Of a DNA stretch of 64,000 nucleotides, positions 1 to 64,000 are shown one piece after another (within the stretch, counting starts at the first letter, position 1; every line of letters begins with the position of its first letter). Below the pieces are notes generated by a model. It did not search any database. It saw only the letters and a program-made list of their open reading frames with translations, and was not told where the DNA came from. The DNA lies in assembly GCA_009192285.1 (NCBI GenBank), contig WBVU01000003.1, positions 4,557,973 to 4,621,972 of the forward strand. Reading direction: 5' to 3'. A program made the position numbers and the translations under genes. The DNA comes from Morchella semilibera. Lineage: Eukaryota; Ascomycota; Pezizomycetes; Pezizales; Morchellaceae.

Positions 1-316
1 CTTCCTGTCATCTCAGTATATAGGATTATACTCCTATTCCCAAGTCATAGTTTCTCACCTCCAAAATCTCGTCCTCTTTAAGGGAAAGACTCATAGTACC
101 TCTCATCGTTCTCGTGGAGGTCCATCTGGTCTTCATTCTTTCTGTCCTGTGCACTTGTGCCTTTGGCCTTGCCTTGGCCTTCACCGGTGCTTGTACTTGT
201 GCCTGCCCTGCGTTGTTCTTGTCTTCATAGGTCTCCTCGTCACACTGGCTGTACTCCTCGAGTCCTTCTGCGTCATCATTGTCATCTTCTACTTTACGTC
301 AGATTCCTCCGTCACA
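1..316 (+). mobile_element. LTR family A fragment (Ty3/Gypsy-type), cut by window edge
   Basis: Matches the 3' half of the most abundant LTR here (family A). In the sense direction the family starts TGTCCCGGCGTCTTGG, has a pyrimidine-rich stretch near TTAAATAGCGG, and ends GTTACTCCGTCACA; full copies are about 600-635 bp. The sense direction is inferred from the AT-rich box followed by the CT-rich tract, as in families C and D. Fossil. Confidence 0.75.
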
Positions 317-603
317 GAGTATATTCCTATCTACCGAGATGATAGGAAGACGAGACAGAGAGAAAAGAAAGAAAGAACTAAGAAAAATATCTATACCAAC
401 TATTCAACACCTCTCCTCCACCAGTCCGCTATGACTCATACATCAGCCCCTAGAAGGCTATAGAAATCCGTCACAACCACACCTCGTATTCCTACCCCCA
501 ATGACGATACCCCTCTTTAGCACACTCCTTCCTCACTTAGCAATACCCAAGCAATCACAACAGGACTTTGACCACTAAACCCTCGGGACTGATACTAAGA
601 CGC
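317..603 (-). mobile_element. LTR family A fragment, antisense
   Basis: Directly abuts the preceding fragment and matches the other half of family A in reverse orientation, giving a back-to-back junction. Fossil piece without target duplication. Confidence 0.6.
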
Positions 604-691
604 CAGGAAATATAGGAATATAATACCTTTGAAATTTATAACTATCTCGTCTTCCAAACTCGTCTTTATAGAAGGTAATTATATAGTATTT

Positions 692-876
692 CCTGTCCCG
701 GTGTCATTACTAAGACTTTATTTGTCTCCTGATGTCTCCTGAATCTCAGGAGACTCAAAGAATACCCAGGAATCTCAGGAGACTCTCAGGAGACCTGGGA
801 GACTGTTGGGAGACTCCAGTCACAAGTTGAGTTTGCTGATGGTATTGGCATCGGTCCCGAGGGTTCCGTAGTTGAA
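692..876 (+). mobile_element. LTR family A 5' end, split by a MITE and cut by another LTR
   Basis: Starts TGTCCCGG and continues after the MITE with GGCATCGGTCCCGAGGG, the normal start of family A, before a second LTR begins. Fossil. Confidence 0.6.
705..841 (+). mobile_element. CATCAG MITE, 137 bp
   Basis: Slightly mutated left end (CATTACTAAGACTT), ends TTGCTGATG. Flanked by GT on both sides. Removing it and one GT restores the start of LTR family A. Confidence 0.85.
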
Positions 877-1482
877 TGTAACGGAGTAACCTGACGCAAA
901 GTAGAAGATGACAATGATGACGCAAAAGGACTCGAAGAGTACAGCCTACGCGATGAGGAGACCGACGAACACAAGAAAAACACCAGGCAGGCACAAGCAC
1001 AGGCACCGGCAAAGGCAAAGGCAATGGCAAAGACACAAGAGCGCAGGGCAGAGGGAGTGAGGACCTGATGGACCTCAACAGGAACAATGAGAGGTATTAT
1101 GGCTTTCCTCTTTAGAGGACAGAATCTTAGTTATGAGGAGCTATGACTTAGGAATAGGAGTAGATTCCTATATACTAGTACCGAGATAACAGGAAGATAA
1201 CTTGAAGACAGAGAGAAAAGAAAGAAAGAACTAAGAAAAACATCTATATCTGCTATTTAACACCTCTCCTCCAACAGTCCACTATAAGGCGCACATCAGT
1301 ACATAGAAACCCATAGAAACCCATCTCATCTACACTTCGTATTCCTCCCCACCATCTCTGCTATTTGCATTACAAACCTATCATGCAATTGAACCTCCTA
1401 GAACCCAATTATGACACCCCTCTTTAGCACACTCCTTCTTCGACTACCGAACCCTCGGAACCGATACCAACATGCCGGGACA
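877..1482 (-). mobile_element. LTR family A, near full length
   Basis: 606 bp from TGTAACGGAGTAACC to GCCGGGACA on the plus strand, so antisense. No 5-bp target duplication is visible. Inserted within the 5' end of another family A LTR. Fossil. Confidence 0.7.
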
Positions 1483-1900
1483 AAGGTGTGGCAATAATAG
1501 GTTTTCGATGAGATTCTATGGATGAAGGTATGAGTCATAGTGGACTGATGGAGGAGAGTGTTAAATAGCGCGGGAGGATTTTCTCTTAAGTTATTCCTTT
1601 CGTTTCTTTCCGTCTCGTCTTCCTGTTATCTCGGTATATAGGAATATACTCCTATCCAAAGAACCATATTTTCCCGCCTCCAAACTCGTCTTCGCAGAAG
1701 GCAACCTTATATTCTCTTTTGATACTCGCTTTGGGCCTTACTTAGTCCTAGCTTCCCCTGTCCTATTCTGCGCCCCCTACCTCTGCCCTAGCCTTTGCCC
1801 TTGCCGGTGCCTACACTTACGTCTGCCGGACTCTCTTCTCTTCCTCGTTGATGTCCTCGTTGTACTGGCTGTACTCCTCGAGCTCTCTTGCGTCATCATT

Positions 1901-2149
1901 CATCAGCAAACTCAACTTGTGACTGTAGTCTCCCAACAGTCTCCCGGGTCTCCTGAGAGTCTCCTGAGACTCCTGGATATCTTTTGAGTCTCATGAGGCT
2001 CAGGAGACATCAGGAGACAAATGAAGTCTTGCTGATGGAGTCTCCCAATAGTCTCCCAGGTCTCCTGAGAGTCTCCCGAGACTCTTGCATATTTTTTGAG
2101 TCTCCTGAGGCTCAGGAGACATCAGGAGACAAATGAAGTCTTGCTAATG
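1901..2149 (-). mobile_element. CATCAG MITE tandem dimer
   Basis: A complete 137-bp unit (1901-2037) is followed without spacer by a second unit lacking its first ~25 bp. The pair is flanked by TT on both sides, and the LTR reads through when it is removed, so it seems to have inserted as one composite. Confidence 0.8.
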
Positions 2150-2177
2150 TTGTCATCTGTTACGTTGCGCTCGGTTA

Positions 2178-2314
2178 CATCAGCAAACTCACCTTGTGAC
2201 TGGAGTCTTCCAGCAGTCTCCCAAGTCTCCTGAGAGGCTCCTGAGACTCCTGGATATTTTTTGAGTCTCCTGAGCCTCAGGAGACATCGGGAGACAAATG
2301 AAGTCTTGCTGATG
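2178..2314 (-). mobile_element. CATCAG MITE, 137 bp
   Basis: Complete copy flanked by TA/TA. The LTR around it reads CGGTTACTCCGTCACA when the insert and one TA are removed, the usual LTR end: a direct empty-site match. Confidence 0.92.
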
Positions 2315-2324
2315 TACTCCGTCA

Positions 2325-3540
2325 CATTTCCCTATGTTTGCTTAGGGTCCTTATCTGGTCCTCACCGTCCAAGCCATTCTCGTTCTTATCTTTGCCTTTG
2401 CCCTGCGTTTCCGCTAGACCTGTCTGTGCCCCTCGATCTTGTCTGCGTCATTATCTTCATCTATCGCTCACATCAGCAAGACCTCATTTGTCTCCTGATG
2501 TCTCCTGAGCCTCAGGAGACTCAAAAAATATCCGAGGGTCTCAGGAGACTCTCAGGAGACCCGGGAGACTGTTAGGAGACTCCAGTTACAAGTTGAGTTT
2601 GCTGATGCAGCCTCTTCTAGTCACTCCGTCTAACGGGGCGGGGTCGGGTCCGAGTCAGGGATAGGGCAGGATAGATTTAGGGGCAGAGACAGGGAAGGGG
2701 TCAGCTCAGGAGATACCCGAGGTGAAACAGGTTCAGGTTCAGATTCAGGTTTACTAGGTCCAGATTCAGGAATGAGGCGGAGACAGAAGGGCCTAACCCA
2801 AAGTAATGTATTGCTAACAGAAAGAAGACGTTGCCTAGAGAGGCAGAAACATAGGAAAGAACGAGCACTATATATACAACTATCTCCTCCCACCGATGAC
2901 TCATACCATAGAATCCTATAGAAACTTTTATACTCCTGTAATATACACGCTATTCCCAATAACCCCAATTCTATCCCGTTACTACTCAATCCTTCCTAGC
3001 GCTTACATTCCATTACCCGAGCTCCTTCCTAACCCGTCATTCTACTTCCGATATCAACCGATACTATCCAACAACCCTGTTCCGAAGGCGCCTCGACAGA
3101 AGGCGAGGTGCAGAAGGTGGAGCCGTGATACTCCGTCATATTCTTTAGTACTTTTCTTCTTTTCTTTATGACTCGTTTTTCTGTTATCTCAATACATAGA
3201 AACACACTCCTATCAATTGCCATAGTTGTCTCGTCTACAAACTCGCCTTCACAAAACGTGATACTATAGTTACTCCCTATCCTCACCCAGGGTCCTTAAC
3301 TGGTCCTCACTTTCCCTGCCCTGTTTTTCTCCTTGCCTTTGAATTCGTTGCTGCCTTGCACTTCCATTAGTCCTGACTATGCCCCTCGACCTCGTCTGCA
3401 TCATCATCTTCATCTGTCACCCAGTTACTTCCAGTTACTTCATCATAGTTTCATTTTTATTCTCGTTTCACTCTGTGATAACCAGGCGGTAGGCGTTTTT
3501 CTTTTAAGGGAATAGGTTTTGTTCACACCTTAGCGTCTCC
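2325..3540. mobile_element. Degraded LTR remnants (families B/E)
   Basis: Two pieces resemble the 3' part of family B (2,315-2,470 and about 3,120-3,460, sense plus). Between them, about 2,630-3,130, lies an antisense LTR-like body with a TATATATA box and an ATGACTCATACCATAG motif shared with other LTRs here. Boundaries are unclear. No gene seen. Fossils. Confidence 0.45.
2471..2607 (+). mobile_element. CATCAG MITE, 137 bp
   Basis: Complete, flanked by CA/CA, inside degraded LTR sequence. Confidence 0.9.
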
Positions 3541-5564
3541 CTGCATGCAATATTCTTGTACCTAGAACACAATGGAATTATGGCTTAAAAAAAGAAATCG
3601 GAATTGTATAAAATGGGTATTATTAGGTAAACTGCCATCGCGACTGTATCAAGTACATACCTTACAAAAGCGTGGTACTCCGAAAAAGAACACGAAAAGG
3701 CCTTTAAAGGATGAAAGTCGTCGGCGCGTTCCGGGTTTTACAGCGATGGGAGAAAGGCTGCCCCAGCCCATAGGACTCGTATCATACTTCTACAATAATT
3801 TCCCCCATCGCTGTATGGAGACGCAGGTGCAGTGGGGAACTTAGGGGTATGGGTCAAAAAGGACGGGAAGCATCTTTAGTCATTTTAGTACTGAATTAGC
3901 GCGAATCCAAAGCCACAGTAGCTACATGTACTGTAATTACTTATCGGCCGGTGATTTTTTGCTGAGGTTGTTAGTCCAGGTCAGGAATGTCGACCGGCTG
4001 ACTCCCAAACTACTGCTAACTCATGGACTGACTAATTGCTTGAGCCCAGTGACCGTTCTCAGGAACGACCTGTGCGCAGTTACTAGGCAGATCGGTACCA
4101 AACAGAGATGAAGAAGAGTTTCAATAGTTTAGTGTAGTAGGTGTATGTAAACGCTACAGCATGAGCTTCGCAAATCACTTAGAAATCATGTAGCGGAATG
4201 TTTTTCTGTCGCAACCTGGATAAACATATATAACTCAAATCTACAGCCTGTTTCACTGGGTAGCCTCCGTGACCTTTTCTCTATTCTCTGCCCAGTGCAG
4301 CAGGTCTGGAACCCCAGCTCATTTGGGACCACCAGCGGAAACCATCTGTAATCCACCCAAAACCAACCCGCACCAGCAGGAAGACCTAGACTCACCTAAC
4401 AGCGGAAACAAATAGAAGACGGTACAAATAGCTCAGACAGCGCTCAACAGAGAAGATCCATTGGCAGTACCCCCCCATCGTCCTGGAAGACAATCCTGCG
4501 GCATCTGTGGAATATACGGGCACAGGAGAGGTACCTGCCCCCAAAGAATAGACCTCAGATAGGTTTTCAACCTATATGTCATGGGTCGAAAGTCGCGGGT
4601 TAGAGGGGTCGCAGAACTCACGGTTTAGGTTGTGAAGTTTGTAGTAATAGCTTGTCCTATAGAATAATTAGTACTTTGATTTTTTGAAATCAATTGTGCT
4701 TACCTTGAGTTCATGAGGAGACGTTGGGGGGAGGGGACGTGCTGCTGTGTCGGATGGTAAATACATGTATGTCTCAAAAGTTGATTGTATTGAAAACCTT
4801 TTCTCATACCTTTATACCTTTATAAAGCGATTCTCCTTATAAAAGGTACCCCTATAGGGCGATTAGACTGTATGTAGGTGCTTTACATGTAGTCACCTCT
4901 TTAATAACCTACCACCTGATCTCAGGTGTCTCCGGCAAACAACCCCCCACCACCCACCACATACTACAGCCCTCGATTTGAGCATCTACAACGAGGAACT
5001 GATTTGAGGCTGTCGAATCCCCCCATGTAAGTCCTCAGCTCGTTGGTTGTGCTACCTCCTTCCTTTCATCATCATCACCCGCTGCAACATCCCATCCCCA
5101 AAGTGAATGATACCCCTCAGGTGCTGCCCGGTACTACCTAACGTGTACTGACTGCCCCTCCTTTTCGTCATTCCCAGAACCTGATCATATTAACAACTTC
5201 CGCTCCCACCTTATTCTCTCTCCGCCCCTCCATCTCCCTAAATCTTTGCGCTCATAATTCTGCTCTCTTTCTCACTTCGATCTGTCCCTCGCCTGCAGAG
5301 GATGACCTTAACAAATAAACCACTCTCACCCTAACAAGTACTAGTTGTACGGGAGCTTCACGCTAAAAACGGCAACAACAACGACGCTAACCGCCAATAA
5401 CCAGCCGTGCAAATCGCCCCTGCTCGCCCCCCCGAGAGAAAAAAAATTTACGACCAGGCAAAAGCGGATAGGAACTATTTAAGCTCATCAGCCCACCAGC
5501 ACTTTGCCTAGAAAGTGGTAATATCGAAAAGATAGTAGTTGTGTCTTTATTTCAAGACGATGGG
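3541..5564. other. Intergenic region upstream of ATG101
   Basis: No gene or repeat family recognised. Short open frames (for example 3,572-3,844 plus, 90 codons) show no motif or coding signature. The last few hundred bases before ATG101 are pyrimidine-rich (about 5,040-5,290) and probably hold its promoter. Confidence 0.5.
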
Positions 5565-6434
5565 ATGGAACGGCCGCCCGTCTTCTCACTGGAGGTTCTC
5601 GCCGACCGGGCGCTCGTGAAAGATATCGTCAAAGGTATTTTCCCTTCCACTCCTTTGTTAATTTCATTCTTCTATTTCTCGCGCTTTAGGTTGAGCGCAC
5701 GCTAATAGCCACCATTTTGTCCTTGTTAAGGTGTCATCTCTACTATATTCTTCCATCGTTTCTTCCCAATAGTTCGTCCGAAAACTCGAGACCTGCTCGA
5801 CCTCACATTGGTATGTACGCCGCAGCGGAAATAAGAGTGCACAAATCTTACCAACAAGCAGCCTGCAGTGGATGATACCGAACTCGAGGAGCTCATAGAT
5901 GAGCGCACGAATGTACTCATCAAGGCTATTGAAGCCTCCGCCAGTAACGGGTCAAAGCCCCACCGGGGGCAATTAGCAGGTGGGTAAACGTCACCTCTTT
6001 GGGTTCTTTCAGTGGGTGTTTGTAGTAGTTGCTTCACAGTTGTGCTAAAAATTTCTTTTTTGCTCCTTTACAGTCGAGTTCTACGAGAGAAGACCAAAAA
6101 AGGCGTGGTTTTCTAAGGCGGAGGAAAAGGTTTGCTGGGAGCAGTGGCTACTTAATGTCACGCTTGTCACAATTAAGACCGACTCTGGTAGGATAATCCT
6201 CTATCTAATTAATCATTAAAGCGGTGTTTGTTGACTTCCCCCCTAGACCGCGCAAGGGCCCGAGCATCGCTTGAACACCATCTCCAAAAAACGTTACTCG
6301 AGATCATTACCACAGCCAGTCTACGGAAGGACCATATTCCCCCAATAACCACAAACGATTCAAACCCGTTCCCTTACCAGATAATAGTTTCGCCAAAGGG
6401 TGAGACATGGGGAGCACGAATGGGAATCTTTTGA
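5565..6434 (+). CDS. ATG101: Atg101, autophagy-initiation HORMA protein
   Basis: Five exons: 5565-5634, 5731-5810, 5862-5979, 6074-6187 and 6247-6434; introns of 96, 51, 94 and 59 bp. The spliced frame is continuous at 189 codons plus stop, close to the family length. Atg101 pairs with Atg13 through HORMA domains in the Atg1/ULK kinase complex at the phagophore assembly site; it occurs in filamentous fungi and fission yeast but not in budding yeast. Family hallmarks seen: TIFFHRFFPIVRPKTRDLLD after the first intron, a DERTNVLIKAIE helix, FYERRPKKAWF with Trp101-Phe102 in the position of the WF finger, VCWEQW, and the C-terminal block HIPPIT...NPFPYQI ending WGARMGIF. The start is the ATG giving MERPPVFSLEVLADR; an in-frame alternative upstream was not found. 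It is isolated between repeat blocks and looks intact. Confidence 0.93.
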
Positions 6435-6732
6435 ATTGCAGTAGAGAGTAATTAAGAAAGAAGGAGGGGGAAAGAAATTGTGGGGATGGGGAATTGGCGT
6501 AGAGGAAGATATGCTGCATTGGCACGCATATGTTTATGAACGATAGACTGGGGTATCGGAGTTTCGGCGTTTTGGGGAGAGGGGCGGGAGGGGGATTGGG
6601 GAGGGGGGGAGGTAGTAAAACTTCATACAGGCTTTATTTTTCTTACCTTTACTGCAGAGTATATACCCTAAAAGCCATTCATGTACATGTATCACTAGTT
6701 TCAAATCGTTAATCGAACGAAACGTAGTTAAG

Positions 6733-6787
6733 AGGAAAGAAAAGAAAAGAAAGAAAAGAAAAGAAAAGAGAAAAGAAAAGAAAAAGG
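6733..6787. repeat. Purine microsatellite (GAAAA/GAAA)n
   Basis: Tandem AAAAG and AAAG units downstream of ATG101. The minus-strand reading frame over it is low complexity and not credible. Confidence 0.85.
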
Positions 6788-7583
6788 GCCCATTTTGCTG
6801 CAGGGCGCCCATTGTGATGGTGCCTAAGTACCCGAGAGGCGATGCCTGCATACTGGACGCACATGGTTACTTGTGTCTGCCCTATGTACTACAGTGTGAA
6901 GGGTAAGTGAGTACCTTTGACATCGTAGTATAGTCGCGCTCAAAAAGTTTTGTCCGTTTCACCAGCTTGACGACCACGGACCACACCCGGACATCCACAA
7001 AAAGGTCAACTGACAATATCCTTGATAGTAGTATTTAATAAAACATCAGGATATTAAATATGTGACTAGGTTTTGCTGTTCCCTCCAACTAATGCCAGAA
7101 AAAACACTTTTATTTTTGGTGAGGAATTTACCCACTTGATTACCTTTATATAGAAAAATTAGTTATGGTGCAGTAAATGTGTCAAAAGTGATTTTACCAA
7201 CGGTGGTAAATTATTTTACCACCAGTGGTGAAAATAATACTAGCATTTATAACTTAAAATAGATAAAAGTACAGATTTTTTAGCCAAAAGGGGGGTATGT
7301 AATGCCAATATATATGAACATTGTCCATCAATAAGGAATTTGACTTTCAGTGGAAAGTCATTTTATCACCTGTGGCAGCTATTTTACCAACAGCTTGACT
7401 GTAAAACTGTTGGTATTAATAATAATTCAAAATAAAGATTGAAAGTATGTATTTATATTGGAACAAGGGCTGAAATTCAGTGCTTATGCCATCAGTAATA
7501 TATGATTTACCACTCGATAAATTGCCTCTTGCCATTTGAAGTTGTAATAAGGAGTTTAGCTTCATTATAAGGTAGTTCCTATA

Positions 7584-7720
7584 CATCAGCAAACTCAACT
7601 TGTGACTGGAGTCTCCCAACAGTCTCCCGGGTCTCCTGAGAGTCTCCTGCGACCCCCGGATATCTTTTGAGTCTCCTGAGGCTCAGGAGACATCAGGAGA
7701 CAAATGAAGTCTTGCTGATG
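7584..7720 (-). mobile_element. CATCAG MITE, 137 bp
   Basis: Complete copy in AT-rich DNA, flanked by TA/TA. Confidence 0.92.
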
Positions 7721-8111
7721 TATTAAAAATCAAGAAACTTTGATAGTAGATTAATAGATGTTTATTCTATAGTTCTTATATAAAAATCACACAATCATTA
7801 TCAAAATAATATTAAGTTATAAACAAAGGGCACTTTATATTAAATGTTTATTTTAAATAATAAACCGAATAAAGTCAGAGAGTAAATACATTTGGTACCA
7901 AAAGGAAATAGGGGGTTTCTGATTGTAAATAATAGATATTTTATACCTTAGTTACATATTTAATTTACTTATACCCTATTTAACACTACTATATCCTATC
8001 TATCAAATTTGTTATCATTCGATTTCTCCGTTAGTATTTGTGGTGTGTCATTGTCATAACTCAACTTCTTGTGCCTCGCCTCCCACTAAGGCACCTCAGA
8101 AGCAGGGTTGT

Positions 8112-8885
8112 TGTGACAGAGTATCCTGAGGTAAAGTAGAGGATGACAATGATGACGCAGAAGGCTTTGAGGAGTACAGGCAATGCGACGAGGAGAACAA
8201 CGAAGACAGGGACAACGCCGGGCTGGAGCAAGCACAGGCACCTACGAAGGCAAAGGCAAGGGCAAAGGCAAGGGCAAAGGCACAAGGACTCAGAGCATAG
8301 AGATTGAGGACCAGATGGACCTCAACGAGAACGATATCAGCAAGACTTCATTTGTCTCCTGATGTCTCCTGAGCCTCAGGAGACTCAAAAGATATTCGGG
8401 AGTCTCAGGAGACGCTCAGGAGACTTGGGAGACTGTTGGGAGACTGCAGTCATAAGTTGAGTTTGTTGATGAAGAGGTGCTATGAGTTTTCCTCTTGAGG
8501 AGGACAAGATTTTAAGGACGAGGTTCTATGGCTTGAGGATAGGGGTAAATTCCTATGTACCAAGATAACAGGAAGACGAGACTAAGAAAAAAGAAAGAAA
8601 GAACTAAGGAAAATATTTATCTCTGCTATTTAACACTTCTCTCCTGCCAGTCCGCTATGACTCATACATCGACTCATAGAAACCCATAGGAATCCATCGC
8701 AGCCATACCTCATATTCCTCACCACCATTTCAGCTATTTACATTACAAATCCATCATGCCATCGAACCTCCTAAAACCCAATGACGACACCCTCTCCTCA
8801 GGACACCCCTTCCTCGCTTAGCTATACCATCATAACTACGCTTCGACTACCGAACCCTCGGGACCGATGTTAAGACACCGAGACA
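8112..8885 (-). mobile_element. LTR family A with internal MITE
   Basis: Plus-strand reading begins TGTGACAGAG and ends GACACCGAGACA, so antisense. Interrupted by one MITE. Probably the 3' LTR of a deleted minus-strand Gypsy element whose other LTR lies at 9,636-10,268. Fossil. Confidence 0.7.
8335..8471 (+). mobile_element. CATCAG MITE, left end eroded
   Basis: Left terminus reads TATCAGCAAG, right end GTTGATG. Compared with uninterrupted LTRs (CGATGAGAGGT), the target duplication was probably GA, but about three bases are lost on the left. Confidence 0.75.
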
Positions 8886-9635
8886 GATAAGGTCCCCTAC
8901 TAGGCTATAGCTCCTGATAGGCTGAGGTTTCGAAGGATAATGAAGGTGAAGTGGTTGTTGAAGTTCAGAGCTATGTTCGAGATCACTTGAAGGTTGTCAG
9001 GAAGGTTCCTCGTATCCAACATATTTAACTAAATACTCCACCCGTCGTCTCCTCTTTCTAGAATCTAATATCTCTGCAACCTCCTATTCAATTTTTCCCT
9101 CAACTTTCACAGGTCGGGGTGGTTCAACAATTTGCCCAGGGACAGGATCGTTGAACGCTAGTGATAACAGTAAAACATTTAATACTGGATAGATTTTCAT
9201 GGAAGCAGGTAAGTCCAACTCGTAGGTATAGGGGCTTACAATTCGTTTAATCAAATAGAGACCAAGTTGTCTCAGTCCAATTTCTGCGAGGGTCGCTTTA
9301 TTTCGATAATTCGAGTAGAAAGCTACGGGATCGCGAACGGCGTAACAGAGTGCTGGAGTATGGTATAGATTCGCTATTTCCTCCTGTACCTTCTGAGCCC
9401 AAAATATTTCGCTCTTAAGAAAATCAAAGACTTGTGACGTCCATCAGCAAGACTTCATTTGTCTCCTGATGTCTCCTAAGCCTCAGGAGTCTCAAAAATA
9501 TCCAAGAGTCTCAGGAGACTCTCAGGAGACCCAGGAGAGTGTTGGGAGACTCCAGTTGAAGTTGAGTTTGCTGATGTCTCCTGTACCAACCCATTAGCCT
9601 GGTCCTCATTTACTGTTTGTCCATGTTGTAATGGC
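8886..9635 (-). mobile_element. Ty3/Gypsy Pol 3'-end remnant
   Basis: Minus-strand piece resembling the integrase C-terminus and chromodomain-type tail of Ty3/Gypsy Pol (a VEYLVKYVGYEEPS-like stretch near 9,000-9,060). It is closely similar to 53,563-54,395. It lies between two same-orientation family A LTRs, so this is probably a large internal deletion. A MITE sits inside it. Broken, several disruptions, old. Confidence 0.55.
9442..9576 (+). mobile_element. CATCAG MITE, 135 bp
   Basis: Complete apart from a 2-bp loss; flanked by TC/TC. This non-TA duplication is diagnostic for the family. Confidence 0.9.
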
Positions 9636-10268
9636 TGTAACGGGGTAACCCGACGCAAAGTAGAAGATGACAATGATGACGCAAAGGGACTCAAGGAGCA
9701 TAGCCTACGCGACGAGGAGACCGACGAAGACAGGAACAACGCCAGGCAGGCACAAGCACAGGCACCGGCAAAGGCAAAGGCAAGAGCAAGGGCACAGAAG
9801 TGCAGAGCAGAAAGAGTGAGGGCCGGATGGACCTCAACGATAACAATGAGAGGTACTATGGGTTTTCCCTTTAGGGAGGACAAGATCTTTGAGGACAAGG
9901 AACTATAGCTTGGGAATAGGAGTACATTCCTATGTACCGAGAAGACATGAAGACGAGACAGAGAGAAAAGAAAGAAAGAACCAAGGAAATCATCTATCCC
10001 CGCTATTTAATACCCCTCCTTCACTAGTCCACTATGACTCATATGTCAATTCATAGAAACCCGTAGAAACCCATCGCAACCACACCTCATATTCCTACCC
10101 ACTATCTCTGCTATTTACATTACAAATTCATCACACCATCGAACCTCCTAGAATCCAATGACGACGCCCCCTCCTTAACTCACCCCCTCCTTGCTTAACA
10201 TTACTCTAACAATCATAACAGCGCTTCGACTACTGAACTCTCGGGACCGATGCCAAGACGCTGGGACA
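9636..10268 (-). mobile_element. LTR family A
   Basis: 633 bp, antisense, from TGTAACGGGGTAACCC to CGCTGGGACA. Pairs in orientation with the LTR ending at 8,885. Fossil. Confidence 0.72.
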
Positions 10269-10803
10269 AACAGGATCAGTTCAATACGCGAATTGAGCTT
10301 TCTTATTGCGACCAGATTTCCTTACTGTAATCAATACACTCTATTATGCAAAGATTTTCTTCTCGTTCAACTTCAAACTGTAACGGGATTACATATACCT
10401 GGTTCACGAAATTCATCAATACTTTTCCTATTAATTATAGGATATCAGCTTGCTAAATGGCTGGATGAGAGTAGCTACCTGTACTAATCATCTAGCAAGA
10501 CGGTTAGTTGTTTGATAATGTAGCGGTAGTTCAAGAGCTAGTCGACGGGCACCACCAAATACCGATGAGCCTCTAGAATAATCTATTGGTATTGATCTAG
10601 ATATTTGATCTATAACCAAGAAATCATACTGTGGGATCCGTATAGGGAAGAGTAGGAGGTTTTTGTGAGCCATCGATTATCAGGATAAATTTGTTTGTAA
10701 CTTCAACTAGGAAAACTATAGAGATCTTACGAACTTATAGCAAAAGTCCAACAGAAGAATATCACCACAAAGACCTTTCAGACAGAGTTGGGACATGTTC
10801 CCA
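10269..10803 (-). mobile_element. Possible Gypsy internal remnant
   Basis: Minus-strand sequence with short Gypsy-like stretches directly outside an LTR; homology is weak and the assignment rests mainly on position. Nothing else is recognised here. It ends where the Plavaka element begins. Confidence 0.3.
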
Positions 10804-11155
10804 CATCAGCAAGCTTGCAGTTGTCTCTGGGCGCATAACCCTCCGCCCTGGCGCAAACTTTGTGGTTACCCTTCGCTAGGTGCCACCCTGGGAATCACCC
10901 TGCGCCCGGCTCCCTCCTAGGAATCGTTCTGCGTCAGGTGTTATCCCGTGAATTATTCTGCGCCAGGCGCCATTGTCTGGGATATTCTGCGCTAGGCGCT
11001 ATCCTCTGAAATATTCTGCGCTAGGCGCCCTCTTCTTTTTCTCCATTCACGCCAGGAGATTTCCCGTGTCCCATACGGCACCTGGCGTTCCAGGAGATTT
11101 GGCGATAGCTCCTTTTACTATCGCGAGTCCCTACAAAGTTATAGGTAGCCTATAT
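10804..11155. repeat. Left subterminal repeats of Plavaka-1
   Basis: At least seven degenerate copies of a CTGCGCCAGGCGCC-like motif at roughly 30-45 bp spacing between about 10,835 and 11,095. The same motif in both orientations lies next to the right end. Such arrays are the usual transposase-binding zones of CACTA-type elements (family knowledge); binding here is inferred. Confidence 0.7.
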
Positions 11156-11157
11156 AT

Positions 11158-14100
11158 CTAACTAAATTCATTCCATGTCCGCAGATATATTCTAGTATTC
11201 ACAAGCCAGTTTCCCCTGTCTATCTCAAATAAATGTGTCATCTCTAAAATACACCGTATATTCACTACCAAAATTTGGTTACTACTCTTCTAGAGGCTTT
11301 AAGAATACCTTGAGAGCTATCGGGAATCCCTATGTCCTTGACCTCCAAGAATTCGATCGCGCATAGCCGGTGCGCCCGTCCCCTATTATCTCATAGCTTA
11401 AATAAAACCTCCAGGCGTCCTAGTAGCCTTCCCCCGAACGCTCCCCATTGATCTCGAGTCCCCACCGTTACCATGTTCAATCTCTCCTCGGTGATCCTTT
11501 TCTAAATGCTGCATTTCCCGTGCAGCGCAGGTTATGAATTTCGTACGCATCTGGTCTTTGAAAAATTGGAACCGGAACCTGGAGGCAGGTAAATCGTTCA
11601 ACTCGGAGCTCGCCAAGGTTCTCAAGGCTTCCGCCAAAGCTCTCTGAACACCCCGCATCCTCCGCATATTCTTTTATCATGCGATAAAATCTTATTCTAC
11701 TCATCTTGAGTTCATTTGCAATATCGCATAAGCTTTCTAGCCTGGTAGAGCAGTTGCAAAGCCTTTTTAAGGGTAACTTGGAGTCGATTATAGGCCGTTC
11801 ATTCGGTGTTCTCTTGCGGTCTTCTATCTTAAAAATATCAAGTAATTCCCGCAAGTTCTCACGATGCTCCCATAGGCTCTCGTTGCAGTTCTTGGAAGAT
11901 CCATCAGCTTCCACGATATCCTTGAGGTTCAGTATCCGTATTTCTAGTGCCAATCGTCTTCCGCCGTAATCAAGAATTTGGGTCGCCGTATCAACTTTGT
12001 TTGAAGCGGCGTATGCTTCTTTGATTTGGTGTACGTGGGCCAGTTCGCTGATATCCGTAGAGAACATAGGTATATTCCCGAATCGCTCCACATGCTCTCG
12101 GTAATGTGATAATTGATGCAATTTGATGAAGTTGAAATGAGATTTCTCGCGGATCTCGCGGACCTCTTCTAAGCCATGGTCAATCCTCTGAGAGCCCTCC
12201 TGCTGGAGAGCCCGTGTTCGATTTTTTGCATCTTTCTTAGTTTGCTTGTAGGCTCGAAATTCTAAAAAGATATCCTTATACCTATGGAAGTCCTTGAGAT
12301 AAGCCTCCAAATATTCAAGTGTACTCTTGGTATGATTCCCGTATTGAGCCATCAATGAAAGTCAATCAGTGCCTGAATGCATTTCAAAGCCTTCCCGAAG
12401 TCAGCTCTGACAGAGCTCCCTGGATTTCTCAGAGCTACCGCTAAAGCTCCCAGAACTATACGCCCTAGGTTTCGCATCTCTTTCCCCTGCCATTGCGTGG
12501 TTGCCCTTTAAGGCTTGTTCGGTACTGCAAGCCGAGGATAAGGCCCAATCTTTGACCATGCTATATCGAATGCGTCGAGACACCCGTGTTTCTTGAGAAA
12601 TCCTTGAACCCATTCCATTATATGCTTTAACATTCTGAGGTAGATCTTGTGCAATAGATCTGGTTTGTTCAAGTCGTACACCTTGCATCTCGGCATATCC
12701 CATAAAGCATTGAAGAGAGTCTTCAAAGACCTCGATACAAGGTATTCTACTGGTGATGTATTCGTCGGGTTCTCATTAAACTGCCGTACCATCTCCTGGT
12801 AGGTCTCTTGATCACGCATAGAGCTCTGCCGATAGCTTCCAAGGTTCTTATACTCCACCTCACATCTTGGGCAGGCGAGTTTGCTGATGTTTTGCAACGA
12901 GGCGTGCTCAGGTTGATCCGCGATCCACCCACACAGTACAGGAAAACATAGCCGTTCATATCCATCCGCGCAGGATATCAACTCGCCCTCCTCGCCACTA
13001 CTTTTCAGGCTTTTGAAGATATCTTTGAGAGTGTTGTGCAGAGCCATCCGCGATTCCCGACGCAAAGTTGCATTCGCACTCGTATCTGAATTGAGCTTAT
13101 GGGGCACTGGTAATAGCGCTAGGAGTACTAACGAGTGCCCAGAGACTTTCATTCTCACAGAGGAATTGATATTCCCAATTGTGAGATAGATTGGCTATGC
13201 CTTTTTATCACCACTAAAGTTTGTCAGGTGAGTGCCATCCGAGGCACAGATTACCGGAACTAACGTTGAACCCTCAGGGAAAGAATTCTTTTCGAGATCA
13301 GTCATGACTTTTCTGACTCTAACGAAACCTCCTAAAGATCTCGGAAAGCTTCCCCTCACCTGTGTTTCCTACCACCAGTCCCTTGTATGCATTTCGCCGT
13401 AAATTCTCTCTCCCTTTTCGTTGTACTCCATTAACGGTGCAAATATAAGAGACTCCTTGAATGCCCGTTGTCCAAGAAGGAATCGAATAATTGTGATAGG
13501 GTCGCGATAATAATATGGTATGTTTTTCTCTCCTATAACAACCTCCGCATAGTTCCATGTTGACCTCCCTAGTCAACCGTTCATTTCCTCCATTTTTCGT
13601 ATAAAACTTTGCCCATTTCTATAGGAGTTATGGCGATGGTCTCCAGGGGCATGTAGAAAGAAGCTATCGATACTTCCTTGTGATGCTTTGGACAAAATAA
13701 AGTACCGCGCCATCCGGAATTCATACGATGAGTTGAGAGGTTGCCACGGATTGCCGAGAAGCCGTTGTGCACTTTCCTGATAGCCCTCAGAGCGATATAG
13801 AGCCTCCCCAGCACCTTCGTAGACAGTGGTGGATGCATCGCGAGTAACTCCCAACTCCTCCTCACAATCCTCCCTATCGTCTACAAAGTAAGACTCTGAT
13901 TCTAGGTCTGAAGCTCCAGCAACTTAGAATATGTAGATGTGACGGAGTAACCTGGCGCAAAGAAGAAGATGACAATGATGACACAGAAGAACCTGAGGAG
14001 CACAGCCTAGCGACGAGGGGACCGATGAAGACAAAGGCAACACTGGGCAGGCACAAGCACAGGCACCGGCGAAGGCAAAGGCAAGGACAAAGGCACAAGG

Positions 14101-14778
14101 GCGCAGAGCAGGGAAAGTGAGGACCAGATGGACCTCAACGAGAATGATGAGAGATGCTATGGATTTCCTCTCATCAGAGGATCAAGTATTTGGTGCGAGA
14201 GGCTATGGCTTAGAAATAGGAGTAGATTCCTATGTACCGAAATAATAGGACGACGAGACAGAGAGAAAAGAAAGAAAGAACTAAGGAAAACATCCAACCC
14301 CGCTATTTAACACATCTTCCCCACCAGTCCGCTATAACCCACACTTTCGCTCGTAGAATCTCATGGAAACCCATCGCAACCACACCTCGTATTTCTCCCC
14401 ACTATTTTAGCTATTTACATTACCAATCTATCACGCCACCAAACCTCCTAGATTCCAATGACGATACCCTCCCCTTAGCACACCCCCTTCCTCGCTTAAC
14501 CATTCCTAAACAATTGCAATAGCGCTTCGACTACCAAGCCCTCGGGACCGATGCCAAGACGCTGGGACAGTAGATAACCCGTCCTCGCAACTAGCATCAT
14601 CCAGATCAGAGCCATCTAAAACCTTGTGAGACTGCTATAGTCTGTGATTCTCCTGCAAAAGATCACATTGATTTGTGAACCATCCATCCGCTTCATTGGG
14701 GTGATTATTCCGTAGGTGCTTCTCAAAATTCACTGAGGAGCTGTATCGCTTGCTGCAAAAGGGACAGGAGGAATTCAT
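11158..14778 (-). pseudogene. Plavaka-type transposase (C2H2 zinc finger), decayed
   Basis: The N-terminus reads MNSSCPFCSKRYSSSVNF, a C-x2-C-x12-H-x4-H zinc finger that also opens the second copy. After an LTR insertion the Plavaka body follows: TTVYEGAGEALY, a PYYYRDPITIIRFLLG-like segment, LVLLALLPVPHKL, ELISCADGYERL, FPVLCGWIADQPEHA, ACPRCEVEY, VYDLNKPDLLHKIYL, FNFIKLHQLSHYREHVERFG, AYAASNKVD, and the C-terminal WLVNTRIYLRTWNEFS stop. The family is a DDE-type DNA transposase of the CMC group that cuts and pastes elements with its own termini. The gene runs toward the nearest element end, as in the second copy. Several stops and frame changes separate the open segments (for example after the KGSPRRD stretch near 11,477), so it is likely inactive. 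Some breaks may be introns. Confidence 0.85.
13938..14569 (-). mobile_element. Solo LTR family A, target GTAGA
   Basis: 632 bp with an exact 5-bp GTAGA duplication on both sides. Inserted between the zinc finger and the body of the transposase gene. Fossil; the perfect duplication suggests it is one of the younger insertions. Confidence 0.92.
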
Positions 14779-14940
14779 TAGGTGTCGCGATAACTCCCAT
14801 GGCTCTCGGAGTTGTCAAAATTACTACTGCCAGGCCTGTGAATTACTAATACTTGTGAGGGTGTATTGGAGGGCACACAACCTCTTGCCAAACAAACTTT
14901 CTAGCAACGTCATATATTCAAGCTGAAAACTAACCAACAT

Positions 14941-15294
14941 ATGCTTTCAGATCAAACTCAACATCTATCGCACATATCGGCCAAACCTTCTAGGGATTCA
15001 CCACTACTCCAAAAGGTTTCACGAGTACCCTCAAAATCATGGCTCAAAATCGTGGGCAATGCCAAGAAATCCATATCTTTTGATACCGAAATGACTACAT
15101 CTGTACTTGAAAACGAGATCAGAACAGCTAACGATTCGAAGAAAAGCAATCATGCCAACATCAAAACGGACTCGAATATCAACACTCATACTAATTTACG
15201 TCATTTAGTAACTTGTATAAAACCGTCGAAACACACCCGAGCAATCAATGATTCTGGCTCTATGCGTTCTGGCAAAGACTGTGGAAGCTTTTGA
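14941..15294 (+). CDS. Small unrecognised open frame inside Plavaka-1
   Basis: 117 codons in the divergent region between the transposase and accessory gene A. Preceded by a CTAAC-like branch site and CTTTCAG just upstream, so it could be an exon rather than a gene start. Rich in Ser, Thr, Lys and Asn; no motif recognised. Coding status is uncertain. Confidence 0.2.
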   Translation: MLSDQTQHLSHISAKPSRDSPLLQKVSRVPSKSWLKIVGNAKKSISFDTEMTTSVLENEIRTANDSKKSNHANIKTDSNINTHTNLRHLVTCIKPSKHTRAINDSGSMRSGKDCGSF

Positions 15295-15606
15295 AAGATC
15301 CTCTCATAGCTCTGAATGACTAATTTGATTTCGTGTGAGTGTTGGAAGAAGAGGTATAAGAACCTCTTCTTTCACCTTTGGGAGACCTTTCTTCACCATC
15401 CCCATTACTCTTCGAAACCTCGACAGGCATTGAGCTGGTGCGTTCTACCTATATTACGTTAATCATTCTTGTTCGTACAGCCTTTTCAATTTCATTTCAA
15501 CTTGATATCATCCACTTCGACAATTTCAACTTGATACCTCCCCAGAATTTCCAGTTGAAATATGCCTTCCAACGCTACTAAGAGTACCCCTGGGAAGGTA
15601 GTATAT

Positions 15607-16057
15607 TATCACGGGGCGGGACGAAGGGTTGAGCGAAGCGAGCCAAGGTACACTACCGAGGCGGGACGTAACAGTAATATCCGAAGCGGGGCGAGACGAG
15701 ACTATGAAGCGAGGCGAAATAGAACGTAGAGCAAATTAACCGAATATATTCGAAAAGACTACAAACTCCTGAGGATAGGAAGGTTGCGTGAAGAGGAAAG
15801 AAAGAAAGCTATCTACAAGCAAGGGCAAGGCCCATATATATATCACACCACCCGACCCGATGACTAACCCGAGTAACCCTGTACAGAACCCCATAGAATC
15901 TCCCAAGACCCCTATCTCCGAACACCACCTTATCCCCTATACCCGAGCTCTTACTTCCGAACCAAACCCCTGATACCGAAACCCAAAGAACCTTTAAGAA
16001 ACCCCTGACTAATCCCTCTTCCCGCAACACCACTCAACCAAGCATTACGCCGTGATA
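15607..16057 (-). mobile_element. Solo LTR family C, target TATAT
   Basis: 451 bp bounded by TATCACGG and CCGTGATA with an exact TATAT duplication. Antisense relative to the copy at 60,729. Inserted in the 5' region of accessory gene A. Fossil. Confidence 0.85.
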
Positions 16058-16194
16058 TATATAAATACCACATGGTTGTTCCCTAATCACTATACATTAG
16101 TTTCTAACATACCTCCAGTCCGGTGGCAAGTCGAAAGTCCCCTCCAATCGTACTCACGATACCTTACAATGCACTGCCAAAAGCCCTAGAGTAG

Positions 16195-16540
16195 AGATCT
16201 CAACCCCCCGAAAGCATCAGCGTCAACCAATCTCTGAATCCGAAGACAATATTGCCACAAGACCCCGTCATTCGAACCTACAAGCCTTTGATAGCCCTCC
16301 CCAAAGCTCTCCAAGATTGTTCGCAACCCCCCGAAAATGTCGGCGCCAACCAGTTCTTAATTCCGAAGACGAGATTGCCACATGACCCCATCACTCGAAC
16401 CTGCAGGCTCCTGATAGTCCTGACATCACTCCCGGAAGCCCCGAAAGATCTCGACCAACCCCTCGAAAGAGTCTGTACCAGCCTATCCCTGAAGCCGAAG
16501 AGGAAGAGTTGACTATTCTCTCACATAGAGTAGGAATTCC
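16195..16540 (+). repeat. Degenerate ~125-bp tandem repeat, about 3 units
   Basis: Three successive units share CAACCCCCCGAAA, CCGAAGACnAnATTGCCAC and CATnACTCGAACCT-like blocks in the same order; the third is the most diverged and runs into the next open frame. It probably encodes the repetitive N-terminal part of accessory gene A. Confidence 0.6.
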
Positions 16541-18671
16541 CTGGAGTTACGACGGTCCACCACCAGACATCACCCTTAAACAGGCGCTGACACCCACGAA
16601 GACTGTTCCGGCGCTGCCCAAGGCTTCGCAAGCACCCAAGGCCCCCCCAGTTTGGAACAAGGCAACAGCAGCAGCAGATATCGCATTAGCTAAAGCTAAT
16701 CCAAGCACCCCAGAGACTATCACATCTGCCAACGCCCCAGAAACAACTTCCAGAACCACAGCAAAAACTTCTAAAACCACAGCAAAACCTTCCAAAACCA
16801 CAGCAAAACCTTCCAAAACCACAGCAAAAACTTCCAAAACCACCTCAGCATCAGCAACACGGACCGCTGTCGCAGGCCTAAGCATTCCAAAAGATACCTC
16901 CAAAACCACATCAGTATCAGCAACAAGGACTGCTGTCGCAGGCCCAAGCACTCTAAAAGTCACCTCCAAAGCTCCAAAAGGAACAGCAACAGCACCAACC
17001 GCCCGACAAGATCTGTGGTCTGGGCCATCCTCTACTACTAATTCCCAGCCTGCTAGTACACCCCCGAGAGCCATCCACAAAGCTCCCAGAGCTATCGCGA
17101 TATCCAAGAGCGCACATCAAAACGAAGATAGAGACAAGCACAATCATCCTGAGGACGGAGACAAAAACAAAGACGAAGACGAGGACGAAGACGAAGACGA
17201 GGACGAAGATGAGGATGGTGATGGAGACGACGAAGACGAACCTCGCCACGCCTCATAAGGACGTCGTCAGAGACAGAAAAAAAAAACGCTTTCAAGGCAA
17301 GGTGGTCAAAGGAGGTTCATCAGCAAACTCAACTTGTGACTGGAGTCTCCCAACAGTCTCCCAGGTCTCCTGAGAGTCTCCTGAGACTCCTGGATATTTT
17401 TTGAGTCTCCTGAGGCTCAGGAGACATCAGGAGACAAATGAGGTCTTGCTGATGTTGTTTCGATGGACGCAAGCACTGCCAAGGTGACTTTGGGATTGGC
17501 CGCCTCCCCAAAGGGTTACAACAGATTGAGGAAAGACCTCGCCGCGGAGATGACAAGCACAAGATGGGTCAATAAAAGAACTAGCGGGCTTACTCATTTT
17601 AATGAGTTGGTGGCATGGCTTCTTGAACAGAGGCCTCTGGTAGGTTTGGCCACGATCATGGGAGGCTAGAGGAATAGCGCCAGGGCCAAGATACAGGAAG
17701 CACTTACCTGACTAGTAGTCGATGTCAGTCGGAAGGAAAAGATCTCTAAGGCCTTGGGGAATCGAGAATTCACCGAGATTGACACTCATGACCCCGAGCT
17801 GGATGCTGACGATTCGGATGATCTGCCGCAAGGGCTTTCAGGGCACTCGGCAAAGCGCCAAAAGCTATCGCCACAATGTAAGCGGACTAATATCTGGGTC
17901 ACCATTGTCGACCCTGACCATTTTAATGAATACGATCCTGATGCTAGGAGACGGGAATACACTTGGACCCATGCACATAATGAGCCTAGTTACGCTGCCG
18001 TGATGACTCGGAGGAATATCCAAGAGCTTGGAAGAGTCGTCTGCAAGCATATCCCCATTGGTCGGTTGGTCCGGGAATTCTATGGCTCGATGAACCAACC
18101 AGCCGAACCGGAAGAGGAGCTAGCCTGGGTCCGCATAATGGACACTGAGGAGGTAGAAGCCTGGATGCTCGGAAGTCTGGCGAAACCTCTCCGTGTTCTG
18201 GCCATACTTCACAGAGTATGCCAGACTGAACCCCATGGTGGTGATGAAACCCCTCCTAGAAGACTATATCAGCCATATACCACTAGTGACGATTATGGAC
18301 ACTTTGATTTTCTGGCTGAAGACTCTGAGTTTGAGGGCGGAGTTAGATTGATCTCCATTGGAACCAGGCTTATCATGCCGAAGAGTGATGCGTCATTCTA
18401 GGTAAACCTCCACAAGATCTCGTCACGCCGGAATAGGCAGCAATCAGCCCTTGAGCTCCTCAATCAAAAGTACCTTAATAAGTACCCTGTGGGTGTTGGT
18501 ATTGCGGACCCTAACTTCAGAATCGGGCGTGTCTGGGGGGCTGCGGAGATCGCTCAGAAGCGTGAGGAGGACAGAGCCAAAAACCCGCATGGCCGTGCAA
18601 CGGGAAAGCTGAAGACTCCCTTGGTTCCCCTGCTCAGAGGTAGTGGTGATGGTGATGGTGATAGTGTTTAG
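16509..18671 (+). pseudogene. Accessory gene A, copy A1 (unknown family)
   Basis: Not a recognised family. The 5' part encodes a Thr/Lys/Ala-rich repeat (TAKTSKTTAKPSKTT-type units) ending in an Asp/Glu tract of (DE)n type. The conserved part follows: LRKDLAAEMTSTRWVNK (17,520s), an AKIQEALTxLVVDVSRK segment, IWVTIVDPDHF, VREFYGSMNQP, WMLGSLAKPLRVLAILH, LIMPKSDASF and LELLNQKYLNKYPVGVGIADP. Each block aligns in order with the two minus-strand copies at 22.7-26.7 kb, for example ADEMTRTAWVNKSSSG. It is transcribed away from the transposase. A MITE interrupts it at 17,318, and a few in-frame stops (some perhaps intronic) make it probably non-functional now. Conservation of block order between diverged elements implies past selection as part of the transposon. 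Role unknown; acidic tract and basic repeats would suit a DNA- or protein-binding partner, which is speculation. Confidence 0.6.
17318..17454 (-). mobile_element. CATCAG MITE, 137 bp
   Basis: Complete, flanked by TT/TT, inside accessory gene A1. Confidence 0.93.
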
Positions 18672-18678
18672 GCCTATT

Positions 18679-18815
18679 CATCAGCAAGACTTGATTTGTC
18701 TCCTGATGTCTCCCGAGCCTCAGGAGGCTCAAAAAATATCCCAGAGTCTCAGGAGACTCTCAGGAGACCTCGGAGACTGTTGGGAGACTCCAGTCACAAA
18801 TTGAGTTTGCTGATG
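18679..18815 (+). mobile_element. CATCAG MITE, 137 bp
   Basis: Complete, flanked by TT/TT, just after the last stop of accessory gene A1. Confidence 0.93.
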
Positions 18816-19417
18816 TTTGGAGAGAGTTTGGACAGGTTTTGCGAGATTCTAGTGAGTTATTCGCATTTTAGCATGATTGATCTATTAACTGACCCACAGA
18901 TTTTTTTCTCCCACTATTTTTGTTAGGGTATACAGAGGTTTCGAAAGGTTTGTCGATAGCTTTAAGAGCTCTCAACACGGTCGGTAACAGCTTTGTGTTC
19001 GGTATTATTTGTTGTTTCCTTAATCAGGGCATGTTAACCACATACCATTTGGGGTGATTACTATTATTAGAGAGTGTTGATTTGAGGCTTGGTATTATTA
19101 GAGAGCGTTGATTTATTCTTAGGTTGGGAGCATTTATTTGATACTGATAGGTAGCGAATATCAAAGTGATTTGAAGCCCGAATGCTACTAGTGATCTTGA
19201 AAGCTATCGCGAAGGCTCCTGGGAGCATCATTGTTGCGAGTGATTACCGATGAGGCTATTTTAACCCAAATTGGTGTGCCCAGCCCATCTAATTAGCCAA
19301 TTTTGTCTGTATGTGGTTAGCTTTAGATTACATAAAAATTTTCACGCCAAGCGCTTCTTTTGATTAGAAATCAGGACAGCCTTCAAAACCCCCAGGAGAG
19401 CCCTCACAGGCATCAAG

Positions 19418-21926
19418 ATGCCTCAAGCAAAGCGTCTCTCAACGTCGGAAACGACCAAATCTACTCCAAGCCTCCTTGACCCTGAAGTCCACAATGGGGA
19501 AACTACAGAGCAAGATTCGAATGAGGGTGAAGCTGTACCCGAGAAAGCTCCCAACACTCTCACGAGAGTCAGCACAACCACGAAGAAAGCTCAAGGAAAG
19601 CGGCTGCCCCAAAGGAGTACTTCTTCTCGTAAACGCTTTAGGCCCCCAAATGAAATTTCATCGGATGAGGACCTACCTGACCCCTCAGAGCGCCGCTCGA
19701 CCAAAGCCTCGACCAAAGCCCAGGGAGTCCTCAAATCATCTCTTAAAAGCCATTCTCGACAGAACAAAAAATCTAGAAAATCCGGTGCTCGAGTAGAGTT
19801 TAAACTCGAAAGACACCCGTCCGAGGGAGAGCAAGAGGTTCAAGAGCGCCTTACAACCAGTTCTTCAGAATATGATGATGACCTAGACACTCCAGTACTA
19901 CGCGAACAAAGCATGAGGCATTAGTTCGCAGACAAAAGACCCCCGGGTACGCAAGTGGCCGGAAAGGGACCTCCGAGTAGTCAGGTAACGACTGCCAGAA
20001 GTGTGGCGAGTGCCCGGAGAAAGCCCACCGGTGTGGTTGCTGAGGCAATTGCGTCGTCAGAAGTGGAGATTAACGTTATTCAAGTAATTAACCCCAGTCT
20101 TTTTTTTTGATAAGTGACTGAGATGAAAGAAATTTTAGAAGGGAAATCGTACATCGTCGAAGCCAACGAAAAATCCATCAAGTGCTCCACAAAGACCGCC
20201 GATGACTCCTGTGGACCCAGTGATGGCTCCTACTGCTACCTCCAGGAGACTGAGTGCTTTTAATTACTCTTCATCTTTTCGTATCCCCCCCCCTTCCTCT
20301 TCTAGGTTAGGAGAATCGTCACCAACACCAATGGTATTGAATCCTGGATTCATGCCACTAAGCGATGATAGCTCCTGGGGCGGTTCTCCGAGCTTTGGGA
20401 TTAGCTCTCGAATGCCTCGAACAATGGAGCCATCCCCACTAGGGAGACCACCTCGGAATAATGATACAGCGAACCCTAACTATCTGTCGCCTTCACCTTC
20501 TTTACCTCCGCCTCATGATGACGACAGGTATTCTTACCAAACTCCTGAAAGCTCTCATCAAGCCTCTGCTGGCCAGATACCTCGTACACCTGCACCAAAC
20601 TCTAGAAGTGCGAGTGTGCTTCCTTTGGAAGCTCAAAGAATTGAGAAAAGGTGTAGTATATTGATAGGTGATCACACACTGTTTGAAGACCCTTTTCCAA
20701 GTCCTGCGAGACTCTCGGTATTGGTGGTGAATATGTGGGTACAAGCAAGTCGTAGTTTGGGAATCAGCGCAGAAATCGACGAGGTTATTATAAAACAGGT
20801 GAGTGTCCCCGAAGATCTCATGATAGCTCCTAAGGAACTGAGGAGGCCCCACAGGTTAGAAGCTTGCACTCCCGAGTGCGGTCACACTTGATGAGCGCAG
20901 TGAAGGAATGGCTAGCAGACTCCAGGATTTACGGAATTGCAAAAATTTGCACACAAGTGGAGAGGGCCGAAAGAGTCGACTATCTTTTGAGGAATGATCG
21001 GTTCATCAGCCATCCAGCACATTATGAGGTATATCCAAATTTTTGGGAACTACGACGATAGCTCTAACAAGCTTTAGGCATGCAGCTGCAAATTCTTAGC
21101 TCCGGAGATCATCGAGATTTTATATTATAGGTTTTTTGATGGGACTAGGAGGCGAGGATCCCGTGAACCAGATTTACTCGACTGAATAAACCATACATTG
21201 ATATGCCTGATAGCAACCGCCATTTGGCATGGGATTTGCGCATCATCAGCAAGACTTCATTTGTCTCCTGATATCTCCTGAGCCTCATGAGATTCAAAAA
21301 ATATCCAGGAGTCTCAGGAGACTCTCATGAGACTTGAGAGACTGTTGGGAGACTCCAGTCATAAGTTGAGTTTGCTGATGATGGTCCACGGGGAATTATG
21401 TGATACCGCAAAATTTCCAGACTCAAAATGATAGTGTAGTGAGTAAGTATTTCTCATAGGTTCTGGAGGTATAGCGGATTCTAACTAAGGTATTACGAAT
21501 GCTCTGGAAACCTTCACGAGGATGGGAAACACTTGGAGGTCACGTAGTCGTTCCAACCAGGAAGGAATCTTGAAATTGACAAAGGACAATCTTCGAGACA
21601 AGGTAAGAGCCCGATCTTAATTACCGACTATAACCCAAACTGATAATTTGTAGATACAAGAGAAGAAGGGGGTTACGGTCGAGGATATTCCGGTTGAGGG
21701 TCTTAGCGAGGACGATGATGCTCTGGCTGAAGCTCTGGAAGCTCTCAGGAGTGCTCGGGGAGATCAAGGCCAGAAATCTAAACCCGGCCAAACTAACCTT
21801 CCACCACACGGGCTTGAATATGGTACGGATAGAGAGTCGGACCTAATGGAAGAAGAGGAGGAGATAGAGGAAATAGTAGAGGAGGAGGGTGGAGAAATAA
21901 CAGAAGACGAGAGCTATAATAACTAA
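19418..21926 (+). CDS. DUF6532-like protein gene carried by Plavaka-1
   Basis: Several exon-like segments in order. The N-terminus is basic and low complexity (MPQAKRLSTSETTKSTP onward, with KKSRKSGARVEF); a Ser/Pro-rich linker follows (20,202 onward). A folded-looking part, about 20,600-21,450, reads LEAQRIEKRCSILIGDH, SHLMSAVKEWLADSRIYG, ERAERVDYLLRNDRFI, FFDGTRRRG and LIATAIWHGICAWSTGNY, in the order seen in fungal DUF6532 domains, which typically end with an ATAI...WSTG helix. The C-terminus is acidic (LMEEEEEIEEIVEEE). Candidate introns start at GTAATTAAC (about 20,080), GTGAGTG (about 20,799), GTATATCC (about 21,030) and GTAAGAGC (about 21,603). A MITE splits AWSTG; its removal with one AT restores that motif. 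At least one extra stop is visible, so the gene may be decayed. Family assignment is from memory of the motif pattern. Confidence 0.55.
21244..21380 (+). mobile_element. CATCAG MITE, 137 bp
   Basis: Complete, flanked by AT/AT. Removing it and one AT restores the frame through ICAWSTGNY in the DUF6532-like gene. Confidence 0.93.
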
Positions 21927-22109
21927 GGGAATAACAAGATCTCTAAGAGGTATGGGGAAGTCTGTAGAGACAGTAATATGTATTATTATAATTGTTATAT
22001 AGTGGCGAGACCATAAGTGAATATATCCGTACCATTCAAGGAATAGAAGAGATCTCTGAAAGCTATCGTGAAGTGAATTAATACATGAAAAGTACTAGGT
22101 AGCACTAGG

Positions 22110-22426
22110 AGCTAGATGTGCGCGCCAGGGGCACCCAGGTACGATAAATGATTAAAAGTATGTTACCAGGAGAGATAGGGGCGGAAAGGTAAAGCCCGGG
22201 CGGAGCCAGGCGCAAAACGTTTCCGCCAGGGGCGTTCCTGAGAGAAAACCTAACTCCTGGCGCTAACCGAGGTTGTGATTTGGTTCAGGGCGCTCAGGGC
22301 GCTGAAAGCCCCGCCCGGAGCACCCGGAGGTTTGGCGAGGTTCTCAGGAGAATGAGTTTTTATCCCGTGCGCCCTCAGCGCCCTGAACGCCTGGAGCGCC
22401 CCATGAAATCTACAGGTTTGCTGATG
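22110..22426. repeat. Right subterminal repeats of Plavaka-1
   Basis: Dense GC-rich motifs (GCGCGCCAGGGGC, CCAGGCGC, CCTGGCGC, AGGGCGCT, GCGCCC) in both orientations up to the terminus GGTTTGCTGATG. They mirror the left-end array, supporting that both ends belong to one element. Confidence 0.7.
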
Positions 22427-22513
22427 TTCTAAGCTCTAATCAAGCCTTTTAAGCTCCAATCAACACCCCTCGGGCCTTCTAAACTCACACGAGGTCACTA
22501 GAGTCCTCAGAGA

Positions 22514-22650
22514 CATCAGCAAACTCAACTTGTGACTGGAGTCTCCCAACAGTCTCCCGGGTCTCCTGAGAGTCTCCTGAGACCCTCGGATATTTTTTGA
22601 GTCTCCTGAGGCTCAGGAGACATCAGGAGACAAATGAAGTCTTGCTGATG
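22514..22650 (-). mobile_element. CATCAG MITE, 137 bp
   Basis: Complete, flanked by GA/GA, directly after the 3' end of accessory copy A2a. Confidence 0.93.
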
Positions 22651-22654
22651 GACA

Positions 22655-24514
22655 CGGTTGTTGGCATCTCCGTCTTCACCATTGGTGCGACTAAACAGGT
22701 GATTTCTTTCGACCTGGGTCTAAATACGTTCACGATCATAGTAACAAGACTCAAAGGTAATGGCATTTGGGTAGAGCCTTCTATAATGCTCATCGAGCCT
22801 TCTTCCAATCACCGCGTACCTCTCGGAACGCTTATGCACCACCGCCTGGACCATCTGGCACCCCTCATCAGTACGGGGCATAGAGATATTTAAACCTTTT
22901 TGATAAACCTTATTCCTAAACGTTAGTATTTCCTCCTCAACATCAAGCTCTATTCCATCAATGTCGCCTCTAGTAAGATGCTGATATCCTTCTAGTGAAG
23001 GTGTTTGAGGCATTTGGGTAGGCCCAGTAATGATTGCCGAAGGCTTGTGAAGCACCGCACAGAGCCTTAAGGGTTTTGCCTCTGTGGTTTTGAGCCAACC
23101 TTCCAGTTCTTCAGAATCTCCGATCTGCACATATTCCGGATTTGGGAGATAAGGTGCCTGCCCCCGGGGGGCCGAATTGGACAACGCCCTGTAGAAGGCT
23201 CGGAAAGCCCTCGCGGGGCTCCCTGGAGCCGCTGATGAGCCTCACTTTATTGCAAGTCTTTCTAAATCTTGCATAGACAACCCCTGAAGGATGTTAATAA
23301 AGGGGATAAGCGATCCGGACCTGTACCAGTCATCGTGGCGGTATATATTGCTGGGGATGCTTGTAACTCTTTCTGGGTCAATAATATGTATAGTTATTGC
23401 CAGCCTGTAGGGTATTCCCAAGGCCTGCCAGAACTCTGGTGTGGTCTGCAGTTCGTTTGTGCGGGCAGGAGGTGCCCCGGAGGTGGGTGTATTTTAACTT
23501 CATCATCTGCGCCCCCCAAAGCCCCACCGTGGCATTGGGCTGTCCTGTTTCTCTTCTGGGATAGATCGATAATGAGGCGGAGGAGGGCTGCTTAGATCTT
23601 TATAGATTCCTCTAAAGTCCTGGCTGACCATGTGGTCTTTAGCGCCTTGTTACGGAACGGGGCCGGAGGACTTGGATGAGAGAGATCTATAATAAAAGCA
23701 GAGTCGGGCAGAGGGTCTACAAGGAATCTCTGATCAGAACGTGGAGACGAAGGTACCAGTAAACGATTCGGATTGCTGGCATGTATAAGTCGGAGCAAGA
23801 CAGGAGGCTAAGGGATTAACCGAAGCTAGAGGGTTCAGGACACGGTGTTACCAAAGGGCACAACCGATGATGGGGATGAGGCAAAGTATAGAACCAAGTA
23901 TATTCTATATTATAACAGAAGAAAAACTAGGTGAAAGCTTAGAGACAAGAAACCTAAAGGGAAAAGTTGATAACAGGAAGTTGTGTAAGGAAAGAAGAAA
24001 GAAAGACAAAAGAAATCCCAGCCTATATATATAATCTCCCAATCCTCCAATTACTAATCCATACCACGGAATCCCATAGAAACCTAAAGAGAAACTATCC
24101 ACACCGCTAACTGATCTTCATAATAAAACCCGATAATTCATCCCGAAGAAACCCGACATTATTACTTAATCACTTCCTACAATCCCAGACGTGCCGTGAC
24201 ACGCCTTGATGGCCCTGTAGTCCATGCAAAATTGACACCGATTGTTGAATAATTGTTCGCCCGAGGTGACCTTATTAACCCACCCTATTCTTACCATCTC
24301 GTCCGCGAGGTCGCTACGGAGAGCCTTATAGATAGCATCTTTTCCAGTCAATTGTAGGATTCTTCGGCAGTCGTGGATTGTCGTGTACTTGTATGTAGCA
24401 GCTGGTCTCCCGAGTGGTGGCATGGTTGGAACATTTTCCGGGTTTGTAGGGCCTTTTTGGAGGTTTGGGGTAGGTGTTAAGATTTGATGGGACGTTTAAT
24501 GACGTGGCTGTCAA
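22655..24514 (-). pseudogene. Accessory gene A, copy A2a, split by an LTR
   Basis: Minus-strand copy of the unrecognised accessory gene. N-terminal piece (24,166-24,514): YTTIHDCRRILQLTGKDAIY and LADEMVRIGWVNKVTSG. After an LTR (23,648-24,201) the frame resumes with TLEESIKI, a conserved IIDP...IYRHDDWYR-like block and LSNSAPRGQAPYLPN, then LRLCAVLHKPSAIITGP, IDGIELDVEEEILTFRNK and LNISMPRTDEGCQMVQAVVH. Block order matches A1 and A2b. It is shorter at the N-terminus than A2b and lacks the Ser-rich head. Several frame breaks. It lies just inside the right end of Plavaka-1, facing away from the Plavaka-2 transposase; it may belong to Plavaka-2 as a tandem duplicate or to a third, truncated element. 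Confidence 0.62.
23648..24201 (-). mobile_element. Solo LTR family D, target CGCCT
   Basis: 554 bp, TGTTACGGAA...CGTGACA on the plus strand, flanked by exact CGCCT repeats. Interrupts accessory copy A2a. Same family as 62,563-63,055. Fossil, relatively young by its intact duplication. Confidence 0.9.
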
Positions 24515-24745
24515 TGGCTTGAATATAGAGCTTTAGAGTGGATACTGTATCATCTTAAATACTGTATAGTAATTCAAGATCGAAGTCTTGAAAGCCTCGA
24601 GTGGCCTGAAGAACCGTATGTTTGAAAGTGGCAGGTTTGAAAGTGGTAGGTTTGAAAACATGAAAACGGGTGAGCGGTGTTTATCTATGATCAAACTTCA
24701 CTACATAGCGAATATCGTATCACATGATATCACTCAAATCAGGAG
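24505..24745 (-). promoter_or_regulatory. Conserved upstream region of accessory gene A2a
   Basis: Shares GCTTGAATATAGAGC, an ACTGTATA/GTGTATTATA-like stretch and GATCAAACTTCACTACnT with 26,670-26,905 upstream of A2b, in the same order and orientation. Conservation of non-coding sequence at the 5' end of both copies suggests a promoter; no experiment supports it here. Confidence 0.45.
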
Positions 24746-24779
24746 AGTAGAGGCACCAAGCGCACTAATTAGGGCTTTT

Positions 24780-24980
24780 GAAGCCATGTGAAGGCTCGAG
24801 GAGTCTCCTGCCCAGGAGAGCTTGGGAGGTTTCGCTTAATCATCAGTAGTCTCCGGAGATATCAGGAGGGCTTAGCGAGCCCTCAGGAGAGCACAAGAGA
24901 TTGGCAGGGATCACGGGAGAGCTTGGGGGGTTTTGCTTAATCGTCGGTAGTCTCCGGAGCCTGGATGGCTTGCCAAAACA
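24780..24980. repeat. Subterminal-type repeat block, possible left end of Plavaka-2
   Basis: Two imperfect ~105-bp units share GAGAGCTTGGGnGGTTTnGC, CTTAATCnTCnGTAGTCTCC and GGAG. A CATCAGTAGTCTCCGGAG at 24,841 resembles the reverse-complemented right end of Plavaka-2 (CATCAGCAAGATTC, then GGTCTCCGGAGG further in). A true left terminus is not proven; flanks are AT here and TA at the right end. Confidence 0.35.
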
Positions 24981-25199
24981 AAAGATAAATCATATAATTA
25001 TTGCTAGGATCCAAAGAGGTAACCGGGATAAAATTAAGAACTGCATGTGCAAAAACAAAAAACTCCAATTCCCAAATGAAGGCTCCTCAAGCCTTCTAAA
25101 CTGCCTACAGAGGTTTGAGAGCCTATCACCGTCGTCGCTGGTTTTATCCTCTGCACCTACAGATGGTTTTTCTCAGTCAGAATAATAAGATTCATATAA

Positions 25200-26710
25200 A
25201 TGCCATTCAGAAAGGGCATTCTATAATGCCCATCTCGATAAGTTCATGGATAGGGTATATTCAGACCTACAAGTTCCTAATCCAAAAGCTCTATATCATT
25301 CATATCGTCCTCAGTCAGGTAATCTCATCCCTCTGGTGAAGGCGTTTGGGGCCTTTGGGTAGGCCCAGCTACGATTGCCGAAGGCCTATGAAGCACCGCA
25401 CAAAGCCTTAATGGTTTTGCCTCTGTGGCCCTGAGCCAACCATCCAGCTCTTGATCGTCTCTGATCGGCACATATTCCAGATCTGGGGATAAGCTGCCTG
25501 CCCCAGGGGTACCGAATTGGACATCGCCCCGTAGAAGGCTCGAACAGCCCTCTTAGGGCCCCCTGGAGCGGCCGGTGGGACTCGCTTCAGCGCGAGGGCT
25601 GCTATATCATACATAGACATCACTTCGAGAATGCCGGTAAATGGCATAAGCGACGCAATCCCATACCAGTCGTATGGACGGTACGTATCGCTTGAGATGA
25701 CAGTAGCCTTTTCTGGGTCAATAACATGTACGGTTATTGCGGGCCTGGGAAGTATTCCTAAATTCTCCCAGGACTTGAGTACCATCCTATAATATCTCTC
25801 ATTATCCACTGCACTTTCCAAAGCTTCGTCATGTCGTTTATCTATCCTTTTCCTCTTCTGTGATAGATCTACAATGAGATGGGCTAGGGCTGCTTGGATC
25901 TTTATAGAGTCCTCTGAAGCCTTTTCTAACCACTTGGGCTTCAAATTCGTAAGAGCTTTGTGATTCATGGCATATTCGCATAAATAATTGAATGAAGAAT
26001 CGCCCGAGCTGGATTTATTCACCCACGCTGTCCTTGTCATCTCATCGGCGAGCTCTTTGCGTAAAGCCTTATAGATACCATCTTTATCTAAGTGCAAGAT
26101 TCTCCGGCAGTCGTATGTGGTCTGGCAAATGTACTTGGCGGGCTGTTTGTATCGTGGTGCCATTTCAGCATCTTCCTTGATCTTTTGGACCCGCTTCCTG
26201 ATTTGTGGGTCTGACTTGGGTAGGGAACGTCGAGTCTGAGGGGTAGGTGTCATTGGGGGGGCGCCAGGGGCCATCGATAAGCCCTTGGGAGCCCTGGATC
26301 CTGAAGGCCCAGATCCTGGAGGGCGTAGAACGGGGCTTTTCGGAGGCTCCTCAGAGGTTTTCGACTTTACCTTCTAGGTGCTCCGGAGTATCTCTTCCTC
26401 TGACTCAATCTCTATGTAGGATGCAACACTACTGCTAGAGGCTGAACTAAGGCTGGAGTCTGAACTCTCACTATCAATGTACTACCCGGGGATTAATGGT
26501 CCGACCTCCTGTTTTTTGATGCGTTTTTATCACTATGGGAGGATATGCGGCTTCGTTTTTGGCCTTGTTTAGGGCTTGCCGGAGTGTTGTCGGGGGGGTT
26601 TCGTGAGGGGTGCGGTTTGGATGCCGACTTATAGAAAGAGGAAAAAAAAGCCTCCTGTATATATGTCAATTGCTTGAATATAGAGCAATAGAGAGGATAA
26701 CATACCATCT
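25200..26710 (-). pseudogene. Accessory gene A, copy A2b
   Basis: The best-preserved copy: an uninterrupted 288-codon stretch (25,408-26,274), preceded upstream by a Ser/Glu-rich head (about 26,300-26,700). Visible blocks: YICQTTYDCRRILHLDKDGI, LADEMTRTAWVNKSSSG, a basic helix LSQKRKRIDKRHDEALES, RPAITVHVIDPEKATVISSD, YRPYDWYGIASLMPF and RAVRAFYGAMSNS. The 3' part decays below 25,408. It runs divergently from the Plavaka-2 transposase, the arrangement also seen in Plavaka-1. Predicted soluble; no signal peptide or membrane segment. Function unknown. Confidence 0.62.
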
Positions 26711-26910
26711 TATATCGTGTATTATAAACTCTTGAAGGCTTCCAGAGACTTGGAGATAGTGTAGTAAGCTTGAGCTAGTGTATCAATCCTAGGAATGGAT
26801 AGGGATAGAAGTAGGAGAATAGGAGAACGCGGGGTATCTTCGATCAAACTTCACTACGTCATATATTGGAGTAACAATTGAACACTATGTTGAATCATAT
26901 GATGTCACTC

Positions 26911-27535
26911 TATTCCGGCGTCTTGGCATTAGTCCTGAGGGTTCGGTAGTCGAAGCGCTGTTGTGATTGTTTAGGTATGGATAAGCGAGGAAGGGGTGTG
27001 CTAGAGGGGAGTGTCGTCATTGGGTTCTAGGAGATTCGATGGCGTGATAAATTTGTAATGGAAATAACGGAGGGGAGGAATACAAGGTGTGGTAGCGATG
27101 GGTTTCTATGAGGTTCTATGGGCGAAAGTGTGAGTCATAACGGACTGGTGGGGGAGATGTGTTAAATAGCGGAGATAGATGTTTTTCTTAGTTCTTTCTT
27201 TCTTTTCTCTCTATCTCGTCTTCCTGTTATCTCGGTACATAGGAATCTACTCCTATTCCGAAGCCATAGCTCCTTGTACCAAAAACTCTGTCCTCTATAA
27301 AGAGGAAATCTATAGTACTTTTTATCATTCACGTTGAAGTCCATCTGGTTCTCACCTTCTCTGCCCTGTGCTCTTGTGCCCTTGCTCTTGTCTTTACTTT
27401 CGTCGGTGTCTGTGCTTGTGCCTGCCCGGTGTTGCCCTTGTCTTTGTCGGTCTCCTTGTTGCTTAGGCTGTACTCCTCGGGTTCTTCTGCGTCATCATTA
27501 TCATCTTCTTTTTTGCGTCGGGTTACTCCGTCACA
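26911..27535 (+). mobile_element. Solo LTR family A, target CACTC
   Basis: 625 bp ending GTTACTCCGTCACA with exact CACTC repeats. Inserted in the divergent intergenic region between accessory copy A2b and the Plavaka-2 transposase. Fossil. Confidence 0.9.
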
Positions 27536-28454
27536 CACTCGAATATTGTGATCAGAACGCTAGTACGATAAGATATGATCTATCGATGCACGGGCCCATT
27601 TAGAGTACCAACCTCCCCGAAGCCTCCCAAGCCTAAGAGGCTTAGGTAGCCCCCAGGAACTCTAGCGTCTCCAAAGCTTCCAGAGCCTCCGAAGCCTCCA
27701 CCAATATTGACTATCAGCAATGAGATCACGATGTCCATTTTGCATACAGAGCTACGCCAATGCTGGTAATTTCGATCGACATCTCTCAAAAGTCCACCCA
27801 TCGCGGACCCACAGGTGTTACGATAGGCAGCTTTCAGGGACTCCCGTTGAGGGCCTGCGGAGCCTTCCCGAAGTCCCAAGAGGTCCCTATGAGGGCGGAC
27901 ATTTGAACATACCAGACGAAAGTGAATCCGATACTGAATTGAATGATGATTATACTTTAGGATCCACGCGGTTCAATCTAGCAACTACCATATACGAGGG
28001 TGCAGGGAAGCCTCTTTTCACCGCAACGGGATATGATGAAGGATCGGAAAGACTTTTGATCAACCTATGGCAGCTTTTCGAATCAGCAAAGGAATTTCGG
28101 TTATCGCGCTGGATCCTACAATCGAATGTATCTCAGGGTCAAATAGACGATTTCTTCCGCACCATACGCCCTCTATCAGGCTCCTACAGCACTAGTAGAG
28201 GCTTCGCAAGCCTCATTGACAAGATTTGGTCTATGGGGGGGTTAGGAAAAGAGAGCTAGATACACTCAGAGGTCGAAATAGGTGGGCAAAAAATTCCTTA
28301 CTACTACAGGGACCCTATGAATATAGTGTGTTTTCTTCTGGGACAATGTACATTTAGGGAATCCCTGGTGTATTCACCTATTATGGAATACAATGAAATG
28401 GGGGAGCGGATGTATGGGGAGATGCAAACGGTAGACTGGTGGTGGGATATGCAG

Positions 28455-28515
28455 GTTCGCAACACTGACTTAGAAGGCTCAGGGAGCGTCCGCTAACCCC
28501 TCACAAATGTTATAG
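28455..28515 (+). other. Probable intron in the Plavaka-2 transposase
   Basis: GTTCGC...TTATAG, 61 bp. Removing it joins WWWDMQ to NTLPEGSTVVPV, the usual family sequence. Confidence 0.6.
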
Positions 28516-29475
28516 AATACCCTTCCAGAAGGATCAACGGTGGTGCCAGTAATATGTGCATTAGACGGAACACACCTCACTAATTTCAGTGGTGACAAGA
28601 AGGCTTGGCCAGTATACCTAACGATTGGCAATATCACCTCGGACACACAAAATAAATCCTCTAATTACGCGATCATACTCCTAGCTCTACTGCCAGTGAC
28701 ACCAAGGGTTGGAGTGGGTACGAACGAACGCCGTTGGGAGAACTAGATGGTCCTTCACCATGTCCTCTCTGAAGTTCTCGAAGGCCTTCAGGGCCCTGCG
28801 GAAAGGGGTGAGCTTATAATATGCGCTGATGGCTATGTGCGTCTAAGTTATCCGATACTATGTGTATGGATTGCAAGTCAACCAGAACATGTCTCGCTGC
28901 TAAACCTCAACAATCAGGCCTGCCCTAGGTGCGAAGTTGATTTCAAGGGCCTGGGGAGCCTTCAAGAAAACCCGCCACGCATTCAGGAGCGATATATCGA
29001 AATGGTAGAGCGTTATAAGGAGGATACGTCAGATACAGCACCTGTTGAATACCTGGTGTCGAAATCCTTCAAACCTCTGTACAATGCTTTGTGGGCCTTG
29101 CCGAAGGCTCAGGTGTATGATCTTCACAAGCCAGATATATTGCATAATATTTATCTCGGCCTATTGAAACATATGATGGAATGGATTCAATCATTTTTGA
29201 AAAAACATAATCGGCTAGAGAATTTTAATTGGGCTTGGGCATCCATTAAGCCTTACCCAGGGCTTGCTGTACCAAATAAGGCTTATCGGGCAACTACTCA
29301 ATGGCAAGGTAAAGAAATACGTCCTCTCGGCCGGATAGTTCTAGGAGCCTTTGCAGTGGCTCTTTGGAACCCCCCAAAAGCTTCGCAGAACGACTTCGGG
29401 AGATCCTTGAGGTGTGTTCGGTCACTAATCGATTTCCACTTGATGGCACAGTACACTACTAATACAAAAGAAACA

Positions 29476-29612
29476 CATCAGCAAACTCAACTTGTGACTG
29501 GAGTCTCCCAACAGTCTCCCATGTCTCCTCAGAGTCTCCTGAGACTCCTGGATATTTTTTGAGTGTCCTGAGGCTCAGGAGACATCAAGAGACAAATGAA
29601 GTCTTGCTAATG
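29476..29612 (-). mobile_element. CATCAG MITE, 137 bp, inside transposase
   Basis: Flanked by CA/CA. Removing it and one CA gives GAAACACTAGAC, restoring the transposase frame (TKETLDYLQGYL), parallel to TKSTLEYLEAYL in the other copy. Confidence 0.95.
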
Positions 29613-29874
29613 CACTAGACTATCTTCAAGGGTATCTCGAAGATTTCCACAAGCATAAGGATGTATTTCTGGAATTTAGAGCCGATAAACGAACAAGGAA
29701 AGAGGCAAAGAATCGAACAAAGACGCTGCAAGGCTCGGGAAGTATTGACAGAGGCCTGGCGGAGCTTGAAGAAATTTGCCAGGCTTCTCATTTCAACTTC
29801 ATTAAAATGCATCTTCTTTCACACTTCCGGGGGCATGTAGAGCGATTTGGTAATATTTCAATATTTTCAACCGA

Positions 29875-30011
29875 CATCAGCAAACTCAACTTGTGACTGG
29901 AGTCTCCCAAGAGTCTCCCGGGTCTCCTGAGACTCTCCTGAGACTCCTGAATATTTTTTAAGTCTCCTGAGGCTCAGGAGACATCAGGAGACAAATGAAG
30001 TCTTGCTGATG
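29875..30011 (-). mobile_element. CATCAG MITE, 137 bp, inside transposase
   Basis: Flanked by GA/GA. Without it the frame reads FSTDVGELARRQQIKMAYA, matching FSTDISELAHVHQIKEAYA in the other transposase. Confidence 0.95.
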
Positions 30012-30858
30012 GATGTGGGCGAGTTAGCTCGTAGGCAACAAATTAAGATGGCTTATGCAGCCTCCAATAAGGTCGACGCAATAGTTCAGATTCTCGGTTA
30101 TCATTCAAGGCGTATAGCTATAGAGATACGGGTCTTAAATCTAAAAGATATCGTTGTCAGTCTTCCATAACATTGCGAGGGCCTCCCAAGCCATCGAGTG
30201 AGCCTCCGAGGCATGTTGGAAGTATTCAAAAACGAGGACCCACAAAGGACAAACGAAAGATTCCTAGACGATGATAAACACCTGGAACCTAGGTTGTCGA
30301 CCCCCGACGATGGACCCCACATATTATCTGATATCGCCAATATGATTAAAATCAATAGAAGAACACTAGCAAGAGCGGTGTTGGAATATGGTCAGGGCCT
30401 GAGCCGGGGAGAATAAGGCTTATTGAGCCTTCTGGAGTGCCCGGTGGGGTGCTTTACTAAGTGCCTATAGGTGCCATTATCAATTTTTCAGAAGCCTGAC
30501 AGTTACGAGATACACAATATATGGTGTACTGGAGAGGCATTATTTAGGAAAAGGTCGACTCAAAATGATTGGGCATGGATTAAGGTGGCCACAACGGAGC
30601 TGTAGGGAGCCTTTCAGGGACGCCTACCAGGGCTTGTACGAGCAATATTCAAGATACGTGACAGCATATCGACAAAAACATATCAACTTTGTCTTGTAGA
30701 GCTACTGGAAGCCAAGGATAGGAGTCTTCCAGACAGCTCACACGGTCTTCTTAGAGTTGCGAGGCGCTCTCGGCAAAGGTTTTGGGTAGTTAATATCAGT
30801 AGTGTTTTGGGAATGGCTCATTTGTTCGAGCTGGGACAGGGTCAATGGCTTGTGAACA

Positions 30859-31489
30859 TGTGACGGGGTAACCCGACGCAAAGAAGAAGATGACAATGAT
30901 GACGCAGAAGGACCCGAGGAGCACTGCCTAAGCGACGAGGAGACTGACGAAGACAAGGGCAACACCGGGCAGGCACAAGCACAGGCACCAACGAAGGCAA
31001 AGGCAAGGGCAAAGGTACAAGGGTGCAGGGCAGGGAGAGTGAGGACCGGATGGACCTCAACGTGAACGATGAGAGGTACTATGAGTTTTCCTCTTTCTAG
31101 AGGACAGAGTCTTTGGTACGAGAAGCTATAGCTTGGAGATAGGAGTAGATTGTGATCTACTGAAATAACAGGAAGACGAGACAGAGAGAAAAGAAAGAAA
31201 AAACTAAGGAAAACCTCTATCCGCGCTATTTAATATATATCTTCCACCAGTCCGCTATGTCTCACACTTTCGCTCATAGAATCTCATAGAAACCCATCGC
31301 TGCCACACCTCATATTCCTCCCCACCACCTTCGCTATTTACATTACCAATCCATCACGCCATCGAACCTCTTGGAACCTAATGACGACATCCCTCCTTGC
31401 ATACCTCCTTTTCCCTTAACATTACCCCAATAAACACAACAGCGCTTCGGCTACCGAACTCTCTGGACCGATACCAAGACGCCGGGACA
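30859..31489 (-). mobile_element. Solo LTR family A, target GAACA
   Basis: 631 bp with exact GAACA repeats. Inserted about 15 codons before the end of the Plavaka-2 transposase. Fossil, relatively young. Confidence 0.93.
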
Positions 31490-31661
31490 GAACACAAGGA
31501 TAGATTTGAGAAAGTGGAATGAGTTTGATATATAGTGACAATGTCTCTGGTGGCCTGGGGAAAGGTACAAGAGGCCTTTATAAAGGCCCGAGTGACTTCA
31601 GCTGGCCTAGAATGTATTTAGAATAAAATTAACATGATAGTAAACAAAACAATATGATCTA

Positions 31662-31798
31662 CATCAGCAAGACTTCATTTGTCTCCTGATGTCTCCTGAG
31701 CCTCAGGGGACTCAAAAAATCTTCAGGAGTCTCAGGAGACTCTCAGGAGACCTGGGAGACTGTTGAGAAACTGCAGTCATAAGTTGAATTTGCTGATA
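31662..31798 (+). mobile_element. CATCAG MITE, 137 bp
   Basis: Flanked by TA/TA; last base of the right end mutated (TTGCTGATA). Lies between the transposase stop and the right terminus of Plavaka-2. Confidence 0.9.
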
Positions 31799-32306
31799 TA
31801 GATTGGAGACTCATGAGGGCTCCAGAACTACTTATAAAGCCGCAGAGGGCCAGAAGCTCCCGGGCGGCGGGGTAGCCTTCAAGAGCTGTATATGCTTTTT
31901 ACGTGAAAATAGGTCCTTGGTGGTGGCGTCCGAAACTTACTAATCAAAGCTCAGAAGGCCTCTGGAAGGCTCAGGAGGCTCGGGAGGCGAGAAACAATTA
32001 GTGAGGTGTCAGGAGAGGTAAGAAGGGTAACAAAAGGCTCAGGAGGCTCTCTAGAAGACTCGGGAGGCCATCGGGAGGCTAGGGAGGCAACAAATAGTTA
32101 GCGAGGTTATTAGGAGAGACGAGAGGGTAATTGCCTTGGCAACGGCATCAGCAAGATTTTACAAGTCTCAGGAGATTACAGGGGTCTCAGGAGACTCAGG
32201 AGACTGTCAGGAGACTCAGGAGACTACAGTCACAAATAGTAATGCTTGCTGATGGGCCTCCGGAGACCCAGTCAAGCCTCTGGAGAGAGTTTGAATCTTG
32301 CTGATG
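31799..32306. repeat. Right subterminal region and end of Plavaka-2
   Basis: About ten GGCTCnGGAGGC/GGGAGGC motifs at 15-40 bp spacing, then the terminus GAATCTTGCTGATG, followed by TA. The end is the same nine bases as Plavaka-1 and the MITEs, while the subterminal motif differs from Plavaka-1, suggesting a diverged subfamily. The motif resembles the CTCAGGAGAC units inside the MITEs. Confidence 0.65.
32146..32254 (+). mobile_element. CATCAG MITE, short variant (109 bp)
   Basis: Begins CATCAGCAAGATTTTACAAG and ends GCTTGCTGATG, flanked by GG/GG. Body is a reduced array of CTCAGGAGAC units; same variant as 61,265. Confidence 0.85.
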
Positions 32307-33018
32307 TACAAAGATGCTGAGGGTACTGAAACGTTGGGATAGGAGGGAACAGAATTTTTTCTGCCCTCTTTCTATGTTATTGCTTAATAACCCTAACCCT
32401 GCCAAAGTATCTTACTCCCTCTCAACTGGACCTGAGTTTATAACCGTGTTTCTTACTCTCAGTATCTTACCCTTGTATATTTGAAGGGACCCTAGTTCGC
32501 GTACAACCTGCTTGTTTTATCCTACAAAAATAGAGTGCTTATATACTAGAAAATAGAGACAGTGGGTAGGACTGTGGGGGACTTCTTTTCCTTAGTGCCA
32601 GCTCTTAGTGTCAGTCAGACCTGAGTCACGTGCCCCGGTACTTAGACCTCGGTCACCCGCGGCTGTGACATTAGCGCTCGTGAACCCACATGTCGAAACA
32701 ACTCCTCTTAACCACGTTTTCCGAGTACTGGTAGTTCAAGAGGCCACCACGCTCTCATCGTGTCGCGGATGCCCGACAAATACAAGCATTATAATCAGCT
32801 CTCCGGCAAATAGAGGCATAGAGAGCTCGAGTAAAGTGCAGTGGCCGGAGAGAAAGTGCGTGTTCAGTATCAAGAGCTATTCCTGTCCAATCACTTATCT
32901 CCTCCACCCCACCCCTATCCTCCACTTTGTCCCTACTCAGCTGTGAGAATATAATCCCAATCATAATTAGATCCTCCTCGTCCCTCTCTTATTCTAACCT
33001 TCCAGCACTCCCATCCCA
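32307..33018. other. Intergenic region upstream of PEX3
   Basis: No gene recognised. Pyrimidine-rich toward the end (32,870-33,018), consistent with a fungal promoter and 5' leader. Confidence 0.5.
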
Positions 33019-34926
33019 ATGCTCAAGGCTACGCGTAACTTCATCAGGCGCAACCGCACAAATTTCGCTATCGGCTTTGGTCTTGTTGGCGTCGGTTATC
33101 TCGCAACCAACTATATCATATCAAAATTCGCAGATGCCAGGGACCGTATGTCAAGTGATCGAAGAGCTCGCGAGAAGTAATTAATTCGTATTTTTTCTAT
33201 CTTATCATGGGAATCATAGCTATGGCTTCGTTGAGTCCCAGAGGCCCTCTGCCGCGCCTTGATATTGAGTTACTTTCCCGAATAGTAAGGCTGATGGTTC
33301 GAGTAGGCTCACTCGAAGGTTCGAACAGTACCAGCAAGATTGCACGTTGACTGTCCTTGCGCTGCTACCCACCGCTACTGAGCATATCCTCAAAGAACTA
33401 CCAGTCGAGAAAATAGCCCAAGAGCTCCAGCAGAAGAAGGCTGCACGGACCGCGAAAACCCAATCAGTAGTCGATGCTTCAGAAATGTCGACGGCTTCAA
33501 CTTTCCCTCAAAAAGATGATGATACACAGTCTCTTCAATCGTTCGCTTCAGAGTCTTTTGTCATGGCAGCAAAGGATGGAGAGGAGAAGCCCCGGAAATC
33601 AAAGACTAAGCTCTGGGAGGAAATAAAGATAAGCTGTATGACGGCTTCTTCTGGAATTGATGCTTTACGGTTGTTGGTTATCATAACTTGGCTGATGAAA
33701 TGGAAATGATGATGCTGCAGCTTTAACAAGATCGCTGACACTTATTTACACGCTGGCGCTATTAACGATCCTAACCCGGGTTCAATTGAATCTCCTTGGC
33801 CGCAAGAAATATCTTTCCTCCGTTGTTTCCAGTGCTGAACGCGAGAGCGAGCACACCATTCATATGGAAGAAGAGGGCTATGGGACGGATATAGTGACAA
33901 ATAACCAGTACCTAACATTTTCATGGTGGCTCCTTGAGAGAGGGTGGCGAAATGTTGCTGAAAGGGTTGAAACGGCCGTCAAGCAAGTCTTTGGAGAGTA
34001 AGTAGTCTCAGTGTAGAACCTGCAACACAAAATCGTGGATTTGGTTACTGACAGAGTTGAACCTGTAGTTGGACTCCTCGAGATACTATAACTTTAGGCC
34101 AGATGAAAGAACTAACCGCCCAGACTAGAAGGATAATTGAGGGAGAAGTAACAGAATCGAGGTACTTCAGTCATCTATTACCCAAATCACTACTTGTAGA
34201 TCAAGGATTTCATCTAAAATTGTATGCAGCACCAAATGGCTCCTTTTCCTTCTACCCCCAAAGCATGAGGAGGCGACGGTTCTCGCCCAATCTCCAACAT
34301 CCACCACTGAAGTTAAAGAGGGCACGAATATCGACCCGGTTTCCCCATCTCTACGTAGACTGCTCGACGAGACATCAGACCTCATTGACTCCCCAACAGC
34401 AAATACGGTCATGACGAAAATGCTCAACGCAGTATTCACGTTCCTAATTGAGTCAAAGTTAACCGATAATGCCTTCAAGCCCAAGGAGACTGCACTTCCG
34501 CCGACACAGCCAGCAGAGGAGGGCAACGACGTTGGGGATGCAGCAACCACAAAATTTGCAAGTGTATTGACGGTCCTGGCTAGACAGTCGCACTTAATTG
34601 GGAAGGACATGCCGAATGAGTACTTACAGGTATGCTAGCCTAAACTCCCTTCCTCTCCCTTATATTTCTTGTTCACCCCTTTGTGGTTTTGTTTTCAATT
34701 ATTCTATGCCGTGGATACATAAAATACCTTGCACTCTGGGGATTGTAATATGTGGGGTGCTGCGGTTGGGTCTGATGCGCTGTCGTGCTACCGTGCTAAT
34801 TGATGGGTTGAATTCACTGGATAGGTCATGGAGCAACAAAAGGAACTTGAGGCGTTTGGCGCTTTAGTTTACTCGTCCAACTTTGACTTCGTTGCGCAAT
34901 CGGGAGACGATGGTGTTGCGGTATAA
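33019..34926 (+). CDS. PEX3: Peroxin 3 (Pex3)
   Basis: Six exons: 33019-33176, 33307-33635, 33721-33997, 34069-34161, 34230-34629 and 34825-34926; splice phases are consistent and give 452 codons plus stop, normal for fungi. Pex3 is the peroxisomal membrane receptor that docks Pex19 with its membrane-protein cargo. Seen: short basic N-terminus (MLKATRNFIRRNRTNF), one membrane segment at about residues 16-34 (GFGLVGVGYLATNYI), RRFEQYQQDCTLTVLALLPT, KLWEEIKISSLTRSLTLIYT, TRVQLNLLGRKKYLSS, FLLPPKHEE, LLDETSDLIDSPT and C-terminal EQQKELEAFGALVYSSNFD, all Pex3 landmarks. The start gives the expected pre-membrane basic tail. The 34,162-34,229 intron was chosen because it restores WLLFLLPP; an AG 30 bp earlier would leave a 38-bp intron, implausibly short. 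The gene is convergent with YOP1. Confidence 0.93.
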
Positions 34927-35591
34927 AATCTGTGGATTCTCGGACTGTTCACTTGCTTTTTGCAAGTGAAAAACGGGTCTTGTTAGATGTAATTAGAGCA
35001 TCCATCTTCTTTTTCTGTGTACCTCTAAACAGAGATCTGTCCTTATGTTGCACCCTCGGTTGAGACGTGTGAGAAATGAGCATACATCAATAATGATCCC
35101 TTTTCATGGATACATGTACCTGCCATCATAATCATGCATGTAGTTGTTTTTAGATATAATAATATGGAGTTTGCAAGGGTTAACGCCTAACAAAAAGGTT
35201 GCTGAAACAGAGTTTTCACCCCTATAAACGCCGGCAAGTTACCCAACGAGCCCTTATTGGGTAGGCGGTAGAATGATGCAGAAAGTTTCAAAACAGACAT
35301 CACAACCTATCCTTGATCCAGTTTGTTGGGGAAAGGTTTCTTAGACAAGATTCACAATTCCATTTCTCGTTGTACAATCGGGCTTGACATCGGAAAAACA
35401 TGGAAACAAAGACCCTAGCCTACAATAGAGAAAGATGCATTCTAGAAAAACACCATCTTCATTACCAATACTCCCAGAATTCAAATCCCCCAACCTAGCC
35501 CCCAGTAGTATTTTCCTCCCAATTTTTAGTCCCTGATTCAGGGTCATTTTTGTTCCATTGTCTGCAAGAATCACAACCTAAACGTAATTGC
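34927..35591. other. Convergent 3' intergenic region PEX3/YOP1
   Basis: No gene or repeat seen; expected to hold both terminators and 3' ends. Confidence 0.5.
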
Positions 35592-36393
35592 TTACAAACT
35601 CTTGTCGAGGCCTGCGGCGTCAGCCTTCGCACGAAGGTTGGCGGACGCAGGGTTGGTGTTGGAACCAGCGGCAAACCTCCTCGAAAAAACGGGGTGAAGG
35701 AAGGAGCGGAAAACGACCTGAGCACCGCTACTCAAGAGAAGGCAAGGTATTAGCGCTAACGAAGACCAATCGGGTATGGGAAAACTGCAAGCGAAAAAAA
35801 AAAAATACCTGAACTGGGGCAGTCCCAGCCACATGATCAAGCCAAACTTGAAAACGAAGTAGAACGGGAGCCAGTATGTGACGGAAAACGCAGATTCAAG
35901 AACATTGAAAAAAGCGAAAACAACCCAATAACTAAAGCAATTAGCCAAAGGTAGATAAGTACCAATGGGAGGAAGGATTACGTGAGCCATTGAGTATCGT
36001 CAACCTTGGTGGTAGTAAATAGAGCGTTAAGTGAATAGTAGCCAGGAATAAGGAATCCGGCCAAGTTCGTCAAAAATTGACCTCCGTAGTTGATGAAAAT
36101 GAGGAAAAAGTAAACGAATCCCAATCCACCAATAACGTAGACCTTAGGAACACCTGAGAGGAGTCGATTAGTGTAAACCTTTGAGAAAAAGGTTGACAAA
36201 GGATATGGTTGTAACTTACCAGTCTGCTTCTCTAGATTGTTCAAAGCTGGGTATTTTGAAAGCTAAGATTTATGAGTCAGCCTTTTGACTATCAATAAGG
36301 AATAAATGAATGAACTAGAGGAATTTTGTAATAAAGACAAACCTCTTTGTCGAGCTGGGAAACAAGGTGTTGGGCTTTATCTTGGAAGGACAT
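35592..36393 (-). CDS. YOP1: Yop1, ER membrane-curving protein (REEP5/DP1 family)
   Basis: Five exons on the minus strand: 36343-36393, 36220-36262, 35982-36153, 35809-35931 and 35592-35730, with introns of 80, 66, 50 and 78 bp; in frame for 175 residues. Yop1 works with reticulons to shape tubular endoplasmic reticulum. The TB2/DP1/HVA22 domain fills most of the protein: LEKQTGVPKVYVIGGLGF, hydrophobic hairpins FVYFFLIFINYGGQFLTNLA and YWVVFAFFNVLESAFSVTYW, GFLIPGYYSLNALFTTTKVD, and SSGAQVVFRSFLHPVFSRRF at the end. The start MSFQDKAQHLVSQLDKE is typical. The acceptor at 36,153 (after ACTAATCGACTCCTCTCAG) avoids a stop and has a branch site. Confidence 0.94.
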
Positions 36394-37668
36394 GGTGGCA
36401 GTTGTGATAAGACTGAACGGACGACGACTAAGCGCTAAAGGACTGTAGGGTCGAGTTTTCTTGTTTTAGAAGCTAATTGTAGATGACAGAAGTTAAAAGG
36501 GAGAGGTGAGGAATGGGGCGGATCAAGGTACTTGTAGTTTGGCAAAGAAGAAGACGTGGAAGGAGTATGATGAAAGGTGAGCAGGCTTGGTGACGGTCCC
36601 TTCGTTATCTTGGATTGGCGCCGCTGGTTGGCTGTGTGATTGTGCTGGCTTCACCAGGGGGCTGGGCAAAGACTGGTGCTAAGAGCGAATTACGTCAACT
36701 GAGTTTACAGCCGCACAATCTTAACATGTGTTAACTTTGCTAGTAACCACCATAATGAGTAGCTCCTCCCAGCACTATTTTTATATTTCTATAAACTCCA
36801 GATTTAAAACCTCGCTGTACAGATAGGTATCCCCTGGGCTGGTGAGACTCGCAGAATCCAGGACTTCCTGTTCGGGCTGTGGCAAAGTCACTGGGCCCGT
36901 CACTTTCTGTGGGTGTTTGTCAGCGATTGTTGGCTATTATTACTGAAATAGGAAGCCCTGATTCTGCAAGTTTCAACAGCCCAGGGGATACGCCAAGGGA
37001 TTAAGAAGTTTTATAATACTTGTAGTTTTCTAAGAACCGGACTGGGTCTGCATAGGCGTGAATCGTGCTTGGCAACTAGATTTTGGTGGTATGCAGACCC
37101 AGTCTGGCTCGGAAACGTTAGAAAACACATTATTAGCACGATCACAGTGGCTACTGACTCAGCAACTGCGCTTACATAAGACTGTAAGTTCAAAGGCTTC
37201 GTTGTCCGGGCGACATACCAACCACTCACTCACATCAGCGTTTCCGCGTTTCTCTTAATTCAGCAGCGTCTACCAAATCCCCGCCTCTCACGCACGCTTC
37301 TTAGAAAAATAAGAAATTAGAGTAGATCGGCATTTCATCTACAATAACATCACGACAGCTTGTATTTGTCTAGCTATCTTCATTTCGATATCTCTAGGGG
37401 GAAAGTACTGGACCCACAGTGTTTGCGCTTGTGAGACCTTCACACAAAGTTGTGTCCTCACTTTGCCGCGCCTCGCTTGTGGATTTAGACATCGTTCGCC
37501 CATCATCAACAACAACAACGACAACAACACCACACGCTGCAACAACCCCGACTCAGCTGCTGCAACCACAGCACAGTCCTGGAAACACCCCCCAGTGTTG
37601 CCCCACCAACTCGACTCTGTCTAGTGTCAACACAACCGCTGCAGCTCCCGTTCCCCTCATCAGCCACT
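36394..37668. other. Divergent intergenic region YOP1/RFX
   Basis: Presumably carries both promoters. 37,040-37,130 resembles 43,045-43,110 (see findings). Proline/Thr-rich open frames around 37,420-37,710 are the CA-rich leader of the RFX gene and not credible proteins. Confidence 0.5.
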
Positions 37669-40207
37669 ATGGAAGACTCCTCGGGTTCTGGCTCCCCGCT
37701 AGCTCAAGGTAATACTCCAGTTTGCATTTCTCTAATTTCGTAGGGTTATTCTTGCTTGACTTTTGATTTCTGTTTGTTCGGGATATCTCATACTGACTAC
37801 CATGTTCTCTACCAAGGTCCAAATTCTTCTGGGCGTTCTCATACTACACGCTCTAGGTCCCGTTCTATAGTGTCCAATTCTGGTGTCACGGGACACGCAA
37901 ATGTCCATGCCAGATTGCCCTCAAACATTCCACAGTACAACCAGGACACTCATCCCTTGACCGATCCATCTCTCTTAGCATTGACCCAGCAGCAGATTCA
38001 AGAGAATCACCCACCTATTGACACCGCACTATTAGGATCACCACCCATGATTTCTCCCAGTACATCGTTCCCTATCGATCCAGCTCTTGGTGGTGTACCG
38101 GAACCTTCCCCTTCTCCTGCTGTTGGCTCAACTTCGACGCCTGTTCCAGAAATGCTCAGCCTCAACCATGAAGTGCAACCAAAGGAAGAGGATACTCGCG
38201 AGTTTGAGACTGTGATGGGTGAAGAGGAGAACCCTGCTCCCTCCTCAGGCCGGAATTCAAAGAGAGCATCTGCAGTTGTTGAGGATAACGATGCTGAACT
38301 TCGTCGACTAGCTGAAGAGACTCGAATGGTGCCGTTGGACGAACTCGCCCGCCGTGTAAGGAATGATGAGAATTCGCCTTCGGCAGAAAAGACAAGACAA
38401 GTTTACGGATTGGGATGGTAAGTTTCACTCGCCAATATCAAACCTCGGGAGTGCTGGTGGCCACATGGGAAAAATGCTTATCTAGAATTTCTTGGAGATA
38501 GGCTGCAGAAGAATTGCGAGAGGGTCCCAGACGCTTCTGTCGCTGTACCGCGCAACCGTGTATATGCCCGTTATGTGGGGATCTGTGCAAATGAACGCAT
38601 AAAGCCTTTAAACCCTGCATCGTTTGGGAAACTTGTTCGGCTTATGTTTCCAGAGATTAAGACTCGCAGACTTGGTGTTCGCGGACAATCCAAGTACCAC
38701 TATTGCGGTATTCGCCTCGCTGGCGAGCAGTCATCCCCTAAAGTCACGCAAGGTTCAGGTTCCGCATCAGGATCGGAACCACCCGCGCAAGCGGCTGGGG
38801 ATGATCATCTGCAAGTCTTCAACCCTTCGGCTCCTTTTTTGGCTGAGTTACTGACCGTTGACAGAATGAGTAATGGCTCGGCTCAGCCCTTCAGTAACTC
38901 TTTTCAAACTTCAATAGAAAACATCGAAAATTCTACATTCTACAAAAATTCGAGCGTCTCCACTGAATACCCTATATCTTCCTTCCTCCATCAAGAATTA
39001 TTCTTTTCCCGTAACGAATCTGATCATCTCTCGACCCCAAATGAAATTCTCAAATTACCCAACATCGATCTCTATGCTCCACTAGGCACGGACCCAGATA
39101 TCTCAGCCACTTTAACTGCCATATACAGATCCCATTGCACCTCACTCGTAGAATGCGTACGCTATATGCGATTAAAACAATTCCATCAACTGTTTATATC
39201 TTTTCATGGCACCCTAACAGCTCCTGTCCAAAAACTTTTGGGTGAACCCTCATTGGCTCCTTGGATTAGAGAGTCTGATTGGGTCATGTACAAGGTCGGA
39301 ATTTCATTTCCAATTTATCGGGCTCCACTGACGTCCCTGCCCAGGAAATGATACGGTTACTTTCTCCTTTAGCTTTACAAGTCGTGCCACCGTTTGTCGT
39401 AACAGCCCTTCGACATCTCTCCACAAATCTCACCACACATATCATGACAACATTCTCCGTTCAACCTCCGCATGTCGTACAGGCAAAACTAATACCGTCC
39501 AGTATCTTTTCAAGTCTCTTAGACCGCTTGTTGAGAGTAAACCGATGCTGCGCATGCAGCGGCTCGATTTCTTGGTAACCCCCCGGATCGAGGGCAAATG
39601 ATAAAAGACTGGAAAGAATTCGTAAATGCCCAAACAATTGTGGACAGAGAACTTCCGTGCGGTGCAATGTCTGTTGTGGAAATTTTACATAGCGAGGTTA
39701 TTACCTTATTACAGCCGCCCTCCACGCCTGATGGAGGTAACTTGTCACCAAACACCAGGAGCGGAGGACGGGTCGCCTACAACGGAGAGTGTTCTAGACC
39801 GATGGACGCAATTTTTGACATTCCTTCCACATCGCTTTCCCGAGACCGAACCCAGACTTTTCAACCTTTGTCTAGGGGCAGTCGCTTCTGCCGCGCTCAG
39901 GGACCTTACAACGAACGGAGCAGTCTCATTTGGGAGCTGGTGGGTTGTGAGATGTTGGATAGACGAGTGGATGGGATGGCTTGCAGAGCGAGGAGGGTTT
40001 CTACGGCATGTCGCTGAAGCGGCTGTGCATATAAGCCGGGTTAACGAGGACCGGGGTTCGATTGACGTGGATTTAATAGATGGGGGCGACGAAATGGGTC
40101 ATGATGATAGCGGGATATCTCTGCGTGGGGAGGAACCACTCAATATGCTGGATGATGTAGGAGACGATAGAGACAACAGGATGGTACCTGTGAAGTTTGG
40201 AAAGTAA
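37669..40207 (+). CDS. RFX-family winged-helix transcription factor
   Basis: Exons 37669-37708, 37817-38417, 38502-39294 and 39345 onward to the stop at 40205-40207, with introns of 108, 84 and 50 bp. The RFX DNA-binding domain lies at about residues 204-285: EKTRQVYGLGWLQKNCERV, NRVYARYVGICANERI, KPLNPASFGKLVRLMFPEIK and LGVRGQSKYHYCG. It is followed by the conserved C-terminal region (LLDRLLRVN, DAAHAAARFLGNPPDRGQMI, FGSWWVVRCWIDEWMGWLAE). Fungal homologues (Crt1, Sak1, RfxA) regulate DNA-damage response, cell cycle and morphogenesis by binding X-box sites. Upstream is a Ser/Pro/Gln-rich linker. Anomaly: between LLRVN and DAAHAAA the frame changes by one base (extra C near 39,543) with no splice site that keeps both conserved blocks. 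A second frame change near 39,737-39,797 can be explained by a 61-bp GT-AG intron. The gene is either mutated or has a sequence error. Confidence 0.9.
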
Positions 40208-40507
40208 GCATCATGATGTTTTGTCGTACTGAAGGGCGTAGCGAAGCGGGCCCAATAACTACTCACTTGTAATACGTGATCAATTCCTTTGTCTTCTTGT
40301 AAATATCAAGGGTTTTTCTTATTAAAGGTTTTTTTTTTTCTTTCCTTTTCCTTTTCCTTTTTTTTTTTTTTTGTGTGTGTGTGTGTTATAGGAGAGCCAA
40401 ACTGACGGCTTAAGTAAAAGTCGGAGTAATAACAGGATAAGCTTTCAAATTTCATTGACTTTCTTCCCCAATGTATGTATATACATACATGTACTTACAT
40501 GTATATA
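40208..40507. repeat. 3' flank with poly-T and (GT)n microsatellites
   Basis: Long T/CT run followed by a short GT repeat at about 40,328-40,387, then ATGTATATACATAC-type repeats. No gene. Confidence 0.7.
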
Positions 40508-41491
40508 CTTTACCGCCCATCCGCATATCTGTATGAGACTAAATAAGGGCTCGATAGCATATAAAAGCCTGGTATAACCCTTTTATCAAAATAAGGCCTA
40601 ATTGAGCCTGGTTTGGAGATTATACTGATATTTGGCACATGATTAGGGCCGGGTAGGGCTCAATTAATAGTCTTTTGGAGAGAAGTGTAAATATAGAAAT
40701 AGGGATTAGGAAAATCCGTAAGCTTTTGAGGGTTAGGGTTAGAACTTAGCAGATATCAAATACGCACGCCTTCCTCCACACCTTCACCTCTGCCTCTACA
40801 CCTCCATCACTACACCTTCATCTCCATCTCTACACCTCTACGACTCCATCTCGACGGCTTCATCTCTACATCTCCATCTCTACACCTCCATTCCTACGGC
40901 TTCATCTCTGCAGCTTCGTCTCTACAGCCTTAACCCTACATCTCCGTCTCCGCAGCTTCATCACGTCACCCCCCCCCCCACTTCATAGGTACAGCGACGA
41001 TAGTCTCCTTCTTCCCCCCCGTCCTATTGAATCATCGTGATCATTCAAGCATGGGCTAATCGCTGAATTAGGTAGTGAATCCAGCGAATCCACCTCCCAA
41101 TCCAGCGAATCCAGCACCCAAGCAAGCAAAGAACCAAGCAGGCACTGCAGGCGGGGAAGCAGGCAGGTAAGCAGGCAGGGAAGGTTGTTAGTAGAGAGCA
41201 AATGTATATATTAAATAGAGAAATAATCGAGAGTTTTATTTGAGAAATTCACCTATGCCAGAAGAAGTGTGAATACTGGCCTACCTGTGCATCTAGATTT
41301 TTCACTGAATAAAATAACCGTTATACAGGCATTATCACATATACCAAGGCTTAATATATATAACCCTTAGGGCAAACAGGGCGTTTCAAGGACTTTATAA
41401 AAACTATACGGGTTAATATCAAATAATGGTTAATTGATGATTACATGCGCGTCAATTAATCCTCATACAGATATGCGGACGGGCGGTAGTG
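40508..41491. mobile_element. TA-flanked non-autonomous DNA element, copy 1 (984 bp)
   Basis: Left end CTTTACCGCCCATCCGCATA, right end GACGGGCGGTAGTG; about 27-bp inverted repeat (consensus ACCGCCCGTCCGCATATCTG). Flanked by TA. Contents: a GGGTTAGGGTTAG motif, a (CTACACCTCCATCT)n-like minisatellite (about 40,770-40,970) and an AATCCAGCG-type repeat. No transposase. It shares its right-hand TA with copy 2. A TA target suggests a Tc1/mariner- or PIF-like origin. Confidence 0.75.
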
Positions 41492-41493
41492 TA

Positions 41494-42424
41494 CTTTACC
41501 GCCCGTCCGCATATCTGTATAAGACTAAATAAGGGCTCGATAGCATATAAAAGCCTGGTATAACCCTTTTATCAAAATAGGGCCTAATTGAGCCAGATTT
41601 GGAGATTATACTGATATTTGGCACATAATTATAGCCGGATGGGGCTCAATTAATAGTCTTTGGGAGAGAAGCGTGAATATAGATATAGGGATTAGGAAAA
41701 TCCGTAAGCTTTTGAGGGTTAGGGTTAGGACTTGACAGATATCAAACACGCACGCCTTCCGTCTCTACACCTCCACCTCCACACCTCTACCTCCACCTCT
41801 ACACCTCCATCTCTACAGCTTCATCTTTACGGCTTCATCCTGACGGCTTCATCTCTATGCCTTCATCTACGCCCCCACCCCTGCCGCAATTGAACATCCT
41901 ATCATCGTCCAGACATAAGCTAATCGGTGAAACAGGCAGTAAATCCAGCGAATCCATCACCCAATCTACCGAATCTAGTGAATCCAGCACCCAATCAAGC
42001 GAATCCATCGAATCCATCACCCAATCCAGCGAGTCCATCACCCAATCAAGCAGCACCCAACCACTGGCAAGCAGCGAATCAAGTAGGCATTGCAGGCAGG
42101 TAAGCAGGTAGGAAAGGTTGCTAGTAGGGGGTAAATGTACATATTAAATTGAGAAATAATCAAGAGTTTTATTTGTGAAATTCACCTATGCTAGAAGGGG
42201 TGTGAAGATTGGCCTACCTGCGCATCCAGATCTTTCACCGAATAAAATAACCCTTTTATAGGCATTATCACATATACTACAGCTGAATATATATAACTCT
42301 CACCGAAACCATAGCATTTTAAGGACGTTATAGAAAATACCAGAATTAATACCAAATAATGGTTAATTCGGGCGTGTGTAAGCATGCTATAATCCTCATA
42401 CAGATATGCGGACGGGCGGTAGTG
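41494..42424. mobile_element. TA-flanked non-autonomous DNA element, copy 2 (931 bp)
   Basis: High similarity to copy 1 along its length, with the same ends and internal minisatellites; flanked by TA. Open frames in it encode Ser-rich repeats from the AATCCAGCGAATCC units and are not credible genes. Confidence 0.75.
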
Positions 42425-42426
42425 TA

Positions 42427-44030
42427 TCTGTTGACATTTCATGATCTAGCACTCTAGAGTGCTATGCACCTGGGAGCTTGAACTTGAACATGTCCTTTGT
42501 ATATTATATTGAAGGGGGTCTACTCGCCAAAATTTTAAGTCGGTCCCTTTTGTACCGGGTGTTGCAAACCTACATGTACTACTGTATGTACTAAGGGTGT
42601 AGGGGTAAGCCTGTAGACGTAGATCTGCTTGTTGCTATGTCAACTGTGGCTGGTGAGGAAGGTGTCTGGTGGTCGTTCGACGCTGCAACCAGCCTGTTCG
42701 GCATTCCCCCCAAGTGGTTGAAGATGTAAAGTATTGTCGGGTGTCATAAGATATAACTGAACATTGGTTCCACAAACGCAAGGGAATTGGGGAGGGGAAC
42801 TTTATAGATTGACTCCCTGTTTATGAGAGTACCGTTAGCCCAAGTGGCCCATCAAGAGCACTACTTTGAAATTTTCCCAATGTTCGCTTACTTGTGAGGG
42901 TCAGTCGCGCACCATAGAAATTGGCCAACATTGATTGGTTGCAATGATTGAGTTGGTTCAATTTGGCTGTAATGGGACGTCTAGGAGGCAAGATAATTGA
43001 TTCAAAGTTGACTGGGCTATTTAGGTACAGCCAATACCTCGTGGGTCTGCATATGTGCTTGGCAACAAGATTTTGGTGGATGTAGACTCAGTCCAGCTCA
43101 GAGACGTTGGAAAACTGCCATTACTCGAAAAAATTGGCTACGCATATGAGATCAAAATTGCTATAAGCAGACCTGATCTACGCCCTTCAACCAATCGTGA
43201 CGGAGGTAATCCCTGGCAATTTTTCGAGTTTTTGCGGTACATACACCTAACGAACTATGTAGAAGCAGCACGAAGCAATTTTATTGACCTGGGTGATAGC
43301 CAGTGGTAAGTTGGAGGTCCACGACCTCTAAAAATTGGTACAGTGGTACATGCAGTGTTGCCACGGAAGGGGCTAGAGTATAGGGTTAGCGAACATTCCA
43401 GAGCCTCTGTCGTAAACCCCATCTGTTAGCTCACGAAGGGAAGCATCGAGGAGGATCCCTCAGGCTTCAGCACGCTTCAGTGTTTAGTGTTCAGTATTCA
43501 CCCACCCACCAACTTTTGTGTTAGTGGTCTATTTATTGAAAACTTGTTAAACACTATTAAAACAAAACACATTCGTACGAATTACATATAGAGTTGTCTA
43601 CATAAACTCCTGCAGTACTCCACTATTTCTTCCACTATTTCCTTTCAAGGCCCAGTACTCAGAGTTTTTCAGACTCCCTACATCGCGGCCGTCGTCACAT
43701 CTCACATCCCCGCTCAACCCTCATTGCCACAGGCGTGGGTAGAGATATCCTGCATACAGGCATACCGTGAATACATACGCAACAAGTAAATCCCCACCCA
43801 CAATCGACAGCCAGTAAACGGCTCTCCTGACATCATACCCTTGTCTGCTGTTCAACGCATTTTTACATATACCTGCACACGAGTCCCTCGTCCCCTTCTT
43901 GCTCTACCTTCTCGGTTATTGTGTGCACGTTTGGTTAAGAAGCTGCCGCTTCTTTCTTTAAACCCACATAGCTATCGACTTGTGAAAACACAAAACTCTT
44001 CTTTTGTGTTCTATCTTTAAAAAAATCATT
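42427..44030. other. Intergenic region upstream of DnaJ
   Basis: No gene recognised. An 84-codon frame at 43,055-43,309 has no known motif, although its first part is duplicated at 37,040-37,130. The last ~400 bp, pyrimidine-rich, probably hold the DnaJ promoter. Confidence 0.4.
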
Positions 44031-45530
44031 ATGGTGAAGGAAACGAAACTGTACGATACGTTAGGCATCAAGCCTGATGCCTCTTCGGACGACATCAAGA
44101 AGGCTTATCGGTAAGTTCTCTACTCACCCAACCCCCACCTCGAAATACGGTTGGGCATATATCGATACACAATATCGAAACCTTGCACATAAACTGACGA
44201 CTAGATTTAAAGAAAAGGTGCTTTAAAATACCACCCAGACAAGAATAAGGACAGCAAGAGTGCTTCTGAGAAGTTCAAAGGTATGTTGTTAAACCCCCCC
44301 CCCCCCTTCTCCCCATTCTGATGATACCCTATTACTTTTAGCTTTTGAACAGAGACTAACACTGAATAGAAATATCACAGGCATATGAAATCTTGTCAGA
44401 TTCAGAAAAACGAAAGATCTATGATCAGTACGGCCTAGAATATCTCCTTCGTGGCGGAACGTCTTCGCCTCCGCCTCAGAATAGCGGCGGCGGTCCCCCC
44501 CGTCATTCAGCCGATCAGATACCTTTCCAGGAAACTTCTCCGGTATGGGTGGAGGGCGCACATATTCCTTCTCAGGGACCAACTTCAAAAATTTCTCCTT
44601 CCAAAATCCGGAAAACCTATGGGCCAATTTTACCAGAATGGAAGGGGGATTTGATGACTTTGACACCTTTGGGTTCGGCTCTGGAAGTCCGCTTGGCGGC
44701 GGTAGTCGAGGCGCAAGTCGTGGTAGTCACAACCATGGGTTCCCAGAACAGAGGTTTGGGTCCTCAAGAGGGGCAGAAATGAATGGAAGAAGTAAAACTC
44801 CAGAATCAACAGTCTTGGAGAAACATATCGGATTTACATTGGAAGAGTAAGTTTGTTTGGCGGTTATATGGCTTGTTCTTGAAATGATTCACGAAGCTTC
44901 GAGGTTCTAACTTTATTCACAGGCTATTTACTGGTACAAAAAAGAAGCTACGCGTCAAGAGGAAAACTTTCGATATTGACGGAAAAATATCAAGAGAGGA
45001 TAAAGATCTCGAGATTCCTGTCAAGGCTGGTATGAAGGCTGGATCTAAATTTAAGTTTAAAGGTGTCGGGGATGAAATCGACGGAACAAAGCAAGACCTC
45101 CATTTCATTATCGAAGAGGTAAGTTCATTAGAGATCAACCTCTACAGGTCTATAAATCTAATCAACTGAAATAGAAACCTCATGAGCACTTTGTCCGTGA
45201 TGGCGATGACTTAATCATAACAATCTCAATCCCGTTGAAGGATGCCCTGCTTGGATGGTCGAGGCCAGTAAACACTATTGATGGGAAACAACTAAAAGTA
45301 GCACATGCTGGACCAACTGCCCCAACATGGCAAGAAAGCTTCCCCGGTCAGGGAATGCCAATATCGAAGAACCCTACCGAGCGTGGTAACTTAATTGTGA
45401 AAGTCAATGTTAGTACAGTAACATAACCCTGTCCTTTGGAACCTACACTAACAGCTCCTGAATGCAGGTCGTCTTCCCTACATCATTGACGCCTGATCAA
45501 AAAAACCAATTAAGGGCTATACTTCCATAG
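44031..45530 (+). CDS. Type II (class B) DnaJ/Hsp40 co-chaperone, Sis1/Psi1-like
   Basis: Exons 44031-44110, 44213-44280, 44370-44846, 44923-45118, 45175-45408 and 45468-45530. J domain at residues 1-70: KLYDTLGIKPDASSDDIKKA, HPD at 34-36 (LKYHPDKNK), AYEILSDSEKRKIYDQYG. A Gly/Phe-rich stretch follows (GMGGGRTYSFSG, FDDFDTFGFGSGSPLGGG), then the C-terminal substrate-binding domains with no Cys-rich zinc region: FTGTKKKLRVKRKTFD, IPVKAGMKAGSKFKFKGVGD, HFVRDGDDLIITISIPLKDA, and LTPDQKNQLRAILP at the end. It stimulates Hsp70 ATPase in cytosol and nucleus. Anomaly: the frame entering exon 3 and that of the G/F region differ by one base across a C7 run (44,495-44,501). A 38-bp GTCCCC...CCAG intron would fix it but is unusually short with a poor donor, so a homopolymer indel or sequence error is as likely. 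Otherwise about 360 residues, normal length. Confidence 0.92.
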
Positions 45531-46005
45531 AGTCTCAATTTCATCTTTCCTGGGTGCTTAATCATTTGTTCATTTGTTTACTATCTAGTGTTTCTTTTTG
45601 CTTTTTTTTCCTTCTTCTTCTTTTGCAAGGTCTAAGGGTTAGGCGTATGCGAGGGGTTTTTACTAGTTTGACGCGGTCGATCAATGAAGGTTGAATGATA
45701 TTGCATCAATCACTGCTATGCTGTCCTCTCTCCTGTTTCAAAATGCCATTTTGCATGTATATATTCTGGGTATGGCCTCACATTAACAGCTAGTGCAACC
45801 GGGAGGGGGGTTTTTTTTTTATCGCAAGAATACATTGAACTGCTGTGAATTCCTACAAACCCTTTACTCATGTTGCCTCCCATATATGTACAATATATTC
45901 CACACAGCATTAGTCCTGGCGTGCCCGCGATGTAAGACCACAGGCCTAACTTCGTTAAAAGAAGCACAAAGGCCTTGTCTAACAACTCATCTAATAGTGA
46001 CCCCC
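45531..46005. other. Convergent intergenic region DnaJ/UreF
   Basis: Pyrimidine runs and no gene; expected to contain both 3' ends. Confidence 0.5.
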
Positions 46006-46881
46006 TCAGGAATTGAAAACCCGAGAGTATAGCAATTCATGGCGGCCCTGATAGATATCGAATGTAGGAACCATTTGACCTGCTTTATCAATACTTGTAC
46101 ACCCACCTAGGTCTAGCCCGTCCCTGACACACGTCCGAGTTGACTCGGCAGCCAGCAAAGCTTGGCCCTGATATGGCCCTATCAAGCTTTGTCTGACAGC
46201 TGCAGATAGTGTAGCTTTGGCATGGTTGAAAAGGAATAGATAACATGTGGATTCTAGGTCCAGCCCGCAAACCCTACAGACCAACCCCCAAGCAATTCCA
46301 AAATGGCCATTTGCGCGTTCCTCAGGAACTTCCGAGCGAAGAGATTGGCGGTATGCTTCGAATGCCCCTCTAGCTGCTAGTGAAGTAGACAACGAGGATG
46401 AGAATGACTTTTCAAAGACGCTCAGGAGTGCACGACCCTGTGAGACGCTGGCGCGCCGGGCAACGGAGCATGTAGTGGAGGCGTCAAAGATGTCATCAAG
46501 AATGGGCGAATCTATGGGCGCCTTGTACGTAGCTATTACAAACGGTAGGGTACTTCCACTGAGGGAATGAATCGACAAGCGGAGGAAACGTTCTACTAAA
46601 TGTCGGGGAGGGGTACGCTGTCCATGTTGATGTGCAATGTAAGATTCAAGACCCGATGAGAAAGCAAAGGAACCGAGTGGAAGGGCGGAGTCTGAGAGTA
46701 AAAGGAGAAAATGTGTCTTTAACTCTGTTTGTCCCTGATTGGTTTCTTGGGCGCCACTAGATATTGGTGGGCGGTCCAACTTATTGGAAGCGGCGGCCTT
46801 ATCCCGTGCGTTATTCAAGCGGATCTCAAGGTCCGTGATTTCGTCCCTAAGGGATGTCAAGCCATCGTTACCATCGTCCAT
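46006..46881 (-). CDS. ureF: Urease accessory protein UreF
   Basis: Single exon, 291 residues. UreF joins UreD(H) and UreG on apo-urease and gates GTP-dependent nickel delivery to the active site. Seen: a charged N-terminal extension (residues 1-55, probably fungal-specific), the UreF opening LLLLSDSALPLGSFAFSSGL at 59-78, the helical core with SGSTLPFVIATYKA, VARRASVSQGRALLSVFEKS, GHFGIAWGLVCRVCGLDLES, and AAVRQSLIGPYQGQ before the C-terminus. The start at 46,881 is the only Met before the conserved block. Convergent with DnaJ. No break visible. Confidence 0.93.
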   Translation of the reverse strand: MDDGNDGLTSLRDEITDLEIRLNNARDKAAASNKLDRPPISSGAQETNQGQTELKTHFLLLLSDSALPLGSFAFSSGLESYIAHQHGQRTPPRHLVERFLRLSIHSLSGSTLPFVIATYKAPIDSPILDDIFDASTTCSVARRASVSQGRALLSVFEKSFSSSLSTSLAARGAFEAYRQSLRSEVPEERANGHFGIAWGLVCRVCGLDLESTCYLFLFNHAKATLSAAVRQSLIGPYQGQALLAAESTRTCVRDGLDLGGCTSIDKAGQMVPTFDIYQGRHELLYSRVFNS

Positions 46882-47340
46882 TGGTTTGTGGGAGGGGTTG
46901 AGGGTATGCGCTTTAGCTGTGTATATTTACATACAGTGTGGTTCGAGATTCTGGTGGGCGTTGACAATGCAGCCAAGTGTCTGCCCTTAGCACATTGAAC
47001 GAAAAAGGGTTAATTTCAAAAGCACCATTAATTAGACCCAAAAGGGTGAAAAAGATAATATTTGGTTCTAAATGTATAGATTTGATCAAATCATTACGTT
47101 GTACCTCAAATATGAGGATTTTTGCTCAAAAAGAAGATATCTAAATGAGAGTTATTGGGGTAAAGATCCGATTAAGCATTTGTATTAAATTAAAGCAAAA
47201 AAAGAAGGAATATAATATATCAATTTTTAACTGATCAATTAAATATGATAAAAAGTATAAGCAAAATTTTGAGATACTGACAAAACTATTTTTATCAATA
47301 TATCTACACTGACAGCCTATGTAGGATTATTGTAGAAATA
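46882..47340. other. AT-rich upstream region of ureF
   Basis: No gene or known repeat. Presumed promoter of ureF at the right side of the gene. Confidence 0.45.
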
Positions 47341-47342
47341 TA

Positions 47343-47478
47343 GACCAGCTTGCCCATCAGAGAGCACGGCCCCTCAACGAGCGTACACCTAAAATTTGGT
47401 GGGTAGCATCCGTTGCAACAGGAAAAATAGCAGGCAACGCTCGCTAATAGGCCGTGCTCGTTTATAGGCAAGCTGGTC
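47343..47478. mobile_element. Hairpin MITE, 136 bp, TA target
   Basis: Ends GACCAGCTTGCC and GGCAAGCTGGTC; inverted repeat of about 29 bp with one mismatch cluster, a further internal CGAGCGT/ACGCTCG arm, and TA on both sides. Single copy in this window and unrelated to the CATCAG family. Confidence 0.8.
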
Positions 47479-47495
47479 TACTCAAAGTCTGATTG

Positions 47496-47771
47496 CATCA
47501 GCAAGACTTCATTTGTCTCCTGATGTCTCCTGAGCCTCAGAAGACTCAAAAAATATCCAGGAGTCTCAGGAGACTCTCAGGAGACCTGGGAGACTGCTGC
47601 ATCAGCAAGACTTCATTTGTCTCCTGATGTCTCCTGAGCTTCAGGAGACTCAAAAAATCTCCAGGAGTCTCAGGAGACTCTCAGGAGACCCGGGAGACTG
47701 TTGGGAGACTGCAGTCATAAGTTGAGTTTGCTGATATAGGAGACTCCAGTCACAAGTTGAGTTTGCTGATG
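47496..47771 (+). mobile_element. CATCAG MITE with a second copy nested inside
   Basis: Outer 137-bp element flanked by TG/TG. The inner copy (47,600-47,736) is flanked by TG and TA (one mutated base). Subtracting the inner copy leaves exactly 137 bp of outer element. Confidence 0.9.
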
Positions 47772-47829
47772 TGGGTACTGGGTTAGCAATTTAAACCGTA
47801 TTTTTACATCAGAAAACTCAACTTGTTTC

Positions 47830-48228
47830 ATGGATATAGTACTAGGGTCGGGAGACTGGAAGTAGTGGCAGGGGTGGAACTACTGTGCGCGAGGAGGAGG
47901 AGATGAGTCAGAATAAGCTCTATGGGTTTCCATTACGCGAAGGAGTGAGTCATAGTTGAAGTTACATGAGGGTATAAGTCAGGCTTGGCAACGGAGTAAT
48001 AGATTTATAAGGGAGGCAACGGCGCCTACTTCTGTACTTTCTTTCTTTCTCTTTTCTCTTCAAGCAACGTCTTCTGTATCTATGTACCAATATATTATAG
48101 TCTCTATTATATACTAGTGACTATCGCCGACCCTTCTATTTACTCTATATACTTCCCTATCTTGAAAATATCGCTGTTACTATTACGCACCCTACAGAAC
48201 GAAGCTACACTCCCAACGTCCCCTTGAG
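47830..48228 (+). mobile_element. Degraded LTR-like remnant
   Basis: Contains GAGTCATAGT, a TATAAGGGAGGC-type box and the following CT-rich tract typical of LTRs here. A truncated MITE end (47,807-47,830) abuts it. Fossil. Confidence 0.4.
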
Positions 48229-48357
48229 ACTTGTAACTGGAGTATCCCAGCAGTCTTCCAGGTTTCCTGAGAGTCTCCTGAGATTCCTTGACATTTTTTA
48301 AGTCTCTTGAGACTCTGACTCAGGAGAAATCAGGAGACAAATGAAGTCTTGCTGATG
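48229..48357 (-). mobile_element. CATCAG MITE, left end missing
   Basis: Recognisable from ACTTGTAACTGGAGT to CTTGCTGATG with several substitutions; first ~12 bp absent. Older than most copies. Confidence 0.7.
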
Positions 48358-48360
48358 TAC

Positions 48361-48960
48361 CTGAAGACAATAATGATGCAGAAGGACTCGAGGAGCACAA
48401 CCAGCACAACGAGAACACCGATGAAGGCGGAGGCAATACCGGACAGGTACAAGCATAGATACTGGCGAGGGCAAAGGCAAAGGCAGAGACAAAAAAGAGC
48501 AGAGCAAAGAAAGTGAGGACCAGATGGACATCAACGATAACGATAAGCGGTGCTATGAATTCTTGAAAGATAAGTAACGAGTTGAAGAGAGTTATGGCTA
48601 GAGCTAGGAGTGTATTTCCATGTACCGAAATGGCAAGAAGACGAAACAGAGAGAAAAGAAAGAGAGAACTAAAGGAAAAATCTTCCTCTGCTACTTAACA
48701 CCCTCCTCCGTCAGTCCACTATTGTGACGGAGTAGCCAGACGCAATGTAACAGATAACAATGATGACGCAAGGTAACTCGAGAAGTATAGTCAGTATTAC
48801 GAAGACATTAAGGAGAAAGAGAAGAGAGCCGTACAGGCACAAGCGCAGACACCGGTGAAGGCAAAGGCAAGGGCAAGAGCAGAGGTAGAGGGCGCAGGGC
48901 AAGGCAGAGAAAGCAATGATCAGGTACGAACTCTGGTGAAGATCAAGAGGATTATCCCTT
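48361..48960 (-). mobile_element. LTR family A fragment followed by LTR family B
   Basis: Antisense family A body to about 48,722, then family B beginning TGTGACGGAGTAGCC at 48,723 and fading by about 48,960. Fossils. Confidence 0.6.
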
Positions 48961-49150
48961 AAGCTTTCAATGCTGTCCCCCCTATAATAGAGAGTGAGAA
49001 TTTGTATGGGAGATCAAATATTTGATAAGAGAGATAATAAGATCTATTATCAACTTTTACTTTTTTCTAGGGGGGCAGCATTTACTAACAACCTTAAAGA
49101 TAGGGTGCCTCCTGCGCAGGTGAGTTTAGAGAGGAGAAACTATACCTATG

Positions 49151-49790
49151 TGTCTCAGCGTCTTGATATCGGGCTCGAGGGTTCGGTAGTCAAAGCGCTG
49201 TTGATATTGATAAAGGAATGTTAAGCGAAGAGGGAATGCAACAAGGGGAGGGTGTCATTATTAGGTTCCATGAGATTCTATGGCGTGGAGGATTTGCAAT
49301 ATAACTAAAGAATATGGTGGGAAGGAATACGATGTGTGGTTGCAATAGATTTCTACGGGTTTCTATAGATGAAGGTATGAGTCATAGCGGACTAGTGGAG
49401 GAGAGTGTTAAGTAGTGCGTGAAGACTTTTTCTTTAGTTTTTTCCTTTCTTTTCTCTCTGTCACATCTTTATGTCAGCTCAATACGTAGGAATATACTCC
49501 TATCTCCAAGCTATAGTCCTTCTCAACTGAGACTTTGGCCTCAGAAACGAGGAAACCTATAGCACCTCTCGTCGTTTTCGTTGAGGTCTATCCGGTCCTC
49601 ACTTCTCCTGCTTCGTGCCACTTTTGCCTCTGCCCTTCAAGTTGCCTTTGACCTCGTTGGTGCCTGTGTCTGTGCCTGCCCAGCATTGTCCTCGTCTTTG
49701 TCAGTGTTCTTGTTGTGCTGTTTGTGCTCCTCGAGTTCATCTGCGTCATCATTATGTTCCGCTACCTTGCCTCCCGGTTACTCCGTCACA
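49151..49790 (+). mobile_element. Solo LTR family A
   Basis: 640 bp from TGTCTCAGCGTCTTG to CTCCGTCACA. Flanks CTATG and CTAAG are a near match for a target duplication. Fossil. Confidence 0.75.
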
Positions 49791-52700
49791 CTAAGACGAG
49801 ACTATCCCTACTCGACCGCCACAGGTTGAGTCTCTCATACCATAGTTCACCATAACCTCCACTACTACCAATGCATTTGATTCTCAAAAGCTCCATATGG
49901 ATCTCGAAGAGTTCTTTGTCGCTCACCTTGAAGTAAACCCTGTGGGGCCTGAGAATTTAGAATCCGGTGGTTTCCCACATGGGGAAATCCCTCCCAGATC
50001 CGCGCAAGAAGCTTGCTGCAAGTATAACAAACGAAAAGTGGGCAACCATGGCTAGCTCCAAAGGGCTTACGGAGGGTCAGGAACACAAGGGCACATCAAC
50101 TTCACGAAGACTCGAATCTCCACTTGGCATTCGTCGTGTTGCCTTCTTTTGTGTAGCGTGTGCGGTACGTCTCTGATAGTTCTTGTTCCGACGTGCCTCA
50201 GGAGATGCTCAAAAGTGATAAGTTAACTTCGCGAGGAGTCTTCAGGAGACTCTCAGGAGAATACTAAGGATGAGACATGTATGGGGAAAAAGCAGTATCT
50301 CAGTTCTCACTATTGTTTGTGTGTTCTTTCTTTGGACTGCATTGCTAAAACGAAATACAGTTAGGTATGGTATATGAGTGGTCAGAAAGCAAATAACCTT
50401 CGCAATATGCACTACCACATCTCGTGTACACTTCTCTCTTCTTCTTCTCTTACTTCTCCTTTTTTTTCTTACCACTCTCTCGTTAATTATCTGTAGAGAA
50501 TATGCTGGCAAATCTGCCAAATCGCAGTAAGCTGAGGTTATTTTATTCAGGTAATCGAGCAAGTTCGCAGTCAAGACCTAGCGCACTTTGTGACCTGGAG
50601 TCTCCCAACGAGCTCCCTCCATGGTGCATCACTCTGGAGAGTCTCTGCCTAAGATTATGTGCCATCTTGCGAGTCATTTTCTGAGGGTCTTAATTACATC
50701 ATGAGTGAATTATTTACAGGGAGGTCCTTGACATCGCTGCGTGTACGAGTGGATAAAGTCATATTGTGGTCACTATAGGTGGTTATGCCCTGAGTCTGGC
50801 TTTAGAGTGTGGAGATACTCTAGGTGTATGTTTAATGAATTGGATTTATATTCCTGTATCAAATCTGTTATCTTACCCTTAGGACTCTACAGTAGTACTA
50901 ACAAGTGAGCGATAAATGAAGTCTTGCTGATAAAGTCCCTACGAGACTACATAGCATACCAATCTATGGACGAGGGTTACAGAAGGCAATCAAAGGAGAT
51001 TTAGAGGGAGCTCCTTGACAGCTTGTAGGATCATAGTAGTCTCGAAGATTCGTCCTTCGATCCTGATGTTTTCTTGGCAGACAATAGGCTTATAAACACC
51101 TTGAAACCCATAGTAAGTAAGTACATGATTGAGTGAGTTACTTAAGATGATCACCGTTCTAACCTTTTCTTAAGTGATTAAGTGTGTACAGGGACATTTA
51201 TTTATTCATTCGAACACATCCTTTCATTTACGAGTCCATTACCCCTCCAAGACTCGAGTTCCGCACGTGATGTACTCATGCTGAGCGTTTCAAATTTGTA
51301 TTCTCTGTTTGTTTCTTTCGTGACTCCCATCACCGAGTAATAAGATACATAAGCTCTTTAATCCCATACCTTCGAAATGGAGTCCCAAACAAGGAGACAT
51401 CAATTAAATCGCGACTAAACAGGAATGATATATGAACACTTCCTCCCTCCGAACACACCTCCCGGTACTAAGTGATACGTTGGACGGTTAGCAGACCGGG
51501 ATATTATTTCGACTTGTCGGTACGATGCACTTATGACATAAGTTATGTGAGAAGTGCAGAGTGGAAGTGGACCCCGCCTTTTTCTCTTTGACTCTTCATG
51601 GTTGGATCCAGCGGTTGTATTTTAAAATTTTGATCGATAATGCTTTTGGAAGCATCAACTCAGCCGACGAAAACTTCCAAAGAAGCTCACAGGCGCCACG
51701 GCTGGGTACGTCTACACTCTCGAAAAATAACAGGTAGACTATCATAGAAAAATAAGACCACCGCTCAGATACAGCAAAACACTTTGAACTCGAAGAATAC
51801 ATCTTGCGGCACAGTAACAATTCTGACCACTAGAACTCTATTAGACCAGTATGCTTAGGCCGAAGAGCGTGACTTCAGGAGGGTTAAAGAATTACAAAAA
51901 AAAAACAGCGAAGGGGATAGAACCGAGCCAGACAATCTCAATTTGTGCCAGAATGTCGCGACATAAGTGTGAGAAAAAGTAGGAAATAATAAAGAGATAC
52001 AAGGAAACACCTCCTGAGACCAATGCCCTGCCCTGCCTGTACATTTTATCCCAATTGACACTCATCGGTGAATGATCGAACTCCATTGTATTTCGTTCCC
52101 GATACTTCAAAATTCATTAAGAAAATATCTCGGTGCTGATATACGAATACCACGACCCTTCTGCCATTCCCCAAACCATCTCTGTACCGAGAGGAGATAC
52201 TGCGACGGACTTTAGGAGGGGAAGCATCATCTGCGTGCTTTAGAGATCCGGCGAACAATATGGCACACATCTACATCCAGGGGCTTCCCCAACGGATGCT
52301 TGTATATGGTTATATAGGATCTGCCCACACTAAGAGATGCTTACCCTCTCCACGCCAACTGATTATGTTATACCTTTAGTACTATAGGTGAACAAACGGT
52401 GTTGATCCTGCCGTGTGACAAGGTGGACCTATGGTATGAAGTGTGTTCGTGATTTTCGAGAGATTGATTACCTATAGTAGGGTTTTGGATCTTGTGCTCC
52501 TCTTTCATTATACCATATGTCCATCCCTCAATGATGGTATGGCAGCAACTGTATTTTAGGTCAAGTCCCTTTTGAAAGAAGCTGTGAGCCTCTGGGATCG
52601 AAATTCAACATAACACCTGAGGTCACACGTTAGTGGAATTCCAAGAATGACAGTGCGGTTTTGGGCATGTATGGGGCATGCACTCTGATCTCGGGGAGAA

Positions 52701-53524
52701 GCTGTCTGTCGAAACGATAGGCTGAGCAAACGCGATTATTTCGACGGTGGTCACTGTGGACCGCTGACCAGGGTCTGTCTGCGCTGCAGAATGCGATACT
52801 AATTTAAGAGTGGACAGGCAGTCAACATCTTTATCCTTTGAACTGTATACTTCACTGGGACGTCGGTACGGGTAAGCTGTTTCCTATAGATTGTGACCCT
52901 AATAGTCATCGACGGCGGGCCTCGAGCGAATCATTCCTTAGTCCACCTAGAAAGGCTAGTGACAGTGCCTCCGTATCGTTCGCTAGAACTATCATCTTCA
53001 CATTGATAAAACCATCACCTATGTCTCTATATACACAGATGTGAGATTGCGGAAGTCCACATGAACATTTTGATAAAGGCATGTACTGCTCACTCCGCCT
53101 TGGGATGGCGAGCTATGAGCCACTCGTTGATTCACCTGAGGTTAGATGTGAGTGGACGTGGAGGGACACAGCCAAGGTAGAGCCAAACCGCAACTGGCAA
53201 CAAGCAATACAGCACGATGACAATAAACTCAACCGCTAAGCGGTACGACTTCAGAGTGAGCAACAGCGGCGGAGTTATCGACCGCCCTTTCCTGTGATGG
53301 TCGATACTGTCCATTTGTCAACTAACAAGGCCAGAGAACAGAGCCCGGAATGGGCTACTCCAGTAATAGACCCCCGCGCACCAGTTGAAGCCTGACAAAA
53401 GACAAAGTGCACAGGTGTAACGACGATTAAAATTGTCTGTCGTCGCCCTTTTGCTACCAACTGCTTAATTTAGACCCTTTCACCTAGTCACATCAATTCT
53501 GCGTTGTCCAGCACGTCCACTGTA
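49791..53524. other. Unassigned region with degraded MITE pieces
   Basis: No convincing gene. Open frames are short, lack motifs and have no splice pattern I could follow. Degraded CATCAG MITE fragments lie at about 50,220-50,270, 50,560-50,620 and 50,905-50,936. The rest may be decayed transposon or real unique sequence. Confidence 0.4.
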
Positions 53525-54395
53525 TCAGACCCTCCCGGGGACCATGCCAAGACGCCGGGACAGATTCAGGTCCCTCCTAGGTCCAGTCTTATCAACAGCT
53601 TTACGCAAAGTATGACTGGAGTACTCTTGATCGTCCTGACAGTTCTCCTAGTCCCTAGAGACCCCGTGTAGATCTGTCCTTGGGACGACTTGAGTAGAAA
53701 TACTTGCTGGGATACCTCCCGACAGGGCCGAGGTATCCTTGAAGCGATATTCATCTGGCGAATGACAAACAATAGGTTCCTACATCAGCAACGATTCATC
53801 TTGTACTCACTTGGATGTCTCCTGAACCCTGTTCAGGAGATCAAAAAGATATCCAGCCCTGGCGGTAGTCCTTGGAGAGACTCTCAGAGTAACCACGGGC
53901 TTATCGTTGGGTACGAGGGAAGATACTGCTTGAGGACAGACCTCACAGTCACAATCGTATAGTTTTGCTTGACTGTAAGTCGGAACTAACGCGGGAAACT
54001 ACTGTATTAAGGATACATTGATGGCATGCCACGTTGTTCTTCTTCATACCCAATATATTTAGCCTAGTATTCCACTCATCGTCCTCTCCTCCTTGAATTC
54101 AATATTTCCTCGACTTCCACAGGTGGGGGTGGTTCGATAATCTGTCCTGGGACAGGATCGTTGACCGCTGGCGATAGCAGCAAAACATAAAATACCAGAT
54201 GTCACGGTATTTTCATAGAGGCGGGTAGATCCAGCTCGTATGCATAAGGACTCATGATTTATTTAACTAGATAAGGAGTAATTTGTTTCCAGTTGAGTTT
54301 CTTTGAGGGTCGCTTTGTTTCTATATTACAAGTAGAGAGCCAGACAGGTCGCCAATAGCATATCAGGGTGCCGAGGTACGATGCATATTAGCCGT
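53525..54395 (-). mobile_element. Ty3/Gypsy 3'-Pol remnant with LTR end
   Basis: Begins with the last ~38 bp of an antisense LTR A, then a minus-strand Pol C-terminal/chromodomain-type piece matching 8,886-9,441. Interrupted by a degenerate MITE. Same layout as 8.1-10.3 kb, so both may be copies of one deleted element. Broken, old. Confidence 0.5.
53783..53971 (+). mobile_element. Degenerate CATCAG MITE
   Basis: Starts TACATCAGCAACGATTCATC and keeps the central CTCCTGAACCCTGTTCAGGA palindrome; right end weak. One of the oldest copies here. Confidence 0.6.
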
Positions 54396-55030
54396 TGTAA
54401 CGGAGTAACCTGACGCAGAAGGACTCGAGGAGCACAGCCAAAGCGACGAGAAGGCCAACAAAAACAAGGACAATGCTGGGTGGGCATAAGCACAGGCAAC
54501 GGTGAAGGCAAAGGCAAAGGCACCAGGGGCGCAAAGCAGAGAGAGTGAGGGCCAGATGGACTTCAACGAGAACGATGAAAGATATTATGAGTTTTCCTTT
54601 TGAGGAGGACAAGATCTTTAAGGCGAGGAACTATGGCTTGAGAATAGGAGTATATTCCTATGTACTGAGATAACAGGAAGACGAGACGAAGAGAAAAGAA
54701 TGAAAGAACTAAGGAAAACATCTAAATCCGCTATTTAACGCCCCTCCTCCACCAGTCCACTATGACTCATACACCAGCTCATAGAAACCCATAGAAACCT
54801 ATTGCAATCACACTTTGTATTCCTCCCTACTATCTCGACTATTTACATTACAAATCCATCACGCCATCGAACCTCCTAGAACTCAATGACGACACCATAG
54901 GTCCTCTCTAATCACCTCTCTTCGCTCCGCTTTCAGGTCATATCACTAAACGCCTAACACTACATGCTGAACAGGCTGCTGTCGACTACCCGAAACCCTA
55001 TGAACCTCGATGGCCAAGGACTCTTGGACA
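54396..55030 (-). mobile_element. LTR family A, diverged end
   Basis: 635 bp, antisense, from TGTAACGGAGTAACCTG; the last ~120 bp are diverged but end CTTGGACA at the expected place. No target duplication. Fossil. Confidence 0.65.
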
Positions 55031-56149
55031 GTCCAGAGTCATGCATCCCTCTGTATTTCTTATGGAATCCTCACAGGTGGTCTCGCTACTCGAGCATTCA
55101 AGGGCACCATGATTTCGACAATACTTGTTGCAATTGGTGTACTTGAACGTATGCAAGCGGCCTATTACGTTAGTACTTCGTTCGTGGTGTTTTCCACCTT
55201 TCACTTCATGTTTGTAAGAGGCCTTGTTACTTGGGGGCGAAGGGAGCATCGCAGCTGTAGATTAGTCCATCTCGTATAGTTAGCTGGAAGGAGGCAGGTA
55301 TTTAGTCGGGTCGAGAGGTATGGTTCATTGTGGTGCGAACCATTCAGCCATAGCGGATAGCGAACATCAACTCTCAGTGTTACTTAAACCTCAATCTGTA
55401 TAGGCAACATAGCTACGTGCAATTAAGTTTTTCCCGTATAATTCATTCGCCACCTGACCTTAGCTCTCCTCTCCGTCTAGATATTTGGCACATATCCCAT
55501 TCTCAGCTTCCGAAGGACTCTACTAACACAAGAAGCCCCTGTGCAGCTCTCACTTAGCACAATCAGACCGAAAGACGTCCTATTTTTTCAATCGCTCGCT
55601 ACTGCGTTCACAAAGATGCCCTCTGCCATGACCCATTCCCGAATACACATTCGACCCAGTAAATCTCTTGTCCGCTCTTCTTCACTTGTACCTCTGTGTC
55701 CTGCACCGACATTACGGCACGCTCTTGCCAGCTCCGTCAGCCTACCCGACAGCCCATCTAGCGCTCGGCGGTCAATGCGCAGCCGATAAATTTGCCATCC
55801 TCGTACCTTTGTGACCCGTTCTCAAATTGAGGTAAAGCGCTTACATCATAGTATTAACCTGACTCGTATCGCACGTGTAGTGTGTGTGGTGGGTCGTCGC
55901 ACGAAGGCGTGATGCTGAAGTGCCTCGTTAGCGTGCCTCGTATCATGCAGATCGCATAATCGTGTTTGCACTAGCGCCGACGCGCCTCATGTCACTCTCG
56001 ACTCTCATCTGCTCATCGACGCGATGTCGTCGTACTCAGTCGGATAAATAGCCGATCCGCTCGCTCCCATCCTAGAGTGACTCTCCACCCTATCAGCCTC
56101 CAACCATCCTCTGCAGGGCACGGTTGACGCGGTGTCGAAGAGCGTATTG
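55031..56149. other. Unassigned region
   Basis: No gene recognised; short frames without motifs. Confidence 0.4.
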
Positions 56150-56758
56150 TACGAAGCCCGTAGTAGCAACGGGTTCTATGGTTTATGAGCAAGAGTGTGA
56201 GTATTTAGCGGACTAGGGACGAAGGACTCGGCTTAATAGCGGAGATAAGAATGTTTTCTATCTTAGCTTAAAGCTTTCTTTCCTCTTCTTCTCTTAGTGT
56301 CTCGTCATGCTCCCTCCGCGTAGTATTTCACTAGATCGGTAACATGTAGGAAATGGCCTCGTACTCCCAAGTTTCCATAAGCCATTGAAGCCTCTCGTGG
56401 ACCAAGTGACATTCTATTGAAGTACCAAATCGGCTATCCTTCGCACCAAGTATCGTTGAATTATCTCTTCATCATAGGTGATCACGCTCCTCATCGTTCT
56501 CGGTTGTTTTGACGGCCCTTCGTCTTGTCTAGGTCCTCAGCGTCTCCCGTGGCTTTTTGCTTGTGCTCCTCTGTGCCGCTTGCTTCTTTGCCGTTATTGT
56601 CTTCGGCCGCGGTAGCCTCGTTGCTATGTAGCCTGTACTCATCACCGGCCACAGTGTGTCCCTGTCATTCTCGGCCCCCCGTCGAGTACACTGTGCTCCT
56701 CGAGTCCCTCTGCGTCATCATTGTCATCTTCTTCTTTGCGTCGGGTTACTCCGTCACA
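56150..56758 (+). mobile_element. LTR family A, diverged
   Basis: Ends GGGTTACTCCGTCACA; the 5' half is strongly diverged and its start is approximate. Fossil. Confidence 0.6.
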
Positions 56759-57836
56759 GTTCAACTATCCGATCAAAGGTTTCAGGCAACCAATGAAGCT
56801 TCCATATTTGCTCCAGATATAGACGAGACAAGTTCCTGGCCTTAACATTCTCCGGTAGTGGGAATCAAATGTTTTATTTTCGTTAACCGGTCCACTAACA
56901 CGAGGATGGCATTAGACCGATTGCTTTCCGGAAGTCCAGGAATAAAATCTATGGTTACATCCGTCCAAAGTCCTTTTTGGTACTAACAATGATCGCAGGA
57001 CTCCTTGTAGAGGATTATGATTCACTTTGCTCCGCCGGGAAGTATGGGAATTTTGAACATAGCAATCTGTATATTTCTGAATGCTCGGTCAGTAATATTC
57101 TCAGCTTAGAAGTTCCAGTGTCTTTGATCCGCCCGAGTAACTAGCGGAGAGCTTATCGTAATGTTTGTATAATAAAGAAAGCTTAAGTTCATCGTGGTCA
57201 GGATTATAGAGTGTATTCCGATAGTTTAATAACTCATTTTTGTCCTCCTTTTACTTAGCCAACGAAATCTCCTTCGACTGCCGAACACTGTTTCGAAGCA
57301 AAGCAGGGATTTTTATTTGGAAAACTATTGCATTGGTAAGGTTCATTAAACAATTCAAGTACGGGAGACGCTCCTTCAGCGGCTTCATTTGCAAAAGAAC
57401 CCGCCAACCAACTTATCTTTAGATCTAAATTCTTTTTTTCAATATCACCCGACTCTGCTGCTCCAGTCTCTCATCTCCTTCCTTTGCGAGATTTCTAGAT
57501 CTTTTAGTTAAAATATCCACTTTTCCGACCTTGCTTTCCCGGCCTATACTGAATAACAAAATTAAATCGAGAGAGAAACTCTGCCCAACCAGTTTGGCGT
57601 CAGTTCCAGCAATTTAGTTGACATAAAGTACTTAAGATTGCTATGGTCTAGTATAAGTACTTTGACCTGGAACTGAGCTGTCTCCAGATGAGGTCTCCTT
57701 TCCTCAAAACAACGAATAATCGCCAGCAACTCTTGTCATAGATTTTGTAGTTACATTCCGCAGGCGAGTGTGTCTTTGAAAAGAAAGCCACCGGGTGTAG
57801 AATCTGTCATTTGTCCTGTTGTGATAGGATCCCTGC
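56759..57836 (-). mobile_element. Ty3/Gypsy Pol remnant with integrase core
   Basis: Minus-strand piece matching a Gypsy integrase (DFIPGLPESNRSNAILVLVD and LTKIKHLIP near 56,870-56,960) and flanking Pol. Lies between two LTRs of opposite orientation. Broken with several disruptions; old. Confidence 0.65.
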
Positions 57837-58457
57837 TGTGACGGAGTAACCAGACGCAAAGAAGAAGATGACAATGATGACGCAGAAGGACTCAAGGAGC
57901 ACAGCCTACGCAACGAGGATACCGACGAAGACAAGGACAACACCGAGCAGGTACAAGCACAAGCACCGGTGAAGGCAAAGGCAAGCGCAAAGGCACACGA
58001 ACGTAGGGCAGGAAGTGTCAGGACTGGATGGACCTCAACGGGAATGATGAGAGATACTATAGGTTTCCTCGTTCTGGAGGACAGGGTCTTTGGTACGAGA
58101 GGCTATGGCTTAGGAATAGGAGTAGATTCCTATGTACCGAGATAACAGGAAGACGAGACATAGAGAAAAGAAAGAAAGAACTAAGAAAAACATCTATCTC
58201 CGCTATTTAACACCCCTCCTTTACCAGTCCGCTATGACTCATACATCACTTCGTAAAACCTCGTCGCAATCACACCCCACATTCCTCCCCACCATCTCCT
58301 GCTATTTACATTACAAATCCATTACGCCATCGAACCTCCATAATCCAATGACGACACCCCCTCCTTAACTCACCCTTCCTCGCTTAGCATTGCCCTAACA
58401 ATCATAACAGCGCTTTGACTACCGAACCTTCGGGACCGATGCCAAGACGCCGGGACA
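57837..58457 (-). mobile_element. LTR family A
   Basis: 621 bp, antisense, TGTGACGGAGTAACCAG to GCCGGGACA; well preserved body, no matching 5-bp flanks. Probably the 5' LTR of the remnant on its left. Fossil. Confidence 0.75.
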
Positions 58458-58810
58458 CTATGGTATGAGTCAGCGCAGGGATTTTGGGGCTATATGTAGG
58501 GAGCTCTCTCCCTTACTTGTAGGGTTTTCCTCTCTTTCTTTTCTACTTCACGCAACCTTTCTGTCCTTTAGCCAAATACAAAGCTTTAGGATCTCTACTA
58601 GCTACTATTGAGTCCTCCCGCTCCTACTCTCTAGAAGGTAGGAGGAAACCTATAGTCCTCGTTTTGTACCCCGCCCCATCTCGCTTTGTTCCTCGCCCTG
58701 TACCCCGCTCTGTTATCTCGCTCAGCCTTACATACTCCTGCCTCACCTCGTCCCGCCTCGGTTTTACACCTTGACACCTCTTGTTCTTGTCCTCACTTCG
58801 CTCCGTGATA
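58458..58810 (+). mobile_element. LTR family C, 5'-truncated
   Basis: Matches the second part of 60,729-61,228 and ends CTCCGTGATA. Fossil. Confidence 0.65.
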
Positions 58811-59963
58811 GGTGAGGATGACGTGATTAGGTTCTATAATATTAGATGGTCTGATGGATTTGTAGTATAGTTAGAAAAGATGGTGGGGAGGAATATGAGG
58901 TGTGGTGGTACTGAGTTTGTATGAGTTTCTATGAGTTAATGTATCAGTTATATGGGACTGGCGGAGGAAACTATTAAATTGCATAGGCAAATGTATTTAG
59001 TTCTTTCTTTCTTTTCTCTCTGTTTCATTATCCTGTTATCTTGGTACATAGAAATATAGTCCCATCTCCAGCCATAACCCACTTGACTTCGTGATCTGTC
59101 TTCGGTAACGAGGAGACTCATGGTCTCTCTCATCGTTCTACTAGTTGAGGTCTATCTGGTGCTCACTTTCTCTGCCCCGCTCCCTTTTGCCTCTGCCCTT
59201 GCCAGTGCCTATACTTGTGCCTACCCAATGTTGTCCTCGTGTCCCGGCGTCTTGGCAGCCGTCCCGATAGTTCGGTAGGCGATGCACGATTGTGGTTGTT
59301 AAGGTAATGATAAGCGAGAGTGGGGAGTACGAGGTGGAGGCTGTCGTCATTAGGTTCTAGGAGGTTCGATGGCGTGATGGATTGGTAATGTAGAATAGCG
59401 GAGATGGTGGGGAGGATTACGAGGTGTGGTAGCGACGGGTTTCTATGAGGTTCTATGAGCGAGAGTGTGAGTCATAGCGGACTAGTGGAGGAGGTGTGTT
59501 AAATAGCGAGGATAGATGTTTTCCTTAGTTCTTTCTTTCTTTTCTCTCTGTCTCGTCTTCCTGTTACCTCGGAACATAGGAATCTACTCCTATTTTTAAG
59601 CCATAGCTTCTCGTACCAAAGACTCGATCCTCTGACAAGAGGAAACTCATAGTATCCCTCATCGTTCTCGTTGAGGTCCCTTCGGTCCTCACTCTCCCTG
59701 CTCTGTGCTCTTGTGCCCTTGCTCTTGCCTTTGTCTTCGCCGGTGCCTGTGCTTGTGCCTGCCCGGCGTTGTCCTTGTCTTCGTCGGCCCCCTCGTCGAG
59801 TACACTGTGCTCCTCGAGTCCTTCTGCGTCATCATTGTCATCTTCTTCTTTGCGTCGGGTTACTCCGTCACACCTCGCCCTCGTAAGTGTTCTCGTTGTG
59901 CTGGCTGTGCTCTTTGAATCCTTTTGCGTCATCATTGTTTTCTACTACTTTGTCTCCCGGTTA
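58811..59963 (+). mobile_element. LTR family A/B split by a second LTR
   Basis: 5'-truncated LTR interrupted by an inserted LTR A at 59,240-59,872. After the insert the 3' end continues to a degraded CTCCTTCATA. Fossil nest. Confidence 0.65.
59240..59872 (+). mobile_element. Solo LTR family A, target CCTCG
   Basis: 633 bp with exact CCTCG repeats, inserted inside another LTR. Fossil, younger than its host. Confidence 0.93.
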
Positions 59964-60277
59964 CTCCTTCATAACTATCCAATTGTGATAGAGATACCTT
60001 GGATTAGGAAGCATGGGATTGTGATCGATAGCGGAAGGAACGAAATTTACTTTAAGTCAGCTCTTTGTGTAAAGCACTGCTCTACTACTCATAAGCCTAT
60101 TGTGGCTCGAGAAATAATGACACTTCCTCCAAAAAGGCCTGTTACATACATTTCGGCAACACTTCTCGATCATTCAAGAGATTCTCTCACGAACCTACCG
60201 TTCAGATTTATTCTACTACTTTTTATGCGGTGAATAAGATACTGGAACTGTCTGCCAATGCAGATAGAAAGATTCTA

Positions 60278-60414
60278 CATCAGCAAGACTTCATTTGTCT
60301 CCTGATGTCTCCTGAGCCTCAGGAGACTCAAAAAATATCCAGGAGTCTCAGGAGACTCTCAGGAGACTTGGGAGACTGTTGGGAGACTCCAGTCACAAGT
60401 TGAGTTTGCTGATG
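60278..60414 (+). mobile_element. CATCAG MITE, 137 bp
   Basis: Complete, close to consensus, flanked by TA/TA. Confidence 0.94.
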
Positions 60415-60728
60415 TAATAGATTATTAACGCTTCCAACAATTGTTTGATGAGACTAATGTGTCTACGCTACCACCACACTGTCCTTATGATCATGAGATA
60501 AAATTATAGGAAGGAACGGTACTACCCTTCGGTCCCATGTACAGTATATCGTGAGAGGAGTTGAAGGCATTACGGGACTCGCTAACCAATAATTTGAAGA
60601 AGAAATTCCTTTGTTCAGGCACTTCCCCGATGGGTGCTCCGGTGTTATTTGTTAAGAAGTCAGATGGGTATTTGCGTCTATACGTGGATTACCAGAAGTT
60701 GAATGCCATTACAGTTAAAGATAGTTAT

Positions 60729-61228
60729 TATCACGGCGTGGAGTGTACTTATTGACGTTGCGAGAAGAAGGATTAGCCAGGGGTTTCTATGGTATTCTAT
60801 GAGTTTCTGAGCAGGGATTATTTGAGTCAATGTTTCGCATGTATTTCTAATAGAAGGATTTCCTTGAGGTTCTATAGGTTTCTATGGGATGAGTCAGCGA
60901 AGGGATTTCGGGGCTATATATAGGAAGTCTTCTCCCTCGCTTGTAGAGTTTCTCTTTCTTTCCTCTCTTCTTCACGCAATCTTCTTGTTCTTTAGTCAAT
61001 ACAAAGCTTAGGACCTCTTACTCTTATTGAGTCCTCCCGTTCCTACTTGCTAGAAGGAAGAAGAAAATCCATAGTCCCGTTTCGTTCTTCTGTTTAGCCT
61101 CGCTTCGTTCCTTGCCTGGCAACCCTCTTGGTTGCCCTACACTGTACCACGTACTCCACCCTCCCTCGCCCTACCTCGGTTGTGTACCTTGGCTCCCCGT
61201 GTACCCGTCCCCGCTTCGCTCCGTGATA
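60729..61228 (+). mobile_element. Solo LTR family C, target GTTAT
   Basis: 500 bp bounded by TATCACGG and CCGTGATA with exact GTTAT repeats, a TATATATAGG box near 60,918 and a CT-rich tract after it, giving the sense direction. Fossil. Confidence 0.88.
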
Positions 61229-61264
61229 GTTATCTTCTTCTCCTCATGCCAGAAACCATGGCCA

Positions 61265-61353
61265 CATCAGCAAAATTTCACAAGTTTCAGGAGATTATTT
61301 AGGTCTCAGGAGACTCAGGAGACTCCAGTCACAAATGGTAAAGCTTGCTGATG
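61265..61353 (+). mobile_element. CATCAG MITE, short variant (89 bp)
   Basis: CATCAGCAAAATTTCACAAG to GCTTGCTGATG, flanked by CA/CA. Same short subtype as 32,146. Confidence 0.88.
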
Positions 61354-61927
61354 CAATCTGGCACAGGCTAATTATTTTACTAAGATAGACTTACGATGGA
61401 GATATAATCAAATCTGGATTAAGGAAAGGGATGAGTGGAAGACAGCTCTGAGGACGCGATATGGCCACTGAGAATACTTGGTGATGCCCTTTGGGTTAAC
61501 GAATGCTTCCGCCAATTTTCAGCGTTGGATTAATGATATTTCGCGCCCCTCCCGTGCTACTGCTTATTTGGATGATATTCTTATTTATTCAGAGACATTG
61601 GAGCAATACCAGCAAGATATGCGATAAGTATTGGAAGCTCTGGAAGCCAATGAAGTTCACCTGAAACTGGAAAAGTACGAGTTCAGTGTGCAAGAGACTA
61701 ACTATCTTGTTATGATTTTGACGCCTGTAGGAATGAAGATGGATCCAGCTAAGGTACAAAGGATAGTGGATTGGGGAATACCGGAAACAGTGAAAGCGGT
61801 ATAAGAATTTCTTGGGTCTGCTAATTTTTATCGGCGTTTTATTTATGCTAATTCTCGAGTTGCGAAACTATTAACTGCCTTAACTAAGAAACATTTGCGG
61901 TTTGAATGGACTTAAAGAGTCAGCAAA

Positions 61928-63055
61928 TGTCCCGGCGTCTTGGCATCGGTCCCGAGGATTCGGTAGTCAAAGCGTTATCGTGGTTGTTGGGGAACTGTTA
62001 AGCGAGGGGGAGGTATTTTGAGGAGGGGGTATCGTCATTGGGTTCTAGGAGGTTCGATGCCGTGATGGATTGGTAATGTAAATAGTGAAGATGGTGGGGA
62101 GGAATATGAGGTGTGGTAGCGATGGGTTTCCATGAGATTCTATGAGCGAAAGTGTGAGTCATAGCAGACTGGCGGAGGAGATGTGTTAAATAGCGGGTAT
62201 AGATGTTTTCCTTAGTTTTTTCTTTCTTTTCTCTCTGTCTCGTCTTCCTATTCTCTCGGTACATAGGAATCCACTCCTATTCCTAAGCCATAGCTTCTCG
62301 TACCACAGACTCCGTCCTCTAGAAAGAGGAAACCCATAGTACCTCTCATCATCCTCGTTGAGGTCCATTCAGTCCTCACTCTCCGTGCCCTGTACCCTTC
62401 AAGTTGTGCCTTTGCCCTTGCCTTTGCCTTTGCCTGTGCCTGTGCCTGTGCCTGTGCCCGCCCGGTGTTACCCTTGTCTTCATCGGTCTCCTCATCGCTT
62501 AAGCTGTGCTCTTCGAGTCCTTCTGCGTCATCATTGTCACCTTCTTCTTTGCGTCGGGTTACTGTCACGGTATATTCTAGGTGCTAGGGAATGGGAGGAG
62601 TGATTGGTAATTGTTGGATGAATCGGGGGTTGGTATGGAGGATCGGTTGCGGGAAGCGATAGTATTTCTTTGGGTTTCTATAGGGTTCCGTGGTATGGAT
62701 TAGTAATCGATAGTAGGAAGCGATATATATATGGGCTGGGATTTCCTTTGTCTCTTCTTCTTTTTTCTCCTTACGCACCCCCCTGTTAAATAACCTTTTC
62801 CTTTGGGTTCTCCTGTCTTGGTTTCTTTCTGGTTTCTCCTGTGGTTCGACTATCAAAATATATTTGGTTATACTCTTTACTTCTGCTTCCTGTCCTCGGT
62901 TGTGCCCTTTGGTACCTCCGTGCCGAACTCGCTCACCTCGGTTAACAATCAGGCCCCCGTTACCTCCTGCACCTCACACTCGACTCTCTATAGATTCACT
63001 GCCTGCTCTATCCTCTGGTCCCCCAACCCCGTCCCATAACAGTTATTCCGTTACA
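61928..63055 (+). mobile_element. Composite of LTR A and LTR D, target GCAAA
   Basis: LTR A (61,928-62,562) lacks its last ~9 bp and joins directly to a whole LTR D (62,563-63,055). Only the outer ends carry the 5-bp GCAAA duplication. Fossil composite. Confidence 0.8.
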
Positions 63056-63148
63056 GCAAAGCTTTCCAAACACTTAAAACCGCCTTTACCACCACCCTGA
63101 TATTAGTGCACCTAGACCTAGAAAAAGAATTCATCGTGGAGACTGACT

Positions 63149-63285
63149 CATCAGCAAGACTTTATTTGTCTCCTAATGTCTCCTGAGCCTCAGGAGACTC
63201 AAAAAATATCCAGGGGTCTCAGGAGACTCTCAGGAGACCCAGGAGACTGTTGGGAGACTCCAGTCACAAGTTGAGTTTGCTGATG
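63149..63285 (+). mobile_element. CATCAG MITE, 137 bp
   Basis: Complete; flanks are CT and GA, so the duplication is altered, though GA is present two bases further left. Confidence 0.9.
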
Positions 63286-63593
63286 GATGCTTCAGACTAT
63301 GTATCAGCTGGGATTCTGTCACAACAAGACGAAGAACAAATTCAACATCCAGTTGCCTACTTTCAAAAACACACTCGCCTACGGAATGCTACTACAAAAT
63401 CTACGATAAGGTGTTGTTAGCTATTATTTGTTGTTTTGAGGAATGGAGGCCTCATCTGGAGACAACTAAGTTCTAAGTCAAAGTGCTTATAGATTATTGC
63501 AACCTTGAGTACTTTATGTCGACTAAATTGTTGAATCTGCGTCAAACCCGTTGGATAGAGTCTATTTCGATTTAAATTTATTATTCAGTATCG

Positions 63594-64000
63594 TGATGGA
63601 GTAGCCGGGCGCAACATGACAGCTGACAATGATGACGCAAGAGAGCTCGAGAAGCACAGGCAGTACCACGAGGACACTGACGAGGAAAAGAAGAGAGCCA
63701 GACGGGCGCAAGCATAGGCACCGGCAAGGGCAAAGGCAAGAGCAGAGGCAGAGGGCGTGGAATTGGGTAGGAAAAGCAGGAATCAAGTAAGGCCGGAAGT
63801 GAGGATCAAAGGTGACTATGAGATTGCCTTCTCCGAAGGCAAGTTTGGAGGCGAGAAACTATGGTTCTTTGAATGGGAGTATATTCCTATATACCGAGAT
63901 GACAGGAAGATGAGACAAGGAGAAAAGAAAGCAAAGAACTAAAGGAAAAGTCTTTCTGCTCTATTGAACACTCTCCTCCACCAGTTCACTATGACTCATA
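63594..64000 (-). mobile_element. LTR family B, cut by window edge
   Basis: Antisense family B beginning TGATGGAGTAGCCGGGCGC and continuing past the window. Same family as 1,488-2,324. Fossil. Confidence 0.7.

Follow-up and report, generated by a model that had tools for sequence, protein, structure and literature searches.

A likely PlavakaB-type element, decayed and carrying three genes, beside a second Plavaka copy and 137-bp MITEs

Layout of the locus

The stretch of DNA analysed here, a window of 64 kb, contains a candidate transposable element (element A) with a transposase gene region and two further gene regions, A1 and A2, between short identical tips. Its features are as follows.

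10804-22426: Plavaka element A with PlavakaB-type ends, 11,623 bp including nested insertions, assigned from tips, arrays and the published signature
10804-10812 (+): left tip, CATCAGCAA, outer flank CA (10802-10803)
10813-11110: left subterminal GC-rich array with GGCGC-type motifs, from motif counts
11197-14778 (-): transposase A gene region, zinc-finger-like start at 14,778-14,698, C-terminal part to 11,197
13938-14569 (+): solo LTR (TG..CA) within the transposase A gene region, 5-bp duplication GTAGA
15562-18671 (+): region of gene A1, from an unnamed family; low complexity towards the N terminus, conservation at about 17,517-18,671, start codon guessed
17318-17454 (+): 137-bp MITE in the A1 gene region, duplication TT
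18679-18815 (-): 137-bp MITE just after A1, duplication TT
19418-21926 (+): gene A2 region with DUF6532 (PF20149), recognised exons 20613-20798, 20855-21028 and 21078-21182
21244-21380 (-): 137-bp MITE that interrupts the DUF6532 domain of A2, with AT duplicated
22110-22417: right subterminal GC-rich array, from motif counts
22418-22426 (-): right tip, TTGCTGATG, outer flank TT (22427-22428)

The 3′ side of transposase A points to 10,804, and A1 and A2, at 15.6-18.7 kb and 19.4-21.9 kb on the plus strand, are directed towards 22,426, so that the layout claimed in the original prediction, a Plavaka transposase facing one end and two further genes facing the other, is borne out.

The surrounding DNA holds a repeat of about 630 bp (TG..CA), whose copies, roughly 72-86% alike and probably solo LTRs, lie in eight places in the window.

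8,112-8,886 (split by a MITE at 8,335-8,471), 9,634-10,268, 13,938-14,569 and 26,911-27,535: copies of the repeat of about 630 bp
30,859-31,489, 57,835-58,457, 59,240-59,875 and 61,928-62,568: further copies of the same repeat

Three of these copies have 5-bp duplications (GTAGA, CACTC and GAACA). Host-like genes recognised with Pfam (Peroxin-3, an RFX DNA-binding protein and UreF, at 33,269-33,709, 38,422-39,351 and 46,006-46,926) suggest a fungal chromosome. Tandem repeats of 14-bp period, with a further local duplication, occupy 40,392-42,445. Rfam returned 0 matches at gathering scores. Searches of viral contigs and plasmids for relatives of the proteins, and of viral and bacterial or archaeal contigs for the MITE pattern, gave none, in collections that are non-fungal and thus uninformative for fungi.

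Termini and subterminal arrays

When the first 30 bases at each end of element A are compared, the first 9 are common to the two tips, 10804-10812 (+) and 22418-22426 (-), as had been claimed. Excerpts of Kojima 2025 (PMC12730594) describe PlavakaB as a lineage of Plavaka, in the CMCT clade, with termini CATCA..TGATG and target duplications of 2-3 bp; Plavaka families come with and without TET/JBP genes in the same excerpts. Element A carries the PlavakaB termini at 10804 and 22426 and itself lacks the 2- or 3-bp duplication. The flanks read CA versus TT over 2 bp and CCA versus TTC over 3 bp; the weak point named in the original prediction, the differing outer dinucleotides, is therefore real, and an old element may have lost its duplication.

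The tip is far too frequent for chance. Counting both strands, the 64-kb window contains CATCAGCAA at 41 sites against 0.70 expected, a count attained in 0 of 100 shuffles, and 27 of the 41 sites are termini of the 16 listed 137-bp MITE copies. Between the ends of element A the only other exact non-MITE tips are two, both within coding regions, a number at shuffle level (mean 0.70, maximum 4 per window). The 64-kb window contains no second copy with both ends of element A; with neither such a copy nor a target duplication, co-transposition of the two ends is likely rather than proven.

By all three motif counts, no other 300-bp window in the 64 kb is as dense as the two just inside the tips, for motifs picked post hoc after inspection of the arrays: A/G/T-GGCGC occurs 9 and 8 times at the ends of element A against 4 in the next 300-bp window, GCGC 9 and 9 times against 5, and GGCG 12 and 15 times against 9. 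The two arrays have 43 6-mers in common, a number matched by 0 of 1242 other windows; the corresponding numbers are 20 for 7-mers (1 of 1242), 8 for 8-mers (16 of 1242) and 3 for 9-mers (91 of 1242). Direct and inverted orientation give equally strong word sharing, and alignment of the whole arrays is not above shuffles, with a score of 23 inverted (reached by 69 of 1000) and 22 direct (58 of 1000). Because the full arrays are not alignable above shuffles, the ‘matching’ arrays of the original prediction match in short common motifs only: they are the two densest in 64 kb and have short words in common, but form no alignable inverted repeat. Their likeness consists of repeated short motifs, with no long inverted repeat.

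Genes of element A

The transposase gene is recognisable and broken. Pfam finds PF18759, the Plavaka transposase domain, at 12508-13194 (-) with an E value of 9e-44 and a further piece at 13372-13572 (-) with 5e-11; the domain is found in both the A copy and the second copy described below. In excerpts of PMC12730594, Plavaka transposases carry a C(2)C and an H(3-4)H motif between the second D and the last E; transposases A and B each contain CPRC, a candidate for the first of these motifs. Alignment with transposase B gives five in-frame stops in transposase A, a count that leaves out a second-frame alignment, and the zinc-finger and catalytic parts are in different frames across the solo LTR at 13938-14569. 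Element A thus lacks the intact transposase that autonomy requires. Given the five stops and the solo LTR in the transposase region, together with MITEs in the A1 and A2 gene regions, element A is inactive, and the autonomy once ascribed to it falls away. Repeat-induced mutation was considered and the claim dropped, as RIP-type indices of the element and of host genes were not clearly different.

Gene A1 matches no Pfam family above cut-off; AP_endonuc_2, at 12.6 bits, was rejected against a cut-off of 31.1. Its structure model is of low confidence (mean pLDDT 31) and gave no function. Near its start, 15,600-16,115 looks LTR-like by eye; BLAST found no second copy of this stretch in the window, and no duplication could be fixed for an insertion there.

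Gene A2 scores 32.6 bits for DUF6532 (cut-off 24) when three exons are joined at GT-AG introns with no insertion crossed. Removing the MITE at 21,244 with one copy of the AT raises the score to 64 bits. With only the last two exons the score is 18.6 bits, under the cut-off, and the separate ORFs receive no Pfam score. The DUF6532 identity of A2, predicted from sequence, therefore depends on the exon model, which the gain after MITE removal supports. To our knowledge, DUF6532 is a fungal domain without known function.

Pfam found no TET/JBP family among the A1, A2 and B1 pieces searched, the published PE type of that family being very divergent according to excerpts of PMC12730594. In a published domain survey (PMC8955403), a single sentence lists Plavaka, KDZ and DUF6532 together as further domains in two Ganoderma species. 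The excerpts returned by a literature search on Plavaka, DUF6532 and PF20149 contained no statement of Plavaka carrying DUF6532. The new details here are DUF6532 on the third gene and, in both copies, the position of the second gene's unnamed family, divergent beside the transposase.

A second Plavaka copy

To the right of element A lies a second Plavaka transposase, copy B, with relatives of A1 beside it.

22729-24734 (-): B1′, which duplicates B1 together with the region upstream of it; the part at about 23,642-24,211 is unmatched
25170-26373 (-): gene B1 region, A1 relative, divergent to transposase B
26911-27535 (-): solo LTR between B1 and transposase B, duplication CACTC
27720-30857 (+): gene region of transposase B, from the second Plavaka copy, containing stops and two inserted MITEs
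31880-32306: possible right end of copy B, comprising a subterminal array and, at 32298-32306, the tip TTGCTGATG with flank TA

Transposase B is 38-65% identical to transposase A, varying by stretch; three separate pieces match PF18759 (4e-24, 2e-20 and 4e-13), and a zf-C2H2_4 match lies below cut-off (E 0.016). Both B1 and B1′ are 28% identical to A1 (E 2e-17 and 7e-10, respectively), and a duplication accounts for the pair, 22,729-24,734 matching 25,170-26,886. The divergent pair of a transposase and an A1-type gene is accordingly found twice in the window. Synonymous divergence of the A1-type genes (dS 2.6 for A1 versus B1 and 1.6 versus B1′) is in the same range as that of two transposase stretches (1.8 and 1.8), all near saturation. 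The dN/dS values, which take in neutral decay since insertion, are 0.35 for A1 versus B1, 0.48 versus B1′ and 0.42 for B1 versus B1′ pooled, and 0.17 and 0.13 for the two transposase stretches, A versus B.

The extent of copy B is less sharply drawn. Its right boundary is only likely to lie near 32,306, and no left boundary was found; a candidate left end at 24,841 (CATCAGTAG, two mismatches) was rejected, chance giving about half such a site in that stretch by a hand estimate. Synteny alone places B1 and transposase B in what would be one element. No A2 counterpart appeared beside copy B in an ORF comparison (E up to 1e-8). As to what the A1 relatives are, BAF1_ABF1 for B1 (12.5 bits, cut-off 28.9) and Glu_cys_ligase for B1′ (15.6 bits, cut-off 27) were both rejected, the B1 structure model (mean pLDDT 51, low confidence) gave no function and 0 solved structures matched B1 at E up to 1.

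Copy B bears on two alternative readings of element A. The first takes the ends from two copies of one Plavaka family, joined by deletion or rearrangement, so that A1 and A2 may have come with the copy on the right and the transposase with the one on the left. Such a history would fit the outer dinucleotides, CA versus TT, whereas 13 of the 16 listed MITEs retain theirs; it would also fit a neighbourhood rearranged by the B1/B1′ duplication and array words that are not specific to the inverted orientation. Against it, the GGCGC arrays just inside the two tips are denser than any others in the 64 kb, A1 is divergent to transposase A as B1 is to transposase B, and the other exact non-MITE tips between the ends amount to two coding matches, at shuffle level. 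We regard a junction of two copies as unlikely.

The second alternative, that A1 and A2 are enclosed host genes or later insertions outside the inherited element, has in its favour that nothing like A2 was seen beside copy B and that DUF6532 is without known function. In both copies, however, the A1 family lies divergently from Plavaka, at similar dS, and Plavaka, KDZ and DUF6532 are named together for two Ganoderma species in PMC8955403; we judge this reading quite improbable. Element A is instead likely to be a real, decayed, gene-carrying element of PlavakaB type, its ends and genes forming one unit.

Relation to the 137-bp MITEs

The 137-bp MITEs and other small elements are also found elsewhere in the window.

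29476-29612: MITE in transposase B, duplication CA
29875-30011: MITE in transposase B, duplication GA
32146-32254: 109-bp small element in the possible right array of copy B, duplication GG
61,265: 89-bp element, duplication CA

The tips of the 137-bp MITEs are the same as those of element A. An exact 2-bp duplication lies outside the tips in 13 of the 16 listed copies (those at 1901, 8335 and 63149 being without one), in a list that leaves out partial or composite copies near 2,036-2,149, 47,496-47,771 and 48,229-48,357. At each of the two MITE sites in transposase B, removal of the MITE with one copy of the duplication yields a frame that is colinear with that of transposase A; transposase A thereby serves as a paralogous empty site that fixes the MITE boundaries and the duplication length. 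The three MITEs within element A diverge from the consensus by 0.7, 5.1 and 5.1%; as they are inserted in it, at least these three are younger than element A.

Some arrangements of the tips stand apart. At 47,496-47,771, two MITE copies form a composite with a TG duplication round the whole, as if mobile as a unit. A lone CATCAGCAA tip with flank TA lies at 53,783; within about 6 kb it has no exact partner and none with up to two mismatches, except for a two-mismatch candidate at 59,390 that fits the TA flank.

Element A had been proposed as the large autonomous element from which the CATCAG MITEs descend. Local alignment does not bear this out beyond the 9-bp tip: the MITE interior aligns to the left array of element A with a score of 16 and to the right array with 20, values reached by 666 and 101 per 1000 shuffles and thus not above them, and to two host-gene controls with 16 and 21 (668 and 79 per 1000). 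By contrast, arrays near copy B score 35 (31.88-32.14 kb, 0 of 1000 shuffles as high) and 30 (24.74-25.00 kb, 1 of 1000), the 109-bp and 89-bp elements 60 and 36 (0 of 1000 each), a stretch at 27,585 scores 23 (11 of 1000) and the copy B tip 21 (23 of 1000). Shared 7-mers give a less clear picture than alignment. The MITE interior has 8 in common with the left and 13 with the right array of element A (numbers that 17% and 6% of background windows match or exceed), 13 with the 24.84-kb array (6%) and 52 with the right side of copy B, a count that includes the 109-bp element. By this measure the right array of element A is as MITE-like as the 24.84-kb array, so that the preference for B-type arrays as MITE-like rests on the alignment scores.

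For element A as autonomous parent speak the identical 9-bp tips, a terminal class common to it and the MITEs, and the 13 MITE-interior 7-mers of its right array, a number that 6% of background windows reach. Set against these are alignment to its arrays at shuffle level (666 and 101 per 1000) where the copy-B-side arrays match (0 and 1 per 1000), the three MITEs inserted in it and its inactivation, which leave its parentage very improbable. The parent of the 137-bp MITEs is probably an element other than A. What stands of the original prediction is a Plavaka-type element with both ends, three genes and the terminal class of the MITEs; autonomy and MITE ancestry do not.

A proposed history

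We put at about three in four the probability of the whole explanation, in which element A is an old, inactive three-gene element of PlavakaB class, later hit by an LTR and by MITEs that were probably moved by another transposase. In its active era, the transposase would have bound the tips and subterminal arrays of element A and excised the element, which would have reinserted with a 2- or 3-bp target duplication, a length taken from the PlavakaB family and the local MITEs. The element would have borne A1 and A2 across a divergent intergenic region from the transposase. The second genes of En/Spm and VANDAL elements act as subterminal array binders or anti-silencing factors; by analogy, our best guess is that A1 encoded a transposase partner with one of these roles. 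Afterwards, the solo LTR and three 137-bp MITEs would have hit element A. The MITEs were probably mobilised by another PlavakaB-type transposase, with GGAGACTC/GGAGGCTC-type arrays, nearer to copy B than to A. A bolder combination is conceivable though doubtful, namely that DUF6532 is at least partly transposon-borne on Plavaka and that A1/B1 is a second, conserved element protein which co-diverged with the transposase and the arrays, in an En/Spm-like two-protein system.

Comparison with known systems

En/Spm (CACTA) elements have subterminal arrays, a transposase plus a second protein (TnpA/TnpD) and a 3-bp duplication. Element A resembles them in its subterminal arrays and in joining a transposase with a second gene, A1, whose protein is predicted; it differs in that its termini are not CACTA, that the duplication of the related MITEs is 2 bp rather than 3 and that A1 has no recognised DNA-binding domain.

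In Amoebidium, according to excerpts of PMC11244446, giant Plavaka repeats of up to 50 kb include genes for tyrosine recombinases. The likeness to these repeats lies in a Plavaka transposase adjoining further genes; the difference is that no tyrosine recombinase family was found among the element pieces searched with Pfam.

With PlavakaB, as described in excerpts of PMC12730594, the locus shares the Plavaka transposase domain, CATCA..TGATG termini, 2-bp duplications (here on the MITEs) and an extra gene, borne there by some families. The extra genes here differ, being A1, with no Pfam family above cut-off, and A2, with DUF6532, and there is no duplication at A. Element A is thus a gene-rich addition to the little-studied PlavakaB elements, in which A2 links DUF6532, a domain without known function, to a mobile element and in which two Plavaka copies display one divergent two-gene layout. 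The common 9-base tip is a signature of the lineage, not proof of parentage for nearby small elements.
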